This document shows positions 1 through 64,000 of a stretch of DNA of 64,000 bases, piece by piece; within the stretch, counting starts at the first letter, position 1; each line of letters starts with the position of its first letter. The DNA is from Maribacter huludaoensis (GTDB lineage Bacteria; Bacteroidota; Bacteroidia; Flavobacteriales; Flavobacteriaceae). The position numbers and the translations under genes were made by a program. Below the pieces are notes generated by a model that was given only the letters and a program-made list of their open reading frames with translations, ran no database searches and had not been told where the DNA came from. The stretch spans positions 1,011,376 through 1,075,375 of the forward strand of contig NZ_JARKMS010000002.1 of NCBI RefSeq assembly GCF_029350945.1, in the 5' to 3' direction.

Positions 1-2177
1 ATCGTGAACTACATGGTCAATGTATGTTTGAGCATAACAAGGAGATGCAACAAGAATTATTGGCTTTGAAAGAGCAGCATCCAGATAAGCGCGTTATGCT
101 GATTGCAGAAAAAGGAACAATGGGTGTTGGTTCATCTAGAATGTCAGGTGTAAATAATGTGGCATTATGGACGGGTATACCATCTAGTCCTTATGTGCCA
201 TTTATCAATATAGCACCGGTAATTGCCGGTACCAATGGTATTGCTCCAATTTTCTTAACAACTGTAGGTGTAACCGGTGGTATAGGTCTAGACCTTAAAA
301 ACTGGGTAAAGCAGAAAGATGAAGCGGGCAATACTATTGTAGATGAAGATGGCGAGCCTATTTTAAAACAGATGTATTCCGTTGCAACAGGTACCGTACT
401 TACGATCAATACCAAAGAGAAAAAACTTTATCACGGTAAAGTTGAATTGAAAGATGTATCCGCTGCATTTACACCTCAGAAAATGGAGTTCATGAAAGCA
501 GGTGGTTCCTATGCCGTAGTTTTTGGTAAAAAGCTTCAAACATTTGCAGCCAAGACATTGGGTATAGCTGTTCCTCAGGTTTATGCAATTTCAAAAGAAG
601 TTTCTATTGAAGGTCAAGGTTTAACTGCTGTAGAGAAAATATTCAATAAAAATGCTGTAGGTACTTCGGGCGCTACGTTGCATGCAGGTTCTTATGTTCG
701 CGCAGAAGTCAATATTGTAGGTTCTCAAGATACTACGGGTCTAATGACATCTCAGGAGCTGGAGATGATGGCCGCTAAGGTTATTTCCCCAATTGTAGAT
801 GGTGCCTACCAATCTGGTTGTCATACAGCATCGGTTTGGGACGATAAATCCAAAGCCAATATTCCCAGGTTAATGAGCTTTATGAACGATTTTGGTCTAA
901 TTACCGGTCGTGATCCAAAAGGAAAGTATTTTCCTATGACAGATGTGATCCATAAAGTACTTAACGATATCACGGTAGGGGATTGGGACATCATTATAGG
1001 TGGTGATTCTCATACACGTATGTCCAAAGGTGTTGCTTTTGGTGCAGATTCAGGTACAGTTGCCTTGGCACTGGCCACAGGTGAGGTTTCAATGCCAATT
1101 CCAGAATCGGTTAAGGTAACCTTTAAAGGACAAATGAAGTCTTATATGGATTTTCGTGATGTAGTTCATGCCACTCAACAACAAATGCTACAGCAATTTG
1201 GAGGCGAGAACGTATTTCAGGGACGTGTAATTGAAGTGCATATTGGTACATTAACTTCAGATGAAGCATTTACGTTTACTGATTGGACCGCTGAAATGAA
1301 AGCCAAAGCATCTATCTGTATTTCTGAAGACGATACCTTAATTGAATCCCTAGAGATTGCAAAAGGCCGTATTCAGATTATGATAGAAAAGGGTATGGAC
1401 AATGCAAAACAAGTTCTTAAAGGGCTTGTTGATAAAGCCGAAGCTAGAATAACGGAGCTTAAAACAGGTATTAAACCTTCTTTAAGACCAGATGCGGACG
1501 CTAAATATTATGCAGAGGTAATTATTGATTTAGATGAAATTGCCGAGCCAATGATTGCTGATCCAGATGTTAATAACGAGGATGTTTCCAAGCGTTATAC
1601 CCATGATAATATTCGTCCGTTATCTTATTACGGCGGAACTAAGAAAGTAGATCTTGGATTTGTTGGATCATGTATGGTTCATAAGGGCGATATGAAAATA
1701 TTGGCTCAGATGTTGAAAAATGTAGAGGCACAAAAAGGTAAAGTTGAATTTAATGCCCCATTGGTCGTAGCTCCACCAACATATAATATTGTTGATGAGT
1801 TGAAAGCTGAAGGAGATTGGGAAGTGCTTCAAAAATATTCAGGGTTTGAATTTGATGATAGTGCACCAAAAGGCTTGGCACGTACCAAATACGAAAACAT
1901 GCTTTATTTAGAAAGACCGGGCTGTAACCTTTGTATGGGTAACCAGGAAAAAGCAGAGCCAGGAGATACCGTTATGGCTACATCTACACGTTTATTTCAG
2001 GGTAGGGTAGTAAAAGATTCTGGTGAGAATAAAGGTGAATCATTATTGTCATCTACCCCAGTGGTGGTATTGTCTACTATTTTAGGAAGAACCCCTACAA
2101 TGGCAGAATATGAAGCGGCCGTTGATGGTATTGTATTGACAAAGTTTAAACCATCTACAAAACAATTGGTGAGATAA
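1..2177 (+). CDS. acnB: Aconitate hydratase B / 2-methylisocitrate dehydratase, 5' end outside window
   Basis: C-terminal part of an AcnB-type aconitase, the TCA-cycle enzyme interconverting citrate and isocitrate; family members often also hydrate 2-methyl-cis-aconitate. The frame is open to the left edge with no start needed at the internal ATG at 24, so the gene is cut; AcnB proteins are usually about 860-925 residues and about 720 are seen. Counting from the Met at 24, the [4Fe-4S] ligand cysteines are visible as GSCMVHKG (C550) and CNLCMG (C634, C637), the AcnB arrangement near the C-terminus, unlike the mid-protein arrangement of AcnA. A strong hairpin terminator follows at 2205, so it is transcribed separately from the second aconitase gene downstream. 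Identification is secure; only the N-terminus is unknown. Confidence 0.96.
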   Translation, partial: RELHGQCMFEHNKEMQQELLALKEQHPDKRVMLIAEKGTMGVGSSRMSGVNNVALWTGIPSSPYVPFINIAPVIAGTNGIAPIFLTTVGVTGGIGLDLKNWVKQKDEAGNTIVDEDGEPILKQMYSVATGTVLTINTKEKKLYHGKVELKDVSAAFTPQKMEFMKAGGSYAVVFGKKLQTFAAKTLGIAVPQVYAISKEVSIEGQGLTAVEKIFNKNAVGTSGATLHAGSYVRAEVNIVGSQDTTGLMTSQELEMMAAKVISPIVDGAYQSGCHTASVWDDKSKANIPRLMSFMNDFGLITGRDPKGKYFPMTDVIHKVLNDITVGDWDIIIGGDSHTRMSKGVAFGADSGTVALALATGEVSMPIPESVKVTFKGQMKSYMDFRDVVHATQQQMLQQFGGENVFQGRVIEVHIGTLTSDEAFTFTDWTAEMKAKASICISEDDTLIESLEIAKGRIQIMIEKGMDNAKQVLKGLVDKAEARITELKTGIKPSLRPDADAKYYAEVIIDLDEIAEPMIADPDVNNEDVSKRYTHDNIRPLSYYGGTKKVDLGFVGSCMVHKGDMKILAQMLKNVEAQKGKVEFNAPLVVAPPTYNIVDELKAEGDWEVLQKYSGFEFDDSAPKGLARTKYENMLYLERPGCNLCMGNQEKAEPGDTVMATSTRLFQGRVVKDSGENKGESLLSSTPVVVLSTILGRTPTMAEYEAAVDGIVLTKFKPSTKQLVR

Positions 2178-2204
2178 TTAACCAATAACTATTATTCATA
2201 TCAC

Positions 2205-2233
2205 GCCCGGGTATTCGTACTCGGGCTTTTTTT
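2205..2233 (+). terminator. Rho-independent terminator after acnB
   Basis: Nine-pair stem (arms GCCCGGGTA and TACTCGGGC, one G-U pair) closed by a TTCG tetraloop and followed by seven T. It ends the acnB transcript and separates it from the second aconitase. Confidence 0.9.
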
Positions 2234-2283
2234 GTTCAAGCTTTTTATAATCATTCTTAATTTCATATGCGCTCTTAAAATCA

Positions 2284-2307
2284 CTGTACATTTTGTATCT
2301 TGTACAG
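2284..2307. promoter_or_regulatory. Perfect inverted repeat upstream of the second aconitase, candidate operator
   Basis: CTGTACA, ten bases, then TGTACAG: a perfect 7-bp inverted repeat with centre-to-centre spacing of 17 bp, ending 35 bp before the ATG at 2343. Size and symmetry suit a dimeric regulator. No T-run follows and the loop is AT-rich, so it is not a terminator. The regulator cannot be named from the sequence. Confidence 0.5.
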
Positions 2308-2342
2308 ATAAGATAGTTTAACAAATTTTATAAATAGATTTT

Positions 2343-4616
2343 ATGGCTTTTGACATAGATATGATTAAAAAAGTTTACGCTACAATGTCTGAACGCGTAG
2401 ACAAGGCAAGAGAGATTGTGGGTAAGCCGCTTACGCTTTCTGAAAAGATTTTGTATTCTCATTTATGGGACGGGGCACCGACCCAAGCATTCACCCGAGG
2501 AAAGGATTATGTTGATTTTGCTCCGGATCGTATTGCTTGTCAAGATGCTACTGCACAAATGGCCTTATTGCAATTTATGCAAGCTGGTAAGCCAAAAGTG
2601 GCAGTGCCGACTACAGTGCACTGTGATCACTTGATCCAAGCCAAAAGTGGTGCTACGGCAGATCTAAAATCCGCTAATACCACTAGTGCAGAGGTTTTTG
2701 ATTTTTTGGAATCAGTATCAAATAAATACGGAATCGGTTTTTGGAAACCGGGTGCAGGTATTATTCACCAAGTAGTATTGGAGAACTATGCTTTTCCAGG
2801 AGGTATGATGATCGGTACAGATTCTCATACAGTAAATGCCGGAGGATTAGGTATGGTGGCAATTGGTGTTGGTGGTGCAGATGCGGTTGATGTAATGGCC
2901 GGTATGGCTTGGGAACTTAAGTTTCCTAAATTGATAGGTGTAAAGTTGACCGGAACAATTTCTGGGTGGACGGCGCCAAAAGATGTAATATTAAAAGTAG
3001 CTGAAATCCTTACCGTTAAAGGTGGAACAGGTGCAATAGTTGAATATTTTGGGTCAGGTGCAAAATCTTTGTCATGTACAGGAAAAGGTACTATATGTAA
3101 CATGGGTGCAGAGATAGGTGCAACTACTTCTACATTTGGTTATGATGAATCTATGGAGCGTTATTTAAGAGCTACCGATAGAGCCGATATTGCAGATGCC
3201 GCAAATGAAGTAAAGGAGCATTTAACTGCAGATGCAGAGGTATATGCAAACCCTGAGCAATATTTTGATGAGGTAATAGAAATTGACCTTTCTGAGTTAA
3301 CACCATTATTGAACGGTCCTTTTACGCCGGATCTATCTACCAAGGTAGGTAGTGATATGAAAGAAAAAGCTACCTCACATGAATGGCCATTAACCGTTGA
3401 ATGGGGATTGATAGGTTCTTGTACGAATTCTTCTTATGAAGATCTGTCCAGAGCTTCTTCAATTGCACAACAAGCTATTGATAAAGGAATTAAGATGAAA
3501 GCGGAACTGGGTATCAACCCTGGTTCAGAGCAAGTACGTTATACCGCTGATCGTGATGGTATACTTGGAATATTCGAAAAGCTAGATGCAAAAATATTTA
3601 CAAATGCCTGCGGACCATGTATAGGGCAGTGGGCGCGTTATAGCGATCCAAAAAATGCACCTAAAAATAGTATTGTACATTCTTTCAATAGAAACTTTGC
3701 AAAGCGTGCAGATGGTAACCCAAACACTCATGCATTTGTAGCTTCTCCTGAAATTACGGCTGCAATTGCCATTTCAGGTAGATTGGATTTTAACCCGATG
3801 ACCGATAAACTGATCAACGAAAAAGGTGAAGAAGTAATGTTCGATGAGCCTACGGGATGGGAATTGCCTCCTAAAGGATTTGAGGTTGAGGACGCAGGTT
3901 ACCTAGCACCAGATGAAGATGGTTCTGGTGTAGAGGTCAAGGTGTCTCCAGATTCTGAAAGATTACAGTTACTGGAGCCTTTTACTCCTATAAAGGATGA
4001 AAGTTTAATGGGTGCCAAATTGTTGATCAAAGCGTATGGTAAGTGTACTACCGATCATATTTCTATGGCAGGACCATGGTTGAGATTTAGGGGTCATTTA
4101 GATAATATTTCTAACAACTGTTTAATTGGTGCCGTTAATGCATTTGGTAAAAAGACCAACATGGTCAAAAATCAATTGAACGGTGAATTTGGCGGAGTAC
4201 CTGATACGGCTCGTGCATATAAAGCGGCAGGTATTAGAAGTATTGTTGTTGGTGATCATAACTATGGTGAAGGTTCTTCTAGGGAGCATGCGGCAATGGA
4301 GCCTCGTCACTTAGGTGTTGCAGCCGTAATTGTTAAATCTTTTGCACGTATTCATGAAACAAACCTTAAAAAGCAAGGTATGCTTGGTTTGACCTTCGCT
4401 AACGAAAATGATTATGACCTAATTCAAGAAGATGATACCTTTAACTTCATAGATATTGCGGAATTTGCACCGGACAAGCAATTAACGGTAGAAGTAGTTC
4501 ATGCAGATGGAAGTAAAGACGTTATTAAATTGAACCATACGTATAACGAAGCCCAAATTGGGTGGTACAGGGAAGGTTCTGCCTTGAACGTTATTAAAAG
4601 AGAAAATGCCTCATAA
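2343..4616 (+). CDS. acnA: Aconitate hydratase, mitochondrial/AcnA type
   Basis: Complete 757-residue aconitase of the type found in mitochondria, catalysing citrate-isocitrate isomerisation in the TCA cycle. The Fe-S cluster cysteines are in [10 protein letters not shown] and [10 protein letters not shown], about residues 360 and 425, the AcnA/mitochondrial arrangement. The C-terminal swivel domain is intact ([15 protein letters not shown]). It is not homologous over its length in domain order to the AcnB protein just upstream. It is transcribed alone: a terminator precedes it and another follows at 4641. A candidate operator palindrome lies at 2284-2307. Two non-orthologous aconitases side by side could be used at different iron or oxidative states, as in enterobacteria, but the sequence does not show which is induced. 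Confidence 0.96.
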
Positions 4617-4640
4617 TTCAACAACTTAAAATTTGTGAGG

Positions 4641-4670
4641 AAAACTCCTGATATTAATCAGGAGTTTTTT
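4641..4670 (+). terminator. Rho-independent terminator after acnA
   Basis: Perfect 12-bp stem AAAACTCCTGAT / ATCAGGAGTTTT with a 4-base loop and T-tract. It lies inside the longest possible reading frame of the next gene, so that gene cannot begin at the GTG at 4635. Confidence 0.9.
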
Positions 4671-4694
4671 AGTTTTGACCCCTATAAAACTTTT

Positions 4695-5249
4695 ATGAAG
4701 AGACAAACGGTTTTTACCTTATTGATCATTGCTTTTGTGCTTTCTTTTTTTGTTACCCCTTTGGGTGATTATAGCAAGATTATTCTCAACAGGGTTTTTG
4801 CCACTTCCCCAACAATTATTCAACCGGAAAAACGTGGTAAAATAACCGATTACGATTGGAAGCTGAAAGATGCAAACTGGAAGTTCTTTAATTTTGATGA
4901 AGCAAAAGGACAGGTTGCCTTTATTACATTTTGGACCTCATGGCATATGCCTTCACAGGCTCAATTGAAAGATATACAGTATTTGTATGAAACTTTTGGT
5001 GATAAGATCAAGTTCTATATTATTACTAATGAAGAAAGAGCACCTGTAGAACTTTTTATGCAAGAACAGGGATATACTTTTCCCGTTACTTATCAGATTA
5101 TAGGAGAATCAAGCCCTTTGTCATTATTAAAACCGCCAGGATCTTACGTAATCGACAAAAATGGTGCTATAGTAATTCACCAAAATGCCATTGCAGATTG
5201 GGATAATGAAAAAGTAGACAATTTGCTAAATCAACTGATTACTGAATAA
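4695..5249 (+). CDS. Membrane-anchored TlpA-like thioredoxin-fold protein lacking CxxC
   Basis: A 184-residue protein with one N-terminal membrane segment (about residues 6-24) and a periplasmic TlpA/AhpC-TSA-like thioredoxin fold. The usual redox motif after the first strand (WxxWCxxC) reads WTSWHMPSQAQL here: both cysteines are gone, and the mature domain has none elsewhere that could replace them. The later cis-Pro region (LLKPPGSYVIDKNG) is kept. It is therefore probably not a thiol oxidoreductase but a redox-dead binding or chaperone relative. The start is the ATG at 4695, because the frame further upstream (GTG at 4635) runs through the acnA terminator. It converges on the carotenoid operon, 21 bases from the end of crtZ. 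Confidence 0.8.
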   Translation: MKRQTVFTLLIIAFVLSFFVTPLGDYSKIILNRVFATSPTIIQPEKRGKITDYDWKLKDANWKFFNFDEAKGQVAFITFWTSWHMPSQAQLKDIQYLYETFGDKIKFYIITNEERAPVELFMQEQGYTFPVTYQIIGESSPLSLLKPPGSYVIDKNGAIVIHQNAIADWDNEKVDNLLNQLITE

Positions 5250-5270
5250 CCTAAAATTGTTTGGTGAATC

Positions 5271-5717
5271 TTATTTTTTAAAATATTTAAAGGGTACGAA
5301 AAGCATTCCAAAACATTCGCCATCGCTTTTACCTATATGTTTATGATGCATTTTATGTGCTCTACGTACACCTCGGCTATACCAATTATTTGCGTTTCTG
5401 AATAGTTTGAAACGTTGGTGAATAAATATATCGTGTACAAGAAAGTAGGCTATACCGTAAGCCAAAATTCCAAATCCTAAAGGATAACCATACCAAAAAC
5501 CGGTAGTGCCCGCGTAAAATAAGGACATGCTAACAATTGCGTAAAAAATAAAGAACGCATCATTTCTTTCAAACCATGAGTCGTGATCTTTTTTGTGATG
5601 GTCTTTATGAAGACTCCACAAAAAACCGTGCATAATATATTTGTGCGTAAACCACGCCATAAACTCCATGAACAAAAATGTTCCTAGAAAAATCACTATC
5701 CAAATAACTATATTCAT
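5271..5717 (-). CDS. crtZ: Beta-carotene 3-hydroxylase CrtZ
   Basis: A 148-residue membrane di-iron hydroxylase of the CrtZ family, adding 3-hydroxyl groups to beta-ionone rings (beta-carotene to zeaxanthin). The histidine clusters of the family are all present: HKYIMH, HKDHH, HDIFIHQR and HKMHHKH, between predicted membrane helices. It is the last gene of the operon carH-like/crtI/crtB/crtZ, and its start shares one base with the crtB stop, implying translational coupling. A lycopene cyclase (crtY), needed to make its substrate from lycopene, is not in this window. Confidence 0.95.
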   Translation of the reverse strand: MNIVIWIVIFLGTFLFMEFMAWFTHKYIMHGFLWSLHKDHHKKDHDSWFERNDAFFIFYAIVSMSLFYAGTTGFWYGYPLGFGILAYGIAYFLVHDIFIHQRFKLFRNANNWYSRGVRRAHKMHHKHIGKSDGECFGMLFVPFKYFKK

Positions 5718-6556
5718 TATACTAAATTCATTTTAAATTTCACATAAGAACGTGCTAGTAATCCAAATTTCTGATAATTTGGAACACGTATTCTTGCATT
5801 TTTTATTTCCAAGGAAGGTGTGCTCTGTAATTTGTTCAGCAACTTATAATAATATTTATAGGCTGTATAAACACCAAATTTTGCATCGGCAGGCAAGGCA
5901 ACAATACCGTCATAGCCTTTCTTGAAATCAGCTTTTATTTCATCAACTATTCTCTTTTTTGACACCTCATCTAGCTCTTTTAGATTTGTGTTTGGAAAAT
6001 AAGATCTATTCAATTCTTCAAAATCTGCTTTTACGTCTCTTAAGAAATTTACTTTCTGAAAAGCGGAACCCAGTGCCATGGCAGATTCCTTCAGTTTATT
6101 ATATTCTTCTACGTCACCTTTTACAAAAACTTGTAGACACATTAAACCAACCACATCTGCAGAGCCATAGATATATTCTTTATATTCCGCATCTGTTCTA
6201 TAAATATTCTTGACCAAGTCCATACGCATACTCTTCATAAAAGAATCTACCAAATGCCTTGGTATTTTGTATTTATGATAAGTGTACTGAAAGGAGTTTA
6301 AGATAGGGTTTAGGCTAATCTTATCTTTTAAAGAATCTTCAAGTTCTTTTTCAAATTTGTCAAAAAGTACTTCTTTATCATAATCATGAAACGTATCAAC
6401 AATTTCGTCTGCAAAGCGCACAAAACCATAAATATTATAAATATGACTGCGTATAGATGGGTGAAGCATTTTTGTTGCTAAAGCAAAAGAGGTGCTATAT
6501 CGTTTTGTAACGACTTTACTACACTGGTGCGAAACTTGATCAAAAGTAGCTTTCAT
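5717..6556 (-). CDS. crtB: Phytoene synthase CrtB
   Basis: A 279-residue squalene/phytoene synthase-family enzyme that condenses two geranylgeranyl diphosphates to phytoene. The two Asp-rich Mg-diphosphate motifs are present: ADEIVD near residue 49 and NFLRDVKADF near residue 170. Length is normal for the family. It sits 6 bases after crtI and overlaps crtZ by one base, so it is in the same transcript. Confidence 0.95.
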   Translation of the reverse strand: MKATFDQVSHQCSKVVTKRYSTSFALATKMLHPSIRSHIYNIYGFVRFADEIVDTFHDYDKEVLFDKFEKELEDSLKDKISLNPILNSFQYTYHKYKIPRHLVDSFMKSMRMDLVKNIYRTDAEYKEYIYGSADVVGLMCLQVFVKGDVEEYNKLKESAMALGSAFQKVNFLRDVKADFEELNRSYFPNTNLKELDEVSKKRIVDEIKADFKKGYDGIVALPADAKFGVYTAYKYYYKLLNKLQSTPSLEIKNARIRVPNYQKFGLLARSYVKFKMNLV

Positions 6557-6562
6557 AAATCA

Positions 6563-8020
6563 CTAGTTATCCTTAATAATTAATTCTGACACTAATTTTC
6601 CCGATATTAAAGCCGGTGGTACTCCTGGTCCAGGTACTGTCAGTTGTCCTGTAAAGTAAAGATCTTTTACCTTTTTACTTCTTAAATTTGGTCTTAAAAA
6701 AGCAGTTTGTGTTAAGGTGTTGGCCATACCATAGGCATTTCCTTTATAAGAATTGTAGCGTTCTACAAAATCATTAACACAGAATGTTTCCTTGAATATA
6801 ATATTATTTCTAATGTTTTGGCCTGTTCTTTCTTGAAAACGGTCCATAATTATATTAAAATATTTATTTCTAAGTTCTTCGGTGTCTTCTAAAGCTGTGG
6901 CGATCGGTACCAAAAAGAATCCGTTTTCACAACCCTCTGGAGCCATACTGCTATCTGTAATAGAAGGGAAATTAGCGTAGAACAAAGGGTTTGTTGGCCA
7001 TTTTGGGTTATCATAAATTTCTTGGGCATGTAACTCAAAATCTGTATCAAAAAATAAATTATGATGTTCTACATTGTTCAATTTTTTGTCAAAACCAATG
7101 TAAAATAACAGCGATGATGGTGCAAAAACTTTTTTCTCCCAATAACTACTACTGTATTGCTGGTGTTTTGCATCTAGTAAGCTTTCAGAATGCTGGTAAT
7201 CTGCACCGCTTAGTACTTTATTGGCTGTATATGTTTTTCCATTACAGACAATGGCCGAAGCTTTACCCTCGTTAACAATGATTTTATCTACCGGAGAATT
7301 TGTATTTATTGTAACGCCTAATTCTAGTGCTAAGTTTTGCATAGCCTTTATTACTTGGTACATGCCCCCTTTAGGATGCCATGTACCTAGCCCAAAATCG
7401 GCAAAGTTCATAAAGTTGTAAAATGACGGAGTATTACTGGGTTTGGCGCCAAGGAATAATACGGGAAATTCTAAGGTAGAGACCAACTTAGGATTTTTAA
7501 AAGCCTTGCGAACTTGAGAGCTAATGGTCTTAAAAAACTGATCAACTTTAAATATCGTCTCTTTGGTAACCAATTCTAAGGGTGAAAGTCCTGGTCTAAG
7601 AACAACCTTATTGATAGCTATGTCATAATTTTCTTGGGCTTGTGCAATGAACTTTTTTAGCGCTTTAGAGCTTCCCGGCTCAATACGTTCAAATTCCGCA
7701 CAAATTTTATCCATACTATCACCAATAGTAATAACATCGTCAGAAAAAAATATTTTGTAAGCAGGACTTAGTTTGTCTAGTTGGTAATAATCTGATGTTT
7801 GTTTATTGAAATCGGCAAAAAATTTATCAAAAATATCCGGCATCCAATACCAGCTTGGTCCCATATCAAAGGTAAACCCGTCTTTTTTAAACTGTGATGC
7901 ACGACCTCCAACAGATTCATTTTTTTCAAATATGGTAACGTTCCAACCGGCTTTTGCCAAGTAACATGATGCCGATAATGATGAAAAACCAGAACCGATT
8001 ACAATACAACTTTTATTCAT
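6563..8020 (-). CDS. crtI: Phytoene desaturase CrtI
   Basis: A 485-residue FAD-dependent carotenoid desaturase that converts phytoene to lycopene. The N-terminal dinucleotide-binding motif GSGFSSLSAS with the following EKNESVGGRAS is clear, and the C-terminal FAD signature (YFTGQLTVPGPGVP) is intact. Length and order are typical. It begins 14 bases after the MerR/B12 regulator ends and runs straight into crtB, so regulator and structural genes form one operon. Confidence 0.95.
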   Translation of the reverse strand: MNKSCIVIGSGFSSLSASCYLAKAGWNVTIFEKNESVGGRASQFKKDGFTFDMGPSWYWMPDIFDKFFADFNKQTSDYYQLDKLSPAYKIFFSDDVITIGDSMDKICAEFERIEPGSSKALKKFIAQAQENYDIAINKVVLRPGLSPLELVTKETIFKVDQFFKTISSQVRKAFKNPKLVSTLEFPVLFLGAKPSNTPSFYNFMNFADFGLGTWHPKGGMYQVIKAMQNLALELGVTINTNSPVDKIIVNEGKASAIVCNGKTYTANKVLSGADYQHSESLLDAKHQQYSSSYWEKKVFAPSSLLFYIGFDKKLNNVEHHNLFFDTDFELHAQEIYDNPKWPTNPLFYANFPSITDSSMAPEGCENGFFLVPIATALEDTEELRNKYFNIIMDRFQERTGQNIRNNIIFKETFCVNDFVERYNSYKGNAYGMANTLTQTAFLRPNLRSKKVKDLYFTGQLTVPGPGVPPALISGKLVSELIIKDN

Positions 8021-8034
8021 TTATTTCTGTGCAA

Positions 8035-8934
8035 TTATAGGTTGTTCACTAAGCTGTCTATTGAAGTAAAGGTTCTGCAGAAGTTAGGCTTTGTATCTTC
8101 TTCAATGAAATTGGTCTGTCTACCTAAAATCCAGAAATTAGGATTGTTATACTTAGAAACTAATTCAGAGAAATCTTCTAGATACTTGTTAACCTTGTCT
8201 TTTTCTGGGTACACTGTAAAATATGATACAAAATATATGTCATCAAAGTATTTTAGAACATCTTCTAAATTTTCCATGGGTATTGTTGGTCCTAAGTAAA
8301 TACACTTATACCCTTTCAGAATAATTTCATAATTAATGTACAGTAGACCTATATCATGAATTTCATTTTCGGGTAAGAAGGCAACAAAGACTTTATCTTT
8401 TTTAGTGGGCTCTAAATGTTGAAGCTTTTCTGTATTTAATAAGATTTTTTGTTTAATTAAACTGCTCATAAAATGTTCATGTGCAGGACTGATAGTATCT
8501 GTCTGCCATAATAATCCCAGTTCGTTTAATAAAGGAACAAAAGTCTCTTTAAATATCTCTCTAAAAGAGTTTTCGCTTAGTAAAGCATTGTATGTATTAA
8601 AGAACATGGTCTGATCAAAATTCACCATTGCCAATTTAAAAGCGTTGATTGCTTGGCTCTTATGACTGTGTTTTGCTACTATTTCACGTACAACATAGGG
8701 AATATCTTTATCAGAAATTTTAGCAATTTTTGAAATTTTATGTCCGTTATTGTATAGTAGGGTTACATTAAGTAGCTTCTGTAAACTAGAAAGGCTATAA
8801 GTTCTAATGTTTGTATCCGTACGTTCCGGAGATAAAAGATTGTATCTTTTTTCCCAAATTCTAATGGTGTGTGCCTTGATACCAGAGAGGTTTTCAAGGT
8901 CCCTAATACTAAATTGCTTTTTTACATTGTTCAT
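8035..8934 (-). CDS. CarH-like MerR regulator with cobalamin-binding domain
   Basis: A 299-residue DNA-binding repressor-type protein: MerR helix-turn-helix (residues 8-75, IKAHTIRIWEKRYNLL), a helical bundle (about 90-165) and a B12-binding Rossmann domain (about 170-290). In the bundle W143 is followed ten residues later by E153-H154, the W-x9-EH motif that covers the upper face of adenosylcobalamin in the CarH photoreceptor. The Rossmann part has EIHDIG, with H183 as likely lower cobalt ligand. The residue after the Trp is Gln144; in Thermus CarH the light-state histidine ligand (H132) stands there. Start: the ATG at 8934 is chosen, because an upstream TTG at 8958 lies inside the promoter -7 box. 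As first gene of the carotenoid operon it probably autoregulates it, in response to light, B12 or both. Confidence 0.85.
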   Translation of the reverse strand: MNNVKKQFSIRDLENLSGIKAHTIRIWEKRYNLLSPERTDTNIRTYSLSSLQKLLNVTLLYNNGHKISKIAKISDKDIPYVVREIVAKHSHKSQAINAFKLAMVNFDQTMFFNTYNALLSENSFREIFKETFVPLLNELGLLWQTDTISPAHEHFMSSLIKQKILLNTEKLQHLEPTKKDKVFVAFLPENEIHDIGLLYINYEIILKGYKCIYLGPTIPMENLEDVLKYFDDIYFVSYFTVYPEKDKVNKYLEDFSELVSKYNNPNFWILGRQTNFIEEDTKPNFCRTFTSIDSLVNNL

Positions 8935-8955
8935 ACTTTCTGAAAAAGGATTAAA

Positions 8956-8963
8956 CAAATCTA
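8956..8963 (-). promoter_or_regulatory. Bacteroidota -7 promoter box for the carotenoid operon
   Basis: On the minus strand this reads TAGATTTG, a perfect match to the flavobacterial -7 consensus TAnnTTTG, 21 bases before the ATG at 8934. No convincing TTG -33 element is seen at the usual spacing, which fits a regulated promoter. Confidence 0.65.
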
Positions 8964-9010
8964 CAATTTATTAATATGCCATGGGATAGATGAGAGTTAA
9001 AATTATCAAA

Positions 9011-9042
9011 ATAAAAAAGGTTAGACCTAAATCTAACCTTTT
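9011..9042 (-). terminator. Terminator of the tRNA-Leu transcript
   Basis: Stem of 11 pairs (AAAAGGTTAGA / TCTAACCTTTT, six-base loop) just after the tRNA 3' end on the minus strand, followed by T residues on that strand. Confidence 0.75.
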
Positions 9043-9043
9043 G

Positions 9044-9127
9044 TGCCCACGACTAGATTCGAACTAGCACGTCCTTGCGAACACTACCCCCTCAAGGTAG
9101 CGTGTCTACCAATTTCACCACGTGGGC
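9044..9127 (-). tRNA. tRNA-Leu, anticodon GAG
   Basis: The minus strand gives an acceptor stem GCCCACG / CGTGGGC, D-arm TGGTGAAATTGGTAGACACG, anticodon stem CTACC / GGTAG around a seven-base loop with anticodon GAG, a long variable arm typical of class II Leu tRNAs, and T-loop GTTCGAATC. The discriminator base is A at 9044. CCA is not encoded. It reads CUU/CUC codons. Confidence 0.96.
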
Positions 9128-9214
9128 CTATTTGTAGTAAAATGAATGGCAAATATAGAAACCTATAGTTCAATTTGAAATATAATAATGATATAAAAAA
9201 ACGAAGTTTACTTT

Positions 9215-10063
9215 TTAAAGTATTGATTGTTGGTATTTGGTAGGGGTTATTCCTTTAATCTTTTTAAACTTCTTATTAAAATTGGAAATTGAGTTAAACC
9301 CGGAAAGTTCGGCTATCATATTAACAGTTAGTTCTTTATTTGAAATTAATAATTGGCAGGCATGGGCAACGCGTAGTTGTATTAAAAATTGAAAAAAGGT
9401 TTTATCTGTTCGTTGTTTAAAAAAACGACAGAAAGCATTTGGTGTCATGTATGCCATTTTCGCTATCTCATCTAGAGAAATGGGTTGTTGGAAATTTTTG
9501 AATACAAAATCGAAAATATCCTGTAAACGCTCACCTTCTGTAGAACTTAAGGTTTTAGAGTATATAAATGTACTTAAAGGTTCTGTAGTTGCTTTACTAA
9601 GTTCTTCTATTAACTCTAAAAAAGAAATAAACAGTTTGAGTTTTTGATTAGACTGTATTTCTATTAATTGTTGGGCAATTTGCTTTTGGTTTGATGTTAT
9701 TTTGAATCCGCCTGTGGCATTTGCAAAGAAGTCGCCTAAGTCTTTAAAATAGGGGAGATTAAAGAATGCTGCGCCAAAGGATTTTTTCGTAAAAAATACA
9801 GTGATCATATGCGCATCTATCTGCCCAGGTATACTTTTAAAAACGTGTGGCAGGTTACTGCCAATAACATAGATATCTCCCGTGGAAAATTGATGAATAC
9901 TATCACCCACCAACAATTTACCGTTACCGTTTACAATGTAACTTATCTGTATTTCTTCATGCTGATGAAGCTTGTTATAAAATATAGGTTCTTTATCAAC
10001 CTGAACTATTAAATGTTCATCTAAGGGCTTTGGTATTTTAAAAGGAAACACTTTCATATGCAT
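9215..10063 (-). CDS. AraC-family regulator, probable hydroxyproline-pathway activator
   Basis: A 282-residue regulator with an N-terminal cupin sensor (about 10-100, including HQHEEIQISYIVNG) and a C-terminal pair of helix-turn-helix motifs (about 185-282, ending in NFNKKFKKIKGITPTKY), the standard AraC/XylS layout. It is divergent from the hydroxyproline operon across a 127-bp gap that contains a perfect inverted repeat (10116-10140) and the operon's -7 box. By position it is the likely local regulator, with hydroxyproline or an intermediate as effector; this is inference. A second in-frame ATG two codons downstream is equally possible as start. Confidence 0.85.
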   Translation of the reverse strand: MHMKVFPFKIPKPLDEHLIVQVDKEPIFYNKLHQHEEIQISYIVNGNGKLLVGDSIHQFSTGDIYVIGSNLPHVFKSIPGQIDAHMITVFFTKKSFGAAFFNLPYFKDLGDFFANATGGFKITSNQKQIAQQLIEIQSNQKLKLFISFLELIEELSKATTEPLSTFIYSKTLSSTEGERLQDIFDFVFKNFQQPISLDEIAKMAYMTPNAFCRFFKQRTDKTFFQFLIQLRVAHACQLLISNKELTVNMIAELSGFNSISNFNKKFKKIKGITPTKYQQSIL

Positions 10064-10115
10064 CTAATTTATCATTATAAAATGAAATTGAACATGTAAG
10101 ATGGTAAAATAGTAC

Positions 10116-10140
10116 CATGTCTGGATAATATGGCGACATG
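10116..10140. promoter_or_regulatory. Inverted repeat between araC-type gene and hydroxyproline operon, candidate operator
   Basis: CATGTC, 13 bases, GACATG: a perfect 6-bp inverted repeat ending 19 bp before the -7 box of the rightward operon. The position suits an activator contacting RNA polymerase, most simply the neighbouring AraC-family protein. Confidence 0.45.
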
Positions 10141-10159
10141 TATTACAAGGTGCTATCCC

Positions 10160-10167
10160 TAATTTTG
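10160..10167 (+). promoter_or_regulatory. -7 promoter box of the hydroxyproline operon
   Basis: TAATTTTG matches TAnnTTTG exactly and lies 23 bases before the ATG at 10191. No TTG -33 box is apparent, consistent with activator dependence. Confidence 0.6.
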
Positions 10168-10190
10168 GGTATCAACTAAAAGAAAGCAAA

Positions 10191-11108
10191 ATGAGTATTT
10201 CATGGACGGGCGTGATGCCAGCGGTTACCACAAAATTTACAGATCAAGATGAATTGGATCTAAATATGTTCTCCATTAATATTAAAGCTCAATTAGAGGC
10301 TGGTGTAAATGGCATTATTTTGGGAGGTACTTTAGGTGAGGCAAGTACGTTGACCAACGATGAAAAAAAGGTTTTGATGAAAGAGACCGTAAACCTTGTA
10401 GAAGGTAAAGTTCCCGTAATTATAAATATTGCCGAGCAGACAACAAAAGGTGCAATACAGGCTGCTAAAGTTGCTGAGCAATGTGGCGCAACCGGTTTAA
10501 TGATGTTGCCACCAATGCGTTACAAAGCCAATGACCATGAGACGGTTACTTATTTTAAGGAAACGGCCAAAAGCACAGATTTACCAATTATGATTTATAA
10601 CAATCCCATAGACTATGGTATAATGGTAACTCTTGATATGTTAGATGAATTAATGGTTTGTGATAATATACAAGCGGTCAAAGAATCTACAAGGGATATT
10701 TCTAATATAACCCGTATAAAAACAAGATTTGGGAATAGACTTAATGTTTTAACGGGTGTTGATACTTTAGGTCTTGAAAGTACCCTTATGGGCGCTGATG
10801 GTTGGGTTGCCGGCTTGGTATGTGCTTTCCCTGCCGAAACTTGTGCTGTTTTTGAACTGGCCAGAGCTGGCAGAATAAAAGAAGCTTTAGAAATTTACCG
10901 ATGGTTCTTACCATTGTTAGAATTGGATATTAGTCCGCAGTTGGTACAGAACATAAAAATGGCGGAAGTGGCAACCGGTATAGGAACCGAAAATGTTAGG
11001 GCACCAAGATTGCCTTTAAGAGGTGAGGAGCGTGAAAGAGTTGCAGCTATTATAGAACAAGGTATGGCAACAAGACCTAAATTGCCTGATTATAAGAATA
11101 TCAATTAG
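10191..11108 (+). CDS. DHDPS-family deaminase, probable 1-pyrroline-4-hydroxy-2-carboxylate deaminase
   Basis: A 305-residue class I aldolase-type TIM barrel of the dihydrodipicolinate synthase family. The Schiff-base lysine is K164 in AVKESTRD and the conserved tyrosine is Y136 in IMIYNNP. The family includes synthases, aldolases and deaminases; the neighbours (2-oxoglutarate semialdehyde dehydrogenase, hydroxyproline epimerase, D-amino-acid oxidase) point to the deaminase that turns 1-pyrroline-4-hydroxy-2-carboxylate into 2-oxoglutarate semialdehyde plus ammonia. It is the first gene of the four-gene pathway; the 107-base gap to the next gene holds no evident gene. A lysine-pathway DHDPS is unlikely in this setting. 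Confidence 0.85.
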   Translation: MSISWTGVMPAVTTKFTDQDELDLNMFSINIKAQLEAGVNGIILGGTLGEASTLTNDEKKVLMKETVNLVEGKVPVIINIAEQTTKGAIQAAKVAEQCGATGLMMLPPMRYKANDHETVTYFKETAKSTDLPIMIYNNPIDYGIMVTLDMLDELMVCDNIQAVKESTRDISNITRIKTRFGNRLNVLTGVDTLGLESTLMGADGWVAGLVCAFPAETCAVFELARAGRIKEALEIYRWFLPLLELDISPQLVQNIKMAEVATGIGTENVRAPRLPLRGEERERVAAIIEQGMATRPKLPDYKNIN

Positions 11109-11215
11109 TCTAATAGTATTTTTATGATTGTATTCATGGACAGAAATGTAAGGAAAGAATTAAAATTTTTTTCGGCATCTTTAATTACTTTTGGGCAACA
11201 CCATAAACATATATC

Positions 11216-12802
11216 ATGATAAGCGGTACAAATGCAATAGGGAACAAATCTTCAAAACAAGGAAATAAAACTTTTAAGACTTTTGATCCTAACAAAAATG
11301 TAGAAACGGAATGGACTTTTTACGAGGCATCTTCAAATGAAATAGATGAGGCCGTTGCTTTAGCAGAAAGTGCTTTTAAAGTTTATAAAGATTTTGCAGG
11401 AACCAAAAAGGCAGAATTTCTTGAAGCCATAGCTTTAGAAATAGAAGCTCTTGGAGAGGAACTTATTGAAACCTACTGCAAGGAATCTGGCTTGCCCGAA
11501 GGTAGGGCTAGAGGTGAGCGTGGCCGTACTATAGGCCAATTGCGAGCATTTGCAAATTTATTGAGAGAGGGATCTTGGGTAGAGGCCGTTATTGAAAAAG
11601 CACAGCCAAATAGAGAACCTATGCCAAAATCTGATATTCGTAAAATGCTGTTTGCATTAGGTCCTGTAACGGTTTTTGGTGCCAGTAATTTTCCATTGGC
11701 ATTTTCTACCGCTGGCGGAGATACCGCTAGTGCACTTGCGGCAGGTTGTCCTGTAATTGTAAAAAGTCATCCTATGCATGCCGGTACGGGTGAATTGGTT
11801 TCCAATGCCATACTTAAGGCAGCAGCAAAAACAGGAATGCCAAATGGTGTATTTTCAAATTTAAATAGTAGTGGTATTGAAGTAGGGCAACAGTTGGTAA
11901 GACACCCTAAAGTAAAAGCTGTTGGGTTTACCGGTAGTATTAAAGGGGGTACTGCATTATATAAATTAGCGAATGAAAGAAAGGAACCTATTCCCGTATT
12001 TGCAGAAATGGGTAGTATCAACCCAGTTGTGATTTTACCTTCTGCATTGGAAAATGAAGGTGATGCATGGGCTTCAAAGTATGCCTCTTCAATAACATTG
12101 GGTGCCGGCCAGTTTTGTACAAATCCTGGTTTGGTATTGGCCGTAAAAGGGGAAAAATTGGATAGTTTCATTAAATCGCTATCCGAAGAAATTTTAAAAC
12201 TAGAACCTGCCTGTATGTTGCACCCCAACATATACGCTAAATATAATGAGGGTAAAGAAGAATTGTCCGCACAGAGCGGGGTAATAATTACTGCAGATTA
12301 TACCAAAAATACCGGTGTGAATACTGCAAAACCTTCTATTCTAAAAGTAAGCGGTGCAAACTTTTTAACGAATACAACATTGCACAATGAAGTTTTTGGA
12401 CCTTTTTCCGTAGTAGTTGAATGTGAAAATACGGTTGAGATGGAAAATATCTTAAATCATTTAGAAGGTCAGTTAACCGGCACTATTTTAGGTTCTGAAG
12501 AAGATCTGGAAAATAACGCTGAAATTGTGGATGCACTGCAAAGTAAGGTTGGGCGTATTTTATTTAACGGAGTGCCCACCGGTGTAGAGGTAAATTCATC
12601 TATGGTCCATGGTGGTCCTTTTCCCGCTTCTACCGATCCCCGTTTTACATCTGTAGGAACTTCTGCAATTAAAAGATGGGTCAGGCCGGTATCTTTTCAG
12701 GATTGGCCAAATAAATTATTGCCCCTGGCCTTGCAAAATGAAAATCCGCTTAACATTACCAGACTTGTGGAGGGCGAATACACTAAAACTAAACTATTAT
12801 AA
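11216..12802 (+). CDS. 2-oxoglutarate semialdehyde (2,5-dioxovalerate) dehydrogenase
   Basis: A 528-residue aldehyde dehydrogenase, the longer length typical of the alpha-ketoglutaric semialdehyde dehydrogenase group. Catalytic residues are visible: C301 in GAGQFCTNPG, E264 in FAEMGSINP and N158 in GASNFP. It would oxidise 2-oxoglutarate semialdehyde to 2-oxoglutarate with NAD(P)+, the last step of hydroxyproline (also of some pentose/uronate) catabolism. The epimerase and oxidase genes immediately after it favour the hydroxyproline route. It ends 9 bases before the epimerase start. Confidence 0.88.
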   Translation: MISGTNAIGNKSSKQGNKTFKTFDPNKNVETEWTFYEASSNEIDEAVALAESAFKVYKDFAGTKKAEFLEAIALEIEALGEELIETYCKESGLPEGRARGERGRTIGQLRAFANLLREGSWVEAVIEKAQPNREPMPKSDIRKMLFALGPVTVFGASNFPLAFSTAGGDTASALAAGCPVIVKSHPMHAGTGELVSNAILKAAAKTGMPNGVFSNLNSSGIEVGQQLVRHPKVKAVGFTGSIKGGTALYKLANERKEPIPVFAEMGSINPVVILPSALENEGDAWASKYASSITLGAGQFCTNPGLVLAVKGEKLDSFIKSLSEEILKLEPACMLHPNIYAKYNEGKEELSAQSGVIITADYTKNTGVNTAKPSILKVSGANFLTNTTLHNEVFGPFSVVVECENTVEMENILNHLEGQLTGTILGSEEDLENNAEIVDALQSKVGRILFNGVPTGVEVNSSMVHGGPFPASTDPRFTSVGTSAIKRWVRPVSFQDWPNKLLPLALQNENPLNITRLVEGEYTKTKLL

Positions 12803-12811
12803 ACTGTTAAT

Positions 12812-13819
12812 ATGGCCAGTAGCACCTTTGTTTGTATCGATGCCCATACTTGCGGTAACCCTGTTAGGGTGGTAAAACAGGGCGGTCCAGATTTAGTTGG
12901 TGCCACAATGAGCGAGAAACGCCAGCATTTTCTTAGGGAGTATGATTGGGTTAGAAAGGGACTTATGTACGAGCCTCGTGGACATGATATGATGAGCGGT
13001 AGCATTTTTTACCCGGCTAGCGATCCAAGGAACGATTTTGGAATTTTATTTATTGAGACCAGTGGTTGCTTGCCCATGTGCGGTCATGGAACTATAGGAG
13101 CCATTACCATTGCCTTGGAAGAAGAGTTGATAGTCCCTAAAATACCGGGAATGATCCGTATGGAAACTCCTGCCGGTTTGGTGAACATTACCTATCATAA
13201 AGAAGAAAATAAAGTAGCGTGGGTAAAATTGACCAATGTAAAATCATATTTGGTAGATACGGAGCTAACGGTAAATTGTTCTGTATTGGGCGAGTTGATT
13301 TTTGATGTATCATATGGAGGAAATTTTTACGCCATTATAGATGCACAAAAGAATTTTAACGGAATTCAAGATTATTCGGCCGCTCAGCTAGTTCAGTTCA
13401 GTCAAGAAATCAGAAAGAAAATCAATATAAAATACCCGAACAGATTTATTCATCCAGAGGATAGCACCATAAAGGACGTAAGCCATATTTTGTGGGCAGG
13501 TAAAACAATTTCTGATAGCGCTACCGCTAGAAATGCTGTGTTTTACGGTGATAAAGCTATTGATCGCTCACCTTGTGGTACAGGTACCTCTGCGCGTATG
13601 GCGCAATGGTATGTCAAGGGAATGTTGAACGTTGGTGAAGATTTTGTCCATGAAAGCTATATAGGTTCTCAATTTATTGGTACTGTAGAAAAGGAAACCA
13701 TATTGGCGGGCAAACCTGCAATTATACCTAGTATAAAGGGCTGGGCTAAAATATATGGACACAATACCATAACTATTGATGATGATGATCCATATGCTTA
13801 CGGATTTCAGGTAATTTAA
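12812..13819 (+). CDS. 4-hydroxyproline 2-epimerase (proline racemase family)
   Basis: A 335-residue proline-racemase-family enzyme converting trans-4-hydroxy-L-proline to cis-4-hydroxy-D-proline without a cofactor. Both catalytic cysteines are present, C90 in MCGHG and C255 in SPCGTGTSA, which argues against the trans-3-hydroxyproline dehydratase branch, where the second one is replaced. Four-gene context supports 4-hydroxyproline rather than proline as substrate. It lies 10 bases before the oxidase gene. Confidence 0.9.
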   Translation: MASSTFVCIDAHTCGNPVRVVKQGGPDLVGATMSEKRQHFLREYDWVRKGLMYEPRGHDMMSGSIFYPASDPRNDFGILFIETSGCLPMCGHGTIGAITIALEEELIVPKIPGMIRMETPAGLVNITYHKEENKVAWVKLTNVKSYLVDTELTVNCSVLGELIFDVSYGGNFYAIIDAQKNFNGIQDYSAAQLVQFSQEIRKKINIKYPNRFIHPEDSTIKDVSHILWAGKTISDSATARNAVFYGDKAIDRSPCGTGTSARMAQWYVKGMLNVGEDFVHESYIGSQFIGTVEKETILAGKPAIIPSIKGWAKIYGHNTITIDDDDPYAYGFQVI

Positions 13820-13829
13820 TGTTTACTAT

Positions 13830-15080
13830 ATGAAAGGTGTTATTGTTATTGGTGGTGGCATTGTTGGGCTTTGCACTGCTTATTACCTAACTAAAGAAGG
13901 TTTTGGGGTAACGGTAATCGATAAAGGCGATATCACTTCTGGCGCATCATTTGTAAATGCAGGCTATATTACTCCAAGCCATATAATTCCTTTGGCATCA
14001 CCAGGTATGATAGCAAAAGGGATCAAGATGATGTTCAATTCTGCTAGTCCGTTTTATATGAAACCTAGGTTAGACGTTGACTTTTTAAAATGGGCGTGGT
14101 ATTTTCATAAATCATCAACCCCGGCCAAGGTAGAAAAGGCAATTCCGGCAATTAAAGAAATAAACCTAATTAGTAGAGGATTATTTGCAGATTTGAAGAA
14201 GTCCGGCGATTTAGGTGATTTTCAATTAGAACGTAAAGGATTGTTAATGCTCTATAAAACCGAATCAGCTTATCTACATGAAAGAAAAATTGCCGAAAGG
14301 GTAGCTTTTGAGGGACTTGAAGTTTCAGAATTAAACAAAACAGAATTACATCAACTAGAACCAAATGTTAGAATTGATGCCGAAGGAGCCATACACTACG
14401 AATGTGACGGTCATACTACACCGACGGAGATTATGCCCAAACTTCTATCTTATCTCAAGAGACAGGGAGTAATGATAAAAACGAACGAAGAAGTACTTGA
14501 TATTGAAACTAACGGTGATAAAATTACGGAAGTCATAACTACAAATGGCAGCTATAGGCCAGATAACGTTGTCTTGGCAGCTGGATCTTGGAGTGGGGAG
14601 CTTGCAAAAAAACTACGTTTAAAACTACCGCTGCAAGGAGGTAAAGGGTATCGTATAAATGTGGAACGTAGTACGGGTATTTCTATACCTGCAATATTGA
14701 TGGAATCTAAAATGGCGGTAACCCCAATGAACGGTTTTACCAGATTTGCGGGTACCATGGAGTTTTCAGGTAATAATGAAATCATTAGAAATGAGCGGGT
14801 AATGGCAATTGCGAATGGGGCCCGATCCTTTTATCCTGATCTTAAAATTAACGAGGACGAAATTGCGAATGTAAGTACAGGTTTGCGCCCTGTTTCGCCA
14901 GATGGTCTACCGTATATTGGTAATTCTTCCAAATTTAAAAATCTTACTATAGCAACGGGTCATGCTATGATGGGGTGGAGTTTAGGTCCTGTAACCGGTA
15001 AGCTCGTTGCAGAGATTTTATCAAATAAAAAAACTACTATGAATATAGCTACCTTTAGCCCTAACAGATCATTCAAGTAA
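13830..15080 (+). CDS. FAD-dependent D-amino-acid oxidoreductase, probable cis-4-hydroxy-D-proline dehydrogenase
   Basis: A 416-residue DadA/DAO-family flavoprotein. The N-terminal FAD-binding motif GGGIVGLCTAYYL and acidic partner VIDKG are clear, and the C-terminal flavin contact region (TGLRPVSPDGLPYIG, then GHAMMGWSLGP) is intact. In the pathway it would oxidise cis-4-hydroxy-D-proline to 1-pyrroline-4-hydroxy-2-carboxylate, passing electrons to the respiratory chain or oxygen. It is the last gene of the operon. No transporter for hydroxyproline or peptides is linked. Confidence 0.87.
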   Translation: MKGVIVIGGGIVGLCTAYYLTKEGFGVTVIDKGDITSGASFVNAGYITPSHIIPLASPGMIAKGIKMMFNSASPFYMKPRLDVDFLKWAWYFHKSSTPAKVEKAIPAIKEINLISRGLFADLKKSGDLGDFQLERKGLLMLYKTESAYLHERKIAERVAFEGLEVSELNKTELHQLEPNVRIDAEGAIHYECDGHTTPTEIMPKLLSYLKRQGVMIKTNEEVLDIETNGDKITEVITTNGSYRPDNVVLAAGSWSGELAKKLRLKLPLQGGKGYRINVERSTGISIPAILMESKMAVTPMNGFTRFAGTMEFSGNNEIIRNERVMAIANGARSFYPDLKINEDEIANVSTGLRPVSPDGLPYIGNSSKFKNLTIATGHAMMGWSLGPVTGKLVAEILSNKKTTMNIATFSPNRSFK

Positions 15081-15111
15081 TTTTGCGAAATTTGTTCAGC
15101 GTAATCAAATT

Positions 15112-15146
15112 ACCATTCACCGACAGTAAATGACCATTCGCCTACA
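15112..15146 (+). promoter_or_regulatory. LytTR-type direct repeat upstream of the signalling operon (box A)
   Basis: ACCATTCACCGACA at 15112 and ACCATTCGCCTACA at 15133 match in 12 of 14 positions and start exactly 21 bp apart, two helical turns, the geometry of LytTR-domain binding sites. They end 55 bp before the ATG at 15202. The same element (core CCATTCGTCTACAGTAA) occurs upstream of the polysaccharide genes at 26081, 27600 and 39046. Binding by the LytTR protein encoded in this operon is inference. Confidence 0.6.
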
Positions 15147-15201
15147 CAAGTCAAATTATATCGAGTGATTGTAAGACTTTTGACACTCAAATATTTATGC
15201 A

Positions 15202-15603
15202 ATGGATATATTATTAATAGAAGACGATTTAATTGAAGTAATGAAGTTGAAACGAACAGTTTCTAAACTTGAGCTAAAACATTCAATTATAGAAGCAAAG
15301 AACGGTGAAGAGGCATTGGACTTTTTAAGATCAGGTGAGAAATTACCGGATATTATTCTGTTAGACTTGAACATGCCTAGAATGAACGGTATAGAATTTT
15401 TAGAAATATTAAAGGCAGATGATGTACTTCAATATTTACCTACTGTTATTTTAACGACCTCTGAGAATAGGGCAGATTTGTTGAAATGTTACCAGGCCGG
15501 TATTGCAGGTTATGTAATTAAACCTTTGAAATATGAAGATTATGAGTATAAGTTAAATGCAGTTTTACAGTATTGGAGCATTAACCAACTAGTAAAAGGC
15601 TAA
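15202..15603 (+). CDS. Single-domain response regulator (CheY-like)
   Basis: A 133-residue receiver with no output domain. Acidic pocket E7-D8-D9 region, phosphoacceptor D55 in ILLDLNMP, T/S switch residue in ILTTSE and the late lysine in VIKPLK are all present, so it should be phosphorylatable. It is the first gene after LytTR-type box A and precedes the H-NOX gene by 80 bases. In a pathway with kinases lacking a receiver and a separate Hpt protein downstream, it could serve as the intermediate receiver of a four-step phosphorelay. It could equally act by protein contact. Confidence 0.9.
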   Translation: MDILLIEDDLIEVMKLKRTVSKLELKHSIIEAKNGEEALDFLRSGEKLPDIILLDLNMPRMNGIEFLEILKADDVLQYLPTVILTTSENRADLLKCYQAGIAGYVIKPLKYEDYEYKLNAVLQYWSINQLVKG

Positions 15604-15653
15604 CAAAAAAGCTCATTTCACAACATTTTTACACAATTACGTATTAATTTTCC

Positions 15654-15661
15654 TACGTTTG
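15654..15661 (+). promoter_or_regulatory. -7 promoter box upstream of the H-NOX gene
   Basis: TACGTTTG matches TAnnTTTG exactly, 22 bases before the ATG at 15684, so the H-NOX/kinase genes probably have their own promoter in addition to read-through from the receiver gene. Confidence 0.55.
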
Positions 15662-15683
15662 AATATATTGTAAAAAAATTCAA

Positions 15684-16226
15684 ATGAAGGGAATTGTATT
15701 TACCGAGTTTTTAGAAATGGTCGAATCGGAATTCGGTTTAGAGACTGTTGATAATATTATTGAAAAAACAGATTTGCCTTCCCAGGGCATATATACATCT
15801 GTTGCCACCTACGAATTCAATGAAATGGTGGCATTGATTACCCAATTGAGTGAAGAGGTAGATTTACCTGCCGGAGATCTAATTTACGCATTCGGACTCT
15901 ATTTGTTTTCTAGTCTTAAAAATGCGCATCCAGAAGTTATTCAAAGTTACCGTACTCCTATCGGTTTGCTTTATTCAATTGAAGACCATATTCATGTGCA
16001 TGTAAAAAAACTATATCCAGAAGCAGAATTGCCTACATTTAAGATTCTTGAGAAAACTGATACTTCCATTTCCATGATCTATAGTTCTTCAAGAGGGCTA
16101 TATAGATTGGCACATGGTTTAATAGAAAAATCTTTTGAACACTTTAATGGCAAGGCCGATATTACTTACGAACTTCTTAAGGAAGATGGTACTGAAGTAA
16201 AATTTGACGTTGTACAACATGGATAG
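15684..16226 (+). CDS. H-NOX haem-based gas sensor (HNOB domain)
   Basis: A 180-residue stand-alone H-NOX protein, normal length for the family. The proximal haem ligand is H102 in DHIHVHVKKLYP and the porphyrin-propionate clamp is the YxSxR motif Y133-S135-R137. The residue five after that arginine, where O2-binding H-NOX proteins have a distal tyrosine, is L142, so NO rather than O2 is the expected ligand (family knowledge). The next gene, a histidine kinase, overlaps its stop by eight bases, the usual H-NOX/kinase pairing in which NO-bound sensor alters kinase activity in the cytoplasm. Confidence 0.95.
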   Translation: MKGIVFTEFLEMVESEFGLETVDNIIEKTDLPSQGIYTSVATYEFNEMVALITQLSEEVDLPAGDLIYAFGLYLFSSLKNAHPEVIQSYRTPIGLLYSIEDHIHVHVKKLYPEAELPTFKILEKTDTSISMIYSSSRGLYRLAHGLIEKSFEHFNGKADITYELLKEDGTEVKFDVVQHG

Positions 16227-18195
16227 TAAAGAGGTTACACTTCTTAAAAAAGCCTTGGAAAGGCAAAAAATGGCCCGTAAACAAGCCGAAAGGATATTAG
16301 AAGAAAAATCTAATGAGCTTTACGAGGTTGCACGCCATTTAAGGGAGTCCAACAACAAACTTGAAAATCTTTTAAGCGAAAAAACATCTGAACTAGATGG
16401 CGTTTTCATCAATATTATAGATCCTTATGTGGTCATGGACCTATCCTATAATGTGGTAAGCATGAACCAATCTGCCAAAGATTTTTTGGGTTATGATCAT
16501 AAGGAACAAGATATCAATCTTTGGAAATTGGTACATAAAGATTTCATGGAGTACACCATAGAATCTTTCAGTAGTTTAAAAGAGGTTGGTATGCTTAAAA
16601 ACTACCGGGCCAAAATCCTTGTTAAAGATGATGTTGAAAAATGGGTAGAAATTAATGCTAGTTTAATATTCAATAAAGAAAAACAACCAATAGCGGCCCA
16701 GGGTATAGTACGTGATATTACCCAAGAGATGGAGGTAACGGAAATATTATCTGAACAAAAGCGGCAATTGGATATTATCGTAAATGCATCACCGCTAGGT
16801 ATCGTATTGGCCAACACGGATAAAATTTTAAAAGTAAACCACGCAATGACCAATTTGCTAGGCTATAGTTCTCAAGAGTTCCAAAATATGAGTATAGCGG
16901 ATATTACCGCCTCTGATGATGAAGAGAAGAGCAAATTGTTAATGCAACAAATGTATGATGGTGAAATTGATGATTTTACAATATCAAAAAAATATATACA
17001 TAAGAGCGGAGAAATCTTATATCTAAAAATATCTTTAAATGCCGTTAAGAACATACGTAACGAAACACGCTTTGTTTTAGGTATGTTAGAGGATATTACC
17101 AAACAGCATGAAGCTGAAACTAAATTAAAAGCGGAAAGGGAGAAGTATAGTAATATCATCGCCAATATGAACTTAGGCCTGTTAGAATTAGATGAAAAAG
17201 ACACGATCCTTTTAGCTAATCAAAGTTTTTGTGATATGAGCGGTTTTTCCGAGAATGAGCTTATAGGAAAAAATGCTACAGATTTCTTTCATGTAGAAAA
17301 CAAGAATGTATTAACGTCAAAGTTAAAATTAGAATCCGGTGGTGAGTCTAATTCTTTTGAGGTTGAAATACTGAACAAGTTAGGTGAGAAAAAGCATTGG
17401 TTAATAAGTGGTGCACCAAGATATAATGAAGCTGGCGATGTAGTAGGTTCGGTAGGTGTTCATTTAGATGTAACAAAGCAAAAAGAATTAGAATTACAGA
17501 AAGAACAGCTGGTTAAAGATTTAGAGAACAGTAACCAAGGTTTACAAGAGTACGCACATATTGTATCTCATGACCTTAAATCGCCACTTAGAAGTATTAG
17601 TGCTTTGGCCACTTGGTTAAGCGATGATTATAAAGATGTTTTAGATGAAGGAGGTAAACAGAATCTTGCCCTTATGCAAGAAAAGGTGGCTTCCATGGAT
17701 AAATTGATACATGGTATTCTTGAATATTCTACCGCCAATAGTTCTGCCTTAGATGATTCTAAAGTAGACCTTAATGAAGTTATTACAGATATTGGCGAAA
17801 CTATTTTTATACCTGAACATGTAAAATTGGTAATACCAAAAGAGCTGCCCACCATCATGGCAGATAGAATTAAGGTACACCAGGTTTTTCAAAATATTAT
17901 AGGTAATGCCGTTGTACATATAGAAAGGGAAGTAGGTCTTGTAGAGGTCCTGTATAAGGATGATGGCGATTTTTGGCAGTTTACGATCAGTGACAATGGC
18001 GTAGGTATACCAGAAGAGTACCATAAAAAGATTTTTGATATTTTTCAATCTATCGGTAATAATGAAAGATCTACAGGTATTGGTCTTTCAATAGTAAAGA
18101 AGATTATTGATCGTTACCAGGGTAGAGTTTGGGTAGATAGCATTGTAGGCGAAGGTACCCAGTTTCATTTCACTATAAAAAAAGACCATAACTAA
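16219..18195 (+). CDS. PAS-domain histidine kinase, H-NOX partner
   Basis: A 658-residue soluble kinase with no membrane segment. An N-terminal coiled coil (about 1-55), three PAS domains (about 60-175, 185-300, 310-430), a HisKA domain with phosphoacceptor H451 in IVSHDLKSPLRS, and a C-terminal ATPase domain (N-box near FQNIIGNAVVHI, G1 box DNGVGIP, G2 STGIGLSIV). No receiver is attached. The ATG at 16219 overlaps the H-NOX stop as ATGGATAG and is preferred over an upstream TTG. Overlap with the H-NOX gene argues for a sensor-kinase complex; its phosphate could go to the receiver at 15202 or to the regulators at 20398-21426. Confidence 0.92.
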   Translation: MDSKEVTLLKKALERQKMARKQAERILEEKSNELYEVARHLRESNNKLENLLSEKTSELDGVFINIIDPYVVMDLSYNVVSMNQSAKDFLGYDHKEQDINLWKLVHKDFMEYTIESFSSLKEVGMLKNYRAKILVKDDVEKWVEINASLIFNKEKQPIAAQGIVRDITQEMEVTEILSEQKRQLDIIVNASPLGIVLANTDKILKVNHAMTNLLGYSSQEFQNMSIADITASDDEEKSKLLMQQMYDGEIDDFTISKKYIHKSGEILYLKISLNAVKNIRNETRFVLGMLEDITKQHEAETKLKAEREKYSNIIANMNLGLLELDEKDTILLANQSFCDMSGFSENELIGKNATDFFHVENKNVLTSKLKLESGGESNSFEVEILNKLGEKKHWLISGAPRYNEAGDVVGSVGVHLDVTKQKELELQKEQLVKDLENSNQGLQEYAHIVSHDLKSPLRSISALATWLSDDYKDVLDEGGKQNLALMQEKVASMDKLIHGILEYSTANSSALDDSKVDLNEVITDIGETIFIPEHVKLVIPKELPTIMADRIKVHQVFQNIIGNAVVHIEREVGLVEVLYKDDGDFWQFTISDNGVGIPEEYHKKIFDIFQSIGNNERSTGIGLSIVKKIIDRYQGRVWVDSIVGEGTQFHFTIKKDHN

Positions 18196-18206
18196 TACAA
18201 ATAAAT

Positions 18207-19337
18207 ATGAAAATCGTACAAGCAATTAAGAAACCAAATGCCCCTTTTGTACTGCAAGGTTCCATGCATTTAAATGAACCCTTGGTACTGGTTTTTGGCA
18301 ATAGATATATGCTTGATAGTGATTTGATCTATGATGAGGTTAGGGCGTTGTTTCCTAATGGCCATATTGTTTTTGGCACAACTTCAGGAGAGATTATTGA
18401 TGATAAAGTTTTGGAAGGCACCGTTGTTTTGACCGCTATAGAATTTGAGAAAAGTTCAGTTTTGGTAAAACGGAGCAATGTACATAATTTTCAAAATGAT
18501 GATCAAAAATTGGGAGAAAGTTTAATAGCTGAATTTCCCAAAGAGAATTTAAAACATTTATTCGTAATATCTGAAGGTAGTACCGTAAACGGCAGTGCTC
18601 TAATAGTAGGGCTAGAGAATTTAAAAGACACTACCTTCGGACTGTCCGGCGGACTCTGTGGAGATGATGATCGGTTTGAAAAAACATTGGCTTCGTATAA
18701 TGAAAAGCCAAAGGAAGGGGAGATTATTGCTATTGGTTTCTACGGTGATACCCTAGAGATAACAAGTTCTAATTTTGGCGGATGGACCACTTTTGGTCCT
18801 GAACGTATTATAACCAAATCTAAAGGTAATTTGCTTTATGAACTAGATGGTAAACCTGCTTTAGATTTGTACAAAACGTATTTAGGCGAAAAAGCAGATG
18901 AATTGCCAAAGTCTGCATTGCTTTACCCGCTTAGCGTAAAAGCGACAGAAGATTCAGATCCATTGGTTAGAACAATACTCAATATAGATGAAAAGGAAAA
19001 TACCATGTTACTTGCGGGCGATGTTCCGGAAGGGGCAAGGGTACAGTTAATGATGTCTTCCGTAGATGATATAGCTAACGGTGCCTCACAAGCGGCAGAG
19101 TTGGCTATGGAAGGTAGAAAGAAGTCTCCTGAGTTGGCATTGTTGATCAGTTGTATAGGTAGAAAGTTGGTCATGGATCAGCGTACCGAGGAAGAAATTG
19201 AGGAGGTAAAGGCAGTAATTGGCAATAATACCGTTATAAGCGGGTTTTACTCTTATGGTGAAATGGCTCCGTTCAGTGGTCAGGATAGTTGTAAATTGCA
19301 TAACCAGACTATGACACTAACCTTATTTAGCGAATAA
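18207..19337 (+). CDS. FIST-domain sensor, NosP-like
   Basis: A 376-residue protein made of FIST_N (about 25-220, with VFGTTSGEI and GLSGGLCGDD) and FIST_C (about 225-365). FIST proteins are cytoplasmic small-molecule sensors; a subgroup, NosP, binds haem and nitric oxide and regulates a co-encoded kinase. This gene ends in TAATG, sharing its last base with the start of the next kinase, the typical NosP-NahK arrangement. I cannot identify the haem ligand in the sequence, so the NO-sensing role rests on family and context. It is the second candidate NO sensor of the operon. Confidence 0.85.
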   Translation: MKIVQAIKKPNAPFVLQGSMHLNEPLVLVFGNRYMLDSDLIYDEVRALFPNGHIVFGTTSGEIIDDKVLEGTVVLTAIEFEKSSVLVKRSNVHNFQNDDQKLGESLIAEFPKENLKHLFVISEGSTVNGSALIVGLENLKDTTFGLSGGLCGDDDRFEKTLASYNEKPKEGEIIAIGFYGDTLEITSSNFGGWTTFGPERIITKSKGNLLYELDGKPALDLYKTYLGEKADELPKSALLYPLSVKATEDSDPLVRTILNIDEKENTMLLAGDVPEGARVQLMMSSVDDIANGASQAAELAMEGRKKSPELALLISCIGRKLVMDQRTEEEIEEVKAVIGNNTVISGFYSYGEMAPFSGQDSCKLHNQTMTLTLFSE

Positions 19338-20401
19338 TGCATTCTCTTTTAAAAAGACAAATAAGAAAATATTTACCTGCGGATATAGAATCTAATCCAG
19401 AGATGGCACAATTCTTAGAGGCAATAGAAAAATCGTACGAGAATTACGATGATAAATTCTCTATGCTGCATAGAGCTTCTACAATTAGTTCAGATGAGCT
19501 TTTTGAGGCGAATAAGAAATTACAGAACGAAGCAAAACAACAAAAAAAGATTCTTGTTTCATTAGAGAATGCCATTCGTAGCTTAACGGATAATCTTAAT
19601 GAAGATCAATTGTTCGGTCAGAATATAGAGGATGAATTCAATGCAGAGCACTTGGCCATTAACATTAGTAATTTGGCGTCTCAGGTTTCAGATATGTCCG
19701 TAGAGAAGGACAAATTGCTTAAAAGTTTGGAAATTCAGAACCAATCTTTAAATAATTATGCGCAGATGGTTTCGCATGATTTAAAATCGCCCATAAGAAA
19801 CATCAATGCTTTGATGAACTGGATTATGGAAGATGAGAAAGATAAGTTTTCTGAGACCAGCAAAGAAAATTGCGAATTGGTGTCGCAGAACCTAACAAAA
19901 ATGGACAAACTCATTACAGGTATTCTAAACCATGCCACAATGGGTGAGACAGAAGAACATAAATCTTCCTTCAATTTAGAGGACAGTTTAAGGGATATTG
20001 AAAGAACAATTTTTGTACCTGAGAACATTACCTTTAAGTATCCTAAAGAATTGCCACACATGGTGTTTGAGAGGTCTAGACTAGAGCAATTATTTATGAA
20101 TTTGTTGACAAATGCGGTTACGGCAACGGAACATGTAGAAAACGGAATTATAGAAATTGGGTACGAACCAGATGAGGTGTATTGGAAATTCAGTGTTTCC
20201 GATAATGGAAAAGGAATACCGGCCAAGCACCAAGAAGGTATATTTCAAATGTTCAAAAAATTGGAAACAGCCAATAACGCCACAGGTATAGGTCTTGCAA
20301 TTGTTAAAAAAATTGCGGTACTTTATGAAGGTGATGTGCGGTTGAAGTCTGAAGAAAATGTAGGTACTACATTTTTTATAACTTTAAAAAAGAATAAATG
20401 A
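19337..20401 (+). CDS. Histidine kinase, FIST partner (NahK-like)
   Basis: A 354-residue soluble kinase. The N-terminal 80 residues (LLKRQIRKYLPA, then a stretch ending in ISSDELFEANKKLQ) are the helical region commonly seen in kinases encoded after FIST genes. HisKA has H147 in MVSHDLKSPIRN, followed by an intact ATPase domain (SDNGKGIP, ATGIGLAIV). No PAS or receiver domain is present, so sensing must come from the FIST protein, with which it is translationally coupled by TAATG. Its stop overlaps the Hpt gene by four bases (ATGA), indicating stoichiometric expression with its phosphotransfer partner. Confidence 0.92.
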   Translation: MHSLLKRQIRKYLPADIESNPEMAQFLEAIEKSYENYDDKFSMLHRASTISSDELFEANKKLQNEAKQQKKILVSLENAIRSLTDNLNEDQLFGQNIEDEFNAEHLAINISNLASQVSDMSVEKDKLLKSLEIQNQSLNNYAQMVSHDLKSPIRNINALMNWIMEDEKDKFSETSKENCELVSQNLTKMDKLITGILNHATMGETEEHKSSFNLEDSLRDIERTIFVPENITFKYPKELPHMVFERSRLEQLFMNLLTNAVTATEHVENGIIEIGYEPDEVYWKFSVSDNGKGIPAKHQEGIFQMFKKLETANNATGIGLAIVKKIAVLYEGDVRLKSEENVGTTFFITLKKNK

Positions 20402-20718
20402 TAGAACAACCGAACCTTAGTTATATAGATGAGCTTGCTGGTGATGATGAGGGCTTTAGAGGTCAATTCATAGATGTTGTCAAAAGTGAATTTCCTTTAG
20501 AAAAAGACGAATATTTTGGTCATATAGACAATAGCAGGTTTAAAGAAACTGCCGAGATTGTTCATAAACTAAAACATAAATTTAATATTTTAGGCATGCA
20601 TGACTCTTATAAATTGGCAGTTACCTATGAAATGGAATTATTGGAAGGTAAATATGAGAGTAAAACCAAATTCGATAATGTTCTAGCCACTATTGAAGAA
20701 TACATAAAAACGATTTAA
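20398..20718 (+). CDS. Stand-alone Hpt phosphotransfer protein
   Basis: A 106-residue helical protein with the Hpt signature VHKLKHKFNILG; H56 is the likely phosphoacceptor, and the usual Gly after HxLK is His. Hpt proteins accept phosphate from one receiver and hand it to another. It overlaps the upstream kinase by ATGA and abuts the LytTR regulator with no gap, so kinase, Hpt and regulator are made together. Because neither kinase has a receiver domain, the donor to this Hpt is likely the free receiver at 15202. Confidence 0.88.
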   Translation: MIEQPNLSYIDELAGDDEGFRGQFIDVVKSEFPLEKDEYFGHIDNSRFKETAEIVHKLKHKFNILGMHDSYKLAVTYEMELLEGKYESKTKFDNVLATIEEYIKTI

Positions 20719-21426
20719 ATGAACTGTATTATAATTGATGATGAGGCTACGGCAAGAGCAATCGTAAAGCAGCTATGTACCAAAGTTGAAGAGCTAGATG
20801 TCATTGAAGAATTCGATAATGCTATTTCCGCCATTAAATTTTTAAATCAAAATAGTATAGATGTCATTTTTTTAGATGTTCATATGCCAGGCTTTAGCGG
20901 TGTAGATTTTGTACAGACCCTTAAAGATCCCCCTAAAGTGGTTATGACTACATCAGATACAGATTTTGCAATTGCGGCTTACGAATATGAGTGTATTGTA
21001 GATTATCTGGTAAAACCCATAACTCTGGAACGTTTTCAAAAGTGTTTGCTCAAAATAAAAAATAGCTCTGCTAAAAGACCACAAATACCAACAGCTAACC
21101 AAGAAAACGCACAAGAAGAAGATTTATATATCAATATTGATAGAAGATTGATCAAACTGAAACTTAATGACATTTTGGTCATTGAGGCCAAGGGTGATTA
21201 TATAGAGATAAAAACGGAAAAAGAGGAGCATAGGGTGCATACTACACTTAAGAAAATTAAGGAGAAATTACCTGAGAAATTATTTCTACAAATACACCGG
21301 TCTTACATCATCAATTTCACTAAAATTATTGATATAGAAGATAATAGTGTACTAATTGCCAAAAATGTAGTTCCCATAAGCCGATCTAACCGTCCAGAAT
21401 TAATGCGAAGATTAAATTTACTCTAA
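20719..21426 (+). CDS. LytTR-family response regulator
   Basis: A 235-residue regulator: receiver (1-120; D53 in IFLDVHMP, lysine in YLVKPI) and C-terminal LytTR DNA-binding domain (about 135-235, including FLQIHRSYIINF). LytTR domains bind paired direct repeats about 21 bp apart. Such repeats are found upstream of this operon (15112) and of 39151, with single strong copies at 26081 and 27600 before polysaccharide genes. It is the output protein of the operon, and I infer that it activates those promoters. Confidence 0.93.
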   Translation: MNCIIIDDEATARAIVKQLCTKVEELDVIEEFDNAISAIKFLNQNSIDVIFLDVHMPGFSGVDFVQTLKDPPKVVMTTSDTDFAIAAYEYECIVDYLVKPITLERFQKCLLKIKNSSAKRPQIPTANQENAQEEDLYINIDRRLIKLKLNDILVIEAKGDYIEIKTEKEEHRVHTTLKKIKEKLPEKLFLQIHRSYIINFTKIIDIEDNSVLIAKNVVPISRSNRPELMRRLNLL

Positions 21427-21445
21427 ATTTTACAACAGTAAAATT
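21426..21445. terminator. Hairpin between two convergent genes
   Basis: AATTTTAC, four-base loop, GTAAAATT fills exactly the gap between the LytTR gene and the convergent receiver gene. The stem is AT-rich and no long T-run follows, so terminator function is uncertain. Confidence 0.45.
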
Positions 21446-21859
21446 CTACCAATTTTCGTGATATATTTTTTTAAAGATTTCTGCCAGTTCTACTTTGTTT
21501 ACAGGTTTTACAACGTAACCGGTAAGTTCTTCAAAGTTAGACGCTCTTTTAATATCACTATCACGCATAGATGAGCTCACCATATAGATATTAATATTGT
21601 TCATTATTTTGGGTTTTAATTTTTTAAACTCATTTAAAAATCCCCACCCGTCTAAAAACGGCATATTAATATCTAAAAATATCACCTCTGGTAATTCAAC
21701 TTTTTCTTCTGTACATTTAGCAATATACTCAACGGCCATTTCGCCATCGGTAAATGTGCTAATAATAAGCTCATTTGATAATTGCTTAATAGTTTTAGTC
21801 ATTAAATAGAGATAAAGTTCATCATCATCTATCAATAAAATGTTGGGTTTAGTGTGCAT
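21446..21859 (-). CDS. Single-domain response regulator
   Basis: A 137-residue CheY/Rcp1-type receiver without output domain; DDD at 11-13, phosphoacceptor D63 in FLDINMP, switch Ser in YMVSSS and lysine in YVVKPV. It starts one base after the stop of the membrane kinase gene, so the two form a dedicated pair on the minus strand. Its target cannot be read from the sequence. Confidence 0.9.
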   Translation of the reverse strand: MHTKPNILLIDDDELYLYLMTKTIKQLSNELIISTFTDGEMAVEYIAKCTEEKVELPEVIFLDINMPFLDGWGFLNEFKKLKPKIMNNINIYMVSSSMRDSDIKRASNFEELTGYVVKPVNKVELAEIFKKIYHENW

Positions 21860-21860
21860 A

Positions 21861-23648
21861 TTAAAATATAAGTTTAAAAGTTGTTCCTACTCCTACTTTA
21901 CTGTCTATTGTTATTGTTGCGTTTAATGCCTCTAATTGAGATTTTACCAAAAATAGTCCCATTCCCTTACCTGAAATATTTCTATGGAATCTCTTGTATA
22001 ACTTAAAAATGTTATCGCCATGTTTATCTAGATCTAGACCTATACCATTATCCCTAACATAAAGTACCTTTTGCTGGTTTTCAATGGTAGATTCAAATTC
22101 AATGTATGATGTATCCTCATCTTTTTTATATTTAATGGCATTGGAAATGAAATTGTGTATTATGCTTTGTAGGTAGAACCTAGAATATGAAATATGGTTC
22201 CAGGCCTTAAGGTTTAGGCGAACTTCAAAACCAGTATTATCTAAAAGTGTTTCCGTAAATTCATGCTTTACCTCTTCTATAAGCGCTTCTAGATTTAAAT
22301 CAACGATTTTAATTTCTTTGTTATCCAGTATGGCCACGTAGTCGTTGATATCATCTGTTAAATGAGTTATACTTTTGGCTACATCATCTAGTTTTGGTAG
22401 TAGTTGCTTTAATATTTCCGGGTTTTTCTCTTTCTGTATCATCTCAACGATTACTGACATACTGGTAACCGGAGAGCGTAAGTTGTGAGAAATTAAATAG
22501 TTGAAATCACTTAATTGCTTATTTCTTATTTCTAAGCTATTGTTCATTTCATTGACCATGACATTACTTTCCTCAAGTTTGTCCCTACTTCTGGTCAATA
22601 ATACATTCTTGCTTTCCAGCTCTTTATAAAATTGGTCTTTTTCTGTTTTCTTTTTTTGAAATACATAACATAGGGTCAATAAACCGGCAATAGAAATTAC
22701 ACTAAAGGTCTTTAAACTATCTGACAATGGTTCTAAATATGATGCTATTAACCTTGGTGGTATCTCTAGGACCATATATAGGTTGGATGGAGCAATTATT
22801 TCTGCCGGAACTTTGGAGGTTGAGCCAAATGTATTTTCAGTTCCATTAAGAACAATTGGCTGAAACCTCCAAATATGCTCTTCATCAAAAATGGTACTGT
22901 CTTTTGTTATATCCTGAACATTGGTAATTAATTTTCTAGGAAAAATATTGTCTTTCTTACCAGTTTCATAGGGTAGATCTTCTTCATGTATACTGGAGCT
23001 GATGATACGGTGTTCTTCGTCAAGTAAATAAAGCTCTGTATCCGCTACTTTAGATTTAAGTTGATCAAGTACTCTCTTCATTTTAAAATTGATCACTACC
23101 AGACCTATTTTGGTTTTTGTAGTATCATAAATAGGGGCAACGGCCCTAATTACTGGTTTATTAGGTTTTTCTATTACACCATTTTCCCTGTTCAAGCTTA
23201 TTTGAGAGAGGTATAATTGATCTTGATGTAGCTCCAGGCCCTGTTTTACGTATTGATGATTTTCTTTATTTTGAAGATTACCTATAGTTACTGAGTCTGC
23301 ATTATTTCTTACGGCTCTGTAAAACTCCTGTCCGTTCAAGTCTATAAAGCGAAATTGGTCATAATCCGTTATCTCTTTTATCACTTCTATATAACGGTTC
23401 ATGAAAGCCTTATCCTTTCCCATAGGATCAAAACCTACAGGATATTCTAAATGTGCCCAGTACTGGGTATCTTTAAGTAAGGTGTTGCAATGTTCAAAAA
23501 AATATTCCTTTTTAATTTTGGCATCTCTTTTCTGATATTCTGAAAGAGCATTAAGTTGCTTCCCTTTTTGGGTATAAAATACATATAAAGTTAGGGCCAA
23601 TAACGGAAGGTATAGACCTAAAAACATTTTCAAAACTCTCTTCCACAT
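21861..23648 (-). CDS. Membrane sensor histidine kinase with extracytoplasmic sensor domain
   Basis: A 595-residue kinase: membrane helix 1 (about 7-25), a large periplasmic Cache-like sensor (about 30-310, with FIDLNGQEFYRAV and a repeated module around VVINFKMKRVL), membrane helix 2 (about 313-331), a coiled coil, HisKA with H388 in LISHNLRSPVTS and an ATPase domain (RDNGIGLD, GKGMGLFLV). HNLRSP is the usual Bacteroidota variant of the H-box. It is paired with the receiver gene downstream. Neighbouring polysaccharide genes suggest an envelope or attachment signal, but no ligand is evident. Confidence 0.9.
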   Translation of the reverse strand: MWKRVLKMFLGLYLPLLALTLYVFYTQKGKQLNALSEYQKRDAKIKKEYFFEHCNTLLKDTQYWAHLEYPVGFDPMGKDKAFMNRYIEVIKEITDYDQFRFIDLNGQEFYRAVRNNADSVTIGNLQNKENHQYVKQGLELHQDQLYLSQISLNRENGVIEKPNKPVIRAVAPIYDTTKTKIGLVVINFKMKRVLDQLKSKVADTELYLLDEEHRIISSSIHEEDLPYETGKKDNIFPRKLITNVQDITKDSTIFDEEHIWRFQPIVLNGTENTFGSTSKVPAEIIAPSNLYMVLEIPPRLIASYLEPLSDSLKTFSVISIAGLLTLCYVFQKKKTEKDQFYKELESKNVLLTRSRDKLEESNVMVNEMNNSLEIRNKQLSDFNYLISHNLRSPVTSMSVIVEMIQKEKNPEILKQLLPKLDDVAKSITHLTDDINDYVAILDNKEIKIVDLNLEALIEEVKHEFTETLLDNTGFEVRLNLKAWNHISYSRFYLQSIIHNFISNAIKYKKDEDTSYIEFESTIENQQKVLYVRDNGIGLDLDKHGDNIFKLYKRFHRNISGKGMGLFLVKSQLEALNATITIDSKVGVGTTFKLIF

Positions 23649-23909
23649 ACTGGCTTAATTAGAGTTTCATTTTCAACAGAATAACAAGTTCTTTTAAGTG
23701 TTCTAAAACTTACACTAATATAAGTAAAATTCCTACATTTATTAAAATTTATATAGAAATTTGGAACATTTTTCCCCTTAAAAACGGTCTATTTAGAGAT
23801 AATTTGCAAGAAGTAAAAAGTTTGTTTAAAGTTTTTTTCAATTGTATATACAATCTGTAAATATTTACATGGTTGTTGGTGTAATCTTAAAAATTTCTTT
23901 TTTTAAAAT

Positions 23910-25970
23910 TTAGTCTAGATCTAACTTTTTGTAGAATAAAGGTTTTTTCAAAAACAACCATTTTGCTTTTAATCCTATTTCGGTAAATTCAAACCCCGCT
24001 GCGGTGGCTGAGGCAATATTACTATACTTACCATAAACGTTTAAACTAAATCTTTTTGAGAATTGATGTTGTACAGAAGCTTCGGCTCTAAAGATGTTGG
24101 TATTAGGATCATCTTCTACTTTTTGAATACCCGTAGCTGCACTGGCCATATATGTGGTTTTTTCGGAAATTTTACCGCGAACATCGGCAAATAGTTCAAC
24201 TGCTTGGTACTTCTCAGGACTAAAATATATAGTTGGTACTTGGTCCTTAAACGTAATGTACTGATAATTGACACCCATTTTCAAAGCAGGTTTTTTAAGC
24301 ACGTTATAATAAAGAGACGTGAACAGTAAATTTCTTACATTTTCATCACTCTGCCGAGTATGCATCAGTTGCGTATACCAGCCAAAATTTACATTGGTTC
24401 CCAAGTTATAATTTAAGCCATAGTGGTTCTGTACAATCTCTCGTTCAATCAATTCTGCGTTAAAGCTTTGTACTTCCCTCTGGTACCCCAATGTTAAGTT
24501 CTGAAGCTTAAATGGTTGTAAATCCAATTTAATATCAAGCACCGGCTGAGTATATGCCTCATCCAAAAATCTAGAATTGTTGAATCCTAAAACCGTTTTA
24601 AGAACCGTTTTTGGAAATAACTTGTATTGTAGCCCTACTAAAGCTACATGAGAAGTTGCCTTATTATCCGTAACCGTATTTTCCGTAGATCTAAAGAAAT
24701 AGGAGAAAGTAGTCCTAAACTTTGTTGAAAAAGGTATGTCTACCGTGGTATTGGTATAAAAGGCCGTATTGTTACCATTATCAAAAGTATAAGCGGCATG
24801 TTCTTCGATCGTTGGTGTGTGCATTAAGTTCAACTTCTCAATAAAACCTTTGGCATCTTTTTGATTATCGTAGAATTTTAAGGTCTGATTTGCCATATGA
24901 TATGCCGGTATTATTTTATCAGATGCAAATAAGGCATTGGCTTTTCCCAGATTTCCATCAAAAGATGCACTATCGTTAACTAAGATTCTATCATAACTTA
25001 CAACACTTGCTTTTGAGTCGCCAGTGTACAGACCTAAGGTAGCTCTTAGGGCATGTATCCAATTTCTATTTGGGTAATGAACTTCTAAACTATCTATTTT
25101 TTTACGGGCAGGTATGAATTTTTTGTTCCAGATCAAAGCTTGCACATAACGATCATAGGTATTTTCAGTAAGTGGTACGTCATCTATCTTATCTACTTTT
25201 ACCGTTGCGTTCTTAGCAATAATCAAGGCTTCTTTATCATTTTCATCTAAATGCTCTGCCAACGCTATACCGTTTAAAGCGGTAATGGAATCTTTAGGGG
25301 TAGTAGCATACCTGACATACATATTCTTAGCCTTGTCCGCTTGCTTTGTAATTAAATAAAGGTTGGCAAGATTAATGAGTACATCTTTGTCTTCAGGAAA
25401 ATCTTCAAATATTTTTTTTAGGGTTTCTTCTCCTTTACTGTATTGTTGATTATTTACAAAGGCATTGGCATAGCCAAGTCTCATAAATTTTCTAGAGACC
25501 TTTGCACTTTCATTTTCTGGCTGTAATTCTATAGCTTTTTCAACCCAGCTTAAGGCAGATTCATATTCTTTTAAGTTACTTAAGGTATTGGCGTAACCGA
25601 GTACGGCCCCAAATTTCTTGGGAAATTTATCAACTAGATCCGCATATAGGGGTTTAGCTTGTTCATATTCTTTGGCCCATAAAAAAGATTCGTTATAGTT
25701 GATCAAAATCTCAAAATCGCCAGGGTAATCTTTTAAAAGGTCGGAGAAAAGACCCGTTGCTTTTTGGGGCTCTCCGCTTAACCCTACTGCCCGGCCATAA
25801 CAGAGCAATGCTGTTTTGTTGTCCGGGTCTGTCTTAAGGTATTCACCAAAAAAAAGTTCAGCTTTTTGAAAGTCACCTTTCTCCAATAAACCAAAACCTT
25901 CGGTCATATCAGATTGGGCTTTTAACAGTGAAGAAGTTAAAAGAATAAGGAAAACTATTTTTTTAATCAT
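23910..25970 (-). CDS. TPR / outer-membrane beta-barrel protein, YaiO/PgaA-like
   Basis: A 686-residue exported protein: signal peptide (about 1-19, ending LLKAQ), tetratricopeptide repeats over about 20-380 (for example AELFFGEYLKTDPDNKTALL and later copies), then a C-terminal part of about 300 residues of alternating beta-strands ending in an aromatic strand, as in YaiO-type outer-membrane barrels. The layout resembles the polysaccharide export porins PgaA, AlgK/AlgE and BcsC. It is divergent from the first flippase gene over a 224-bp region containing a LytTR-type box, so it may be co-regulated and form the exit pore for the polymer. Export function is inference. Confidence 0.8.
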   Translation of the reverse strand: MIKKIVFLILLTSSLLKAQSDMTEGFGLLEKGDFQKAELFFGEYLKTDPDNKTALLCYGRAVGLSGEPQKATGLFSDLLKDYPGDFEILINYNESFLWAKEYEQAKPLYADLVDKFPKKFGAVLGYANTLSNLKEYESALSWVEKAIELQPENESAKVSRKFMRLGYANAFVNNQQYSKGEETLKKIFEDFPEDKDVLINLANLYLITKQADKAKNMYVRYATTPKDSITALNGIALAEHLDENDKEALIIAKNATVKVDKIDDVPLTENTYDRYVQALIWNKKFIPARKKIDSLEVHYPNRNWIHALRATLGLYTGDSKASVVSYDRILVNDSASFDGNLGKANALFASDKIIPAYHMANQTLKFYDNQKDAKGFIEKLNLMHTPTIEEHAAYTFDNGNNTAFYTNTTVDIPFSTKFRTTFSYFFRSTENTVTDNKATSHVALVGLQYKLFPKTVLKTVLGFNNSRFLDEAYTQPVLDIKLDLQPFKLQNLTLGYQREVQSFNAELIEREIVQNHYGLNYNLGTNVNFGWYTQLMHTRQSDENVRNLLFTSLYYNVLKKPALKMGVNYQYITFKDQVPTIYFSPEKYQAVELFADVRGKISEKTTYMASAATGIQKVEDDPNTNIFRAEASVQHQFSKRFSLNVYGKYSNIASATAAGFEFTEIGLKAKWLFLKKPLFYKKLDLD

Positions 25971-26056
25971 TAATGTGAGATTTATACTACAAATACCTAA
26001 CGGTAATTATTGCGATTTATTTGTCATAATCAATATTGTAAAGATAAAATTGCCTT

Positions 26057-26110
26057 TACCGTTTTGGAAGTAGGATAATTACCGTTCGTCTATAGCTAAC
26101 GGTTATCTAC
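26057..26110 (+). promoter_or_regulatory. LytTR-type box B in the divergent tpr/flippase region
   Basis: The core ACCGTTCGTCTATA at 26081-26094 matches the shared element ACCATTCGTCTACA in 12 of 14 positions. Weaker TACCGTT copies lie at 26057 and, inverted, at 26097 and 25998. A -7-like GATATTTG at 26144-26151 lies about 50 bp downstream, the same distance as in the 27600 and 39046 copies. The box could serve the flippase gene (26195) or the leftward TPR gene (25970). Confidence 0.5.
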
Positions 26111-26194
26111 CTTATGCACTTAAAAAATGATAGTAGCCTTTATGATATTTGAACTCTAACCAAGTCTATGTTAGGACTTTAAAAAAACATAACC

Positions 26195-27442
26195 ATGATG
26201 GCAATTAAACTGGTACTGAATAAAGTTTCCCCTGAAAAGGTATTTATGGTAAGCGTACTGGTAGTAAACGGAGGAAATTATCTTTACAACCTTATATTGG
26301 GTAGATTACTTGGACCAGAAGCCTATAGTGAAGCCGCTTTATTGATCACATTGGTATTGGTACTCTCCTTTTTAGGTATGACCTTTCAATTGGTTACCGC
26401 AAAGTTTGTTATTTTATTTTCTAATGATGATCGGGTGGCACTTAAGCATCTACTATATAAATATGCTCTAATTTTTGGATTATTAATAGGCATAATACTT
26501 TTTGCGTTTTCAAAAAATTTGCAGGAAATATTCCATACTGAATCTGACTTACTGTTCAAAACCTTTGCTGTTTCCGTTCCCTTATATTTTTTAATGTCCG
26601 TTAATAGAGGAAGGTATCAAGGCAAACAGGAATATCAAAAATTATCCATGACATATCAAGCAGAAATGTGGAGTAGATTGTTCATCACCTTGGGCTTGTT
26701 AGTGCTGTTACCTTTCAATTCAGCTTTTATTGTAGCTTTAGGTATTGGTCTATCATTTGTATTCGGCTTAATTCCTACCACTTTAGATATAGAGAGTTTT
26801 ACCAAAGAAGTAACTTTGTCCAAAGAGAATAAACGTAAGGTAATCAGTTTTGTAGCACTGACCACTTGCTATGAGCTTACCCAAATAATTATTAATAATA
26901 GTGACATTCTTTTGGTGAAACACTATTTTGATAATGTTACTGCCGGTCTCTATTCTTCTCTGGCTATGATAGGGCGTGTGGTTTATTTTATAGCTTGGAT
27001 GTTTGTCATGCTTTTATTGCCTGCCGTGGTACAAAAGCAGAAAGATGGCGAGGCTACAGCACCATTATTAATGAAATACGTTGGTTATGTAGGTGTCTTA
27101 TCTGTAACGATTATCATATGTTGTGCTGTTTTTCCTGAGTTGATTGTGCAATTAATGTTCGGGGAAGCATATCTCTCCATGGCGCCATTGTTATGGCAAT
27201 ATGCCTTGGCTACATCGCTGTTCGCTATATCAAATATATTTGCCTATTACTTTTTATCTCTTGATCAATACCTACCGGTCATTCTATCTGGTATTTTGGG
27301 TATCTCGCAAATAATTATGATCATGTTTTTTCATAGCTCATTATACATTGTGGTACAGGTACAGATTATAGCCATGGTTTCTTTATTGGTTGCCCAGCTA
27401 CTTTATTTTACGCATAATACCATTCTTAACAAGATAGTTTGA
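26195..27442 (+). CDS. Polysaccharide flippase (Wzx/MATE-like), copy 1
   Basis: A 415-residue integral membrane protein with about 12 predicted helices, in the oligosaccharide flippase/MurJ-Wzx superfamily. The N-terminal region NGGNYLYNLILGRLLGPEAY is typical of these transporters, which flip lipid-linked glycans or move polymers across the inner membrane. A close paralogue, with the same GGNYLYN, SVNRGR and NNSDILLVKHYF blocks, is encoded at 30383. It ends just before a strong terminator, so it is transcribed alone. Confidence 0.88.
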   Translation: MMAIKLVLNKVSPEKVFMVSVLVVNGGNYLYNLILGRLLGPEAYSEAALLITLVLVLSFLGMTFQLVTAKFVILFSNDDRVALKHLLYKYALIFGLLIGIILFAFSKNLQEIFHTESDLLFKTFAVSVPLYFLMSVNRGRYQGKQEYQKLSMTYQAEMWSRLFITLGLLVLLPFNSAFIVALGIGLSFVFGLIPTTLDIESFTKEVTLSKENKRKVISFVALTTCYELTQIIINNSDILLVKHYFDNVTAGLYSSLAMIGRVVYFIAWMFVMLLLPAVVQKQKDGEATAPLLMKYVGYVGVLSVTIIICCAVFPELIVQLMFGEAYLSMAPLLWQYALATSLFAISNIFAYYFLSLDQYLPVILSGILGISQIIMIMFFHSSLYIVVQVQIIAMVSLLVAQLLYFTHNTILNKIV

Positions 27443-27465
27443 TATTTAAAAAGTTGCTATGCCCG

Positions 27466-27496
27466 GCCCGAAGAAACTCCCCCTCTTCGGGCTTTT
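27466..27496 (+). terminator. Rho-independent terminator after flippase 1
   Basis: Perfect 9-bp stem GCCCGAAGA / TCTTCGGGC with a nine-base loop and four T residues. Confidence 0.88.
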
Positions 27497-27599
27497 GCAT
27501 GTCCAAAATTATTATAAAAACTGGCATATTTAAGCAGTGCTATATGGAGGATAGATATTAATAAGGGAAGACTGCATAAGGTTTAACCAAGCATTTCTT

Positions 27600-27616
27600 C
27601 CATTCGTCTACAGTAA
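27600..27616 (+). promoter_or_regulatory. LytTR-type box C upstream of the first GT4 gene
   Basis: CCATTCGTCTACAGTAA, identical over 17 bp to the copy at 39047-39063. It lies 91 bp before the ATG at 27708 and about 45 bp before a -7-like GATATTTG (27662-27669). No clear second half-site is seen 21 bp upstream. Confidence 0.55.
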
Positions 27617-27707
27617 CTCTTGATCCACCTAATATGGCCCTAAATTTCTTTCTCTTAGTTGGATATTTGTAACAACAATAACCCAGTTGAACTATAAACT
27701 TAACCTT

Positions 27708-28937
27708 ATGAAACTTGCCATTGTAACCGCTTATCCGCCAAGTAAAGTAACATTGACCGAATACGGTTATCATTTGGTAAAACATTTTAGACTTCAAAAA
27801 GATATAACAGAAATTATTTTAATAACCGATAGAACTGATGGTCCAAAAGATTTAAACTTTGAGGGCGAAGGTTGTAAGATTACGGTAAAAGAATGTTGGA
27901 ATTTTAATGATTACACCAACTTCTTTAAAATTAATAGAGCCATAGCGTCGGCAAAGCCCGATGCCGTATTATACAATTTGCAATTTTTAAAGTTCGGGCA
28001 CAAAAAGATACCTGCGGCACTTGGCTTAATGTTACCCTTTATATCAAAATTAAAAGGTATACCTACCATTTCTTTGTTGCACAATATATTGGAACAAGTA
28101 GATTTAGAAAATGCCGGTATTACCTCTAACACATTTTTAAAGAAGATTTATAATTTTGCCGGTAACGTGCTTACAAGATTTGTATTGGCTTCAGATATTG
28201 TAGCGGTAACTATAAGTAAATATCAAACTATTTTAGAAGATAAATATCAGTCAAGAAATGTAGCCTTAATTCCGCACGGATCTTTTGAAACTCCACCAGA
28301 GCCAAACTATAAATTACCATCTGGACCAAAAAAAGTAATGGCTTTTGGCAAATTCGGTACCTATAAAAAGGTAGAGATTATGATAGAAGCAGTAGAGTTG
28401 ATCAGAAAACGTAGCAACCAAGATATTGAAATTGTAATTGCAGGTACCGATAGCCCTAATACACCAGGTTATTTAGACGGTATAAAGAAGAAGTATGCAC
28501 ATGTAGAACAGCTACGTTTTACAGGTTATGTAGCAGAAGAAGATGTGCCGGTCATTTTTAATGAAAGTGCCGTAGTGGTTTTTCCGTATACTTCTACTAC
28601 AGGTAGTTCCGGTGTATTGCATCAGGCAGGTAGTTACGGTAAGGCAGTAGCATTACCTAACTTGGGGGACTTAAGTATATTGGTAAAAGAAGAAGGTTAT
28701 AAGGGTGAATTCTTTAAGCCTGAAAACGCAGCCTCATTGGCAGATGCCATTGAGCATATATTAGCACATGACTCTTACAGAAAGTATTTGTCTAAGGCAA
28801 ATTATAGGGCGGCTTGTTCATTACCTATGTCAACTATTACTGGAATGTACATTGAATATTTTAAAACATTACAATTGGCAAAATCTAAAGGATTTACGTT
28901 AGACGTTTCTTTGGTAGAAAAAGAATTAATGGCATGA
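27708..28937 (+). CDS. GT4-type glycosyltransferase, copy 1
   Basis: A 409-residue retaining glycosyltransferase of GT-B fold. The N-terminal AIVTAYPPSKVTLTEYG is the acceptor-side start, GTYKKVEIMIEAVELI and the FPYTSTTGSSGVLHQAG segment form the donor nucleotide-sugar site of family 4. No membrane helix is predicted. The ATG at 27708 is used, because it aligns with the paralogue at 31708; an upstream TTG would add seven residues. The two GT4 proteins are very similar throughout, so they arose by duplication. It is followed by a hairpin terminator at 28959. Confidence 0.9.
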   Translation: MKLAIVTAYPPSKVTLTEYGYHLVKHFRLQKDITEIILITDRTDGPKDLNFEGEGCKITVKECWNFNDYTNFFKINRAIASAKPDAVLYNLQFLKFGHKKIPAALGLMLPFISKLKGIPTISLLHNILEQVDLENAGITSNTFLKKIYNFAGNVLTRFVLASDIVAVTISKYQTILEDKYQSRNVALIPHGSFETPPEPNYKLPSGPKKVMAFGKFGTYKKVEIMIEAVELIRKRSNQDIEIVIAGTDSPNTPGYLDGIKKKYAHVEQLRFTGYVAEEDVPVIFNESAVVVFPYTSTTGSSGVLHQAGSYGKAVALPNLGDLSILVKEEGYKGEFFKPENAASLADAIEHILAHDSYRKYLSKANYRAACSLPMSTITGMYIEYFKTLQLAKSKGFTLDVSLVEKELMA

Positions 28938-28958
28938 ACTATTTGGTTAGGTTTAGTG

Positions 28959-28996
28959 AAAAGGGGAGTAGTGTGGTTAGCTTCTCCCTTTTATTT
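28959..28996 (+). terminator. Terminator after GT4 copy 1
   Basis: Imperfect stem AAAAGGG(G)AG(T)AG paired with CT(T)CTCCCTTTT around a short loop, ending in a T-rich run. Confidence 0.65.
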
Positions 28997-29207
28997 AATA
29001 CCAATAATAGCGGTTTTAATACGTAAAATGATTTTTAACAAACAAGTTTTATTGAATGTAAATGATATTAAAAACACCCGTTTTTAGGTAAGTTTCAGAG
29101 GTTTAACCAATTTGACTTTAATATTATTTTACTATTTATCTGTTTAAATCTTACAATTTTTGTAAAATACTGCGTTATATGTAAGTTAAATCTTACTTAC
29201 TTATAGC

Positions 29208-30347
29208 ATGAAAATACTAACTATAGATGATCAACAGCTTATTTTATTATCTGTTGAAAAACAACTTACCGAACTAGGTTATGATGTAATGACCGCTGAT
29301 TCTGGTACAAAAGGCATAGACTTATATGATTCCTTTAAACCGGATTTGGTGCTTGTTGATATCAATATGCCGGACATGTCCGGTCTAGAAGTTGTTAAAT
29401 ATATAAAAGCAGGCAGTAGAAAGGATACTCCTGTTTTAGTAATGTCCGGTAACACACAGGAGAATATAATTATGGATGGCTTTACGCTAGGGATCGATGA
29501 TTATATGAAGAAACCTGTGAGTTTGTCAGAAATGAGTGCTCGTATTAAAAGACTAATTGGCGCACCGGTAATAGAAATTAATACTGACGCTGCCGGTACG
29601 GGTAGAATGCTGCAAAAGAATTGCGTGGGCGTTGTCATACCTTGTTATAATGAAGAAGAACGCCTTTTAGGTAAAGAATTTAGGGATTTTGCGCACAGTA
29701 ACCTCGGTTATCATCTTTGTTTTGTAAACGATGGTAGTACAGATAAAACTTTAGAAGTTTTAGAAGAGCTGAGAAAAGGTAACGAAAGTAATATTAGTAT
29801 TTACGATTGTGAAAAAAATGGCGGTAAGGCAGAAGCGGTACGCTTAGGTATGTTACATATGGCCAAAGACCCTCAATTAGATTATATAGGCTTTTTGGAT
29901 GCCGATCTTTCCACGGATTTTAGAGATTTTGATGACTTGGTAGAAACACTTGATAAATCTGATTTTAAAATTGTAAGCGGTTCTAGAATGAGTAGAATGG
30001 GTGCGGATATTACCAAAGAGTCTGCCCGTAAGATCATAAGTATGACAATTAACCTCATCATACGTACCATTTTAAGAATGCCGTTTAACGATACACAATG
30101 CGGAGCCAAGGTCATGGACCGTTCTGTGGTACCGCTAATGTTTTCTAAACCATTTATTACCAAGTGGCTGTTCGATGTTGAAATGTTTATACGAATGAGA
30201 AAATACTTTGGTAAGAAAGAAGCTGTCAAACTTATTTGTGAGCAGCCTTTAAAGCGATGGATACACGCAGACGGATCTAAACTGTCAATGAAAGACTCTG
30301 TGAAAATCGTTGGCCAACTTGCCAAAATTGCAGTTGTTTATCGATAA
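29208..30347 (+). CDS. Receiver-GT2 fusion, polyprenyl-phosphate glycosyltransferase-like, copy 1
   Basis: A 379-residue fusion of a response-regulator receiver (1-120; DD at 7-8, phosphoacceptor D51 in LVDINMP, lysine in YMKKPV) to a GT2 glycosyltransferase (about 140-379). The GT2 part starts VGVVIPCYNEEERL, has donor/metal motif DADLST and the TQCGAKVM block of dolichyl/polyprenyl-phosphate sugar synthases (Alg5/DPM1/GtrB group), but no C-terminal membrane helices. It should attach a sugar to a lipid carrier, and phosphorylation of D51 may switch it. It heads the operon with flippase 2 and GT4 copy 2. A paralogue lies at 39151. Direct enzyme output from a receiver is unusual. Confidence 0.88.
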   Translation: MKILTIDDQQLILLSVEKQLTELGYDVMTADSGTKGIDLYDSFKPDLVLVDINMPDMSGLEVVKYIKAGSRKDTPVLVMSGNTQENIIMDGFTLGIDDYMKKPVSLSEMSARIKRLIGAPVIEINTDAAGTGRMLQKNCVGVVIPCYNEEERLLGKEFRDFAHSNLGYHLCFVNDGSTDKTLEVLEELRKGNESNISIYDCEKNGGKAEAVRLGMLHMAKDPQLDYIGFLDADLSTDFRDFDDLVETLDKSDFKIVSGSRMSRMGADITKESARKIISMTINLIIRTILRMPFNDTQCGAKVMDRSVVPLMFSKPFITKWLFDVEMFIRMRKYFGKKEAVKLICEQPLKRWIHADGSKLSMKDSVKIVGQLAKIAVVYR

Positions 30348-30382
30348 CTATACCTCTTAACCCCCAAAAATTACCTATTAAA

Positions 30383-31639
30383 ATGACAGCAATAAAATTA
30401 GCCCTTAAGCGAATCTCCCCTAAACAATTGTTTATGGGTAGTGCTTTGTTGGTAAATGGCGGTAATTACCTGTACAATTTATTATTAGGTAGATTGTTAG
30501 GTCCTGAAGCTTTTGCAGATGCCGCATTATTGGTCACTTTACTATTGGTACTTTCTTTTGTGGGAATGACATTTCAATTGGCCACAACAAAATTTGCGGT
30601 ATTGTTTACAGATTATACCTGGATAGCATTTAAAAATACCATGTATAGGTATGCATTGGTTTTTGGCGTATTTACCGGTATTGGCGTTCTTGTTTTTTCC
30701 AAGAATCTTCAAGAACTGTTCAATACCCAGAACCATTATATGTTTATGATTTTTGCGGTTGCCATACCCTTATACTTTGTTATGAGTGTAAATAGGGGAA
30801 GATTTCAAGGAGGCCATGATTTTGGAAAATTGGCAGGTACCTACCAAACGGAAATGTGGAGCAGACTGCTCCTTACTTTTGCCCTTTTGCTTTTAGTGCC
30901 TTTTGAACCGGGTATATTAATTGCTACAGGTATAGCCCTTTCTTTTGTGTTTGGCCTTTACCCTTCAGATTTTAAAGGTGTACAGGTATTTTCTAAAGAT
31001 AAGTTAGCTGCCGCAGATCTAAAACAGGTTTGGATATTTATAGGATTAACTGCCGGGTATGAGCTTACTCAAATTATTATAAACAATAGTGATATTCTAT
31101 TGGTCAAGCATTATTTTGATGATAAACAAGCGGGTTTGTACTCATCATTGGCGTTGATCGGTAGGGTTGTTTATTTTGTTGCTTGGATGTTCGTAATGCT
31201 ATTGATGCCAACCGTAATTCAGAAACAAAAGGATGGTGAGCCAACTGCTCCCGTTCTCTTTAAGTATGTATTCTTTATTGGTGGTTTATCTACGTTTATT
31301 GTATTTGTGTGCTTTCTTTTCCCCAATCTAATTATTACATTAATGTTCGGTGATGCTTATTTGTCCATTGCCCATTTATTGTGGAAATATGCGTTGGCAA
31401 CCTCGCTGTTCGCTATATCGAACATATTTGCTTATTATTTTTTATCATTAAATCAATACGCGCCCGTAATACTGTCAGGATTATTAGGTTTCTCTCAAGT
31501 TGCCCTGATAATGGTATATCATAATAATTTGGAAACTGTAGTACATATGCAAATTATTGCAATGGTCATATTACTTGTTGCGCAACTCTTATTTTTTATC
31601 ATCAAGAACAAAGTAGATTCCAAAATCATCCAAGAATAA
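30383..31639 (+). CDS. Polysaccharide flippase (Wzx/MATE-like), copy 2
   Basis: A 418-residue paralogue of the flippase at 26195, with the same helices and conserved blocks (NGGNYLYNLLLGRLLGPEAF, SVNRGRFQG, NNSDILLVKHYFDD). It lies 35 bases after the receiver-GT2 gene and 68 bases before GT4 copy 2, in one transcript. Having two flippases suggests two related lipid-linked substrates or dosage rather than redundancy; the sequence does not decide. Confidence 0.88.
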   Translation: MTAIKLALKRISPKQLFMGSALLVNGGNYLYNLLLGRLLGPEAFADAALLVTLLLVLSFVGMTFQLATTKFAVLFTDYTWIAFKNTMYRYALVFGVFTGIGVLVFSKNLQELFNTQNHYMFMIFAVAIPLYFVMSVNRGRFQGGHDFGKLAGTYQTEMWSRLLLTFALLLLVPFEPGILIATGIALSFVFGLYPSDFKGVQVFSKDKLAAADLKQVWIFIGLTAGYELTQIIINNSDILLVKHYFDDKQAGLYSSLALIGRVVYFVAWMFVMLLMPTVIQKQKDGEPTAPVLFKYVFFIGGLSTFIVFVCFLFPNLIITLMFGDAYLSIAHLLWKYALATSLFAISNIFAYYFLSLNQYAPVILSGLLGFSQVALIMVYHNNLETVVHMQIIAMVILLVAQLLFFIIKNKVDSKIIQE

Positions 31640-31707
31640 ATTATATATACATATGTAGTATAGCTACATTAAAAAGAAATAGACCTATTTAATAAAATAC
31701 AAATCAA

Positions 31708-32937
31708 ATGAAATTAGCCATTGTAACCGCATACCCACCTAGCAAAGTAACCTTAACAGAATATGGTTATTATTTGGTAAAGCATTTTAGACTGCAAGAA
31801 GAGGTGACAGAATTGATACTGATTACAGATAGAACCGATGGTCCTAAAGATTTAAATTTTGAGGGCGAAGGTTGTAAAATTAGGGTAAAGGAATGTTGGA
31901 GCTTTAATAGTTATAGCAATATATTCAATATCAGTAAGACCATATCAAAGGTAAAACCAGATGCGGTCTTATTTAATCTACAGTTTTTAAAATTTGGCGA
32001 TAAAAAGATACCTGCGGCATTAGGGCTTATGCTTCCTTTTATTTGTAAGAGCAAAGGTATACCTACTATATCATTGTTGCATAATATTCTTGAGCAGGTA
32101 GATTTGGAAAATGCAGGTTTTACTAAAAATAAAGTGTTGCAAAGTATCTATAATTTTATAGGTACAACGTTGACAAAATTTGTTTTGGCATCAGATGTTC
32201 TTGCGGTTACTATAAGCAAATATGTAACTACATTAGAAGATAAGTATAAGGTTAAGAACGTAGCATTGATACCTCATGGAGCTTTTGAAACTCCCCCGGA
32301 ACCAGATTTTAAACTTCCTGAAGGTCCTAAACAAGTAATGGCATTCGGTAAATTCGGTACCTACAAAAAGGTTGAAATTCTCATAGAGGCCGTAGAACAA
32401 ATTAGAGCTCGTACCAATGAAGATATTGAAATTGTCATTGCAGGTACGGATAGCCCCAATACACCTGGATATTTGGAAGAAATGAAGCAGAAATATAGTC
32501 ATGTACCACAAATTAGATATACTGGTTATGTAGCGGAAGAAGATGTGCCCCAAATATTTGGAGATAGTGCTGTTACCGTTTTTCCATATACTTCTACCAC
32601 TGGCAGTTCTGGCGTATTGCATCAAGCAGGTAGTTATGGTAATGCAGTAGCGCTACCAGATTTAGGTGATTTAAGTGTTTTGGTAAAAGAAGAAGGCTAT
32701 GTTGGCGAGTTTTTTGATGCGCATGATACGTCGTCATTGGCAAATGCCATTGAAAAAATTATTACGGACGACACGTACCGTGTACAACTTGCAAAACAAA
32801 ATTATAAAGCGGCATGCTCATTACCAATGTCCGCTATAACACAGATGTATATAGACTATTTTAAGGCAATACAAAAGTCTAAAGAAACCGGTTTTAATAT
32901 AGATATAGCCGCTGTGGAGAAAAAATTGGTTCACTAA
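31708..32937 (+). CDS. GT4-type glycosyltransferase, copy 2
   Basis: A 409-residue GT-B glycosyltransferase, collinear without large gaps with the 27708 protein: the same start (MKLAIVTAYPPSKV), the same donor-site block (FPYTSTTGSSGVLHQAGSYG) and the same length. Last gene of the receiver-GT2/flippase/GT4 operon, closed by a strong terminator at 32962. Sugar and acceptor are unknown. Confidence 0.9.
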   Translation: MKLAIVTAYPPSKVTLTEYGYYLVKHFRLQEEVTELILITDRTDGPKDLNFEGEGCKIRVKECWSFNSYSNIFNISKTISKVKPDAVLFNLQFLKFGDKKIPAALGLMLPFICKSKGIPTISLLHNILEQVDLENAGFTKNKVLQSIYNFIGTTLTKFVLASDVLAVTISKYVTTLEDKYKVKNVALIPHGAFETPPEPDFKLPEGPKQVMAFGKFGTYKKVEILIEAVEQIRARTNEDIEIVIAGTDSPNTPGYLEEMKQKYSHVPQIRYTGYVAEEDVPQIFGDSAVTVFPYTSTTGSSGVLHQAGSYGNAVALPDLGDLSVLVKEEGYVGEFFDAHDTSSLANAIEKIITDDTYRVQLAKQNYKAACSLPMSAITQMYIDYFKAIQKSKETGFNIDIAAVEKKLVH

Positions 32938-32961
32938 GAATCGATATGGTTAGTATTTGAG

Positions 32962-32989
32962 GGCTGGTGTGGTAACCAGCCTTTTTTTT
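32962..32989 (+). terminator. Rho-independent terminator of the copy-2 operon
   Basis: Perfect 7-bp stem GGCTGGT / ACCAGCC with a six-base loop followed by eight T. It lies between convergent operons. Confidence 0.9.
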
Positions 32990-33005
32990 ATACCATTATT
33001 TCGTG

Positions 33006-34544
33006 TTATTTTTTTATGACCAATTCATGATATGACGGTTTCTTATTTCCTACAGAATCTAAAACACCAAAGAAATGTTGTTTTTTTGTTCGCCAAGGTA
33101 AGCTACCTGCGACTGAGCTAGGTACTTTTTTAAAGTCATAAAGTGTCCAAAATAGATATGGAATGTTCTCTTGTGCTAGATACCCTTGCATTTCTTTATA
33201 GTAAGCTGCCTGTTTTTCGTTAGAGCCAGAAAATAAGCTCCACATACCGTCATAACTAGATTCTCCATATTCTTGTAACACAATAGGTTTGTTTGGTGTT
33301 AAATACCTTAGAATTTTAAACGATTCTATAAAATATTCAGGTTGTTTATAATAATGAAAAGAAATGAAATCAACTTCTTCAGATAGGTTTAAAGCAGCTT
33401 CTGGACTAGACCAACCTATGGTAATCGGGTTTTTGGTATCCCAATTTTTAATTTCTAAAATCATTTGTTTTAGCCATTGTAAGACATTTTCTTTCCCTCT
33501 AGATTCAAAATCCAGATCGGGTTCATTTTTAATATCCCACCCTACAAGTGCCGGATGGTCTTTTACCGCATTTACAATTGCTTCTGCATGTCTATGGGTC
33601 AATGTCCAATTAGAAATATCATAATCTCCATAAAAATCGAATAGGGTTATAAGAACATCCAAGTTGTTGTCTTCTGCCTTATCCAATAGTTTCTTTAAAA
33701 GGTCAAGCTTTTTTGCATCGACCCTATTTTTGCCAAAATCCTCATATTGAATAAAAACACGAATTGTATTTAAACCCATATCGTGTATTATTTTAAAATC
33801 TTTTTCTATGATGGTGTCGTTAAAACGTTTGCCAAAAGTATCCCAAGGGGAGTCTTTAGGATAGTAGTTAAGACCTTTTTGAGTATTGATTTTTTTTAGT
33901 TGCGCCTCTATATTTCGTTTTTTTATTTTAGAAGTGTCAATAGGGGCGGCAATTTCCTTTAGATGTCTAATTCTCCAAAATCCGTCTTCCAACAGCATCA
34001 TAACCTGATAGCTGGTCGTGTCTTTTTCCTTAAAAAGAAGACTTTCGCCCTCATAGGCTTCTTGGTACTCTTCAACATTATGGTCTTTGAACACCACCAT
34101 GGTACCGTCTGCCGTATAAAAATCCAATGCCGGATTGTGGTTTAGCGTGGTACGTTTGTACCAATGGTTGTTCTTTAGATTTAAGTCTATTATGTCATAT
34201 AGTCTTACACGTGCACTGTCCGTATAAAAATCTTCAATTCCGTAACGGTCATTTTTTTTGTAGGCAATATTTCTTACGTGCCATGCATTCATATAATCAT
34301 TGGTAATCTCACCCAAGGCTTGCTTCTCCATAGGACGGCCCGGGTTGTCTAAATTTGTCCAGTTGAGGTTTGGTTTGTAGACATCTTCCATAGGTACCTC
34401 TAAATGCAGCATAGAAGTTTTGTCCGCACCGGTATTCATAAAGGTCCAAGCAGCACCTATTCCATATATTATTAGTGTGTTGATAGCCAAGAATGTGACT
34501 ATTAACACAGTTCTGTATAGTGTTTTATTTAACTGTATCGCCAT
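33006..34544 (-). CDS. Membrane-anchored glycoside hydrolase, clan GH-A (GH5-like)
   Basis: A 512-residue protein: N-terminal signal-anchor helix (about 12-36), an extracytoplasmic domain of unknown type (about 60-215) and a TIM-barrel glycosidase (about 235-505). Clan-A catalytic residues are visible: acid/base E341 in DIKNEP and nucleophile E425 in VLQEYGES. Substrate is probably a beta-linked polymer, in line with the editing or release hydrolases found in exopolysaccharide loci (such as BcsZ or PslG). It overlaps the upstream lipoprotein gene by 20 bases and is last in the three-gene minus-strand operon. Confidence 0.82.
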   Translation of the reverse strand: MAIQLNKTLYRTVLIVTFLAINTLIIYGIGAAWTFMNTGADKTSMLHLEVPMEDVYKPNLNWTNLDNPGRPMEKQALGEITNDYMNAWHVRNIAYKKNDRYGIEDFYTDSARVRLYDIIDLNLKNNHWYKRTTLNHNPALDFYTADGTMVVFKDHNVEEYQEAYEGESLLFKEKDTTSYQVMMLLEDGFWRIRHLKEIAAPIDTSKIKKRNIEAQLKKINTQKGLNYYPKDSPWDTFGKRFNDTIIEKDFKIIHDMGLNTIRVFIQYEDFGKNRVDAKKLDLLKKLLDKAEDNNLDVLITLFDFYGDYDISNWTLTHRHAEAIVNAVKDHPALVGWDIKNEPDLDFESRGKENVLQWLKQMILEIKNWDTKNPITIGWSSPEAALNLSEEVDFISFHYYKQPEYFIESFKILRYLTPNKPIVLQEYGESSYDGMWSLFSGSNEKQAAYYKEMQGYLAQENIPYLFWTLYDFKKVPSSVAGSLPWRTKKQHFFGVLDSVGNKKPSYHELVIKK

Positions 34545-35772
34545 GAATATTCTTTCTAAATTCTTTTGTAATACCTGCAGCGGTCAATTTTAAAATATAG
34601 TCGCCATCTTCAAGAAAATGCTCGCCTAAAAATATTGTACATACTCCGTTTTTAGATGTTGTTTTTTTGGTGTCTATATATGTACCATTAGCATCGTAAA
34701 TATCCAATTGTGTCAATAGCCCATCAGGTATTAATTGTTTCATAAAACTTTCAAACGGTCCAATATCCAAATTTCTATTTCCTTTTGAAAAATGAACGGG
34801 GTAGTCTTTAATAGCAGCGTTAAAAGTAAAGTTGGTAGTGTTGCTTTCCGCGGCTCCGGTTACAAATGCCTGTATTTCCCAATTGGCAGCTTCATCCGGG
34901 TGTAGTGTTTTTGCTTCGGCTATACCGTTTATGGTTGTCCCTATGGTATATAGGTAAGCATCTTTGTCCGTTTTTATAACAAAGGTTACCAATGTACCAT
35001 TAGTTACGATGTTGCCATACTTGTCTTTGATGATATCTGAAGTAAAGGTGATTATTTGGTTGCCATCCGCATAATTATGTGCACTAGTACCGCTTATAGT
35101 AAAATCTGTGGCATTATCTGGATATACGATCGTAGCAAGTTCTTTGGAGGTGGTGCCGTTACATTCCGCGGTTACCAATATTCTGCCAGATTTTAAAGTG
35201 GACCTAACATTGTAAAAAGCAAAAAAACTTTCTGTTTCAATTTCTGTTTCATCGATATTTTCTTGAAACTGATATTTTACTGTAATCTTGGTGCCGTCAT
35301 CCAAGGGGTTGTCGAAAGCATCGGTAGGTGCAATGGTTAACATAGAGTAATCATTATAACCTGCTGTAACGCTACGTGGACCAAAATATGATTCTATATA
35401 TGTAGCTTTAGGCGCATTGGTTGCAACATCAAATTTCCCCTCTTGTATGTTGTGCCCTTCTAGCAGTAATTTCCATCTACACGGACCGGCAATTCTAGTG
35501 TAGTTTTTAGGAATTTGGAATACAATATTTTCGTTTTCGGATATCGTGGGAGACAAAAACGTACTGCCAAATGCATTTTTTATGTACAGTTTAATAGTGT
35601 TAACATTTGCTTCAGTTTTGAATACGAGTGTAATTGCTTCACCCGCAATACTGTTAGTGGTATTGGAAATTATTTCTACCGCGGGTTTGGTAAATGAGGT
35701 GGTTTGTTCTTCTTTTTTATTGGAACAACCAAGTAGTATAAATGCTAAAATGTATAAAATTTTACCGTCCAT
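34525..35772 (-). CDS. Lipoprotein with Ig-like domains
   Basis: A 415-residue exported lipoprotein: signal peptide with lipobox LLGC at about residue 15 followed by SNKKEEQ. The rest is beta-rich, with repeats resembling bacterial Ig-like (invasin/Big_1-type) domains, such as ATYIESYFGPRSVTAGYNDY and YGNIVTNGTLVTFVIKTD. No catalytic motif is seen. It starts one base after the stop of the giant membrane protein and overlaps the hydrolase gene by 20 bases, so all three are co-translated. A structural or surface scaffold role for the polymer machinery is inference. Confidence 0.75.
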   Translation of the reverse strand: MDGKILYILAFILLGCSNKKEEQTTSFTKPAVEIISNTTNSIAGEAITLVFKTEANVNTIKLYIKNAFGSTFLSPTISENENIVFQIPKNYTRIAGPCRWKLLLEGHNIQEGKFDVATNAPKATYIESYFGPRSVTAGYNDYSMLTIAPTDAFDNPLDDGTKITVKYQFQENIDETEIETESFFAFYNVRSTLKSGRILVTAECNGTTSKELATIVYPDNATDFTISGTSAHNYADGNQIITFTSDIIKDKYGNIVTNGTLVTFVIKTDKDAYLYTIGTTINGIAEAKTLHPDEAANWEIQAFVTGAAESNTTNFTFNAAIKDYPVHFSKGNRNLDIGPFESFMKQLIPDGLLTQLDIYDANGTYIDTKKTTSKNGVCTIFLGEHFLEDGDYILKLTAAGITKEFRKNIHGDTVK

Positions 35773-35773
35773 A

Positions 35774-38700
35774 CTATTTTGGATTACCTATATAACTATT
35801 AATCTCAAATTTTAAATAGTCATAGCCTTTTCCTTTAAAAGGTTGGGTCTGCTGTTTGCCATGAATCAGTTTTCTGTCGGGAAAAATTTTATCCGCAATG
35901 GCTTTATTGGGCAACCCGTTTACAAAACAATTTTCTAAACTGCTACTTATAATCTCTAAACTATCTAATGCCAAAGGTTTGTAATTAAAGAATTGTTTGC
36001 GTTGAATGCGTACACCTTCCGTAATAAATTTATGATCTACCCACAATAGTTCACTATTTTCATCATAATAAGAAATGATCAATTGCGGTATGGTAACTTC
36101 TTGTACGCCAGAATTGAACAAAACGCCTTCAAAACCTTGATCGGTATATTTAAGATTTTGTAATGCCACGTGTTTATATAAATCTGTATTTGCGGTATTT
36201 CCGGCAGATTGTAAATTGAACTTGGTAGGTCGTTCTTCAAAACTGACAGGTGTAAACTGGTCCGGGTCAAAAGTAGGAGGCAAAGTATCTTTAGTGGACG
36301 ACCACGCTATACCTTCAAAATTTATTTTAAAGGTCGTAGTTTCCTTGGGCATTAGCTTATGTTTAATTTGATGTTTGGCATTGTAATTTGCCAGCTCTTT
36401 GTCATCGTCATTGTACAAAGTAGCCTTTATGACCACATCTGCAGGTGTATTGTCTACATTCTGTAGCTCTCCTATAACACTGTACTGCCCTTTATATTTA
36501 ACCAATTTTGCAGATAAAATTTCTAGTACCGGCTGTTTTAGAACATCTTCATGGTAGGTTTCTTGAGTAGTTATTTTTCGTCTACCATGGTTGTAATAGG
36601 TTGTGCCGTTGGCAGTAAATAACTGGTCTGGCGGAATATCGTTGTCTACCTTCTTAGATTTAATGTACCATTTGTTCTTACGTTTCACCAATTCATGATA
36701 ATCGTTATTAAAAACATTTTCTAAAGGCGTGATCCATCTAGTGGCAACTTTTGCCTTTGCGCTATTTTCGGTCTCATCATATATTTCTATGCCCAAAGAA
36801 TCTAGTTTTGCATAAGAGCTTAATATGCCATCTGTAACGGAAACTTCTAGCATGTACTGCGCTATGTCTATATTGTCTTCTGGATCTAAGTAGGAGTGTG
36901 CAGTGGAGAACTCTTTAAAGTCCAATGCATCATAATACGATTCTACTACGTTGTTTGGAGATAATTGAGCAACGTTCTTTACGTAGAAAATATACATGCC
37001 ATACCCTATGCAAATAAGCACTACCAATGCCCACCAATGGGAAAAGGTCAATAATTTGGAAGGAAACTTGTTGTAAGGCAACTCTAATTTCATAAAAGAG
37101 TGTACCGGCGTTTTTCTAGATTTTAAAAGTCTTACCCATATCATTTGAATATTTACGAATATGGCTATTAGCACGGTGGTCAATGGTATAACGCCCCACA
37201 TGATCTTCATGATAGTGGGTACGTCTTGCTTGGGCATTATCTGTGGTATTGGGGCAACATTTAGTTTTTCCCATACCATAATTCCGTTTTCTAGTTGCTG
37301 TAAACGTTGCCAACCACAATAGTAGAGTATGGGGTCATAAAATTTATCGTTAGAGAAAATATACTTTAAGTTGTATTTTTCAGGTACGGTCAAAAACTGT
37401 TGTAAAGAACCAATTCCTTCTACACCCCTAAATTTAGAATTTTCTATTCTTTCAATGGCCCGGGTAGTCAACTCTGGCAGTCGCCTTGCAGAATGGTAAT
37501 TGCCATCTACCGTCATGGCTCCGCTCTGGGCGGACAGCCATGCCATTTGATCACCGAAACCTAACGGTAGATAGCGCCATGAATCATGTGAATCCGCACC
37601 CAAAAAGTTTACTATGGGCAGCATTTTAATTTTAGCGGGCTGCGAGGGTCTAAAATAGCCTAATGTCATGGTAAACAATACCATAAAAAGCATTCCTCCG
37701 GCAATCAGTCCGCCCAAGACTCTATGGTAGACCCCGCCAAATTTTTCCTGTATCAAGGTTTTTAGGTCACCTTCTACCATCCTGTAGGCAAATTCTGCAA
37801 ATATGGGAAGCGCCATAATGGTGGCCCATAAGGTAAACCTATCCAAAGTTAAAATATTGAATGCCATTTCGCCCAACATGAGACGTGGTATGGGGGTGGT
37901 GCCTCCCGTTCCCAATATGGTCAATAGGGTAAACGATAAGCCGAAAAAAACATACCTTTTACTAAAATATCTGTAAAAGAAATAGGGTAGTATAAAAAGG
38001 AATACGCCCCACGGAATCAGAAAGAACACAAGACCTGATGACGTTATTTCCAGGAAATTGTCTCGTGAGCCATGTGGTATGGCAACTTGTGTAATGGGGT
38101 TTCTTTTAGAGTTATACCAATATGGAAAAATACAGAATACGAGCAAAAATATTGCCGTTCCGCCAAATTTCGCAATTCGCCAAAAATGCTGTAATGTGGT
38201 ACCCCAGAAAACTTTAAAGGTAAGCGCTTTATACGATGCTACTTTTTCCCTGGCGGCATCCATAACCGCCATGCCCATTAAAGGTGCAATGAAGAATACC
38301 ATACCGAACAGGGGCGTAACATGATGTGAGGTTACCGTAACCGCAAGCATGGTTGCCGATGTAATAAAATAACGCGTTTTACCTGTTTTGATCCACAAGT
38401 ATATTTCTGTCATTGCGTGTAATAAGATGGACAATGCAGATACGCTTGGCAGTTGCCCAAAAATATGTAAGGTCTCTACGAACGTTGATGAGAATACGGC
38501 CATTACGGCACCATAGCCTGCTATTCTTCGGCTTCCGGTCATTAAAAGGGTATACCTATATGCACCGGTTATAAAAAGTACTATGGCTATTAGGGCAACG
38601 GTATACATGCCAAATTTTAAGCCGCCAATATATGAGAGAATGCCTATGAGCTGATGTACCAATGGCGGATAGGATTGTACGGTAAAACCCGTATACCATC

Positions 38701-38863
38701 TATACTCCCAGGGGTCAAACCAGCTACTGGCATAATGGTCGGCAAAGAATAAATGAATTAAGGCATCATAAGTAGATTCTAACGTAAAGAAAATAGCTGA
38801 ACCATGAAAAGCCAGACCTACTATTAATGCCAGTATTAAAAGAGTGTTGGTTTTTTTTTTCAA
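35774..38863 (-). CDS. Giant membrane protein, GT-C-like (PTPS-related membrane domain) with large C-terminal exterior part
   Basis: A 1029-residue protein. The first about 420 residues hold roughly 11-12 membrane helices with an early acidic loop STYDALIHLFFADHYAS, as in the 6-pyruvoyl-tetrahydropterin-synthase-related membrane domain and GT-C glycosyltransferases (which use polyprenyl-phosphate sugars). Further helices lie near 555-575 and 612-632. The last 400 residues are extracytoplasmic, with an NTF2-like stretch (VVESYYDALDFKEFSTAHSY) and beta-sandwich segments. First gene of the operon with the lipoprotein and hydrolase, divergent from the second receiver-GT2 gene. It could be the polymerase or transferase using the lipid-linked sugar made by that GT2. 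Function is inferred. Confidence 0.7.
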   Translation of the reverse strand: MKKKTNTLLILALIVGLAFHGSAIFFTLESTYDALIHLFFADHYASSWFDPWEYRWYTGFTVQSYPPLVHQLIGILSYIGGLKFGMYTVALIAIVLFITGAYRYTLLMTGSRRIAGYGAVMAVFSSTFVETLHIFGQLPSVSALSILLHAMTEIYLWIKTGKTRYFITSATMLAVTVTSHHVTPLFGMVFFIAPLMGMAVMDAAREKVASYKALTFKVFWGTTLQHFWRIAKFGGTAIFLLVFCIFPYWYNSKRNPITQVAIPHGSRDNFLEITSSGLVFFLIPWGVFLFILPYFFYRYFSKRYVFFGLSFTLLTILGTGGTTPIPRLMLGEMAFNILTLDRFTLWATIMALPIFAEFAYRMVEGDLKTLIQEKFGGVYHRVLGGLIAGGMLFMVLFTMTLGYFRPSQPAKIKMLPIVNFLGADSHDSWRYLPLGFGDQMAWLSAQSGAMTVDGNYHSARRLPELTTRAIERIENSKFRGVEGIGSLQQFLTVPEKYNLKYIFSNDKFYDPILYYCGWQRLQQLENGIMVWEKLNVAPIPQIMPKQDVPTIMKIMWGVIPLTTVLIAIFVNIQMIWVRLLKSRKTPVHSFMKLELPYNKFPSKLLTFSHWWALVVLICIGYGMYIFYVKNVAQLSPNNVVESYYDALDFKEFSTAHSYLDPEDNIDIAQYMLEVSVTDGILSSYAKLDSLGIEIYDETENSAKAKVATRWITPLENVFNNDYHELVKRKNKWYIKSKKVDNDIPPDQLFTANGTTYYNHGRRKITTQETYHEDVLKQPVLEILSAKLVKYKGQYSVIGELQNVDNTPADVVIKATLYNDDDKELANYNAKHQIKHKLMPKETTTFKINFEGIAWSSTKDTLPPTFDPDQFTPVSFEERPTKFNLQSAGNTANTDLYKHVALQNLKYTDQGFEGVLFNSGVQEVTIPQLIISYYDENSELLWVDHKFITEGVRIQRKQFFNYKPLALDSLEIISSSLENCFVNGLPNKAIADKIFPDRKLIHGKQQTQPFKGKGYDYLKFEINSYIGNPK

Positions 38864-39000
38864 TGCTTGTATTAGAATCTAATTCAATATAAAGGTATTA
38901 AATATATAAGATGATGATTACAATTAAAAGGGATTAGTTTAAATTTTAATAATAGAATACCTACAATTTCAATAGCTATGATAAGATATACCGTAATGTG

Positions 39001-39065
39001 GTCTGTTGTTAAAAAAGCATAATTTATAGTGGTCTATTGTAATAAACCATTCGTCTACAGTAAAC
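39001..39065 (+). promoter_or_regulatory. LytTR-type repeats, box D, between the giant membrane protein and receiver-GT2 copy 2
   Basis: Three direct repeats: GTCTGTTGTT at 39001, GTCTATTGTAATAA at 39032 and GTCTACAGTAAAC at 39053. The spacings are 31 and 21 bp, about three and two helical turns. The last copy extends to ACCATTCGTCTACAGTAAAC (39046-39065) and is identical over 17 bp to box C. It ends about 45 bp before the -7 box at 39109. Divergent placement could let it serve both operons. Confidence 0.6.
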
Positions 39066-39108
39066 TGTCAGCCATCTTGTCGGTTTCCTGATTTTAGTAC
39101 TTGGTATG

Positions 39109-39116
39109 TAGATTTG
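39109..39116 (+). promoter_or_regulatory. -7 promoter box for receiver-GT2 copy 2
   Basis: TAGATTTG, a perfect TAnnTTTG match 34 bases before the ATG at 39151. No TTG lies at the usual -33 distance, consistent with activation from box D. Confidence 0.6.
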
Positions 39117-39150
39117 TCACTGTTAACCATTACTAATCATAACCAAGCGT

Positions 39151-40317
39151 ATGAAAATTTTAGCTATAGACGACCAAAAGCTTATACTTCTTTCTGTTGA
39201 GAAACGACTGTCAGAGTTAGGTTACCAAGTACAGACCGCCAACTCAATAGAAACAGGTATACAGTTATTTAATTCTTTTAAACCGGATCTGGTATTACTT
39301 GATATGAATATGCCCGAGATGTCCGGAACCGAACTTGTTTCATGTACCGGTACGGAAGTGGTAAAATATATTCGATTATTTATGCGAAACGATACGCCAA
39401 TTTTAGTAATGTCCGGTAATACGGACGAGTCGCTTATCATGCAGAATTTTTCTTTGGGCGTAAACGATTATCTTAAAAAACCAGTGAGTTTAGATGAGAT
39501 GGCAGCTAGAATCAAGAGAATTATTGGGGCACCTAAAATCAAGACCGTGGTTGAATCAAAAAAGTCCGATACACGTATATTACAAAAGAATTGTGTTGGC
39601 GTGGTCATACCTTGTTATAATGAAGAAGAGCGACTTTCAAGTGAAGCGTTCAAAGATTTTGCCCATAAAAATTTAGGGTATCGTTTATGCTTTGTAAATG
39701 ATGGTAGTACGGACAATACATTGGCGGTTCTTGAGGAACTAAAAAAAGAGAACCCTGATAATATCAGTATCTACAACTGTAAACAGAATGGTGGTAAGGC
39801 AGAAGCTGTAAGGCAGGGCATTCTTCATTTAGTAAAAGATAAACAGTTAGATTATATAGGTTTTTTAGATGCGGATCTTTCTACGGATTTTAGGGATTTT
39901 GATGATTTGGTAAAAACTATTGAAAGTTCAGATTTTAAAATAGTAAGTGGTTCCCGTATTGCAAGAATGGGTGCCAATATCACAAAGGAATCTGCCCGTA
40001 AAATTATAAGTACTACCATAAACTTGATCATTCAAACTATTTTGGGGATGCCTTTTAAGGACACTCAATGTGGTGCCAAAGTAATGGATAGGGAAATTGC
40101 CTCAAAAATGTTCAATAAAAAGTTCGTTACCAAATGGCTTTTTGATGTAGAACTGTTCATGAGAATGAAAAAGTATTTCGGTAAAACTATCGTTAAAGAT
40201 ATGATATGCGAACAACCGCTTAAAAGATGGATCCATGCAGATGGTTCTAAACTTTCTATGAAGGACTCCGTTAAAATTGTAGGTCAACTTGCACAAATAG
40301 CCGTGCATTACAGATAA
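39151..40317 (+). CDS. Receiver-GT2 fusion, copy 2, with an insertion in the receiver
   Basis: A 388-residue paralogue of the 29208 protein: receiver (D51 in LLDMNMP, lysine in YLKKPV) plus GT2 of the polyprenyl-phosphate sugar-synthase type (VGVVIPCYNEEERL, DADLST, TQCGAKVM). Right after the phosphoacceptor loop it carries about eight extra residues (TELVSCTG, then TEVVKYI) that look like a diverged tandem repeat of the segment before it; copy 1 reads MSGLEVVKYI there. The insert lies in the loop/helix-3 region used for signalling contacts. Monocistronic, with its own promoter and terminator. Likely the lipid-sugar donor enzyme for the divergent GT-C-like operon. Confidence 0.88.
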   Translation: MKILAIDDQKLILLSVEKRLSELGYQVQTANSIETGIQLFNSFKPDLVLLDMNMPEMSGTELVSCTGTEVVKYIRLFMRNDTPILVMSGNTDESLIMQNFSLGVNDYLKKPVSLDEMAARIKRIIGAPKIKTVVESKKSDTRILQKNCVGVVIPCYNEEERLSSEAFKDFAHKNLGYRLCFVNDGSTDNTLAVLEELKKENPDNISIYNCKQNGGKAEAVRQGILHLVKDKQLDYIGFLDADLSTDFRDFDDLVKTIESSDFKIVSGSRIARMGANITKESARKIISTTINLIIQTILGMPFKDTQCGAKVMDREIASKMFNKKFVTKWLFDVELFMRMKKYFGKTIVKDMICEQPLKRWIHADGSKLSMKDSVKIVGQLAQIAVHYR

Positions 40318-40357
40318 TACTATTAAAAATTTAGGTTTATTGGTTAAGTTTCATAAA

Positions 40358-40395
40358 AGTGTTGAGATCAGGTCATCTCAGCACTTTTTGTTTTT
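40358..40395 (+). terminator. Rho-independent terminator after receiver-GT2 copy 2
   Basis: An 11-pair stem AGTGTTGAGAT / ATCTCAGCACT (one G-U) with a six-base loop and T-rich tail. The longest open frame of the next gene begins inside it and is therefore too long. Confidence 0.88.
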
Positions 40396-40425
40396 ATGTA
40401 GTCAATGCCTGTTATTACCAAAGTG

Positions 40426-40433
40426 TAACTTTG
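40426..40433 (+). promoter_or_regulatory. -7 promoter box for the FUSC gene
   Basis: TAACTTTG matches TAnnTTTG, 18 bases before the TTG start at 40452. It shows that in-frame codons upstream of it are not translated. Confidence 0.55.
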
Positions 40434-40451
40434 CGGTACATTCTTACGGTA

Positions 40452-42677
40452 TTGGGCAAAATTCAAGATTACATTACAACATCTTTTAAAGAACTGTTAC
40501 AGTTTCTTGGCAGCACAAGTTTTTCTAAATCCGTGCTTACGGTAATTGCCGTAGTAACACCATTGGCAATTGGTATTGTAACAGGATATGCAGAGATTGG
40601 TGTTGCTATTTGTTTTGGTGCTTTTTGGTGTAACCCCAGTGATGTTAACGGTAGTCTTAAGCATAAGGTATACGGTATTTTATTTTCTGCTGCCTTGGTT
40701 ATGATCGTTAGTTTTATTGGCGGTTATGTTCATTACTCCAATTGGCTTTCTTTGCTGATTTTAGGGGTAACTAGTTTTGGTATTTCTTTAATTTCATCTT
40801 ACGGATTTAGAGCTTCTCTTATTAGTTTTTCAGGATTGTTGGCATTGATATTAAGCTTTGCCCATACGCCTGGGCAGTTAGAAATTTATGAATATTCTTT
40901 ATTGGTAGGTCTTGGCGGACTTTGGTATTTGGCAGTATCTCTTCTTTGGTATAAAATAAATCCTAAAGGACAGACAGAAGAAATCCTATATGAAACTATA
41001 GCCAGTACCGGTAAGTTGATGAAAAAGCGAGGAAAACTTATAGATGGACTTTCTAATAGAAAAAAGCTACTAAAAAGCTTGTTCTTGATGCAGAGCGAAT
41101 TGACCGAACAACACGAGACACTTCGCGAAATTCTTATTCTATCACGTAAAAATTCTGGTAGATCTGTATACAATGGTAAACGGGTACTGGTTTTGGTACA
41201 ACTTATAGAAATGTTAGAGACTGCGGGTGCCAATCCGGTCAACTATACCAAAATGGATAAGCAGTTTCAAATGTATCCTAAATTTACCAAACTGTTTCAA
41301 AACCTCATATTTGAAATGGCAAAGCAATTACGGACCATTGCAAAGATTGGTAACAAGCCCAGTAAATTACCCAAACATGATAAGCTAAATGCGCGTTTTG
41401 ATGAAATACGAACAAAAATAGAAGACCTAATAAAAACTAAGGATGCAAAGGCATATGAAGCATATATAATGTTTCAGAATTTTTTGGAATACCAAGAAAA
41501 GCAGTTCGATAAACTTAAACGTATAAAGTGGCTGTTAAGTGATCACGATGTTGCATCAGAAGAATTTATCGATAAGGAAATTTTAAAGCGATTCTTGATC
41601 TCTCAAGATTATAGTCCGCGCATTCTATTGCGAAACTTAAGTTTTAGGTCTACTATCTTTAGGCATTCGTTACGTATGGCAATTACTTTAATGATCGGTT
41701 TTGTACTAGGTAATTTATTCGATTTTCAAAATCCGTATTGGATTCTGCTGACCATTATCTTGATTATGAGGCCTAACTATGGTCTTACCAAGACAAGGTC
41801 TAAGGATCGTACAACCGGTACTTTAATTGGCGGTGCCATTGCTACGGTAATTGTTTATTTGGTACAAGATGTATATGTGTATGCAACCTTGGCATTGATT
41901 TCGTTTGTTATAGCACTATCCATGCTACAAAAGAATTACAAGGCATCTGCCATATATGTTACTTTAAGCATTGTGTTTATCTACGGTATTTTACAACCAG
42001 ATGTAATGACGGTAATTCAATACCGAATTATTGATACGCTTTTGGGCGCCGCATTGTCCTATGTAGGATTTTTATTTTTATGGCCTAGTTGGAGCTTTGA
42101 AGAAATACAGAAAGATGTTACCAAAAGTGTTGTAGCCAATAAAGTATATCTGGCGAAAATTGCTGATTTTTATATCCACAAAGGCAATGTACCTACCAGC
42201 TATCGTTTGGCACGTAAAAATGCATTTCTAGAGACTTCTAACCTGAGTTCCGCCTTTCAGCGAATGACACAGGAACCACATTCAAAACAAAAGAACTTAA
42301 ACAAGATTTATGAACTGGTAGAGTTGAACCATAACTTTTTATCCTCGTTGGCATCATTAAGTATATATATTCAACATCATACAACCACTGAAGCTTCTGA
42401 ACGTTTTAACGGTATAGTAAGTAAGATTAATGAAAATCTTTCTTTTGTATTAAATTCTTTGGCCAATGTAGCTGAGAACGACAATAAATTAAATTTAGAT
42501 GAGGTAGTGTTGTTTGAAGAACAATTACCAAAGTTTGAATCTGAAAACGTTAATTTAAGTAACGTAGATAATGTTGCCGTAAAGCGTAAGCACCAAGAAG
42601 AACAACTTATTTGGGAACAGTTGCGTTGGTTGTATTCTTTAAGTTCTACCATGTTAAGGTTAACATCAAGTTTATGA
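40452..42677 (+). CDS. FUSC-family inner-membrane protein (YccS/YhfK-like)
   Basis: A protein of about 741 residues with two blocks of about six membrane helices (about 25-170 and 415-560) separated by a long helical cytoplasmic region and followed by a helical tail, the layout of FUSC/YccS proteins related to aromatic-acid exporter AaeB. The second block has FDFQNPYWILLTIILIMRPN and the RTTGTLIGGA motif of the family. The start is taken as the TTG at 40452 (reads MGKIQDYI), since the open frame further upstream passes through a terminator and promoter. Substrate is unknown. Probably a housekeeping gene flanking the polysaccharide locus. Confidence 0.82.
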   Translation: MGKIQDYITTSFKELLQFLGSTSFSKSVLTVIAVVTPLAIGIVTGYAEIGVAICFGAFWCNPSDVNGSLKHKVYGILFSAALVMIVSFIGGYVHYSNWLSLLILGVTSFGISLISSYGFRASLISFSGLLALILSFAHTPGQLEIYEYSLLVGLGGLWYLAVSLLWYKINPKGQTEEILYETIASTGKLMKKRGKLIDGLSNRKKLLKSLFLMQSELTEQHETLREILILSRKNSGRSVYNGKRVLVLVQLIEMLETAGANPVNYTKMDKQFQMYPKFTKLFQNLIFEMAKQLRTIAKIGNKPSKLPKHDKLNARFDEIRTKIEDLIKTKDAKAYEAYIMFQNFLEYQEKQFDKLKRIKWLLSDHDVASEEFIDKEILKRFLISQDYSPRILLRNLSFRSTIFRHSLRMAITLMIGFVLGNLFDFQNPYWILLTIILIMRPNYGLTKTRSKDRTTGTLIGGAIATVIVYLVQDVYVYATLALISFVIALSMLQKNYKASAIYVTLSIVFIYGILQPDVMTVIQYRIIDTLLGAALSYVGFLFLWPSWSFEEIQKDVTKSVVANKVYLAKIADFYIHKGNVPTSYRLARKNAFLETSNLSSAFQRMTQEPHSKQKNLNKIYELVELNHNFLSSLASLSIYIQHHTTTEASERFNGIVSKINENLSFVLNSLANVAENDNKLNLDEVVLFEEQLPKFESENVNLSNVDNVAVKRKHQEEQLIWEQLRWLYSLSSTMLRLTSSL

Positions 42678-42749
42678 TGTTCCTTTAGTTTTTAGTCACT
42701 AGGAATGATCCACTCTTTAGCTTCATGTATTACAATCTAGGCTTTTGAG

Positions 42750-43826
42750 TTAGTAAAATTGATTTTCAAAAAATTTGAGAGCGCTTTTAGAGACTTGGTT
42801 GTGTATTTTTCTACGGTTAACTGTAGCATCATCCTTAAATAGGAAAGGAGCTTCTTTTTCCAATACCAATTTAGCTTCGTTCATAAATACATAATGGCCA
42901 ACTTTACCTGGTAATATTATATGTCTAGATTTTTTGATCATTTTATGATAGTGCCCCGCATTGGTTTTGACCGGTGCCCTAACGTCATTTTCTGCGCTGA
43001 TGATCAAAATGGAATCATTGATTTTTGACAATTGATCTTCATATACAAAACCTTGTCCTATGGCGGGTGCCATTGCTACAAAAGCTGTAATTCTATTATC
43101 TTTCAAATGTCTAAAGGTAGTATTGCCTTCCTCAATGATTTTTGGGTTCATATATTTAGATACATCACCAAACTCAGGGGTATTAAATTCGTTTTTACCT
43201 TTGTCCGTTTTAGAAAAATTAGATAATGCCTCGTAGTCAATTTCCCCGCCGGCTAGGGCAATGGTAGTATAACCACCTAAAGAAAACCCGGCAACACCAA
43301 TTTTTGAAGGGTCAATGATGTTTTTGAATTTGGAGTTATTTAAAATATGATCTAAAGTAAAGCTGACATCAAGGGGCCTGTCCCAAGCTTTTACAAAATT
43401 TTCAGGAATTTTATTGTCGTAAGTATTACCGTAGTGATCAATAGCCGCAACAACATATCCGTTAGATGCCAACTCGCTTGCTAACCAAGAATGGTTTATT
43501 CTATTACCGCCAGTACCATGAGATATTAGAATAAGTGGAAATTTATTAGCTATAAAAGCTGCGTCTTTTGAAGTAGGGGGTAATTTAAAAGGATAGTCCA
43601 AAGTTGCATTTACCTTAGTGGTATCCTTGGTAGGATACCAAATCTCGGTAATTAGCGGCCTATTTCTGGTCGCGTCTGTAATTGCTATTTTAGATTGACC
43701 TATAGCGTAAGTATGTGTCTTTAAATAAGTTTTGAAAGTTGGTGGTACATCATGGTCATTTTTACATGAAAATAGAATTAAGAACGATAGTGCTCCAAAA
43801 GCATTTAGTAGTACTTTGTAATCCAT
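42750..43826 (-). CDS. Lipoprotein alpha/beta hydrolase, PAF-acetylhydrolase/dienelactone-hydrolase-like
   Basis: A 358-residue predicted lipoprotein (lipobox LFSC after an 18-residue hydrophobic stretch) with an alpha/beta-hydrolase fold. The nucleophile elbow is GFSLGGY, the oxyanion region LISHGTGGNR, and a late His lies in GKVGHYVFMNEA. The long N-terminal strand region TEIWYPT is typical of platelet-activating-factor acetylhydrolase-like bacterial proteins. The ATG at 43826 is preferred over one nine codons upstream because it puts the signal peptide at the N-terminus. Substrate unknown. A Crp/Fnr regulator follows upstream. Confidence 0.85.
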   Translation of the reverse strand: MDYKVLLNAFGALSFLILFSCKNDHDVPPTFKTYLKTHTYAIGQSKIAITDATRNRPLITEIWYPTKDTTKVNATLDYPFKLPPTSKDAAFIANKFPLILISHGTGGNRINHSWLASELASNGYVVAAIDHYGNTYDNKIPENFVKAWDRPLDVSFTLDHILNNSKFKNIIDPSKIGVAGFSLGGYTTIALAGGEIDYEALSNFSKTDKGKNEFNTPEFGDVSKYMNPKIIEEGNTTFRHLKDNRITAFVAMAPAIGQGFVYEDQLSKINDSILIISAENDVRAPVKTNAGHYHKMIKKSRHIILPGKVGHYVFMNEAKLVLEKEAPFLFKDDATVNRRKIHNQVSKSALKFFENQFY

Positions 43827-43884
43827 TTGTTTTTTTGGTAAAACTATCGTCATTCATTTAAAATAAAATTGACTTTTATCAATT

Positions 43885-44457
43885 TTATTGTTTTTTGGCT
43901 TTTAACCTACTTAGCGTTTCTTGGGTCAATCCAAGATAACTGGCAAGAACCTTGTTCGGCAACCTTGCCATCAGTTCATTTTGGTTGCTTCTAAAATCAT
44001 CATATAAATGTTTGCCGCTCATTGTTATTAGTTGTTCTATTCTTTTAATATTATTGACATAAGTTGTTTCTAAAACCCTTGTATAGAACAGCCTCCAAGC
44101 AGGTATTGTGGCATTTAGTTGTATAAAATCTTTATGTGAAATATAATATAATGAGCTGGTTTCTACAGCCTGTAAATAAGAAGCACTGATATTTTGCTCT
44201 ATAAAACTTGGAAAAATGGTAATAAAATTATTTTCCGTTGCAATTTGTCTTGTCCATTCTTGACCGTTATCCCTGGTACAAACCACACGAAGACAACCTA
44301 TCTTAACAAAGAATAGTTTTTTACTGATTTTATTTTGTGGAATTATGATCTCATTTTTTGTTGCTTCAAAATAATGAAAACAATTTGTTACAGCATCTAA
44401 ATGCTCTTTAGGTAAAGTTGTATTTTTCTCTATATATTTTTTAAAATAGTCTAACAT
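43885..44457 (-). CDS. Crp/Fnr-family transcriptional regulator
   Basis: A 190-residue protein with a cyclic-nucleotide-binding-type beta barrel (about 20-115) and a short C-terminal helix-turn-helix (LPNKVLASYLGLTQETLSRL). No FNR-type cysteine cluster is seen, so it is not an iron-sulphur oxygen sensor. Such short Crp-like proteins are common in Bacteroidota. It precedes the hydrolase gene on the same strand with a 58-base gap to that gene's ATG and may regulate it. Confidence 0.85.
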   Translation of the reverse strand: MLDYFKKYIEKNTTLPKEHLDAVTNCFHYFEATKNEIIIPQNKISKKLFFVKIGCLRVVCTRDNGQEWTRQIATENNFITIFPSFIEQNISASYLQAVETSSLYYISHKDFIQLNATIPAWRLFYTRVLETTYVNNIKRIEQLITMSGKHLYDDFRSNQNELMARLPNKVLASYLGLTQETLSRLKAKKQ

Positions 44458-44556
44458 TAGGTATGTTTTTACTATAACTTACTTTTTATCTTTCATCTCA
44501 TTTGTAAGTTAGTAAATGTCATTGGTTACAAATACGGTAATTTTTTAGAATTCGTA

Positions 44557-45408
44557 TTACTCTTTGGATATATCCAAACGCTTAAAATCTGTACTTTTAG
44601 TTTCAAGGTAAGTCCAAATTTCTGACATATTTCTTGAATTGGATAAATCATTAAAATCAGGTTGCGAAAGACAATAGGTTAGAAAGCCGTTTACGTTAGA
44701 TTCTGGAATGTTAAATTGTTCCGCTATCGTTTGCTTTGAAAATTTATAAATGATTTCTTTTTCTAAAGCCATGTTTTCATCACGCTTTACCATTTCTTCA
44801 AGTGACTTGGTTCTGCCAGAGAACCTATTCATGATTTTATGGGTGTTGACCTTTACAGTCAAACCTACGTAACTCAATATCTCGTTCAATTTACCATACT
44901 CATCCATTGTTTGTAGACTAACATATTTTCCTCTATCAGCTTCTTGTAACAGCCTTTCGCTTTGGGTCATTTTGGTTACATCTGCATTTTGTAGTCCCAA
45001 AGAATAGGATGTTACGGTTGGTTCTAAATGCAATCTATCTATATCTCTGTCAATATCTCCGGTTAAATTATAGGGCGTAACTGTAACTTCATTTAGATCA
45101 ATAATATTATCAATGAGTTGAATAGTTATCATGCTACTATTCATGTGAGATTTGCTAATTACTATATCTTTTGGTAGGTATTGCACTGCACGAATGCGAA
45201 GCGAGTCTTTTAATTTAACCTCAATCGAGAATAACCCCAAAGAATCTGTAATGGTAGATTTCTTAGAATTAAGATTAACGACCAGCACGTTAGATATATC
45301 ATTTTTACTACTTGTAACTTTACCCTTTAATAGTATGGCATCATCTTGACCAAACCCTAAAAACGAGGTTAGTACGGCTGCAAATAAAAATATATAATGT
45401 TTTGGCAA
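44557..45408 (-). CDS. Exported carboxypeptidase-regulatory-like domain protein
   Basis: A 283-residue exported protein: signal peptide (about 1-20, ending GFGQ), then a CarboxypepD_reg-like beta-sandwich (about 26-105; LKGKVTSSKNDISNVLVVN, ITDSLGLFSIEV) as found at the N-terminus of TonB-dependent receptors, followed by a helical tail that is not a receptor barrel. Similar small proteins are frequent in Bacteroidota with no known function. Probably envelope-located. Confidence 0.78.
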   Translation of the reverse strand: MPKHYIFLFAAVLTSFLGFGQDDAILLKGKVTSSKNDISNVLVVNLNSKKSTITDSLGLFSIEVKLKDSLRIRAVQYLPKDIVISKSHMNSSMITIQLIDNIIDLNEVTVTPYNLTGDIDRDIDRLHLEPTVTSYSLGLQNADVTKMTQSERLLQEADRGKYVSLQTMDEYGKLNEILSYVGLTVKVNTHKIMNRFSGRTKSLEEMVKRDENMALEKEIIYKFSKQTIAEQFNIPESNVNGFLTYCLSQPDFNDLSNSRNMSEIWTYLETKSTDFKRLDISKE

Positions 45409-45592
45409 TGGCTGTGTTTGTGCTAAAAATACTACGCCGTTATTTAAAAATTTAAAAATTTAAGTTAAAATAGGAATACGTGATTTTAAATCTTTAATAG
45501 CTTATGATACTGATATTAAAGGGTTTGTTCATACAAGACTAGTCTTGTCCTACACGATAAATTGTTGCCTTGTGCTATATCAACAGTTGGTA

Positions 45593-46219
45593 CTATAGTT
45601 TTTTCAACAACATTATATGGGAGATGAACACTATGGGAACAATGCAAGTAGGTAACATGCTATATGGAAATTCTAAAAGTGCAATATTAGGTTGTTCAAA
45701 GGCAAATTGCTGAATAGGTAAGGGGGCAGATAATATGGCAATGATAACGATGCTGGAAAGAAATAAGATCCCAATTATATTCCAAGTTTTAAAATACCTT
45801 TTGCTGATATCCTTTTTTTTTAGAAATCGATACAGCACTAATGCCAACGCTGATATTCCTATTAAAATATCAAAATTATACCCTGAAAAAGTCATTATTT
45901 TAGGAATTTGTGCATCTAGGAAAAGTTGGTACAAGCATAGTTCTACCGGAATTCTTATCATATGAATGCCTAGTAGATAGTCTGTGTTCAGTTTTTCTGT
46001 TGCCAATTTGCTTACACAAAAAACGGTAGTTATAATAGTGCCGACAATTGCCAATGGAAATAACAACGGGGTATTTTTAAATACTTCGGTAAATGATAAA
46101 AAACCTATTATTAGTTGCCAAAAAAAGATGATAAAAACTACTTGCTTATTTTTTCCCGTTCCTCTGTATAATAAGAACAAGGTCAACAGCGTAAGTATTA
46201 TAAATGTGGTCTGTAGCAT
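45593..46219 (-). CDS. Integral membrane protein of unknown function
   Basis: A 208-residue protein with about six predicted membrane helices and short loops, few charges and no motif I recognise. It ends a short minus-strand group: the DinB-like gene upstream stops four bases before this start, so the two are probably co-transcribed. The regular hydrophobic pattern and good coding structure make it a real gene, but no function can be proposed. Confidence 0.7.
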   Translation of the reverse strand: MLQTTFIILTLLTLFLLYRGTGKNKQVVFIIFFWQLIIGFLSFTEVFKNTPLLFPLAIVGTIITTVFCVSKLATEKLNTDYLLGIHMIRIPVELCLYQLFLDAQIPKIMTFSGYNFDILIGISALALVLYRFLKKKDISKRYFKTWNIIGILFLSSIVIIAILSAPLPIQQFAFEQPNIALLEFPYSMLPTCIVPIVFISHIMLLKKL

Positions 46220-46223
46220 ATAG

Positions 46224-46667
46224 TTACCTATTAAATTGTCTTAAGTGATGATCCGTATGTTTGTATACGAATATGCCAATTTCATCATAAGTCATTTCTC
46301 CGAAGAATGGATGGGTGAGGGGAGAATTTTCAAAATTGGTATAGTTATTTAATAAATTGATCCATTTGGCTTTTTCATTCTCAAAATCACCCGTACCGGT
46401 TATCTTGAATGCCGGATGTGTAGGTTGATTTTTCTTCATTTGCTTTTCGTTCCGTACTATACCTTTTAAAGCCGTACTACCAAACAACCTGCCTATGAAC
46501 AAGCGCTTGTATTTCTTTTTACCTTGAAACAATTCTTCGCTCAATGTGCAATGTTTCAACATTTGGTAGGTATTCATTTTGCCCCATTGCGCATGGTCTT
46601 TTTCTTGCAATTTATTTATGCGCTCTATTAATTCAGAGTTGGTCTGCTTATGGAATATATTTTTCAT
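46224..46667 (-). CDS. DinB-like protein, DUF1569
   Basis: A 147-residue four-helix-bundle protein of the DinB/DUF1569 superfamily, with metal-ligand-type histidines in QMLKHCTLSEE and C-terminal YKHTDHHLRQF. Relatives include thiol-dependent transferases, though for DUF1569 no reaction is established. It is followed four bases later by the membrane protein gene. Confidence 0.82.
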   Translation of the reverse strand: MKNIFHKQTNSELIERINKLQEKDHAQWGKMNTYQMLKHCTLSEELFQGKKKYKRLFIGRLFGSTALKGIVRNEKQMKKNQPTHPAFKITGTGDFENEKAKWINLLNNYTNFENSPLTHPFFGEMTYDEIGIFVYKHTDHHLRQFNR

Positions 46668-46766
46668 AATCCGGTAGATTAAAAATTGATGAATATTTGT
46701 TTAACTATTACGTCAAATATATTCTTGATTTTCAACTAAAAAGTTGCCTTATGGCAAAAACGGATT

Positions 46767-47345
46767 TTATGATGTGATTTCTTTGCGAATACGGCTCAAG
46801 GAATATTTGGTAATACCCAAATAGGTGGCTATATGCTGTAGAGAAACGTTTTTAATTATATGTGGTTTCTCTTGTAGTAAACGTAAATAGCGTTCTTTTG
46901 CTTCATCTGCTATAAACGATACGCGTTCATTTTTAAGGCTAAAATAAGAACTGACTAGTTTTTTCCGACCTTGTTCCCTAAACGGCTCTATGCTATGAAA
47001 TAGTTCTTGAAAGGTCTCAAAATCTAATTGCCAACAATTAATATCCGTCAAGGCCTGTATATTCTCTCTTGTGGGATTGCGAAGAAAAAACGACGACCAG
47101 TCTATTGCAATTTCTCCTTGACCATAAAAGTTGGTAGTAATATCATTTCCTTTCGTGTCATTTACAAAAGAACGGGCAAAGCCACTTTCAATGAACCAAT
47201 AATGGTTTTCAATTTTACCTTCTTTTAACAGATATTCATTTTTTGAAAAGCTTACTTTTTTAAATTTTGGAATAATTATATCTAGCTGGCTTTTTGTAAA
47301 TGTAGCGGTGGAAAATATGTTATTTAAAAAGTGCTTGGTTTGCAT
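46767..47345 (-). CDS. Crp/Fnr-family transcriptional regulator
   Basis: A 192-residue regulator with a cyclic-nucleotide-binding-type barrel (ENHYWFIESGFARSF region) and C-terminal helix-turn-helix (LQHIATYLGITKYSLSRIRKEI). The ATG at 47345 is preferred; an upstream in-frame ATG would add 12 residues without domain match. No FNR cysteines. Such proteins often control a linked small operon, here possibly the DUF1569/membrane-protein pair 99 bases downstream. Confidence 0.83.
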   Translation of the reverse strand: MQTKHFLNNIFSTATFTKSQLDIIIPKFKKVSFSKNEYLLKEGKIENHYWFIESGFARSFVNDTKGNDITTNFYGQGEIAIDWSSFFLRNPTRENIQALTDINCWQLDFETFQELFHSIEPFREQGRKKLVSSYFSLKNERVSFIADEAKERYLRLLQEKPHIIKNVSLQHIATYLGITKYSLSRIRKEITS

Positions 47346-47564
47346 TTTAAGTTTGTTTTCAATGACCCTGCCGGAGTACAATTTTCAGTATCTAAGCTAA
47401 GGATAAAATAATACTCATTAGTTATCTTTTAGTTATTAATCTTAATAAGAAATTCTCTTATAGTTCATTGAACTAAACAGGCACAGCCATAGGCATAAAT
47501 GAAAATTTCAAATAAGTATTAAAATAGAAGACAATAGATTATTTTGAAAACTAGTACTACTGGT

Positions 47565-48662
47565 CTAAAGTTTACTTTTCCATTGCTTGTAAAAGTCTTC
47601 AATTATTAATTTATCATCTGCGGACAATTCTTGTGACTTTAAAAAGTAATATACCCTACGGGCTATTAGAAAATTATCTGTTTTTAAAAGCGTGGTTAAT
47701 TGTGAAGTGGTTTTGCTCGTAATTAAATTCTTTTCATTTAAAATACTTAAATAGAGATCAATTTCTTGATAGCTGAATTCAGATATCAAAGAATTTATTT
47801 TATTGATAAAGGCAGTATTTACTTTTTGGTCAGTGTGTAAAATATCGGTTAAGTATAAAATCCTATTTGCAGAGTTGGCTATAGGTAATAATTGTTCGGC
47901 ACTGTATTGGTATATATTGCCTGGAGCACTATTCCAGTATCGCATACTGGCTCTCAATAGTTCAGGATTATTTCTTATTGCGTTTAAAATGGCAGTGACC
48001 GTATTATCTGAAAACTCTTTTTTTCTAGTTAATTGTTCAAGTGCAAAGAGCTGATAATCCTCTTTACTTAAAAAAGATAACAATTGCTTGGTGGAATACG
48101 AGTTTCCGGTAATATCTCTAATGTGCCGTTTTACATCTCCGTGAGCCCAATGCCATAGGGAATAGCAGGTCCAGACCGCTCCTTTTACATAAGCCGATTT
48201 TTCTAGCAAAATGGTTTCACCGGACATTGCATCTACACCTTCACTGCCTACCGTTCCTACAATTTCATCTTTATAAACGTCTTTTAGAGCAGAATTTTCA
48301 TTCTTTAATATTCTATGTAATTTTTTGTAATCATCTTCGGTAAAACTTTCGCCTTCAGATTTTTCCAGAGCTACATCATCAGGTAGCACAAGTTTGCTAA
48401 AGCGTCCCAGTTCATCCCAATAAATGCGAACTACGTCTATTCTACATTGATTATCGCCACAAACTACAGATTCTACATCCATGTAAAACTCATGTGGTAA
48501 TGCTTCTTCATTGGTTATTTCTACCAATGTGCAAGCAACAGGTTCAGTAAAACTGATGCCTTTATGAATAACATGTAATGCATGTTTGATCTCATCTGTA
48601 GAAATATTGTTGACCCATAGAAAAAGGCAAAAAAATGTGGCGAAATAGATGATGTGCTTCAT
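47565..48662 (-). CDS. Exported protein of unknown function
   Basis: A 365-residue protein with a signal peptide (about 1-20) that I do not recognise. The N-terminal half is mixed alpha/beta and has two nearby cysteines in ESVVCGDNQCRID plus one earlier (PVACTLVE) and one later (AVWTCYSLWHWAHG); the motif SAYVKGAVWTCYSLWHWAHG suggests a metal- or flavin-redox link but proves nothing. The C-terminal half is helical and repeat-like. It begins 14 bases after the Tat-type FAD oxidoreductase gene ends, so the two are one operon and may act together outside the cytoplasm. Confidence 0.7.
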   Translation of the reverse strand: MKHIIYFATFFCLFLWVNNISTDEIKHALHVIHKGISFTEPVACTLVEITNEEALPHEFYMDVESVVCGDNQCRIDVVRIYWDELGRFSKLVLPDDVALEKSEGESFTEDDYKKLHRILKNENSALKDVYKDEIVGTVGSEGVDAMSGETILLEKSAYVKGAVWTCYSLWHWAHGDVKRHIRDITGNSYSTKQLLSFLSKEDYQLFALEQLTRKKEFSDNTVTAILNAIRNNPELLRASMRYWNSAPGNIYQYSAEQLLPIANSANRILYLTDILHTDQKVNTAFINKINSLISEFSYQEIDLYLSILNEKNLITSKTTSQLTTLLKTDNFLIARRVYYFLKSQELSADDKLIIEDFYKQWKSKL

Positions 48663-48676
48663 ATGTTATATCCAAG

Positions 48677-50632
48677 TTAACTATAACATCTTACTTCAAA
48701 TAATTTGGCATGATCTGCGCCATAGGTACTTTTTAAATTTATACGGACCGCTGTGGTCTCTATGGTTTCAAAATTGAATTTGATCAAGCGGGTTCTGTTT
48801 TTATCTATACTACCTATTTTAACCCAATTACCATCTATACGAGCTTCTATATCCAAGGATTGTAGTAGTTCCTTTGGAACCTTAGTGGTATACACATCAT
48901 TTTCTAAGCTATCTCTACGTAGCATTAAATTTCGTTTTACATTGGTATCACATTTTAACTCAAGCTGTGAGATATTTATACGGTCATCCCATTCAATTTG
49001 AACATGCGCAGGTAGTCCGTCAGATTGCCAGTGATGTGGTTTGTCATTGTAGTCTCTGGACCAACCATCGTTCAATAGTTGTGCATTGCCAGAAGATGTA
49101 CTAGAGCCAAATATCAATGCTGCTCGTTTAACCAAATCTGTGCTGTCATTTGCAGGTCTGTTGGGAATAAATGCATCGTCCCTTATCAATTGCTCTTGTA
49201 AATCGTTAATATGTGCGTTACCTAAAATACGCGGTAGCACCTTCTTTTTTACACACAAGGCAGCCGCAGTGCCTACTGCTTGCCCTTCAAGCGCACATGT
49301 AGCCATAATTCGCGAAGAGGACAAGGCTATATGAGTCTGACTAATATTTCTGCCGGCAAATAACAGATTTGGAACATTTTTAGAATATAGGGAACGAAAT
49401 GGTATTTGGTACGGCTCTTCAAAATCTTCATGAAAGTAACTGGGCGGTTCTTTAAGATTTTCAATTCCGCCAGGGTTGTGTTCATCCAAGGACCAACCGC
49501 CAAAGGCCACTGCATCTTTAAACTGTTTGTTCTTCAACAAATCTGGTTCGCTAAGGATATAATCACCAATAAACCTGCGGCTTTCTCTTTTGCCGGGTAA
49601 TGAAGAAACCCAATCTAAAGCATAGTTTTCTGTTTCAGGGAATTTACCTGAGTTTTTCATATAGTCCCAAACCCCATAGGCATATCCTAAAAGTTTATGT
49701 TTGTTATCTTCAAATTCACCAATTATATCTTCATCACTACCTACCTCTACCCACCAAAAACCTAGTTCAAAAGGTTTTAACTGTCTTCCTTTATGAGATT
49801 TTTCCGCGTCATATTTAAGGGTGAAATGTGGCGGTTCAAAAGGCATAGGTCTACCCATGTCTTTTGAACCCAATAGTACGGTAGAGCCCATTTGCCAGCC
49901 ATCTGCCTCTTTGGGTGCATATTTCTCGTTAAATTCAGAAGAGGCTTCTCTTCCGGTTCTATATAGTGCACCGGCGGTAGCACCTAGTAGGCCGTCACCA
50001 GAGCAGTCTATGAAAATTTCTGCTTCAATGGTAAATTCTGTTTCAGTGGTCAATTGCCAGCAATATGCGGCTTTAATTTTACCATCCTCTGACATTACGG
50101 ACCTAATTGCCGTGGTATTCAATTTAAGATGAAGGTTTTCTTCTTTGGTAATAAAGTCGTAAAGAATATGGTCCCAAACAGGGTAGGAGTCTTGTGGGTT
50201 ATGAAAGCGATTGTGTAAAAGTATCTCCTCTATGATACCGGTTTCCCTTTCTGGCAAACCGTTTCTTAAGTGATTTACTCCGTTAAGGTGAACACGGATT
50301 TCGCTTGAAGAATTACCGCCCAATACGGGGCGATCTTGAATTAAAACTACCTTAGAACCGTTTCTTGCAGCTGCTATTGCGGCACACATGCCTGCAGCTC
50401 CACCACCTATTACGGCAACATCATAAGTTTCCGTTTTACGTCTGTCCGGTCTTGGCTTTTTGCCCGTGCCCATTTGGTGCCATTGATTGGGGTCTGTATT
50501 TCCAAATGGTTTTTCTGTTGAAGTACCTGTACTATTTACTTTTTCCGATTCGTTGGAATATCCGGTCAGCGGTATAACACTTGCACCTAGGGTTGCTTTT
50601 ACAGATTTTTCAAAAAACTTTCTTCTTTTCAT
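48677..50632 (-). CDS. Tat-exported FAD-dependent oxidoreductase with C-terminal carbohydrate-binding-like domain
   Basis: A 651-residue protein. The N-terminus MKRRKFFEKSVKATLGAS looks like a twin-arginine signal. The FAD-binding motif VAVIGGGAAGMCAAIAAARN and GGNSSSEIRVHLNG place it in the FAD_oxidored (PF12831-like) group, with the second flavin contact near LLFAGRNIS. The last about 170 residues form a beta-sandwich (ending VRINLKSTYGADHAKLFEVR) that resembles a discoidin/F5-8-type domain. Such proteins are common near glycan-use genes in Bacteroidota; the substrate is not deducible. Co-transcribed with the exported 365-residue protein. Confidence 0.82.
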   Translation of the reverse strand: MKRRKFFEKSVKATLGASVIPLTGYSNESEKVNSTGTSTEKPFGNTDPNQWHQMGTGKKPRPDRRKTETYDVAVIGGGAAGMCAAIAAARNGSKVVLIQDRPVLGGNSSSEIRVHLNGVNHLRNGLPERETGIIEEILLHNRFHNPQDSYPVWDHILYDFITKEENLHLKLNTTAIRSVMSEDGKIKAAYCWQLTTETEFTIEAEIFIDCSGDGLLGATAGALYRTGREASSEFNEKYAPKEADGWQMGSTVLLGSKDMGRPMPFEPPHFTLKYDAEKSHKGRQLKPFELGFWWVEVGSDEDIIGEFEDNKHKLLGYAYGVWDYMKNSGKFPETENYALDWVSSLPGKRESRRFIGDYILSEPDLLKNKQFKDAVAFGGWSLDEHNPGGIENLKEPPSYFHEDFEEPYQIPFRSLYSKNVPNLLFAGRNISQTHIALSSSRIMATCALEGQAVGTAAALCVKKKVLPRILGNAHINDLQEQLIRDDAFIPNRPANDSTDLVKRAALIFGSSTSSGNAQLLNDGWSRDYNDKPHHWQSDGLPAHVQIEWDDRINISQLELKCDTNVKRNLMLRRDSLENDVYTTKVPKELLQSLDIEARIDGNWVKIGSIDKNRTRLIKFNFETIETTAVRINLKSTYGADHAKLFEVRCYS

Positions 50633-51075
50633 TTTGAGTCAATAGGTTGAGTTGATTGTTAGTTGTTCGGTATATTTTATGAACTGTGGTTGAAAAAATA
50701 TTTGGACCAATAATTAAAAAAATATTGATTTAAATAAATTGATAGGATTTCTTTTTTGTAAAATCTTAACTAGAATAATAGTTAAGCACACATTCTTTCT
50801 ATATAATCCGTAGTAGTAATAATAAGAAATTTTAAATTTTCTTTTAAGGAGGGAAATTGAATTACCGTACTTGTCTAGTTTTTTATCAGAAATTTTAGCT
50901 GAATTTTTAATTTAGAATCATGTAAAACCAAGTTACAGTTGTTTTGGTTGATGTGAATTCACAAAAAACTAGTGTTAATTATTAAGATTTGGTAAAATAG
51001 TTAGAGTGTTATTTGTAAAACTGCAGGTTTGTAAGAAGGTATATGAATAATAAATGAATTGTAAGATTTAAATAT
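50633..51075. other. AT-rich intergenic region without a gene
   Basis: This 443-base gap lies between two minus-strand genes. I find no open frame with coding character, no tRNA and no convincing terminator. The part nearest 50632 must hold the promoter of the FAD oxidoreductase, but no exact TAnnTTTG box is seen on that strand. Confidence 0.6.
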
Positions 51076-51999
51076 CTATAATTCATTCTTTATTCTCTCG
51101 ATACCTTCACGATAGGTGGTAACCTTAAAATCTGGAAATCTATTTTTAAACTTGGTAGAAATAAAAATATTATGATGTCTATACCTAGGCAGTAATTCCT
51201 GTAATTCTTTAAGTTGCGAATTAAAGAGACCGCCAATTGTAAATGCACTTTTTGGAACAACGGAGTATTTAAACGACTTTCCAAAAATTTCGGATGCCAT
51301 AGCTATAAATTCCTTGTAGGTTGGTCTGGCATCATCACATGGCAAGTGCCAAGTTTGGTTATATGTATCTGGGGAGTTACCGATCAAAGCCATGGCCTTA
51401 CTCGCATCCGGAGTCCAAATTAATGTTCTTAAAGTATTGTCTTTTATAAATACCTTAAGTTTCTTCTCATTTTTAATATTGTTAAAAATGATTTCGTTGG
51501 TTATACTCTGGGTTTTACCGGGACCATAAAATTCTGGAGCTCTACAGATAACAGCTTCTAACTGGCCTGATTTTATTTCTGCCAAAAGCATATTGGCAAT
51601 TTCTGCCCTTACTTTTCCTTTTGGTCCAACAGGTGCAAATTTACTTTCTTCGGTTAAAGGAGTATCGTTCTGTGCATACATATAGGTATTATCAAAGAAG
51701 ACTAGTTTTACTTGGTGCTTCTTGCATGCATCTATTACATTATGCATCATTGTAGAAAATTGGTCTACCCACATTTTGGTATTCATGGGCAGACCAACTG
51801 TTAGATATGTAATTTCACTCCCTTTTACGGCTTCTTCGGTTTCTTTTTTGAGAAGTAAATTAGCTGAAAAAAGTACGTCGGTATTATTAACCTTTTTAGG
51901 GTTTCTACTGACAAGCCTTATGTTAGAAGTGTACTTTTTGTTAAGTTCTTTTGCTAATTCAATTCCTATTTGACCATTGGCGCCAAGTATAGTGTGCAT
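51076..51999 (-). CDS. NAD(P)-dependent epimerase/dehydratase-family protein
   Basis: A 307-residue Rossmann-fold protein of the extended short-chain dehydrogenase type: MHTILGANGQIGIELAKEL is the nucleotide-binding start (GxxGxxG variant) and Asn/Tyr of the active-site area lie in DNTYMYAQNDTPLTEES. The Met nine codons upstream is rejected because the Rossmann strand would not begin at the N-terminus. Sugar, quinone or hydroxyketone substrates are possible. It follows the DUF2147 gene by 8 bases. Confidence 0.82.
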   Translation of the reverse strand: MHTILGANGQIGIELAKELNKKYTSNIRLVSRNPKKVNNTDVLFSANLLLKKETEEAVKGSEITYLTVGLPMNTKMWVDQFSTMMHNVIDACKKHQVKLVFFDNTYMYAQNDTPLTEESKFAPVGPKGKVRAEIANMLLAEIKSGQLEAVICRAPEFYGPGKTQSITNEIIFNNIKNEKKLKVFIKDNTLRTLIWTPDASKAMALIGNSPDTYNQTWHLPCDDARPTYKEFIAMASEIFGKSFKYSVVPKSAFTIGGLFNSQLKELQELLPRYRHHNIFISTKFKNRFPDFKVTTYREGIERIKNEL

Positions 52000-52007
52000 A
52001 AACCTTG

Positions 52008-52427
52008 TTATTGCTTTCTTATCCAATATTGGGTTCTTCCCAATAATGAAAACCCTAAATAACCTCTAACTTTTAACTTGTTAGGTTCTTCAAGTTCTAA
52101 GTAACACTTATATACTTTACCGTTTTCGGGATCTAGAATGGTACCATCATTATATTCATCACCATCCTTTTTTATATCCTCAATAATTACCAAGCCTCTA
52201 ATTTTTTGACCTTTTTTAGCCCCTTTACAGTTTTCACAAACTTTGTCTGCATCACTTTTATAGCTATTTACTATTTTGGCAAAATAGGTGTCGTTGGTTT
52301 TATAAATTTCTATGAGTGCCTTTTTCTCATTGGTCTCGTCATCATAGGTTTCCCATTGACCTGTAATTGTTTGTCCGTAGCTGATAAAGCTTATTGTCAT
52401 TACTAATAGGAAGAATAGATTTTTCAT
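52008..52427 (-). CDS. DUF2147 exported protein
   Basis: A 139-residue exported protein (signal peptide about 1-18, ending SYGQ) of the DUF2147 family: TGQWETYDDETNEKKALIEI at the start and GYLGFSLLGRTQYWIR at the end are the family's conserved blocks. Two cysteines in CENCKG are within a loop. Function unknown for the family; probably periplasmic. Upstream neighbour of the epimerase-like gene in one transcript. Confidence 0.86.
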   Translation of the reverse strand: MKNLFFLLVMTISFISYGQTITGQWETYDDETNEKKALIEIYKTNDTYFAKIVNSYKSDADKVCENCKGAKKGQKIRGLVIIEDIKKDGDEYNDGTILDPENGKVYKCYLELEEPNKLKVRGYLGFSLLGRTQYWIRKQ

Positions 52428-52567
52428 GTTTTGTGCTATTTTTTAGTTTCAATTTTACTTGTCTGTTGTCAGTTTCAGCCGAAACTCCAGAGAACAAAGA
52501 TGGTAAAAAATATAGATAATCTGTCCATGAATACTATTTGTTGAAGCTATTTGCTGAAAACTTGTGG

Positions 52568-53161
52568 TTATTGGAACGTCGAAAATTTTTCCTTTTTAAT
52601 TGCACGCCAATCTTCTTTTATAATACTGAAATATACATCATTTCTGCTCTGACCATTTTGGTCAATGTAGTTGTTTCTGAAAATGCCTTCTTTTGTGGCG
52701 CCTAATTTTAAAATAGCTTTTTGTGACCTAATATTTTCTTCATCTACACTGAACTGAATTCTTCTAAAACCTACAGTTTCAAATCCGAATTGTAAAAGCG
52801 CATATTTACAAGCATTGTTGAGCCCTGTGCCCTGAAATTTTTTTCCATACCAGGTCCAACCAATTTCACACTTCTCACTTGCACTATTAATATAACCGTA
52901 TCTGGTGCTACCGGCAACTTGGTTGGTTTCTTTATCAATAACTAGAAAAGGATAGCAAATTCCGTTTTGTTTGTCCGTGGCGGTATTAAAGATATAATTG
53001 CTAAAATCTTCATCATTTTTCATGTGCATTCCCATGAACTTCCAAATAGAATCATCGAATATTATTTCTTTAAGTTCCTGGTGCCGTCTATGGTGAAAGG
53101 GTAGTAACATTACTCTTTCATTTTCTAGTTGTATATCTGTATTTAAAATAGCAACGTTCAT
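52568..53161 (-). CDS. GNAT-family N-acetyltransferase (RimJ/RimL-like)
   Basis: A 197-residue acetyltransferase: substrate-side start LENERVMLLPFHH, acetyl-CoA-binding stretch IGWTWYGKKFQGTGLNNACK and late VDEENIRSQKAILKLGATKEG, the pattern of RimJ/RimL-type enzymes that acetylate protein N-termini or small amines. Length is normal. It stands alone, with non-coding sequence on both sides. Substrate unknown. Confidence 0.88.
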   Translation of the reverse strand: MNVAILNTDIQLENERVMLLPFHHRRHQELKEIIFDDSIWKFMGMHMKNDEDFSNYIFNTATDKQNGICYPFLVIDKETNQVAGSTRYGYINSASEKCEIGWTWYGKKFQGTGLNNACKYALLQFGFETVGFRRIQFSVDEENIRSQKAILKLGATKEGIFRNNYIDQNGQSRNDVYFSIIKEDWRAIKKEKFSTFQ

Positions 53162-53325
53162 ATTATTTAAAGCATTGGATAAGCTTTAAATATAGCGTAT
53201 GTGGGGCAGGAGAAGATTTTTTTAAGGTTTTATAATTTATTTCAGTGGTAATGTCAGAAAGTGAACGAGCCTTTTTAATATAGTATACCTCTCAAAACCT
53301 ATATTTTTATGAAACAAACAACCAA

Positions 53326-53865
53326 CTAATTTTTGGTTTTAGCTGTTCTTTTACTCTTTTGTTTTTGTTTAAAGAAATCTTTTTCTGCTATGTAAATGGT
53401 TTTGTTTACTTCACAAAAAATAACGGATTTTTCTTTATTGGTTAGCTGCGTTTTTTTAATTACCGTAATTTCTTTCTTTTCGGCTACTTGTTCTTTAATG
53501 TCGGAAAGTTCTTTCTCTGTAAAATTGAAATCTGCATATAGGTTTTCTTTTGCAGGTTTCTTAAAGAGTATTTCTGCAGATTTATCCCAGACTACATAGT
53601 CATTTCCCATAATGCTCAGTAGTTGAATCATAGGGATTGGGTCTACGGCAGAGAACATACTACCGCCAAAAATGGAGTTTACGTAGTTCTTGTTCTTATA
53701 ACTAATGGGGATGATAATCTTTACATGCAATAGATTTTCTGAAACCTCTATTATTTTAGCGGTACTTCTTCTATACATTGGCGATAAATTAAAGCCAAGT
53801 CTAAATATGGTATTCTTCTTAAGTACTTTAGAGGCTAAAGCTTCTATTTTCTGGTAAACGGACAT
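53326..53865 (-). CDS. DUF4442 hot-dog-fold protein, possible thioesterase
   Basis: A 179-residue protein of the DUF4442 family (PaaI-like hot-dog fold): the central helix segment FGGSMFSAVDPIPMIQLLSI is characteristic. The basic tail (KQKSKRTAKTKN) is low complexity. It is the third gene of a minus-strand operon after a CrtA-like gene and an unknown gene, 16 bases downstream. Acyl-CoA thioesterase activity is only a family guess. Confidence 0.82.
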   Translation of the reverse strand: MSVYQKIEALASKVLKKNTIFRLGFNLSPMYRRSTAKIIEVSENLLHVKIIIPISYKNKNYVNSIFGGSMFSAVDPIPMIQLLSIMGNDYVVWDKSAEILFKKPAKENLYADFNFTEKELSDIKEQVAEKKEITVIKKTQLTNKEKSVIFCEVNKTIYIAEKDFFKQKQKSKRTAKTKN

Positions 53866-53881
53866 ATGTAATTACTAATTT

Positions 53882-54757
53882 TTATATAACCCTAAAATCG
53901 GACTTCTTTTTTATGTTATACGTAAATTTTAGAACCCTTAAATTATATAGAGTAAGAGTCTGTATAGCAGTAACTTTTTTGTTTTCTGAACTGACTACTA
54001 GTTTATCTTTAAATGAGCGTATAAATTTAGTCCATAAATTTCCTTTAGCGTCATTTAATAAAAAGTAAAAACCAGCATCCCCAATTTTCTTACCTGATGA
54101 ATTTAATATGAGTTCTCCATTTTTACCCACCTTCGGGTTCAATATAACTGTTGCATTACCATGTGGTAAAGGAAATATAGCTTTGATACAATTAACGCCG
54201 ATAGGTATTTTACAAACTTCATAAACACCAGAATATACCACTTGACCAGAATTTTTGAATGTTCTCAACCAAATTGTCCGTTTTACTTCTTTTGTTTTAT
54301 CATCTACTAAATTAATAATTTCACTTTTTAAAACTTCAGAGTTTTTATTGAATCCTGTAGGTATATTCAGCTGCTGAATTCGATTGCTAAATAAAATTTT
54401 TAGCAAACCTCCGAACAATTTAAAAATAGGATTCCATTTTACTACTAATTCAAAGTCATAGTTACTTGTGTTTTCGTAAAAGTCGATGACATTTTTATTT
54501 AATCTTTTATATTCTTCTTTTGATAGATTAAACTGATTAATAGATTGTAATAAACCTTTGTCAACTTGCTTATTATCTATTTTAAGATTTTCAATTTCTG
54601 CTAATTGTTCAATAAATTTTATACCAATGCCGTTAGTTTTACCGAAAGGTCCCAAAAGCCATTGGTAATCTGCAGGTCTAATTTTTTTACCAAATAGAAT
54701 TACCCATTGCTGAGTAATCCAATCTTGAAAGTTTTGTTTTAAAGATGCAAATGCCAT
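53882..54757 (-). CDS. Protein of unknown function between CrtA-like and DUF4442 genes
   Basis: A 291-residue protein I do not recognise. The first 130 residues are helical, the rest predicted beta-rich (IWLRTFKNSGQVVYSGVYEV, VILNPKVGKNGELILNSSGK). No signal peptide, membrane helix or catalytic motif. Its start directly follows the stop of the CrtA-like gene, with no gap, so the two are translationally coupled. Repeated aromatic residues and its partners suggest work on a hydrophobic substrate, which is weak inference. Confidence 0.7.
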   Translation of the reverse strand: MAFASLKQNFQDWITQQWVILFGKKIRPADYQWLLGPFGKTNGIGIKFIEQLAEIENLKIDNKQVDKGLLQSINQFNLSKEEYKRLNKNVIDFYENTSNYDFELVVKWNPIFKLFGGLLKILFSNRIQQLNIPTGFNKNSEVLKSEIINLVDDKTKEVKRTIWLRTFKNSGQVVYSGVYEVCKIPIGVNCIKAIFPLPHGNATVILNPKVGKNGELILNSSGKKIGDAGFYFLLNDAKGNLWTKFIRSFKDKLVVSSENKKVTAIQTLTLYNLRVLKFTYNIKKKSDFRVI

Positions 54758-55477
54758 TTACTCAAATTTATTTAATTGAGCTGTGGGTATGAAATTTTGT
54801 CGCCCCTTCCATTCTCCAAATTCAGAAATTGGCTTAAAACGTAGTGTGCTAAATTCAAAATGAAAATCTTTTCTATCTCTCTCTTTCATGGCATTTAAAT
54901 GTCTTTTTGGTTTAGGCATATTGCTATGGCCATGAACCATGCTGGTCATTTCTTTTTCAGTTTTCCAGATTGAAAATGTCGATACTGTATTAGGTAATTT
55001 AATAGAAGCCAAAGAAAGTAGAGTACCAGAATGGTCTCTAACCAGTTTTTCTACAGGTCTGCCCCATTTTAAAAATCTCGGTATGGCAAAAGGTTTCATT
55101 CTTGCAATGGTAACAGCGACTACCGCAGATGATTCATTCTCCAATTTTGTCTTTTCTTTCGGAATTTTGAATCCCTTAATTTTTCCCCATTCTCTCATAA
55201 ATTCTAAGCGAACATGCCAACCTTTCTTTAAAATGTTACCGAATTTTTCATTTTGAAAATAGTTCTCAAGCGCCTTTTCATTTTCCCATTGTGCAAAAAC
55301 GGCAACTTGAGTTATTAGAAATCTAGAAGTAGATATGATAGGTGAGCCTAATGTCATGGCAGACATATATTCAGCATGAACGAGACCTTTTGTTTTCTTA
55401 TCTATTGGGTTAGTAAAAACTCCCTTAATTGCCAAAGCAAATGGTATTTTGACAAGATGATAAGAAAATATAGTCAT
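54758..55477 (-). CDS. Spheroidene-monooxygenase-like (CrtA-family) protein
   Basis: A 239-residue protein resembling CrtA, the carotenoid (spheroidene) oxygenase, over its length: an N-terminal ferredoxin-like strand block, the central KPFAIPRFLKWGRPVEKLV, then TVSTFSIWKTEKEMTSMVHG and a C-terminal FEFSTLRFKPISEFGEWKG. It is far from the carotenoid operon at 5271-8934 and in an operon with an unknown and a DUF4442 gene. It may ketolate or hydroxylate a carotenoid, or be a generic monooxygenase relative. Confidence 0.72.
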   Translation of the reverse strand: MTIFSYHLVKIPFALAIKGVFTNPIDKKTKGLVHAEYMSAMTLGSPIISTSRFLITQVAVFAQWENEKALENYFQNEKFGNILKKGWHVRLEFMREWGKIKGFKIPKEKTKLENESSAVVAVTIARMKPFAIPRFLKWGRPVEKLVRDHSGTLLSLASIKLPNTVSTFSIWKTEKEMTSMVHGHSNMPKPKRHLNAMKERDRKDFHFEFSTLRFKPISEFGEWKGRQNFIPTAQLNKFE

Positions 55478-55535
55478 TTTATTTATTGTTGAATACTCGT
55501 AATCAAAGCGTTAATTTGTGTTTGTCGATACTATG

Positions 55536-56297
55536 TTAAGTACTCAAATCCGTGTCTTCCCAGCTAATACCCTTAGAAACCATATAAGTTAATGAATGTC
55601 TTCTTTCGTGAATAACACCACCATTGCCCATCGGGTCAAAACCTGAGGGTACGGTATCACTGCCAAGCTGGGCACTTCTTACGGCATTATGCAGACAATA
55701 GAATAAGTCTTCTTTCTGCATCAATTCTTCTTCTGAAACAATAGTTTTTTCTTTTAACCATTCTACTATAATGCCATCTAATTTGCATGTATAATTACTT
55801 AAAATATCTTGCATAAGTTCGCCTGACATCATCTCACCTGTAATTTCGGGTTCTCTGTAACCAAAATACCAAGCTAAAGGCCAAGCGTTTTCAAATTTCC
55901 AGCCAATGGCGTTTCTGCCCTGTACATCATCTCTTGGTAATTCTAAGATTGCAATTTCATCTTGGGTCATGAAATCTTCAAGGTTGTTATTTTCAATAAA
56001 GCTTAAAATATGATGTTTAGGTAAACTTTCTTCAGGTACCATTAACCAAAGTACCAATGCTTTTATAGCATGCAGCCTTTGTGCAATTTCTATAGCTGGT
56101 CTTAGTTGACGGCCTAATTCTGTGGGTAAGGATATGGTAGGTTTAAAGCCCGCATTAAAGCAGATATCTAAGTTTTTTCTCCTTAAATCTGTCATCCAAG
56201 CAATATCGTTATAAGATTTTGAGTCAGATTGGTATGTTACCTTAGTTTTTTGCTCTTCTTTATCTTTTGGGCCGAACAGCTTTTTGAAAATTCCCAT
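55536..56297 (-). CDS. DUF4272 protein
   Basis: A 253-residue cytoplasmic protein of the DUF4272 family: RRKNLDICFNAGFKPTISLP near the start, then helical blocks with AWPLAWYFGYREPEI, and a tail with VIHERRHSLTYMVSKGISWE. The family is of unknown function, often in toxin-immunity-type neighbourhoods; here there is no toxin nearby. Stands alone. Confidence 0.82.
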   Translation of the reverse strand: MGIFKKLFGPKDKEEQKTKVTYQSDSKSYNDIAWMTDLRRKNLDICFNAGFKPTISLPTELGRQLRPAIEIAQRLHAIKALVLWLMVPEESLPKHHILSFIENNNLEDFMTQDEIAILELPRDDVQGRNAIGWKFENAWPLAWYFGYREPEITGEMMSGELMQDILSNYTCKLDGIIVEWLKEKTIVSEEELMQKEDLFYCLHNAVRSAQLGSDTVPSGFDPMGNGGVIHERRHSLTYMVSKGISWEDTDLST

Positions 56298-56484
56298 AGT
56301 ATTATTATTGAAGTTTTATTTTCTAACGTTTATGAATATTCTTTGTTGTAGACATGTTCAAAATAGTACGTTAGGATGAATAAGAGGATGCCATTGGTAT
56401 TTGGTCTTGCAACTTTTTGTAAATCGATCAACTAAACTTTTAAACAATTTTCTGGATTTAAAAATTCGCGTTCACTTTTTAAAA

Positions 56485-57102
56485 TCAAAGTGTCTTAAGT
56501 TCTCTTTGTAGATTGAATTTTGCATTGGCCTCATACTTGTTATAAAATATATCGGTTTTAAATATTCTGTCCATTGATAAGAAATGGTGCAAAACTTTCT
56601 TACGGCCAGGTTTATAAATAAAGGAAGGGTAGATCGCATATTCCTTTCTAACATTTTTGTAGTATAGAGTGTATGTTTCCCAACTTTGACCTAAAACGGA
56701 AAGGTCGGCATCTGTAAAATAGTTAGTGTCGCTGTCGTTAGAACTAAGGTGTGATTTGGTAGCTAAAATTTGTTTTTTACATTTTTCGATAATAGCACTG
56801 CAAACAGCAACTTCTTTTAATCGTTTTACTGCAAGATTGGCACTTTTCTCTTCGTTATCTGACTTGGTTGCGTTGTATATGATGTCGTGGTAGTATAGTG
56901 TGAATAAAATAGTATCCCAGTTTTGTATTTCTTCTTTTACATCAGTCAATTGAGCTAATAAATTGTCAAGATGCTGTAATGTATGATAATGTCTTTTATT
57001 GCCTGAATAGTTTTTCTCTATTTCTGACCATAATGTATTTATCAAACTTTTATCATCGGTATATTTTGTCAGGAGTTCATTAAATTTTTCTTGCAGCATC
57101 AT
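56485..57102 (-). CDS. HD-domain-type predicted metal-dependent phosphohydrolase
   Basis: A 205-residue protein of a family described as predicted metal-dependent HD-superfamily phosphohydrolases. Metal ligands are visible in order: H of RHYHTLQHL, YYHDIIYN (HD) and a late TDADLSVLG. The first part (NTLWSEIEKNYSGNKRHYHT) and tail (NLQRELKTL) are typical. The substrate is not established for the family. Its start lies 123 bases from the end of the decayed channel gene. Confidence 0.85.
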   Translation of the reverse strand: MMLQEKFNELLTKYTDDKSLINTLWSEIEKNYSGNKRHYHTLQHLDNLLAQLTDVKEEIQNWDTILFTLYYHDIIYNATKSDNEEKSANLAVKRLKEVAVCSAIIEKCKKQILATKSHLSSNDSDTNYFTDADLSVLGQSWETYTLYYKNVRKEYAIYPSFIYKPGRKKVLHHFLSMDRIFKTDIFYNKYEANAKFNLQRELKTL

Positions 57103-57225
57103 AGTACATTAATATTTGTCATGGCAATTATATGCACCGGCAAATCTACCCAAGAAAAATACAATTTTCATCTAAAGTCAATAGAGCTAGTAGATTAAAT
57201 ATAAAAGAAAGTAAAAGGCGAATAG

Positions 57226-57545
57226 TTATAAACAAGCAACCGGAACCGGTACTTCATTTACTTGTAATTGAAAATAGGGTAGGGCGGCTAATAGATGGTC
57301 AAAAATATCTGCCATTACATATTCCTAATTCTCCTATCTTTTGTTGGCACTAAAAGCATAAACCTCTAAAGGTATACCCTGCTGTGTTGGTGCTAATTGT
57401 CTAACCATTAAGGTCATGCCTTTATTTACCGCAGAATGACTTTCTAGGTAGTCGTTCACGTATTTTTTTAAATACCCCAATAGTGGTCAGGTTTCTGCCG
57501 TTTATGGCTAAATTCTTATTGATATTGTTTTCGGTATTTTAGGTA
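57226..57545 (-). pseudogene. Decayed MscS-family mechanosensitive channel (YbdG/MscM-like), C-terminal remnant
   Basis: Translation of the minus strand gives the cytoplasmic C-terminal part of a YbdG-like channel in pieces: INGRNLTTIGVF, then after one extra A in a seven-A run (57463-57469) KYVNDYLESHSAVNKGMTLM and VRQLAPTQQGIPLEVYAF, then EYVMADIFDHLLAALPYF. In the latter part two codons where Trp and Tyr are expected are TAG (57334-57336 and 57325-57327). The membrane part is missing; the neighbouring gene ends at 57623. One frameshift and two stops make it non-functional. The plus-strand open frame overlapping this stretch is only a shadow of the decayed gene. Confidence 0.82.
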
Positions 57546-57622
57546 GTAATATACTATTTTCCATGGCGGTATATTTTAGAAGTTTGGTAGGTTTTGGATT
57601 GTAATGGTAATTTCTATTTCAC

Positions 57623-58015
57623 TTAACTTTTTACTTGTATTAATATTTGTGACAATACCTTTAGTTTTAAATCTCTATAATTTTGAATTAACGATAGGTA
57701 GGCATCTCTTTTCTTTTCATGGTGATTAAGATAATAGGTGTCGCAAGCAGTAGTATCACATTCAATTGCTTTACCTACGGCATTTTCATATTTATATAAT
57801 GCTGCTAGCATTAGGGCATTTTCCCTACGAATACGGTGTAGCTCTTGGTTCAATTTTGAGTTTTGTATGATGCTGTCTTCAATATCCAAATAGAACTCAA
57901 TTTCCTTATTTAGAAACTCTAGTTCATCTGTCCAATTGTTAATTTCCAGTTTATCCTTCTTCACCATTATTCTTTTGTCAGACTCATGCGGATAAAATTG
58001 TTTTGATGTTATCAT
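57623..58015 (-). CDS. Small helical protein coupled to a GreA/Rnk-like gene
   Basis: A 130-residue, charged, mostly helical protein with a likely coiled coil (about 25-75) and two cysteines in ECDTTACDTYYLNHHEKKR. I know no family. Its ATG overlaps the stop of the GreA/Rnk-like gene (ATGA), so the two are translationally coupled. The coiled coil could stand in for the missing N-terminal finger of the GreA-like partner, which is speculation. Confidence 0.68.
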   Translation of the reverse strand: MITSKQFYPHESDKRIMVKKDKLEINNWTDELEFLNKEIEFYLDIEDSIIQNSKLNQELHRIRRENALMLAALYKYENAVGKAIECDTTACDTYYLNHHEKKRDAYLSLIQNYRDLKLKVLSQILIQVKS

Positions 58016-58431
58016 AATACCATATTTATATTCATATGCAGATTTTCTTGTTCAACTTTTTCTATAGTTAGTTTTTGTTCTCCGTATGGAAATTCCCAAA
58101 TAATGGAATCTCCTTCACTATACCCTATAACCGCTGCGCCCATTGGTGTGAGTATGGATATTTTATTGTTCTTGATATCACTGTCAGTTGGCATTACCAG
58201 CTTGAATTTTTTGTACCACCCGTTTTTAGAACGTATGGTAACATGGGTATTAAAGCGTATGACGTCATTATACATCTCAGATGCATCAAGAATGATAGCG
58301 GTCTCTAATTCACCAACTAATTTTTGAACAGATTTACGTAGTGTATCATCTTTATAATAACCGGATAGGTTCATAAATCTTTTGAGTACCACGTATTCTT
58401 TTTTCTCTATAACAATATTGCCGTACTTCAT
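58012..58431 (-). CDS. GreA/GreB C-terminal-domain protein (Rnk-like), copy 1
   Basis: A 139-residue protein with the FKBP-like C-terminal domain of GreA/GreB (LTPMGAAVIGYSEGDSIIWEFP) after a short helical start, without the long N-terminal coiled-coil finger that reaches the RNA polymerase active site. That is the make-up of Rnk, which binds polymerase and competes with Gre factors. The ATG at 58431 aligns its start (MKYGNIVIEKKE) with the second copy at 61684; an upstream start would add 29 unmatched residues. Overlaps the next gene by four bases. Confidence 0.82.
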   Translation of the reverse strand: MKYGNIVIEKKEYVVLKRFMNLSGYYKDDTLRKSVQKLVGELETAIILDASEMYNDVIRFNTHVTIRSKNGWYKKFKLVMPTDSDIKNNKISILTPMGAAVIGYSEGDSIIWEFPYGEQKLTIEKVEQENLHMNINMVL

Positions 58432-58597
58432 TTTTTTGTTTTGTTCAGATAGTATATTATGCATTTGGCCGATTGTCATTTTAGGCGTAGCCGGAAACCA
58501 AGAATTGTTTGTTTTCAAATAATTACGACTACGCCCATTTTGGCGCTATTGGCTACATACTGTTTAAAATTATTATAGTTTTAAAATGTTTTGATTA

Positions 58598-59887
58598 TCA
58601 AGGAAAAATACCACGTTGTACATATGCCTCTTCTAAACGTTCAATAGCTATAACAAAGGCTGCGGTACGCATGTCAACTTTTCTTTCTTTTGATGTTTTT
58701 AGAACAGTAGAGAATGATTCTTTCATTTTCTTTTCCAGTTTTTCCATCACTTCGTCTAAAGACCAAATTTCTCCATTACGGTTTTGTAACCATTCAAAAT
58801 AACTACCGATCACACCGCCAGAGTTGCAAAGAATGTCCGGGATTATGTCTATACCTTTTTGTAATAAAATTTCTTCAGCGTCCACATCCGTAGGTCCGTT
58901 GGCACCTTCGGCAATTAAATAGGCTTTTACTTTATGGGCATTTTTAGCGGTAATTTGGTTGCCCAACGCTGCAGGTATACAGATATCACAGTCTAAAGAA
59001 AAGAAGTCTTTACTGTCAATTGTTCTTGCCTTTGCATAACCAAGAATGCTCCCCTTATTACCTTGGGAATATTCTTGTAATTGATCTACATCTATACCAT
59101 CTTCATTTGCAATACTACCATAGGCATCCTGAACTGCCGTTAAAATAGCACCTTCGTTTACCAAGAAAAAAGCAGCCCAATACCCTACGTTACCAAAACC
59201 CTGTACAATGAATTTTTTGTCCCTTAGCTCAATATTGTTACTTTCTGCCCAAAATTTAATGGTAAGGAAAACTCCGTACCCGGTAGCTCTGTCACGACCT
59301 TTAGAGCCACCTGCACCAATAGGTTTCCCTGTAACCACGTGCATATTTGTAGATCGCTCCGCAGGAGATTTGGTAGACATATAGGTATCTAGAATCCAAG
59401 CCATGGTCTGCGGATTGGTATTTACGTCGGGTGCAGGAATATCCAATTCTGGTCCAATATTATCTCCAAGGGCGTAGGTGAACCTTCTTGTAATACGCTC
59501 TAATTCAGATATAGAATATTTATTGGGGTCTAGTTGTATTCCACCCTTTGCACCGCCATAAGGCAAACCAGCCAAAGAGGTTTTCCAGGTCATCCATATG
59601 GCCAATGCTTTTGCGGCATCTATGTCAACGGTAGGGTGATAACGTAAACCGCCCTTATATGGTCCCAATGAATTATTATGTTGTACGCGGTAACCGGTAA
59701 AAATTTCTACTTCGCCATTATCCATACGTACGGGGAAGTGAACAACAATTTCGTTATTAGTTACCTCAAGTATTTTTCTAATATTGGTGTTTAGGTCAAT
59801 TATATCAGCGGCATTATCAAATTGCCGCATTACATTTTCTAGCATACCTTGTTTAGGCGCTTTTTTAGATGCTGTTTTTGCTATCAT
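58598..59887 (-). CDS. Glutamate dehydrogenase (Glu/Leu/Phe/Val dehydrogenase family)
   Basis: A 429-residue oxidoreductase that deaminates glutamate to 2-oxoglutarate and ammonia. The catalytic Lys is in LPYGGAKGGIQLDP, glycine-rich KGRDRATGYGVF follows, and the Rossmann domain has FIVQGFGNVGYWAAFFL. Length and order match the small hexameric NAD-type (GudB/RocG-like) enzymes rather than the larger NADP biosynthetic ones, so a catabolic role is more likely. The small Cys-rich gene ends five bases before this start, suggesting a shared transcript. Confidence 0.92.
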   Translation of the reverse strand: MIAKTASKKAPKQGMLENVMRQFDNAADIIDLNTNIRKILEVTNNEIVVHFPVRMDNGEVEIFTGYRVQHNNSLGPYKGGLRYHPTVDIDAAKALAIWMTWKTSLAGLPYGGAKGGIQLDPNKYSISELERITRRFTYALGDNIGPELDIPAPDVNTNPQTMAWILDTYMSTKSPAERSTNMHVVTGKPIGAGGSKGRDRATGYGVFLTIKFWAESNNIELRDKKFIVQGFGNVGYWAAFFLVNEGAILTAVQDAYGSIANEDGIDVDQLQEYSQGNKGSILGYAKARTIDSKDFFSLDCDICIPAALGNQITAKNAHKVKAYLIAEGANGPTDVDAEEILLQKGIDIIPDILCNSGGVIGSYFEWLQNRNGEIWSLDEVMEKLEKKMKESFSTVLKTSKERKVDMRTAAFVIAIERLEEAYVQRGIFP

Positions 59888-59892
59888 TCTAT

Positions 59893-60093
59893 TTAGTTTA
59901 AGACTAATTTTTTATTTGATTCACTACTTGACATTTCATTGGATATCATTAAAACTGTTTCTTCGGTAATATCTAGAAAGTGAAAATATTCGCTACATGT
60001 ATGAATACTGTTTTTATCTTTTGTCAAAGAACAGTAAGCAGCTTGCATACAGGTTGAGCATATGCTTTGCATATAATTTTTAATTGAACTCAT
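59893..60093 (-). CDS. Small cysteine-motif protein upstream of glutamate dehydrogenase
   Basis: A 66-residue protein with four cysteines in CSTCMQAAYC and HTCSEY, a spacing suited to a metal site. The pattern (CxxC, then C, then C followed by an acidic/aromatic residue) recurs in small uncharacterised Bacteroidota proteins. It lies 5 bases before glutamate dehydrogenase and 23 bases after the four-helix membrane protein gene. Short length leaves some doubt, but spacing and pattern favour a real gene. Confidence 0.62.
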   Translation of the reverse strand: MSSIKNYMQSICSTCMQAAYCSLTKDKNSIHTCSEYFHFLDITEETVLMISNEMSSSESNKKLVLN

Positions 60094-60116
60094 AGTAAGA
60101 TTTATTTAAACGATGC

Positions 60117-60755
60117 TTAATCTAGTGCGTGCCGCTTGGTATTTAAGGGATAGAAAATTAATGCTAATAGTGCAAAGCCTATTACTATTAAAAAACCAAG
60201 CGATAGTTTGGATATGAGCAAATTGCTTTCTAATGCTTTGTTTGACAGTTGTGTCATTTGTTTGCTTTCTTCTAATTGTATTGCAGCCAGTATATCTAAT
60301 TTTTTATCTATCTCTTTTAGGGCTTGTAGTGATATTTTGGTATTACCGTTATCCAGATTTTTAAATTGTAGTATCTTTTCTTCAGATGTTTTAAGCTTAC
60401 CAAACTGCAAAGTCAGTTCGTTAAGTGCGTCATATTCTTCATTGGTAAGTTCTGTTAAAGAAAACTGGGACAGTAATTTTTCCGCTCTTTTGTTTTCATT
60501 TGAGACTGCCATATAATCTTCTTGATGTATCAATCGGAGTTTTTTAGAATGAAAAATATTGTTCAATTGATATATGTAATCTTGAACTTTAATTCTATCA
60601 TCATAAACAGAATTTACCGAATTCTGTAATGTAGAAAAATGCCTATGGTATAATCTATTTGAACTTAAGACCAATAAGAATGCAATGGCTAAAATAAAGC
60701 CAGCATGCAATCTGTGGGATGTTTTAAGTTCTGTAAACATGAATGTTAGGATCAA
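60117..60755 (-). CDS. Two-helix membrane protein with MCP-type four-helix-bundle sensor domain
   Basis: A 212-residue protein: membrane helix (about 18-34), a helical extracytoplasmic domain (about 35-180) resembling the 4HB ligand-binding domain of chemoreceptors (NSVNSVYDDRIKVQDYIYQL), and a second membrane helix (about 185-205). No signalling domain follows, so it is a sensor without output. An in-frame ATG six codons downstream (60737) gives MFTELKTSHR and is also possible. It is preceded by a large inverted repeat. Confidence 0.75.
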   Translation of the reverse strand: MILTFMFTELKTSHRLHAGFILAIAFLLVLSSNRLYHRHFSTLQNSVNSVYDDRIKVQDYIYQLNNIFHSKKLRLIHQEDYMAVSNENKRAEKLLSQFSLTELTNEEYDALNELTLQFGKLKTSEEKILQFKNLDNGNTKISLQALKEIDKKLDILAAIQLEESKQMTQLSNKALESNLLISKLSLGFLIVIGFALLALIFYPLNTKRHALD

Positions 60756-60783
60756 ATGATACGTTAGAAATTTATTTTAAATA

Positions 60784-60840
60784 ATCCACTTGGTAAATTC
60801 TTAATAAATCAGCCAACTTATTTATAGAAACCAAGTGGAT
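60784..60840. repeat. Long inverted repeat (11 bp perfect arms) in an intergenic gap
   Basis: ATCCACTTGGT at 60784 and ACCAAGTGGAT at 60830 are perfect complements around 35 bases; inside, ATAAAT and ATTTAT extend pairing toward a large hairpin. No T-run follows on either strand of the size seen at the terminators elsewhere, so its role (attenuator, RNA structure or protein site) is open. Confidence 0.6.
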
Positions 60841-60860
60841 CATCAACCAACTAAAAAAAA

Positions 60861-61220
60861 TTATAAGGCCTGTAATTCGCCAGATGTAATGGCGTCTTTG
60901 TAGTCTGCGGTAACTACTGTATGGCTATTGAAAAAACGGCCACCATCATTGCGTTTTATTTTTATTTGTGTAGAACCGTCCTTAAGTTCTTTAACGGCGG
61001 TAACTACAACTTCTTCTCCATGTACCCGCCTATAATTGGCAAGGCCGCCGCGCTTAATAATGAAATTTTCTCTTGGAAAATCTATGTGCTTGTATTTGTT
61101 TGCTTCAGGTTTTCCTATTTCAAAGACATCACCAACGTTTACTTCTGGTTGTATTGCGTTGTTGTCTTGTGCATTTAATAGACTTACTGAAAATAATAGG
61201 GTAATTGCATATTTTAACAT
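60861..61220 (-). CDS. Small exported protein of unknown function
   Basis: A 119-residue protein with a signal peptide (about 1-17, ending LLNAQ) and a beta-rich mature part (VNVGDVFEIGKPEANKYKHI, then ENFIIKRGGLANYRRVHGEE and RNDGGRFFNSHTVVTAD). No cysteine, no catalytic motif. It starts 17 bases after the GreA/Rnk-like gene stops and so shares its transcript and the sigma-54 promoter. Periplasmic or envelope role presumed. Confidence 0.75.
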   Translation of the reverse strand: MLKYAITLLFSVSLLNAQDNNAIQPEVNVGDVFEIGKPEANKYKHIDFPRENFIIKRGGLANYRRVHGEEVVVTAVKELKDGSTQIKIKRNDGGRFFNSHTVVTADYKDAITSGELQAL

Positions 61221-61237
61221 AACTGAATAATTTAGGG

Positions 61238-61684
61238 TTAATACATTTTTTCTTTTCTGGTTTTTATTTTTTCAGTAGTTTTTCCGTTGGCTGAATTTGG
61301 TTGGTAAACTTTTGTTATTTTCAATGTTATTAGATCACCGGGTAGGCCGTAAGAAATTGTATCTCCTATAGAACGTCCTATTACTAATGCACCCAAACTA
61401 CTAATGACAGATATCCTATTCTGTTCAATATTTTCTTTGTTGGGTGCTACAATTTGGAAAGTTTGCCGAATGCCAGATGCTCCGCTAACTTCAATAACAG
61501 CATTTAAGGTGATAATGTCATACGGAATATCCTCAGTATTCAAGCATAAGGCTCCAGGCATGTTTTGACATAGCATCTCAAGCACATTTTTATGTGCATA
61601 ATCTTCTATGGATACGTTATTTTCATGATATTTTTTAATCATCAAGAATTCGCTTTCCTCAAAAACAAGACTGCCGTATTTCAT
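61238..61684 (-). CDS. GreA/GreB C-terminal-domain protein (Rnk-like), copy 2
   Basis: A 148-residue paralogue of the protein at 58012: MKYGSLVFEESEFLMIKKY at the start, FKBP-like domain with ISSLGALVIGRSIGDTISYG, no finger domain. It is probably an RNA-polymerase-binding modulator of the Rnk type. Sixty-seven bases upstream begins a well-formed sigma-54 promoter (61752-61770), and an NtrC-type activator is the next gene upstream, so transcription is likely sigma-54-dependent. The exported 119-residue protein is downstream in the same transcript. Confidence 0.84.
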   Translation of the reverse strand: MKYGSLVFEESEFLMIKKYHENNVSIEDYAHKNVLEMLCQNMPGALCLNTEDIPYDIITLNAVIEVSGASGIRQTFQIVAPNKENIEQNRISVISSLGALVIGRSIGDTISYGLPGDLITLKITKVYQPNSANGKTTEKIKTRKEKMY

Positions 61685-61751
61685 TTTTTACTTTTTTTAA
61701 TAAACCACAAACTAGATTAGAGATTTAAATTGTTTGTTATTTGTGGTCTAT

Positions 61752-61770
61752 ACGGCAATTGATGTGCCGT
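61752..61770 (-). promoter_or_regulatory. Sigma-54 (RpoN) promoter upstream of GreA/Rnk-like copy 2
   Basis: On the minus strand CGGCACATCAATTGCC has GG, exactly ten bases, then GC, close to the consensus TGGCACG-N4-TTGC for the -24/-12 elements. It lies about 68 bases before the ATG at 61684. The neighbouring NtrC-type protein (61898-63223) is the obvious activator. The same bases form a hairpin, but no terminator T-run follows. Confidence 0.65.
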
Positions 61771-61897
61771 TAAAAAAAATAATAAATAGGAAATATTACA
61801 ATTAATTGAAAATCAGTAATTTAAATGTGTGTTATTGAATTTTTGTGTTTCATGTAAGTGGGGAGGATTTACCCGGTAGGGGAAAATATACCCAGTA

Positions 61898-63223
61898 TTA
61901 TTTAAGTTTTTCTCGCAACGTTTTGCGGTCTATTTGAAGAATTTCAGCCGCTTTTGTCTTATTGCCCTGGGTATGTACCAGTACTCTTTTTATATATTCT
62001 CTTTCCATGTCACGAAGTGGACGAAGTTCATGGTCTTCAAATTCAATTTGATATTTTAAAAAATCGGGTAGATTTTCTACTTCAATATTCCCATCTGCCA
62101 TAATAACGGCTCTCTGAATAATATTCTCCAGTTCCCTAATATTTCCGGGCCAATTGTAACGCTGTAATATCTGTAATGCTTCTGGAGAAATACGTAACAA
62201 GCGATCTTTAAATTCTATTCCGTATTTGCGTAGAAACTTATCCGTTAATAGGGCAATGTCAGATTTTCGATCTCGTAAGGGTGGTACATGAATTTCTACA
62301 ACGGTTAATCTATAGTACAGATCCTCTCTAAAAGTATTGTTCTTTATTTCATCTTTTAAGTTGGCATTGGTGGCCGCAATTATCCTAATATCTACTTTCT
62401 CAACTTTTTGTGAGCCTACCTTGGTAATTTCTTTTTCTTGCAGTGCACGAAGTAATTTGGTCTGTACGGCTAAAGAAGCAGTGCCAATTTCATCTAAGAA
62501 TAAAGTTCCCCCTTCAGCTGCTTGAAAAAAACCGTTCCTATTTTCGATAGCGCCCGTAAATGCTCCTTTTAAATAACCGAATAATTCGGCTTCTTGTAAG
62601 TTTTCTGGAATAGCGGCACAGTTAACGGCAATAAAAGGTTGTCTGGAAAACTTGCCGGAATAATGGATAGCCCTTGCAACCAACTCTTTACCCGTACCGC
62701 TTTCCCCGGTAACTATAACCGTAGCTTTATTGTTTTTAACACGTTCAATAATATTGGTAACTTTTTTAAAAGCGGCAGATGTACCCACCATATCCGAATA
62801 CAGATTTTCACCAGATTTTATTTGAACACTTTTTGCTTTTCTACGGTCGGTATTTTGATTTAATGCCTTTTCAACGGCATCTTTCAGCTCAGCTTTGGTA
62901 AATGGTTTGGTTAAATAATCCGTTGCCCCGGATTTTATGACCTCTAAGCTCCCTTCAACGGAAGGATAACCGGTTACCACCAATTTTGGTATCTCAGGGT
63001 AATGCTCATTTGCGAACTTCAACAATTGAAGTCCGTCTATTTCTGGCATTTGTATATCGGTAATTAGAAGATCAATAAAAGTGTCCTTAAGTATTAAAAG
63101 CGCTTCTTTAACAGAAACGGCTTTATAGGTATGATAGTCCATGGATTTCAGATGCCTTTGTAAAAGCTCTAGAATATTGATGTCATCATCTACTATAAGA
63201 ATATTTTCTTTGCGTAAATCCAT
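61898..63223 (-). CDS. Sigma-54-dependent NtrC-family response regulator
   Basis: A 441-residue regulator: receiver (1-120; D56 in LLITDIQMP), AAA+ domain (about 140-370; Walker A GESGTGKE, sigma-54-contact loop GAFTGA, Walker B GGTLFLDEIG) and C-terminal Fis-type helix-turn-helix (NKTKAAEILQIDRKTLREKL). All parts needed for sigma-54 activation are intact. It starts two bases after its partner kinase gene stops. The target promoter is probably that at 61752, just past its 3' end. Confidence 0.95.
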   Translation of the reverse strand: MDLRKENILIVDDDINILELLQRHLKSMDYHTYKAVSVKEALLILKDTFIDLLITDIQMPEIDGLQLLKFANEHYPEIPKLVVTGYPSVEGSLEVIKSGATDYLTKPFTKAELKDAVEKALNQNTDRRKAKSVQIKSGENLYSDMVGTSAAFKKVTNIIERVKNNKATVIVTGESGTGKELVARAIHYSGKFSRQPFIAVNCAAIPENLQEAELFGYLKGAFTGAIENRNGFFQAAEGGTLFLDEIGTASLAVQTKLLRALQEKEITKVGSQKVEKVDIRIIAATNANLKDEIKNNTFREDLYYRLTVVEIHVPPLRDRKSDIALLTDKFLRKYGIEFKDRLLRISPEALQILQRYNWPGNIRELENIIQRAVIMADGNIEVENLPDFLKYQIEFEDHELRPLRDMEREYIKRVLVHTQGNKTKAAEILQIDRKTLREKLK

Positions 63224-63225
63224 AG

Positions 63226-64000
63226 CTACAATTTAGGAAAGTGGACGGTAAATATAGTTCCTTTAGGTGTATTTGGTTTGTGTTGCAAAGTACCCTTATG
63301 GCTGGTAATTATACCATGAACTACGCTTAATCCAAGTCCCGTACCTTCACCTATTGGCTTTGTGGTAAAGAAAGGCTCAAATACCTTATCTTCCAATTCT
63401 ACAGGAATACCTTCGCCTTGGTCCGCAATTATTAAAAGAATATGACGGTCCGTCTCCTCGATTTTTACGCTTACACTTCCCTCGGTTGGCGAGTAGTATA
63501 TGGCATTCATAATTAGATTGAACAGCACTTGGGTTATTTGAACCGTATCTGCCCTTAGCGCTATATCTTCGTTATTAAAGACGATATCCAATTTTATTTT
63601 TTTATCTCTTAACGTAGGCGCAAGAAGTTTGGTAACGTTGGTAACGATCGGTATCAACTTTACCGTTTTCATTTCTTGGGGCATCTCACAGGCAAAGAAC
63701 ATAAGCTTTTTAACGATTTCTCTACTGAATATGGCATTGTCCATTATTTTTTCTAAGTCTCTAACAGTTTCTTTATCTGTGATCTTATCTGTCAGTAACT
63801 CGGCAAAACCAAGAATGTTGGCAAGTGGTGTATTCAATTCATGAGCAATACCGGCAGTAATTTCACCAAGAATATGTAAACGATCTGCACGTTCTATCTG
63901 TCTTTTTGTGATTGCTTCATTGTCCTTTATGTATTTACGTTCTATAAGGTTGCCAATTGCCAAAGCAACGTTATTTAAAAGTGTTTGTTCTTCCACCAAA
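63226..64000 (-). CDS. NtrB-type histidine kinase, N-terminus outside window
   Basis: C-terminal 257 residues of a kinase whose start lies beyond the window edge. A helical linker precedes HisKA with GITAGIAHELNTPLANILG, and an ATPase domain follows with DQGEGIP, FEPFFTTKPIGEGTGLGLSVV. The visible start (NNVALAIGNLIERKYIKDNE) looks like the end of a GAF sensor. AHELNTP and TTKP are NtrB-like. It is two bases before the NtrC-type gene, its cognate regulator. Confidence 0.92.
   Translation of the reverse strand, partial: LVEEQTLLNNVALAIGNLIERKYIKDNEAITKRQIERADRLHILGEITAGIAHELNTPLANILGFAELLTDKITDKETVRDLEKIMDNAIFSREIVKKLMFFACEMPQEMKTVKLIPIVTNVTKLLAPTLRDKKIKLDIVFNNEDIALRADTVQITQVLFNLIMNAIYYSPTEGSVSVKIEETDRHILLIIADQGEGIPVELEDKVFEPFFTTKPIGEGTGLGLSVVHGIITSHKGTLQHKPNTPKGTIFTVHFPKL

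Follow-up and report, generated by a model that had tools for sequence, protein, structure and literature searches.

A conserved Flavobacteriaceae operon pairs H-NOX and an optional FIST-kinase cassette with a predicted split phosphorelay and candidate target sites in an exopolysaccharide locus

A seven-gene operon at positions 15202-21426 of the window (the whole 64,000-nucleotide stretch of Maribacter huludaoensis DNA that we analysed) is a module conserved across the Flavobacteriaceae, and we put at roughly 60% the probability that it encodes a nitric oxide (NO)-responsive cytoplasmic split phosphorelay controlling exopolysaccharide (matrix) production by transcription. The basis for this reading lies in sequence (the operon itself, its acceptor residues, a fixed geometry of sites and promoters, linkage to an exopolysaccharide locus and the finding of no GGDEF domain) and, for the predicted Hpt fold, in a structure model. 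The operon comprises a receiver, H-NOX, a PAS kinase, a FIST protein, a second kinase, an Hpt protein and a LytTR regulator:

15202..15603, + strand: single-domain receiver (REC), proposed Asp intermediate (Pfam)
15684..16226, + strand: H-NOX, probable haem NO sensor (Pfam HNOB, 1.6e-38; 52% identity to Kordia algicida H-NOX)
16219..18195, + strand: kinase 1, three-PAS histidine kinase, partner of H-NOX (Pfam)
18207..19337, + strand: FIST protein, NosP-like, putative sensor, first gene of the cassette (Pfam)
19337..20401, + strand: kinase 2, second gene of the cassette (Pfam; nearest kinase in its own genome is kinase 1)
20398..20718, + strand: Hpt phosphotransfer protein (H56; structure model)
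20719..21426, + strand: LytTR response regulator, proposed relay output (Pfam)

H-NOX is present in 146 of 397 Flavobacteriaceae genomes. A genome search for neighbouring module genes, which the original prediction had proposed, found all seven genes in the same order at 65 of 134 parsed loci and, at a further 46, a five-gene version that lacks FIST and kinase 2 and otherwise keeps the order; FIST and kinase 2 thus form an optional two-gene cassette. Median gaps between neighbouring genes range from -4 to +9 bases for every pair (134 loci). The predicted gene order, a single operon with both candidate sensors, two kinases, Hpt and LytTR, is therefore borne out and conserved, and the view that it was undescribed for this group agrees with our finding no published account of it in the open-licence literature.

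H-NOX proteins are recognised by a proximal haem histidine and a YxSxR motif, and the window protein has both (H104; Y133, S135 and R137). Across 134 loci, H104, Y133 and S135 are each conserved in 100% and R137 in 97%, and the HNOB domain (PF07700) scores 132.6 bits, above the cut-off of 25.5. The similar Kordia protein is a solved structure (PDB 6bdd) encoded in the same operon type, which places the crystallised protein in its genetic setting. On this evidence, H-NOX very probably senses NO. Its partner, kinase 1, differs stepwise in length among relatives.

The FIST protein is harder to assign. FIST is a broad ligand-binding family; both the FIST and FIST_C domains were found in the window protein (Pfam), which reaches 55.6 bits on the NCBIfam NosP equivalog model against a cut-off of 450. 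Other FIST proteins scored 46-73 bits on this model in six of six cases, also far under the cut-off, and one histidine only, H365, is invariant among 16 aligned sequences. The original assignment of FIST as an NO sensor thus goes unsupported by this model, and we give even odds to FIST sensing NO or haem. The breadth of the family and the low score both count towards FIST and kinase 2 sensing a non-NO cue, such as labile haem or a small ligand of another kind, for example an amino acid, the operon then integrating NO and a second cue in one relay. Consistent with this, the two inputs are separable: the 46 five-gene loci keep H-NOX without the cassette, and three loci (L309, L330 and L336) keep FIST and kinase 2 where a tblastn search for H-NOX found none. 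Two sensors of one gas would look equally separable, however, and the FIST proteins in the available text of two reports sense NO via haem (PMC12570481, PMC6769237); we regard a non-NO cue as possible but somewhat doubtful.

The proteins downstream of the sensors carry the acceptor residues of a His-Asp-His-Asp series on separate polypeptides: firstly, the receiver retains D8 (100%), D9 (98%), D55 (100%), T86 (99%) and K107 (100%) across 130 loci; secondly, Hpt has H56 at 100% of 119 loci, and its predicted helical bundle (pLDDT 94.7) has solved Hpt domains as its structural matches; thirdly, the regulator joins a LytTR domain to a receiver with an acceptor Asp, in which D8, D53, T78 and K99 are each found at 100% of 121 loci. 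From these near-invariant acceptors and the Hpt model, we read the operon as a putative split phosphorelay with two kinases. The original prediction was incomplete as to its parts: the cassette is optional, and the near-invariant receiver at 15202 is the likely Asp step.

Their sequences indicate that both kinases probably feed one shared relay. Within the phosphotransfer helix, an arginine at H+7 is found in 128/131 kinase 1 and 73/78 kinase 2 proteins, and a tryptophan at H+15 in 129/131 and 74/78, respectively, as compared to 0/31 kinases of other loci for either residue. The 32 other matches of kinase 2 in its own genome are headed by kinase 1 (41%, 197 bits; next, 88 bits). The phosphotransfer regions of the two kinases are 50% alike within a locus and 51% between loci, and all four tested helix positions are identical in just 28 of 77 pairs, so the shared residues may simply reflect common descent. 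This equal likeness would also fit two pathways in one operon, with kinase 1 ending at the free receiver and a single kinase feeding Hpt and LytTR; a free receiver as end point has a parallel in the kinase and CheY-like receiver of the Legionella hnox2 operon, as far as the accessible text describes it (PMC11237717). By contrast, since the 46 loci that lack kinase 2 nevertheless have the receiver, kinase 1 and the Hpt-LytTR pair, kinase 1 has to be capable of supplying that pair; the specificity-helix residues are common to both kinases; and a second receiver travels with LytTR in two genomes (G011 and G172) whose sensor operon lacks the LytTR gene. In each, the LytTR orthologue (387 and 394 bits) is encoded at another place, following the second receiver (206 and 205 bits) and under a strong site. 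We consider separate pathways improbable and retain the shared relay.

Tandem direct-repeat sites near promoters, a trait of LytTR-type regulators, were found by sequence both before the operon and before genes of an adjacent exopolysaccharide locus. The original prediction, correct in tracing the circuit to one operon, had missed this candidate output:

15112..15146, + strand: tandem LytTR-type site at the operon promoter, made of two ACCATTCRYCKACA repeats with a period of 21 bp (TTTG at 15179-15182)
23910..25970, - strand: TPR and outer-membrane-barrel-like exporter, PgaA/BcsC-like (Pfam TPR and BCSC_C, below cut-off; NCBIfam PgaA 58 bits, likewise below)
26081..26115, + strand: tandem LytTR-type site upstream of the flippase gene (weak, 12.4 bits; TTTG at 26148)
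26195..27442, + strand: Wzx-like polysaccharide flippase (Pfam Polysacc_synt_3, 3.6e-17)
27599..27633, + strand: tandem LytTR-type site upstream of the GT4 glycosyltransferase gene (exact half site, 22.6 bits; TTTG at 27666)
27708..28937, + strand: GT4-type glycosyltransferase (Pfam Glycos_transf_1, 3.1e-18; ORF opens at 27687, ATG at 27708)
29208..30347, + strand: receiver fused to a GT2 glycosyltransferase (Pfam; acceptor Asp and Lys seen by eye)
35774..38863, - strand: 1029-aa protein, marker of the exopolysaccharide locus (no Pfam match)
39046..39080, + strand: tandem LytTR-type site upstream of the second receiver-GT2 gene (25.1 bits; TTTG at 39113)
39151..40317, + strand: second receiver-GT2 fusion (Pfam)

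Each of the four candidate sites in the window ends 32 bases ahead of a TTTG promoter element. The operon site matches the pattern without mismatch (0 expected in shuffles) and scores 43.6 bits on a matrix whose training excluded its own genus, while the score of the site at 26081 is not significant by itself (best shuffle, 12.3 bits). Scanning operon promoters at set thresholds revealed a tandem site of 21-bp period at 97 of 130 loci (0 per shuffled set) and none at the other 33; among named operons, 40 of 53 have a site at ≥20 bits, and no site at set thresholds was found in 13, which include most of the Flagellimonas-type ones. A whole-pattern search of 199 genomes returned 136 places in 69 genomes as compared to 4 places for the reversed control, and one pattern, allowed up to three mismatches and carried beyond the window, gave two places in the M. 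huludaoensis genome, one of them the operon. Twenty chosen loci of relatives (300 kb) held 54 sites, and one shuffle of the same 300 kb held none; these sites stand before the same kinds of gene as in the window, with TTTG at 32 bases in 34 and at 53 bases, one repeat further, in 10. With looser TTTG spacing, the element lies at 32 bases in 14/86 operon promoters and at 51-53 in 18/86. These conserved candidate sites suggest that the relay switches its own genes and the neighbouring exopolysaccharide cluster, and LytTR very probably controls the exopolysaccharide locus through them.

Scored by its 1029-aa gene, the locus is present in 54 of 199 genomes. H-NOX is found in 49 of these 54 as compared to 29 of the 145 genomes without the locus, a count that ignores the relatedness of genomes, and the two lie 10-31 kb apart in 40 of the 49, in a single orientation in all 40. 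The 1029-aa gene is absent from 29 of 78 H-NOX genomes, so relay targets differ between genomes. The five genomes that have the exopolysaccharide locus and lack H-NOX all retain kinase 1, Hpt and LytTR, and FIST switches between presence and absence 20 times on the core tree, with nine or more of these changes placed by well-supported branches. Both observations would suit a LytTR protein that is mainly an exopolysaccharide regulator with its original input from the PAS kinase, which would respond to redox state, light or some other cue, H-NOX and FIST being minor add-ons. Yet a minor part would hardly persist in 49 of 54 such genomes with near-invariant haem residues, and we think this origin of the input unlikely.

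In the NO-responsive relay that we favour, NO would bind the H-NOX haem and H-NOX would act on kinase 1; at loci with the cassette, FIST, a putative haem or NO binder, would act on kinase 2. Phosphate from both kinases would pass to the free receiver (15202), then to Hpt (H56) and then to the LytTR regulator (D53), which, once phosphorylated, would bind the tandem, 21-bp-spaced sites beside its own promoter and activate the operon together with the flippase, glycosyltransferase and receiver-glycosyltransferase genes of the adjacent locus. We infer this order of phosphotransfer, the sharing of the relay, LytTR binding, activation and the direction in which NO acts. Judging from relatives that have been studied, sensors with bound ligand would most likely inhibit their own kinases, and NO would lower matrix synthesis and favour dispersal. 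That NO turns the system down is evenly balanced: NO-bound NosP of Legionella activates its kinase, according to the available text (PMC11237717), so the sign could be opposite.

No GGDEF, EAL or HD-GYP output domain was found in the operon (Pfam), and a GGDEF search found none in 30 genomes with H-NOX as compared to 8 of 14 control genomes; on neither count does the operon resemble a cyclic-di-GMP-coupled NO system. A bolder version, which we consider a long shot, is a cyclic-di-GMP-free NO-to-biofilm switch of the Flavobacteriaceae: two haem sensors that differ in fold, both reading NO or one reading NO and the other haem, would act in parallel or by coincidence on one split phosphorelay, and matrix synthesis would be controlled twice, by LytTR transcription and by phosphate passed directly to the two receiver-glycosyltransferase fusions of the relay's own target locus (29208, 39151).

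The NO-sensing systems in the portions of the papers cited here are those of Proteobacteria, and several act through cyclic-di-GMP (PMC6769237, PMC12570481, PMC11237717). Given the frequency of H-NOX in the Flavobacteriaceae and the lack of GGDEF in the genomes tested, their NO response had no obvious output; our analysis offers a candidate that consists of a named regulator, a DNA site at a fixed distance from its promoter element and an exopolysaccharide locus linked to the operon. If true, this would tie NO to biofilm without a need for cyclic-di-GMP, and the existence of operons with H-NOX, FIST or both provides a natural experiment.

Several known systems share parts of this design. The Bacillus Spo0 phosphorelay is likewise a split His-Asp-His-Asp relay with a free receiver (Spo0F) and several kinases, but Spo0B is not a classical Hpt, and its signals and output differ. 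In Shewanella oneidensis, H-NOX and NosP reportedly feed one multicomponent network, which is similar in joining two NO sensors and differs in its cyclic-di-GMP output and its several loci. H-NOX of Vibrio harveyi controls the cytosolic kinase HqsK, which feeds the free Hpt LuxU and the DNA-binding regulator LuxO (PMC6769237, available text), the same kinds of part as in the window operon; HqsK, however, is of the hybrid type and contains a receiver itself, LuxU is common to quorum-sensing kinases, and LuxO and small RNAs stand at the end, whereas the receiver, Hpt and LytTR regulator of the window are separate genes of one operon. In Vibrio cholerae, NosP is co-cistronic with VpsS, a kinase without a sensor domain that also acts through a free Hpt (LuxU-LuxO), but VpsS is a hybrid kinase, the output is another, and the accessible text names no H-NOX in that operon (PMC6769237). 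H-NOX and NosP pathways ending on one Hpt are thus described there in separate Vibrio species, so the principle is not new. NosP-NosK-NosR of Burkholderia pseudomallei and NosP-NahK-NarR of Legionella also place a FIST protein and a kinase in one operon (PMC12570481, PMC11237717); as far as these texts were available, their outputs are an HD-GYP (degenerate) or GGDEF/EAL-type protein linked to cyclic-di-GMP, where the window operon has LytTR.

The original prediction placed two candidate nitric oxide (NO) sensors, an H-NOX and a FIST (NosP-type) protein, in one operon with two kinases, an Hpt protein and a LytTR regulator. Searching 397 genomes of the family Flavobacteriaceae revealed H-NOX in 146 and FIST in 116; counting the listed FIST matches, the two lie within 10 kb on the same strand in 75 genomes, with FIST 1.3–2.7 kb downstream of H-NOX in 74 of these. 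Their distances fall mostly in steps of ~380 bases, consistent with kinase 1 carrying PAS domains in varying number. We collected 135 H-NOX loci, comprising the 75 FIST pairs and, from genomes without such a pair, 60 of 73 H-NOX matches (two of the other 13 were added later), and parsed all except L189. The order REC (a free receiver), H-NOX, kinase 1, FIST, kinase 2, Hpt, LytTR is present in 65 of the 134 parsed loci, bearing out the predicted operon, and 46 carry a five-gene version in identical order minus FIST and kinase 2; the other 23 are missing one or more operon genes at that position, in some cases owing to contig ends or to ORF calling. Outside the family, a phylum-wide draw of 296 genomes yielded H-NOX in 11, and examination of all 11 loci found the full seven-gene operon in one (L208).

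Since loci occur both with and without FIST and kinase 2, this pair behaves as a cassette, situated between kinase 1 and Hpt in the loci that have it. On a core-protein tree of 119 loci the cassette's presence requires 20 changes, at least 9 of them forced by supported branches and with gain and loss indistinguishable, compared to 37.6 changes when labels are shuffled. Among the 80 best named FIST loci, H-NOX lies near FIST in 53 of 64 from Flavobacteriia by parser (and one more by tblastn) and in 1 of 16 from elsewhere. Lutibacter oricola, Flavobacterium hydatis and Flavobacterium sp. LC2016-13 keep FIST and kinase 2, have no H-NOX in the locus by tblastn, and show a gap of just 184–295 bases between REC and kinase 1. 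We examined twenty stretches in which FIST and H-NOX lie apart: a kinase follows FIST in 18, with low profile scores (71–180 bits); two hold clusters of several FIST genes; Hpt was seen in none of the 20; and in one (L230) a LytTR-type gene lies two genes off on the opposite strand. In Tenacibaculum skagerrakense (L340), FIST and kinase 2 sit immediately upstream of, yet separate from, an operon of REC, H-NOX, kinase 1, a kinase 2-like gene, Hpt and LytTR. One operon without FIST (G057, L217) holds a diverged kinase 2, and another (G049, L152), with a stop within H-NOX and a 140-aa FIST fragment, is possibly decaying.

Acceptor and active-site positions are conserved throughout the putative relay proteins: D8 (100%), D9 (98%), D55 (100%), T86 (99%) and K107 (100%) in REC across 130 loci; H56 in 100% of 119 Hpt proteins; and D8, D53, T78 and K99, each in 100% of 121 LytTR regulators. 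By domain scan, neither kinase 1 nor kinase 2 shows an integral receiver domain, so a His-Asp-His-Asp relay would require the free REC. Kinase 1 is the closest kinase to kinase 2 in the source genome (41% identity, 197 bits; the next of 33 matches, itself included, scores 88 bits). Partner choice of histidine kinases is set by positions near the phosphorylated His, and three of these are shared: R at +7 (128/131 kinase 1, 73/78 kinase 2, 0/31 kinases of other loci), L at +12 (127/131, 77/78 and 11/31) and W at +15 (129/131, 74/78 and 0/31). However, all four positions (+7, +11, +12, +15) match in just 28 of 77 same-locus pairs, and phosphotransfer-region identity between the kinases is 50% within and 51% between loci, so common descent alone may account for the shared residues. 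Among relatives (L063–L197), kinase 1 size varies in ~130-aa steps (about 400, 530, 660 and 790), with or without FIST.

The main result falls outside 15202..21426: the circuit appears to have a DNA target readable from sequence, together with a linked output. Upstream of the receiver gene in 130 operons we found a strongly enriched direct repeat, ACCATTCRYCKACA, with a 21-bp period, 93–132 bases before the start codon (10th–90th percentile). When up to 7 mismatches are allowed over its 35 positions, the tandem motif is present in 97 of 130 operons (53/78 with FIST, 44/52 without) as compared to 0 per shuffled set, and 40 of 53 named operons having REC and H-NOX carry a site of at least 20 bits within 300 bases. 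The repeat resembles LytTR/AlgR boxes. In two genomes (G011, G172) LytTR is missing from the sensor operon; the orthologous LytTR (387 and 394 bits) lies elsewhere (L279, L281), where a second receiver gene (206 and 205 bits) precedes it and the tandem site is strong (42.6 and 52.2 bits).

Within the window, a search allowing up to 3 mismatches gives a single tandem match, and half sites are also present at 27600 and 39047 (4 matches in total versus 0.35 expected). A weight matrix trained without Maribacter scored four sites:

15112, tandem site before operon REC, 43.6 bits
39046, tandem site before the receiver-GT2 fusion, 25.1 bits
27599, tandem site before the GT4 glycosyltransferase, 22.6 bits
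26081, tandem site before the flippase, 12.4 bits (best of ten shuffled windows 12.3; not significant by score alone)

TTTG starts 32 bases past the end of each; TAnnTTTG is the Bacteroidetes promoter element. By Pfam, the three non-operon sites head flippase, GT4 glycosyltransferase and receiver-GT2 fusion genes of one exopolysaccharide locus (about 23.9–40.3 kb). Two proteins (29208–30347 and 39151–40317) fuse receiver domains, with acceptor Asp and Lys seen by eye, to GT2 glycosyltransferases; such fusions are possible direct phosphorelay targets. Between operon and locus lies a receiver with a Cache-type histidine kinase (21446–23648, minus strand), a pair that follows the operon, among loci examined, only in Maribacter genomes or records (L079, L085, L109, L290–L292). 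Upstream, 9215–15080 ends in a DAO-family oxidase by domain scan and is presumably a hydroxyproline-type amino-acid catabolism cluster.

Across 199 genomes the tandem pattern (up to 3 mismatches) occurs at 136 places in 69 genomes, versus 4 places for the reversed control. In 20 stretches of relatives, a non-random sample picked around extra sites, 54 sites reach at least 17 bits, with none in one 300-kb shuffle; one stretch (L288) has no site. When the downstream genes were typed by N-terminal sequence (Pfam check on one locus, L273), sites stood ahead of a STAS/flippase head gene (16 of the 20 stretches), a GT4 gene (13), a receiver-GT2 gene (12) and the gene for a T9SS-tailed protein of ~870 aa (3). 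TTTG starts at 32 in 34 of the 54 sites, while another 10 have it at 53, a shift of one repeat; these are also the commonest spacings at operon promoters (14 at 32 and 18 at 51–53, of 86), where they are less dominant. G108 (L280) has two near-identical 31–33-bit sites, located at a pair of near-identical ORFs of 99 aa that carry a signal-peptide-like segment.

A 1029-aa marker protein of the exopolysaccharide locus (35774..38863, minus strand) is found in 54 of the 199 genomes, 49 with H-NOX and 5 without, whereas H-NOX occurs in 29 of the 145 genomes that lack the marker (Fisher p 2e-20, uncorrected for descent). In 40 of the 49, H-NOX lies 10–31 kb from the marker, in a single relative orientation in all 40; of the other nine, one has the two distant on one contig and eight have them on separate contigs. 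In the five marker genomes without H-NOX, an orthologous LytTR (52–64% identical) adjoins Hpt and a kinase 1-like gene. LytTR thus travels with the polysaccharide locus, whereas the sensors vary. GGDEF was detected in none of 30 genomes tested from the 40 linked ones, and in 8 of 14 controls, consistent with a circuit that works independently of c-di-GMP. NirK exceeds the cut-off in just 5 of 30 linked genomes, the source genome not among them, so NO would mostly come from outside or by another route.

The Kordia algicida OT-1 record (L337) has the seven-gene operon, and the H-NOX of L101 is identical to PDB 6bdd over 179/179 residues; 6bdd and 6bde bear a misleading molecule name (an aldolase); by sequence, these entries are H-NOX from this type of operon. 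In searches of the open-licence literature we recognised no description of an operon that is flavobacterial, ends in LytTR or combines H-NOX with FIST. A dual-sensor circuit, with FIST as candidate second sensor, is plausible. Published work describes H-NOX signaling via HqsK, and NosP via VpsS, to LuxU in different Vibrio species (PMC6769237); in Burkholderia, NosP accompanied by NosK and by an HD-GYP regulator (PMC12570481); in Legionella, three receptors for NO (PMC11237717); and simulations using the Kordia H-NOX (PMC7356049). The circuit is a variation on known NO-sensing phosphorelays rather than a new type of system.
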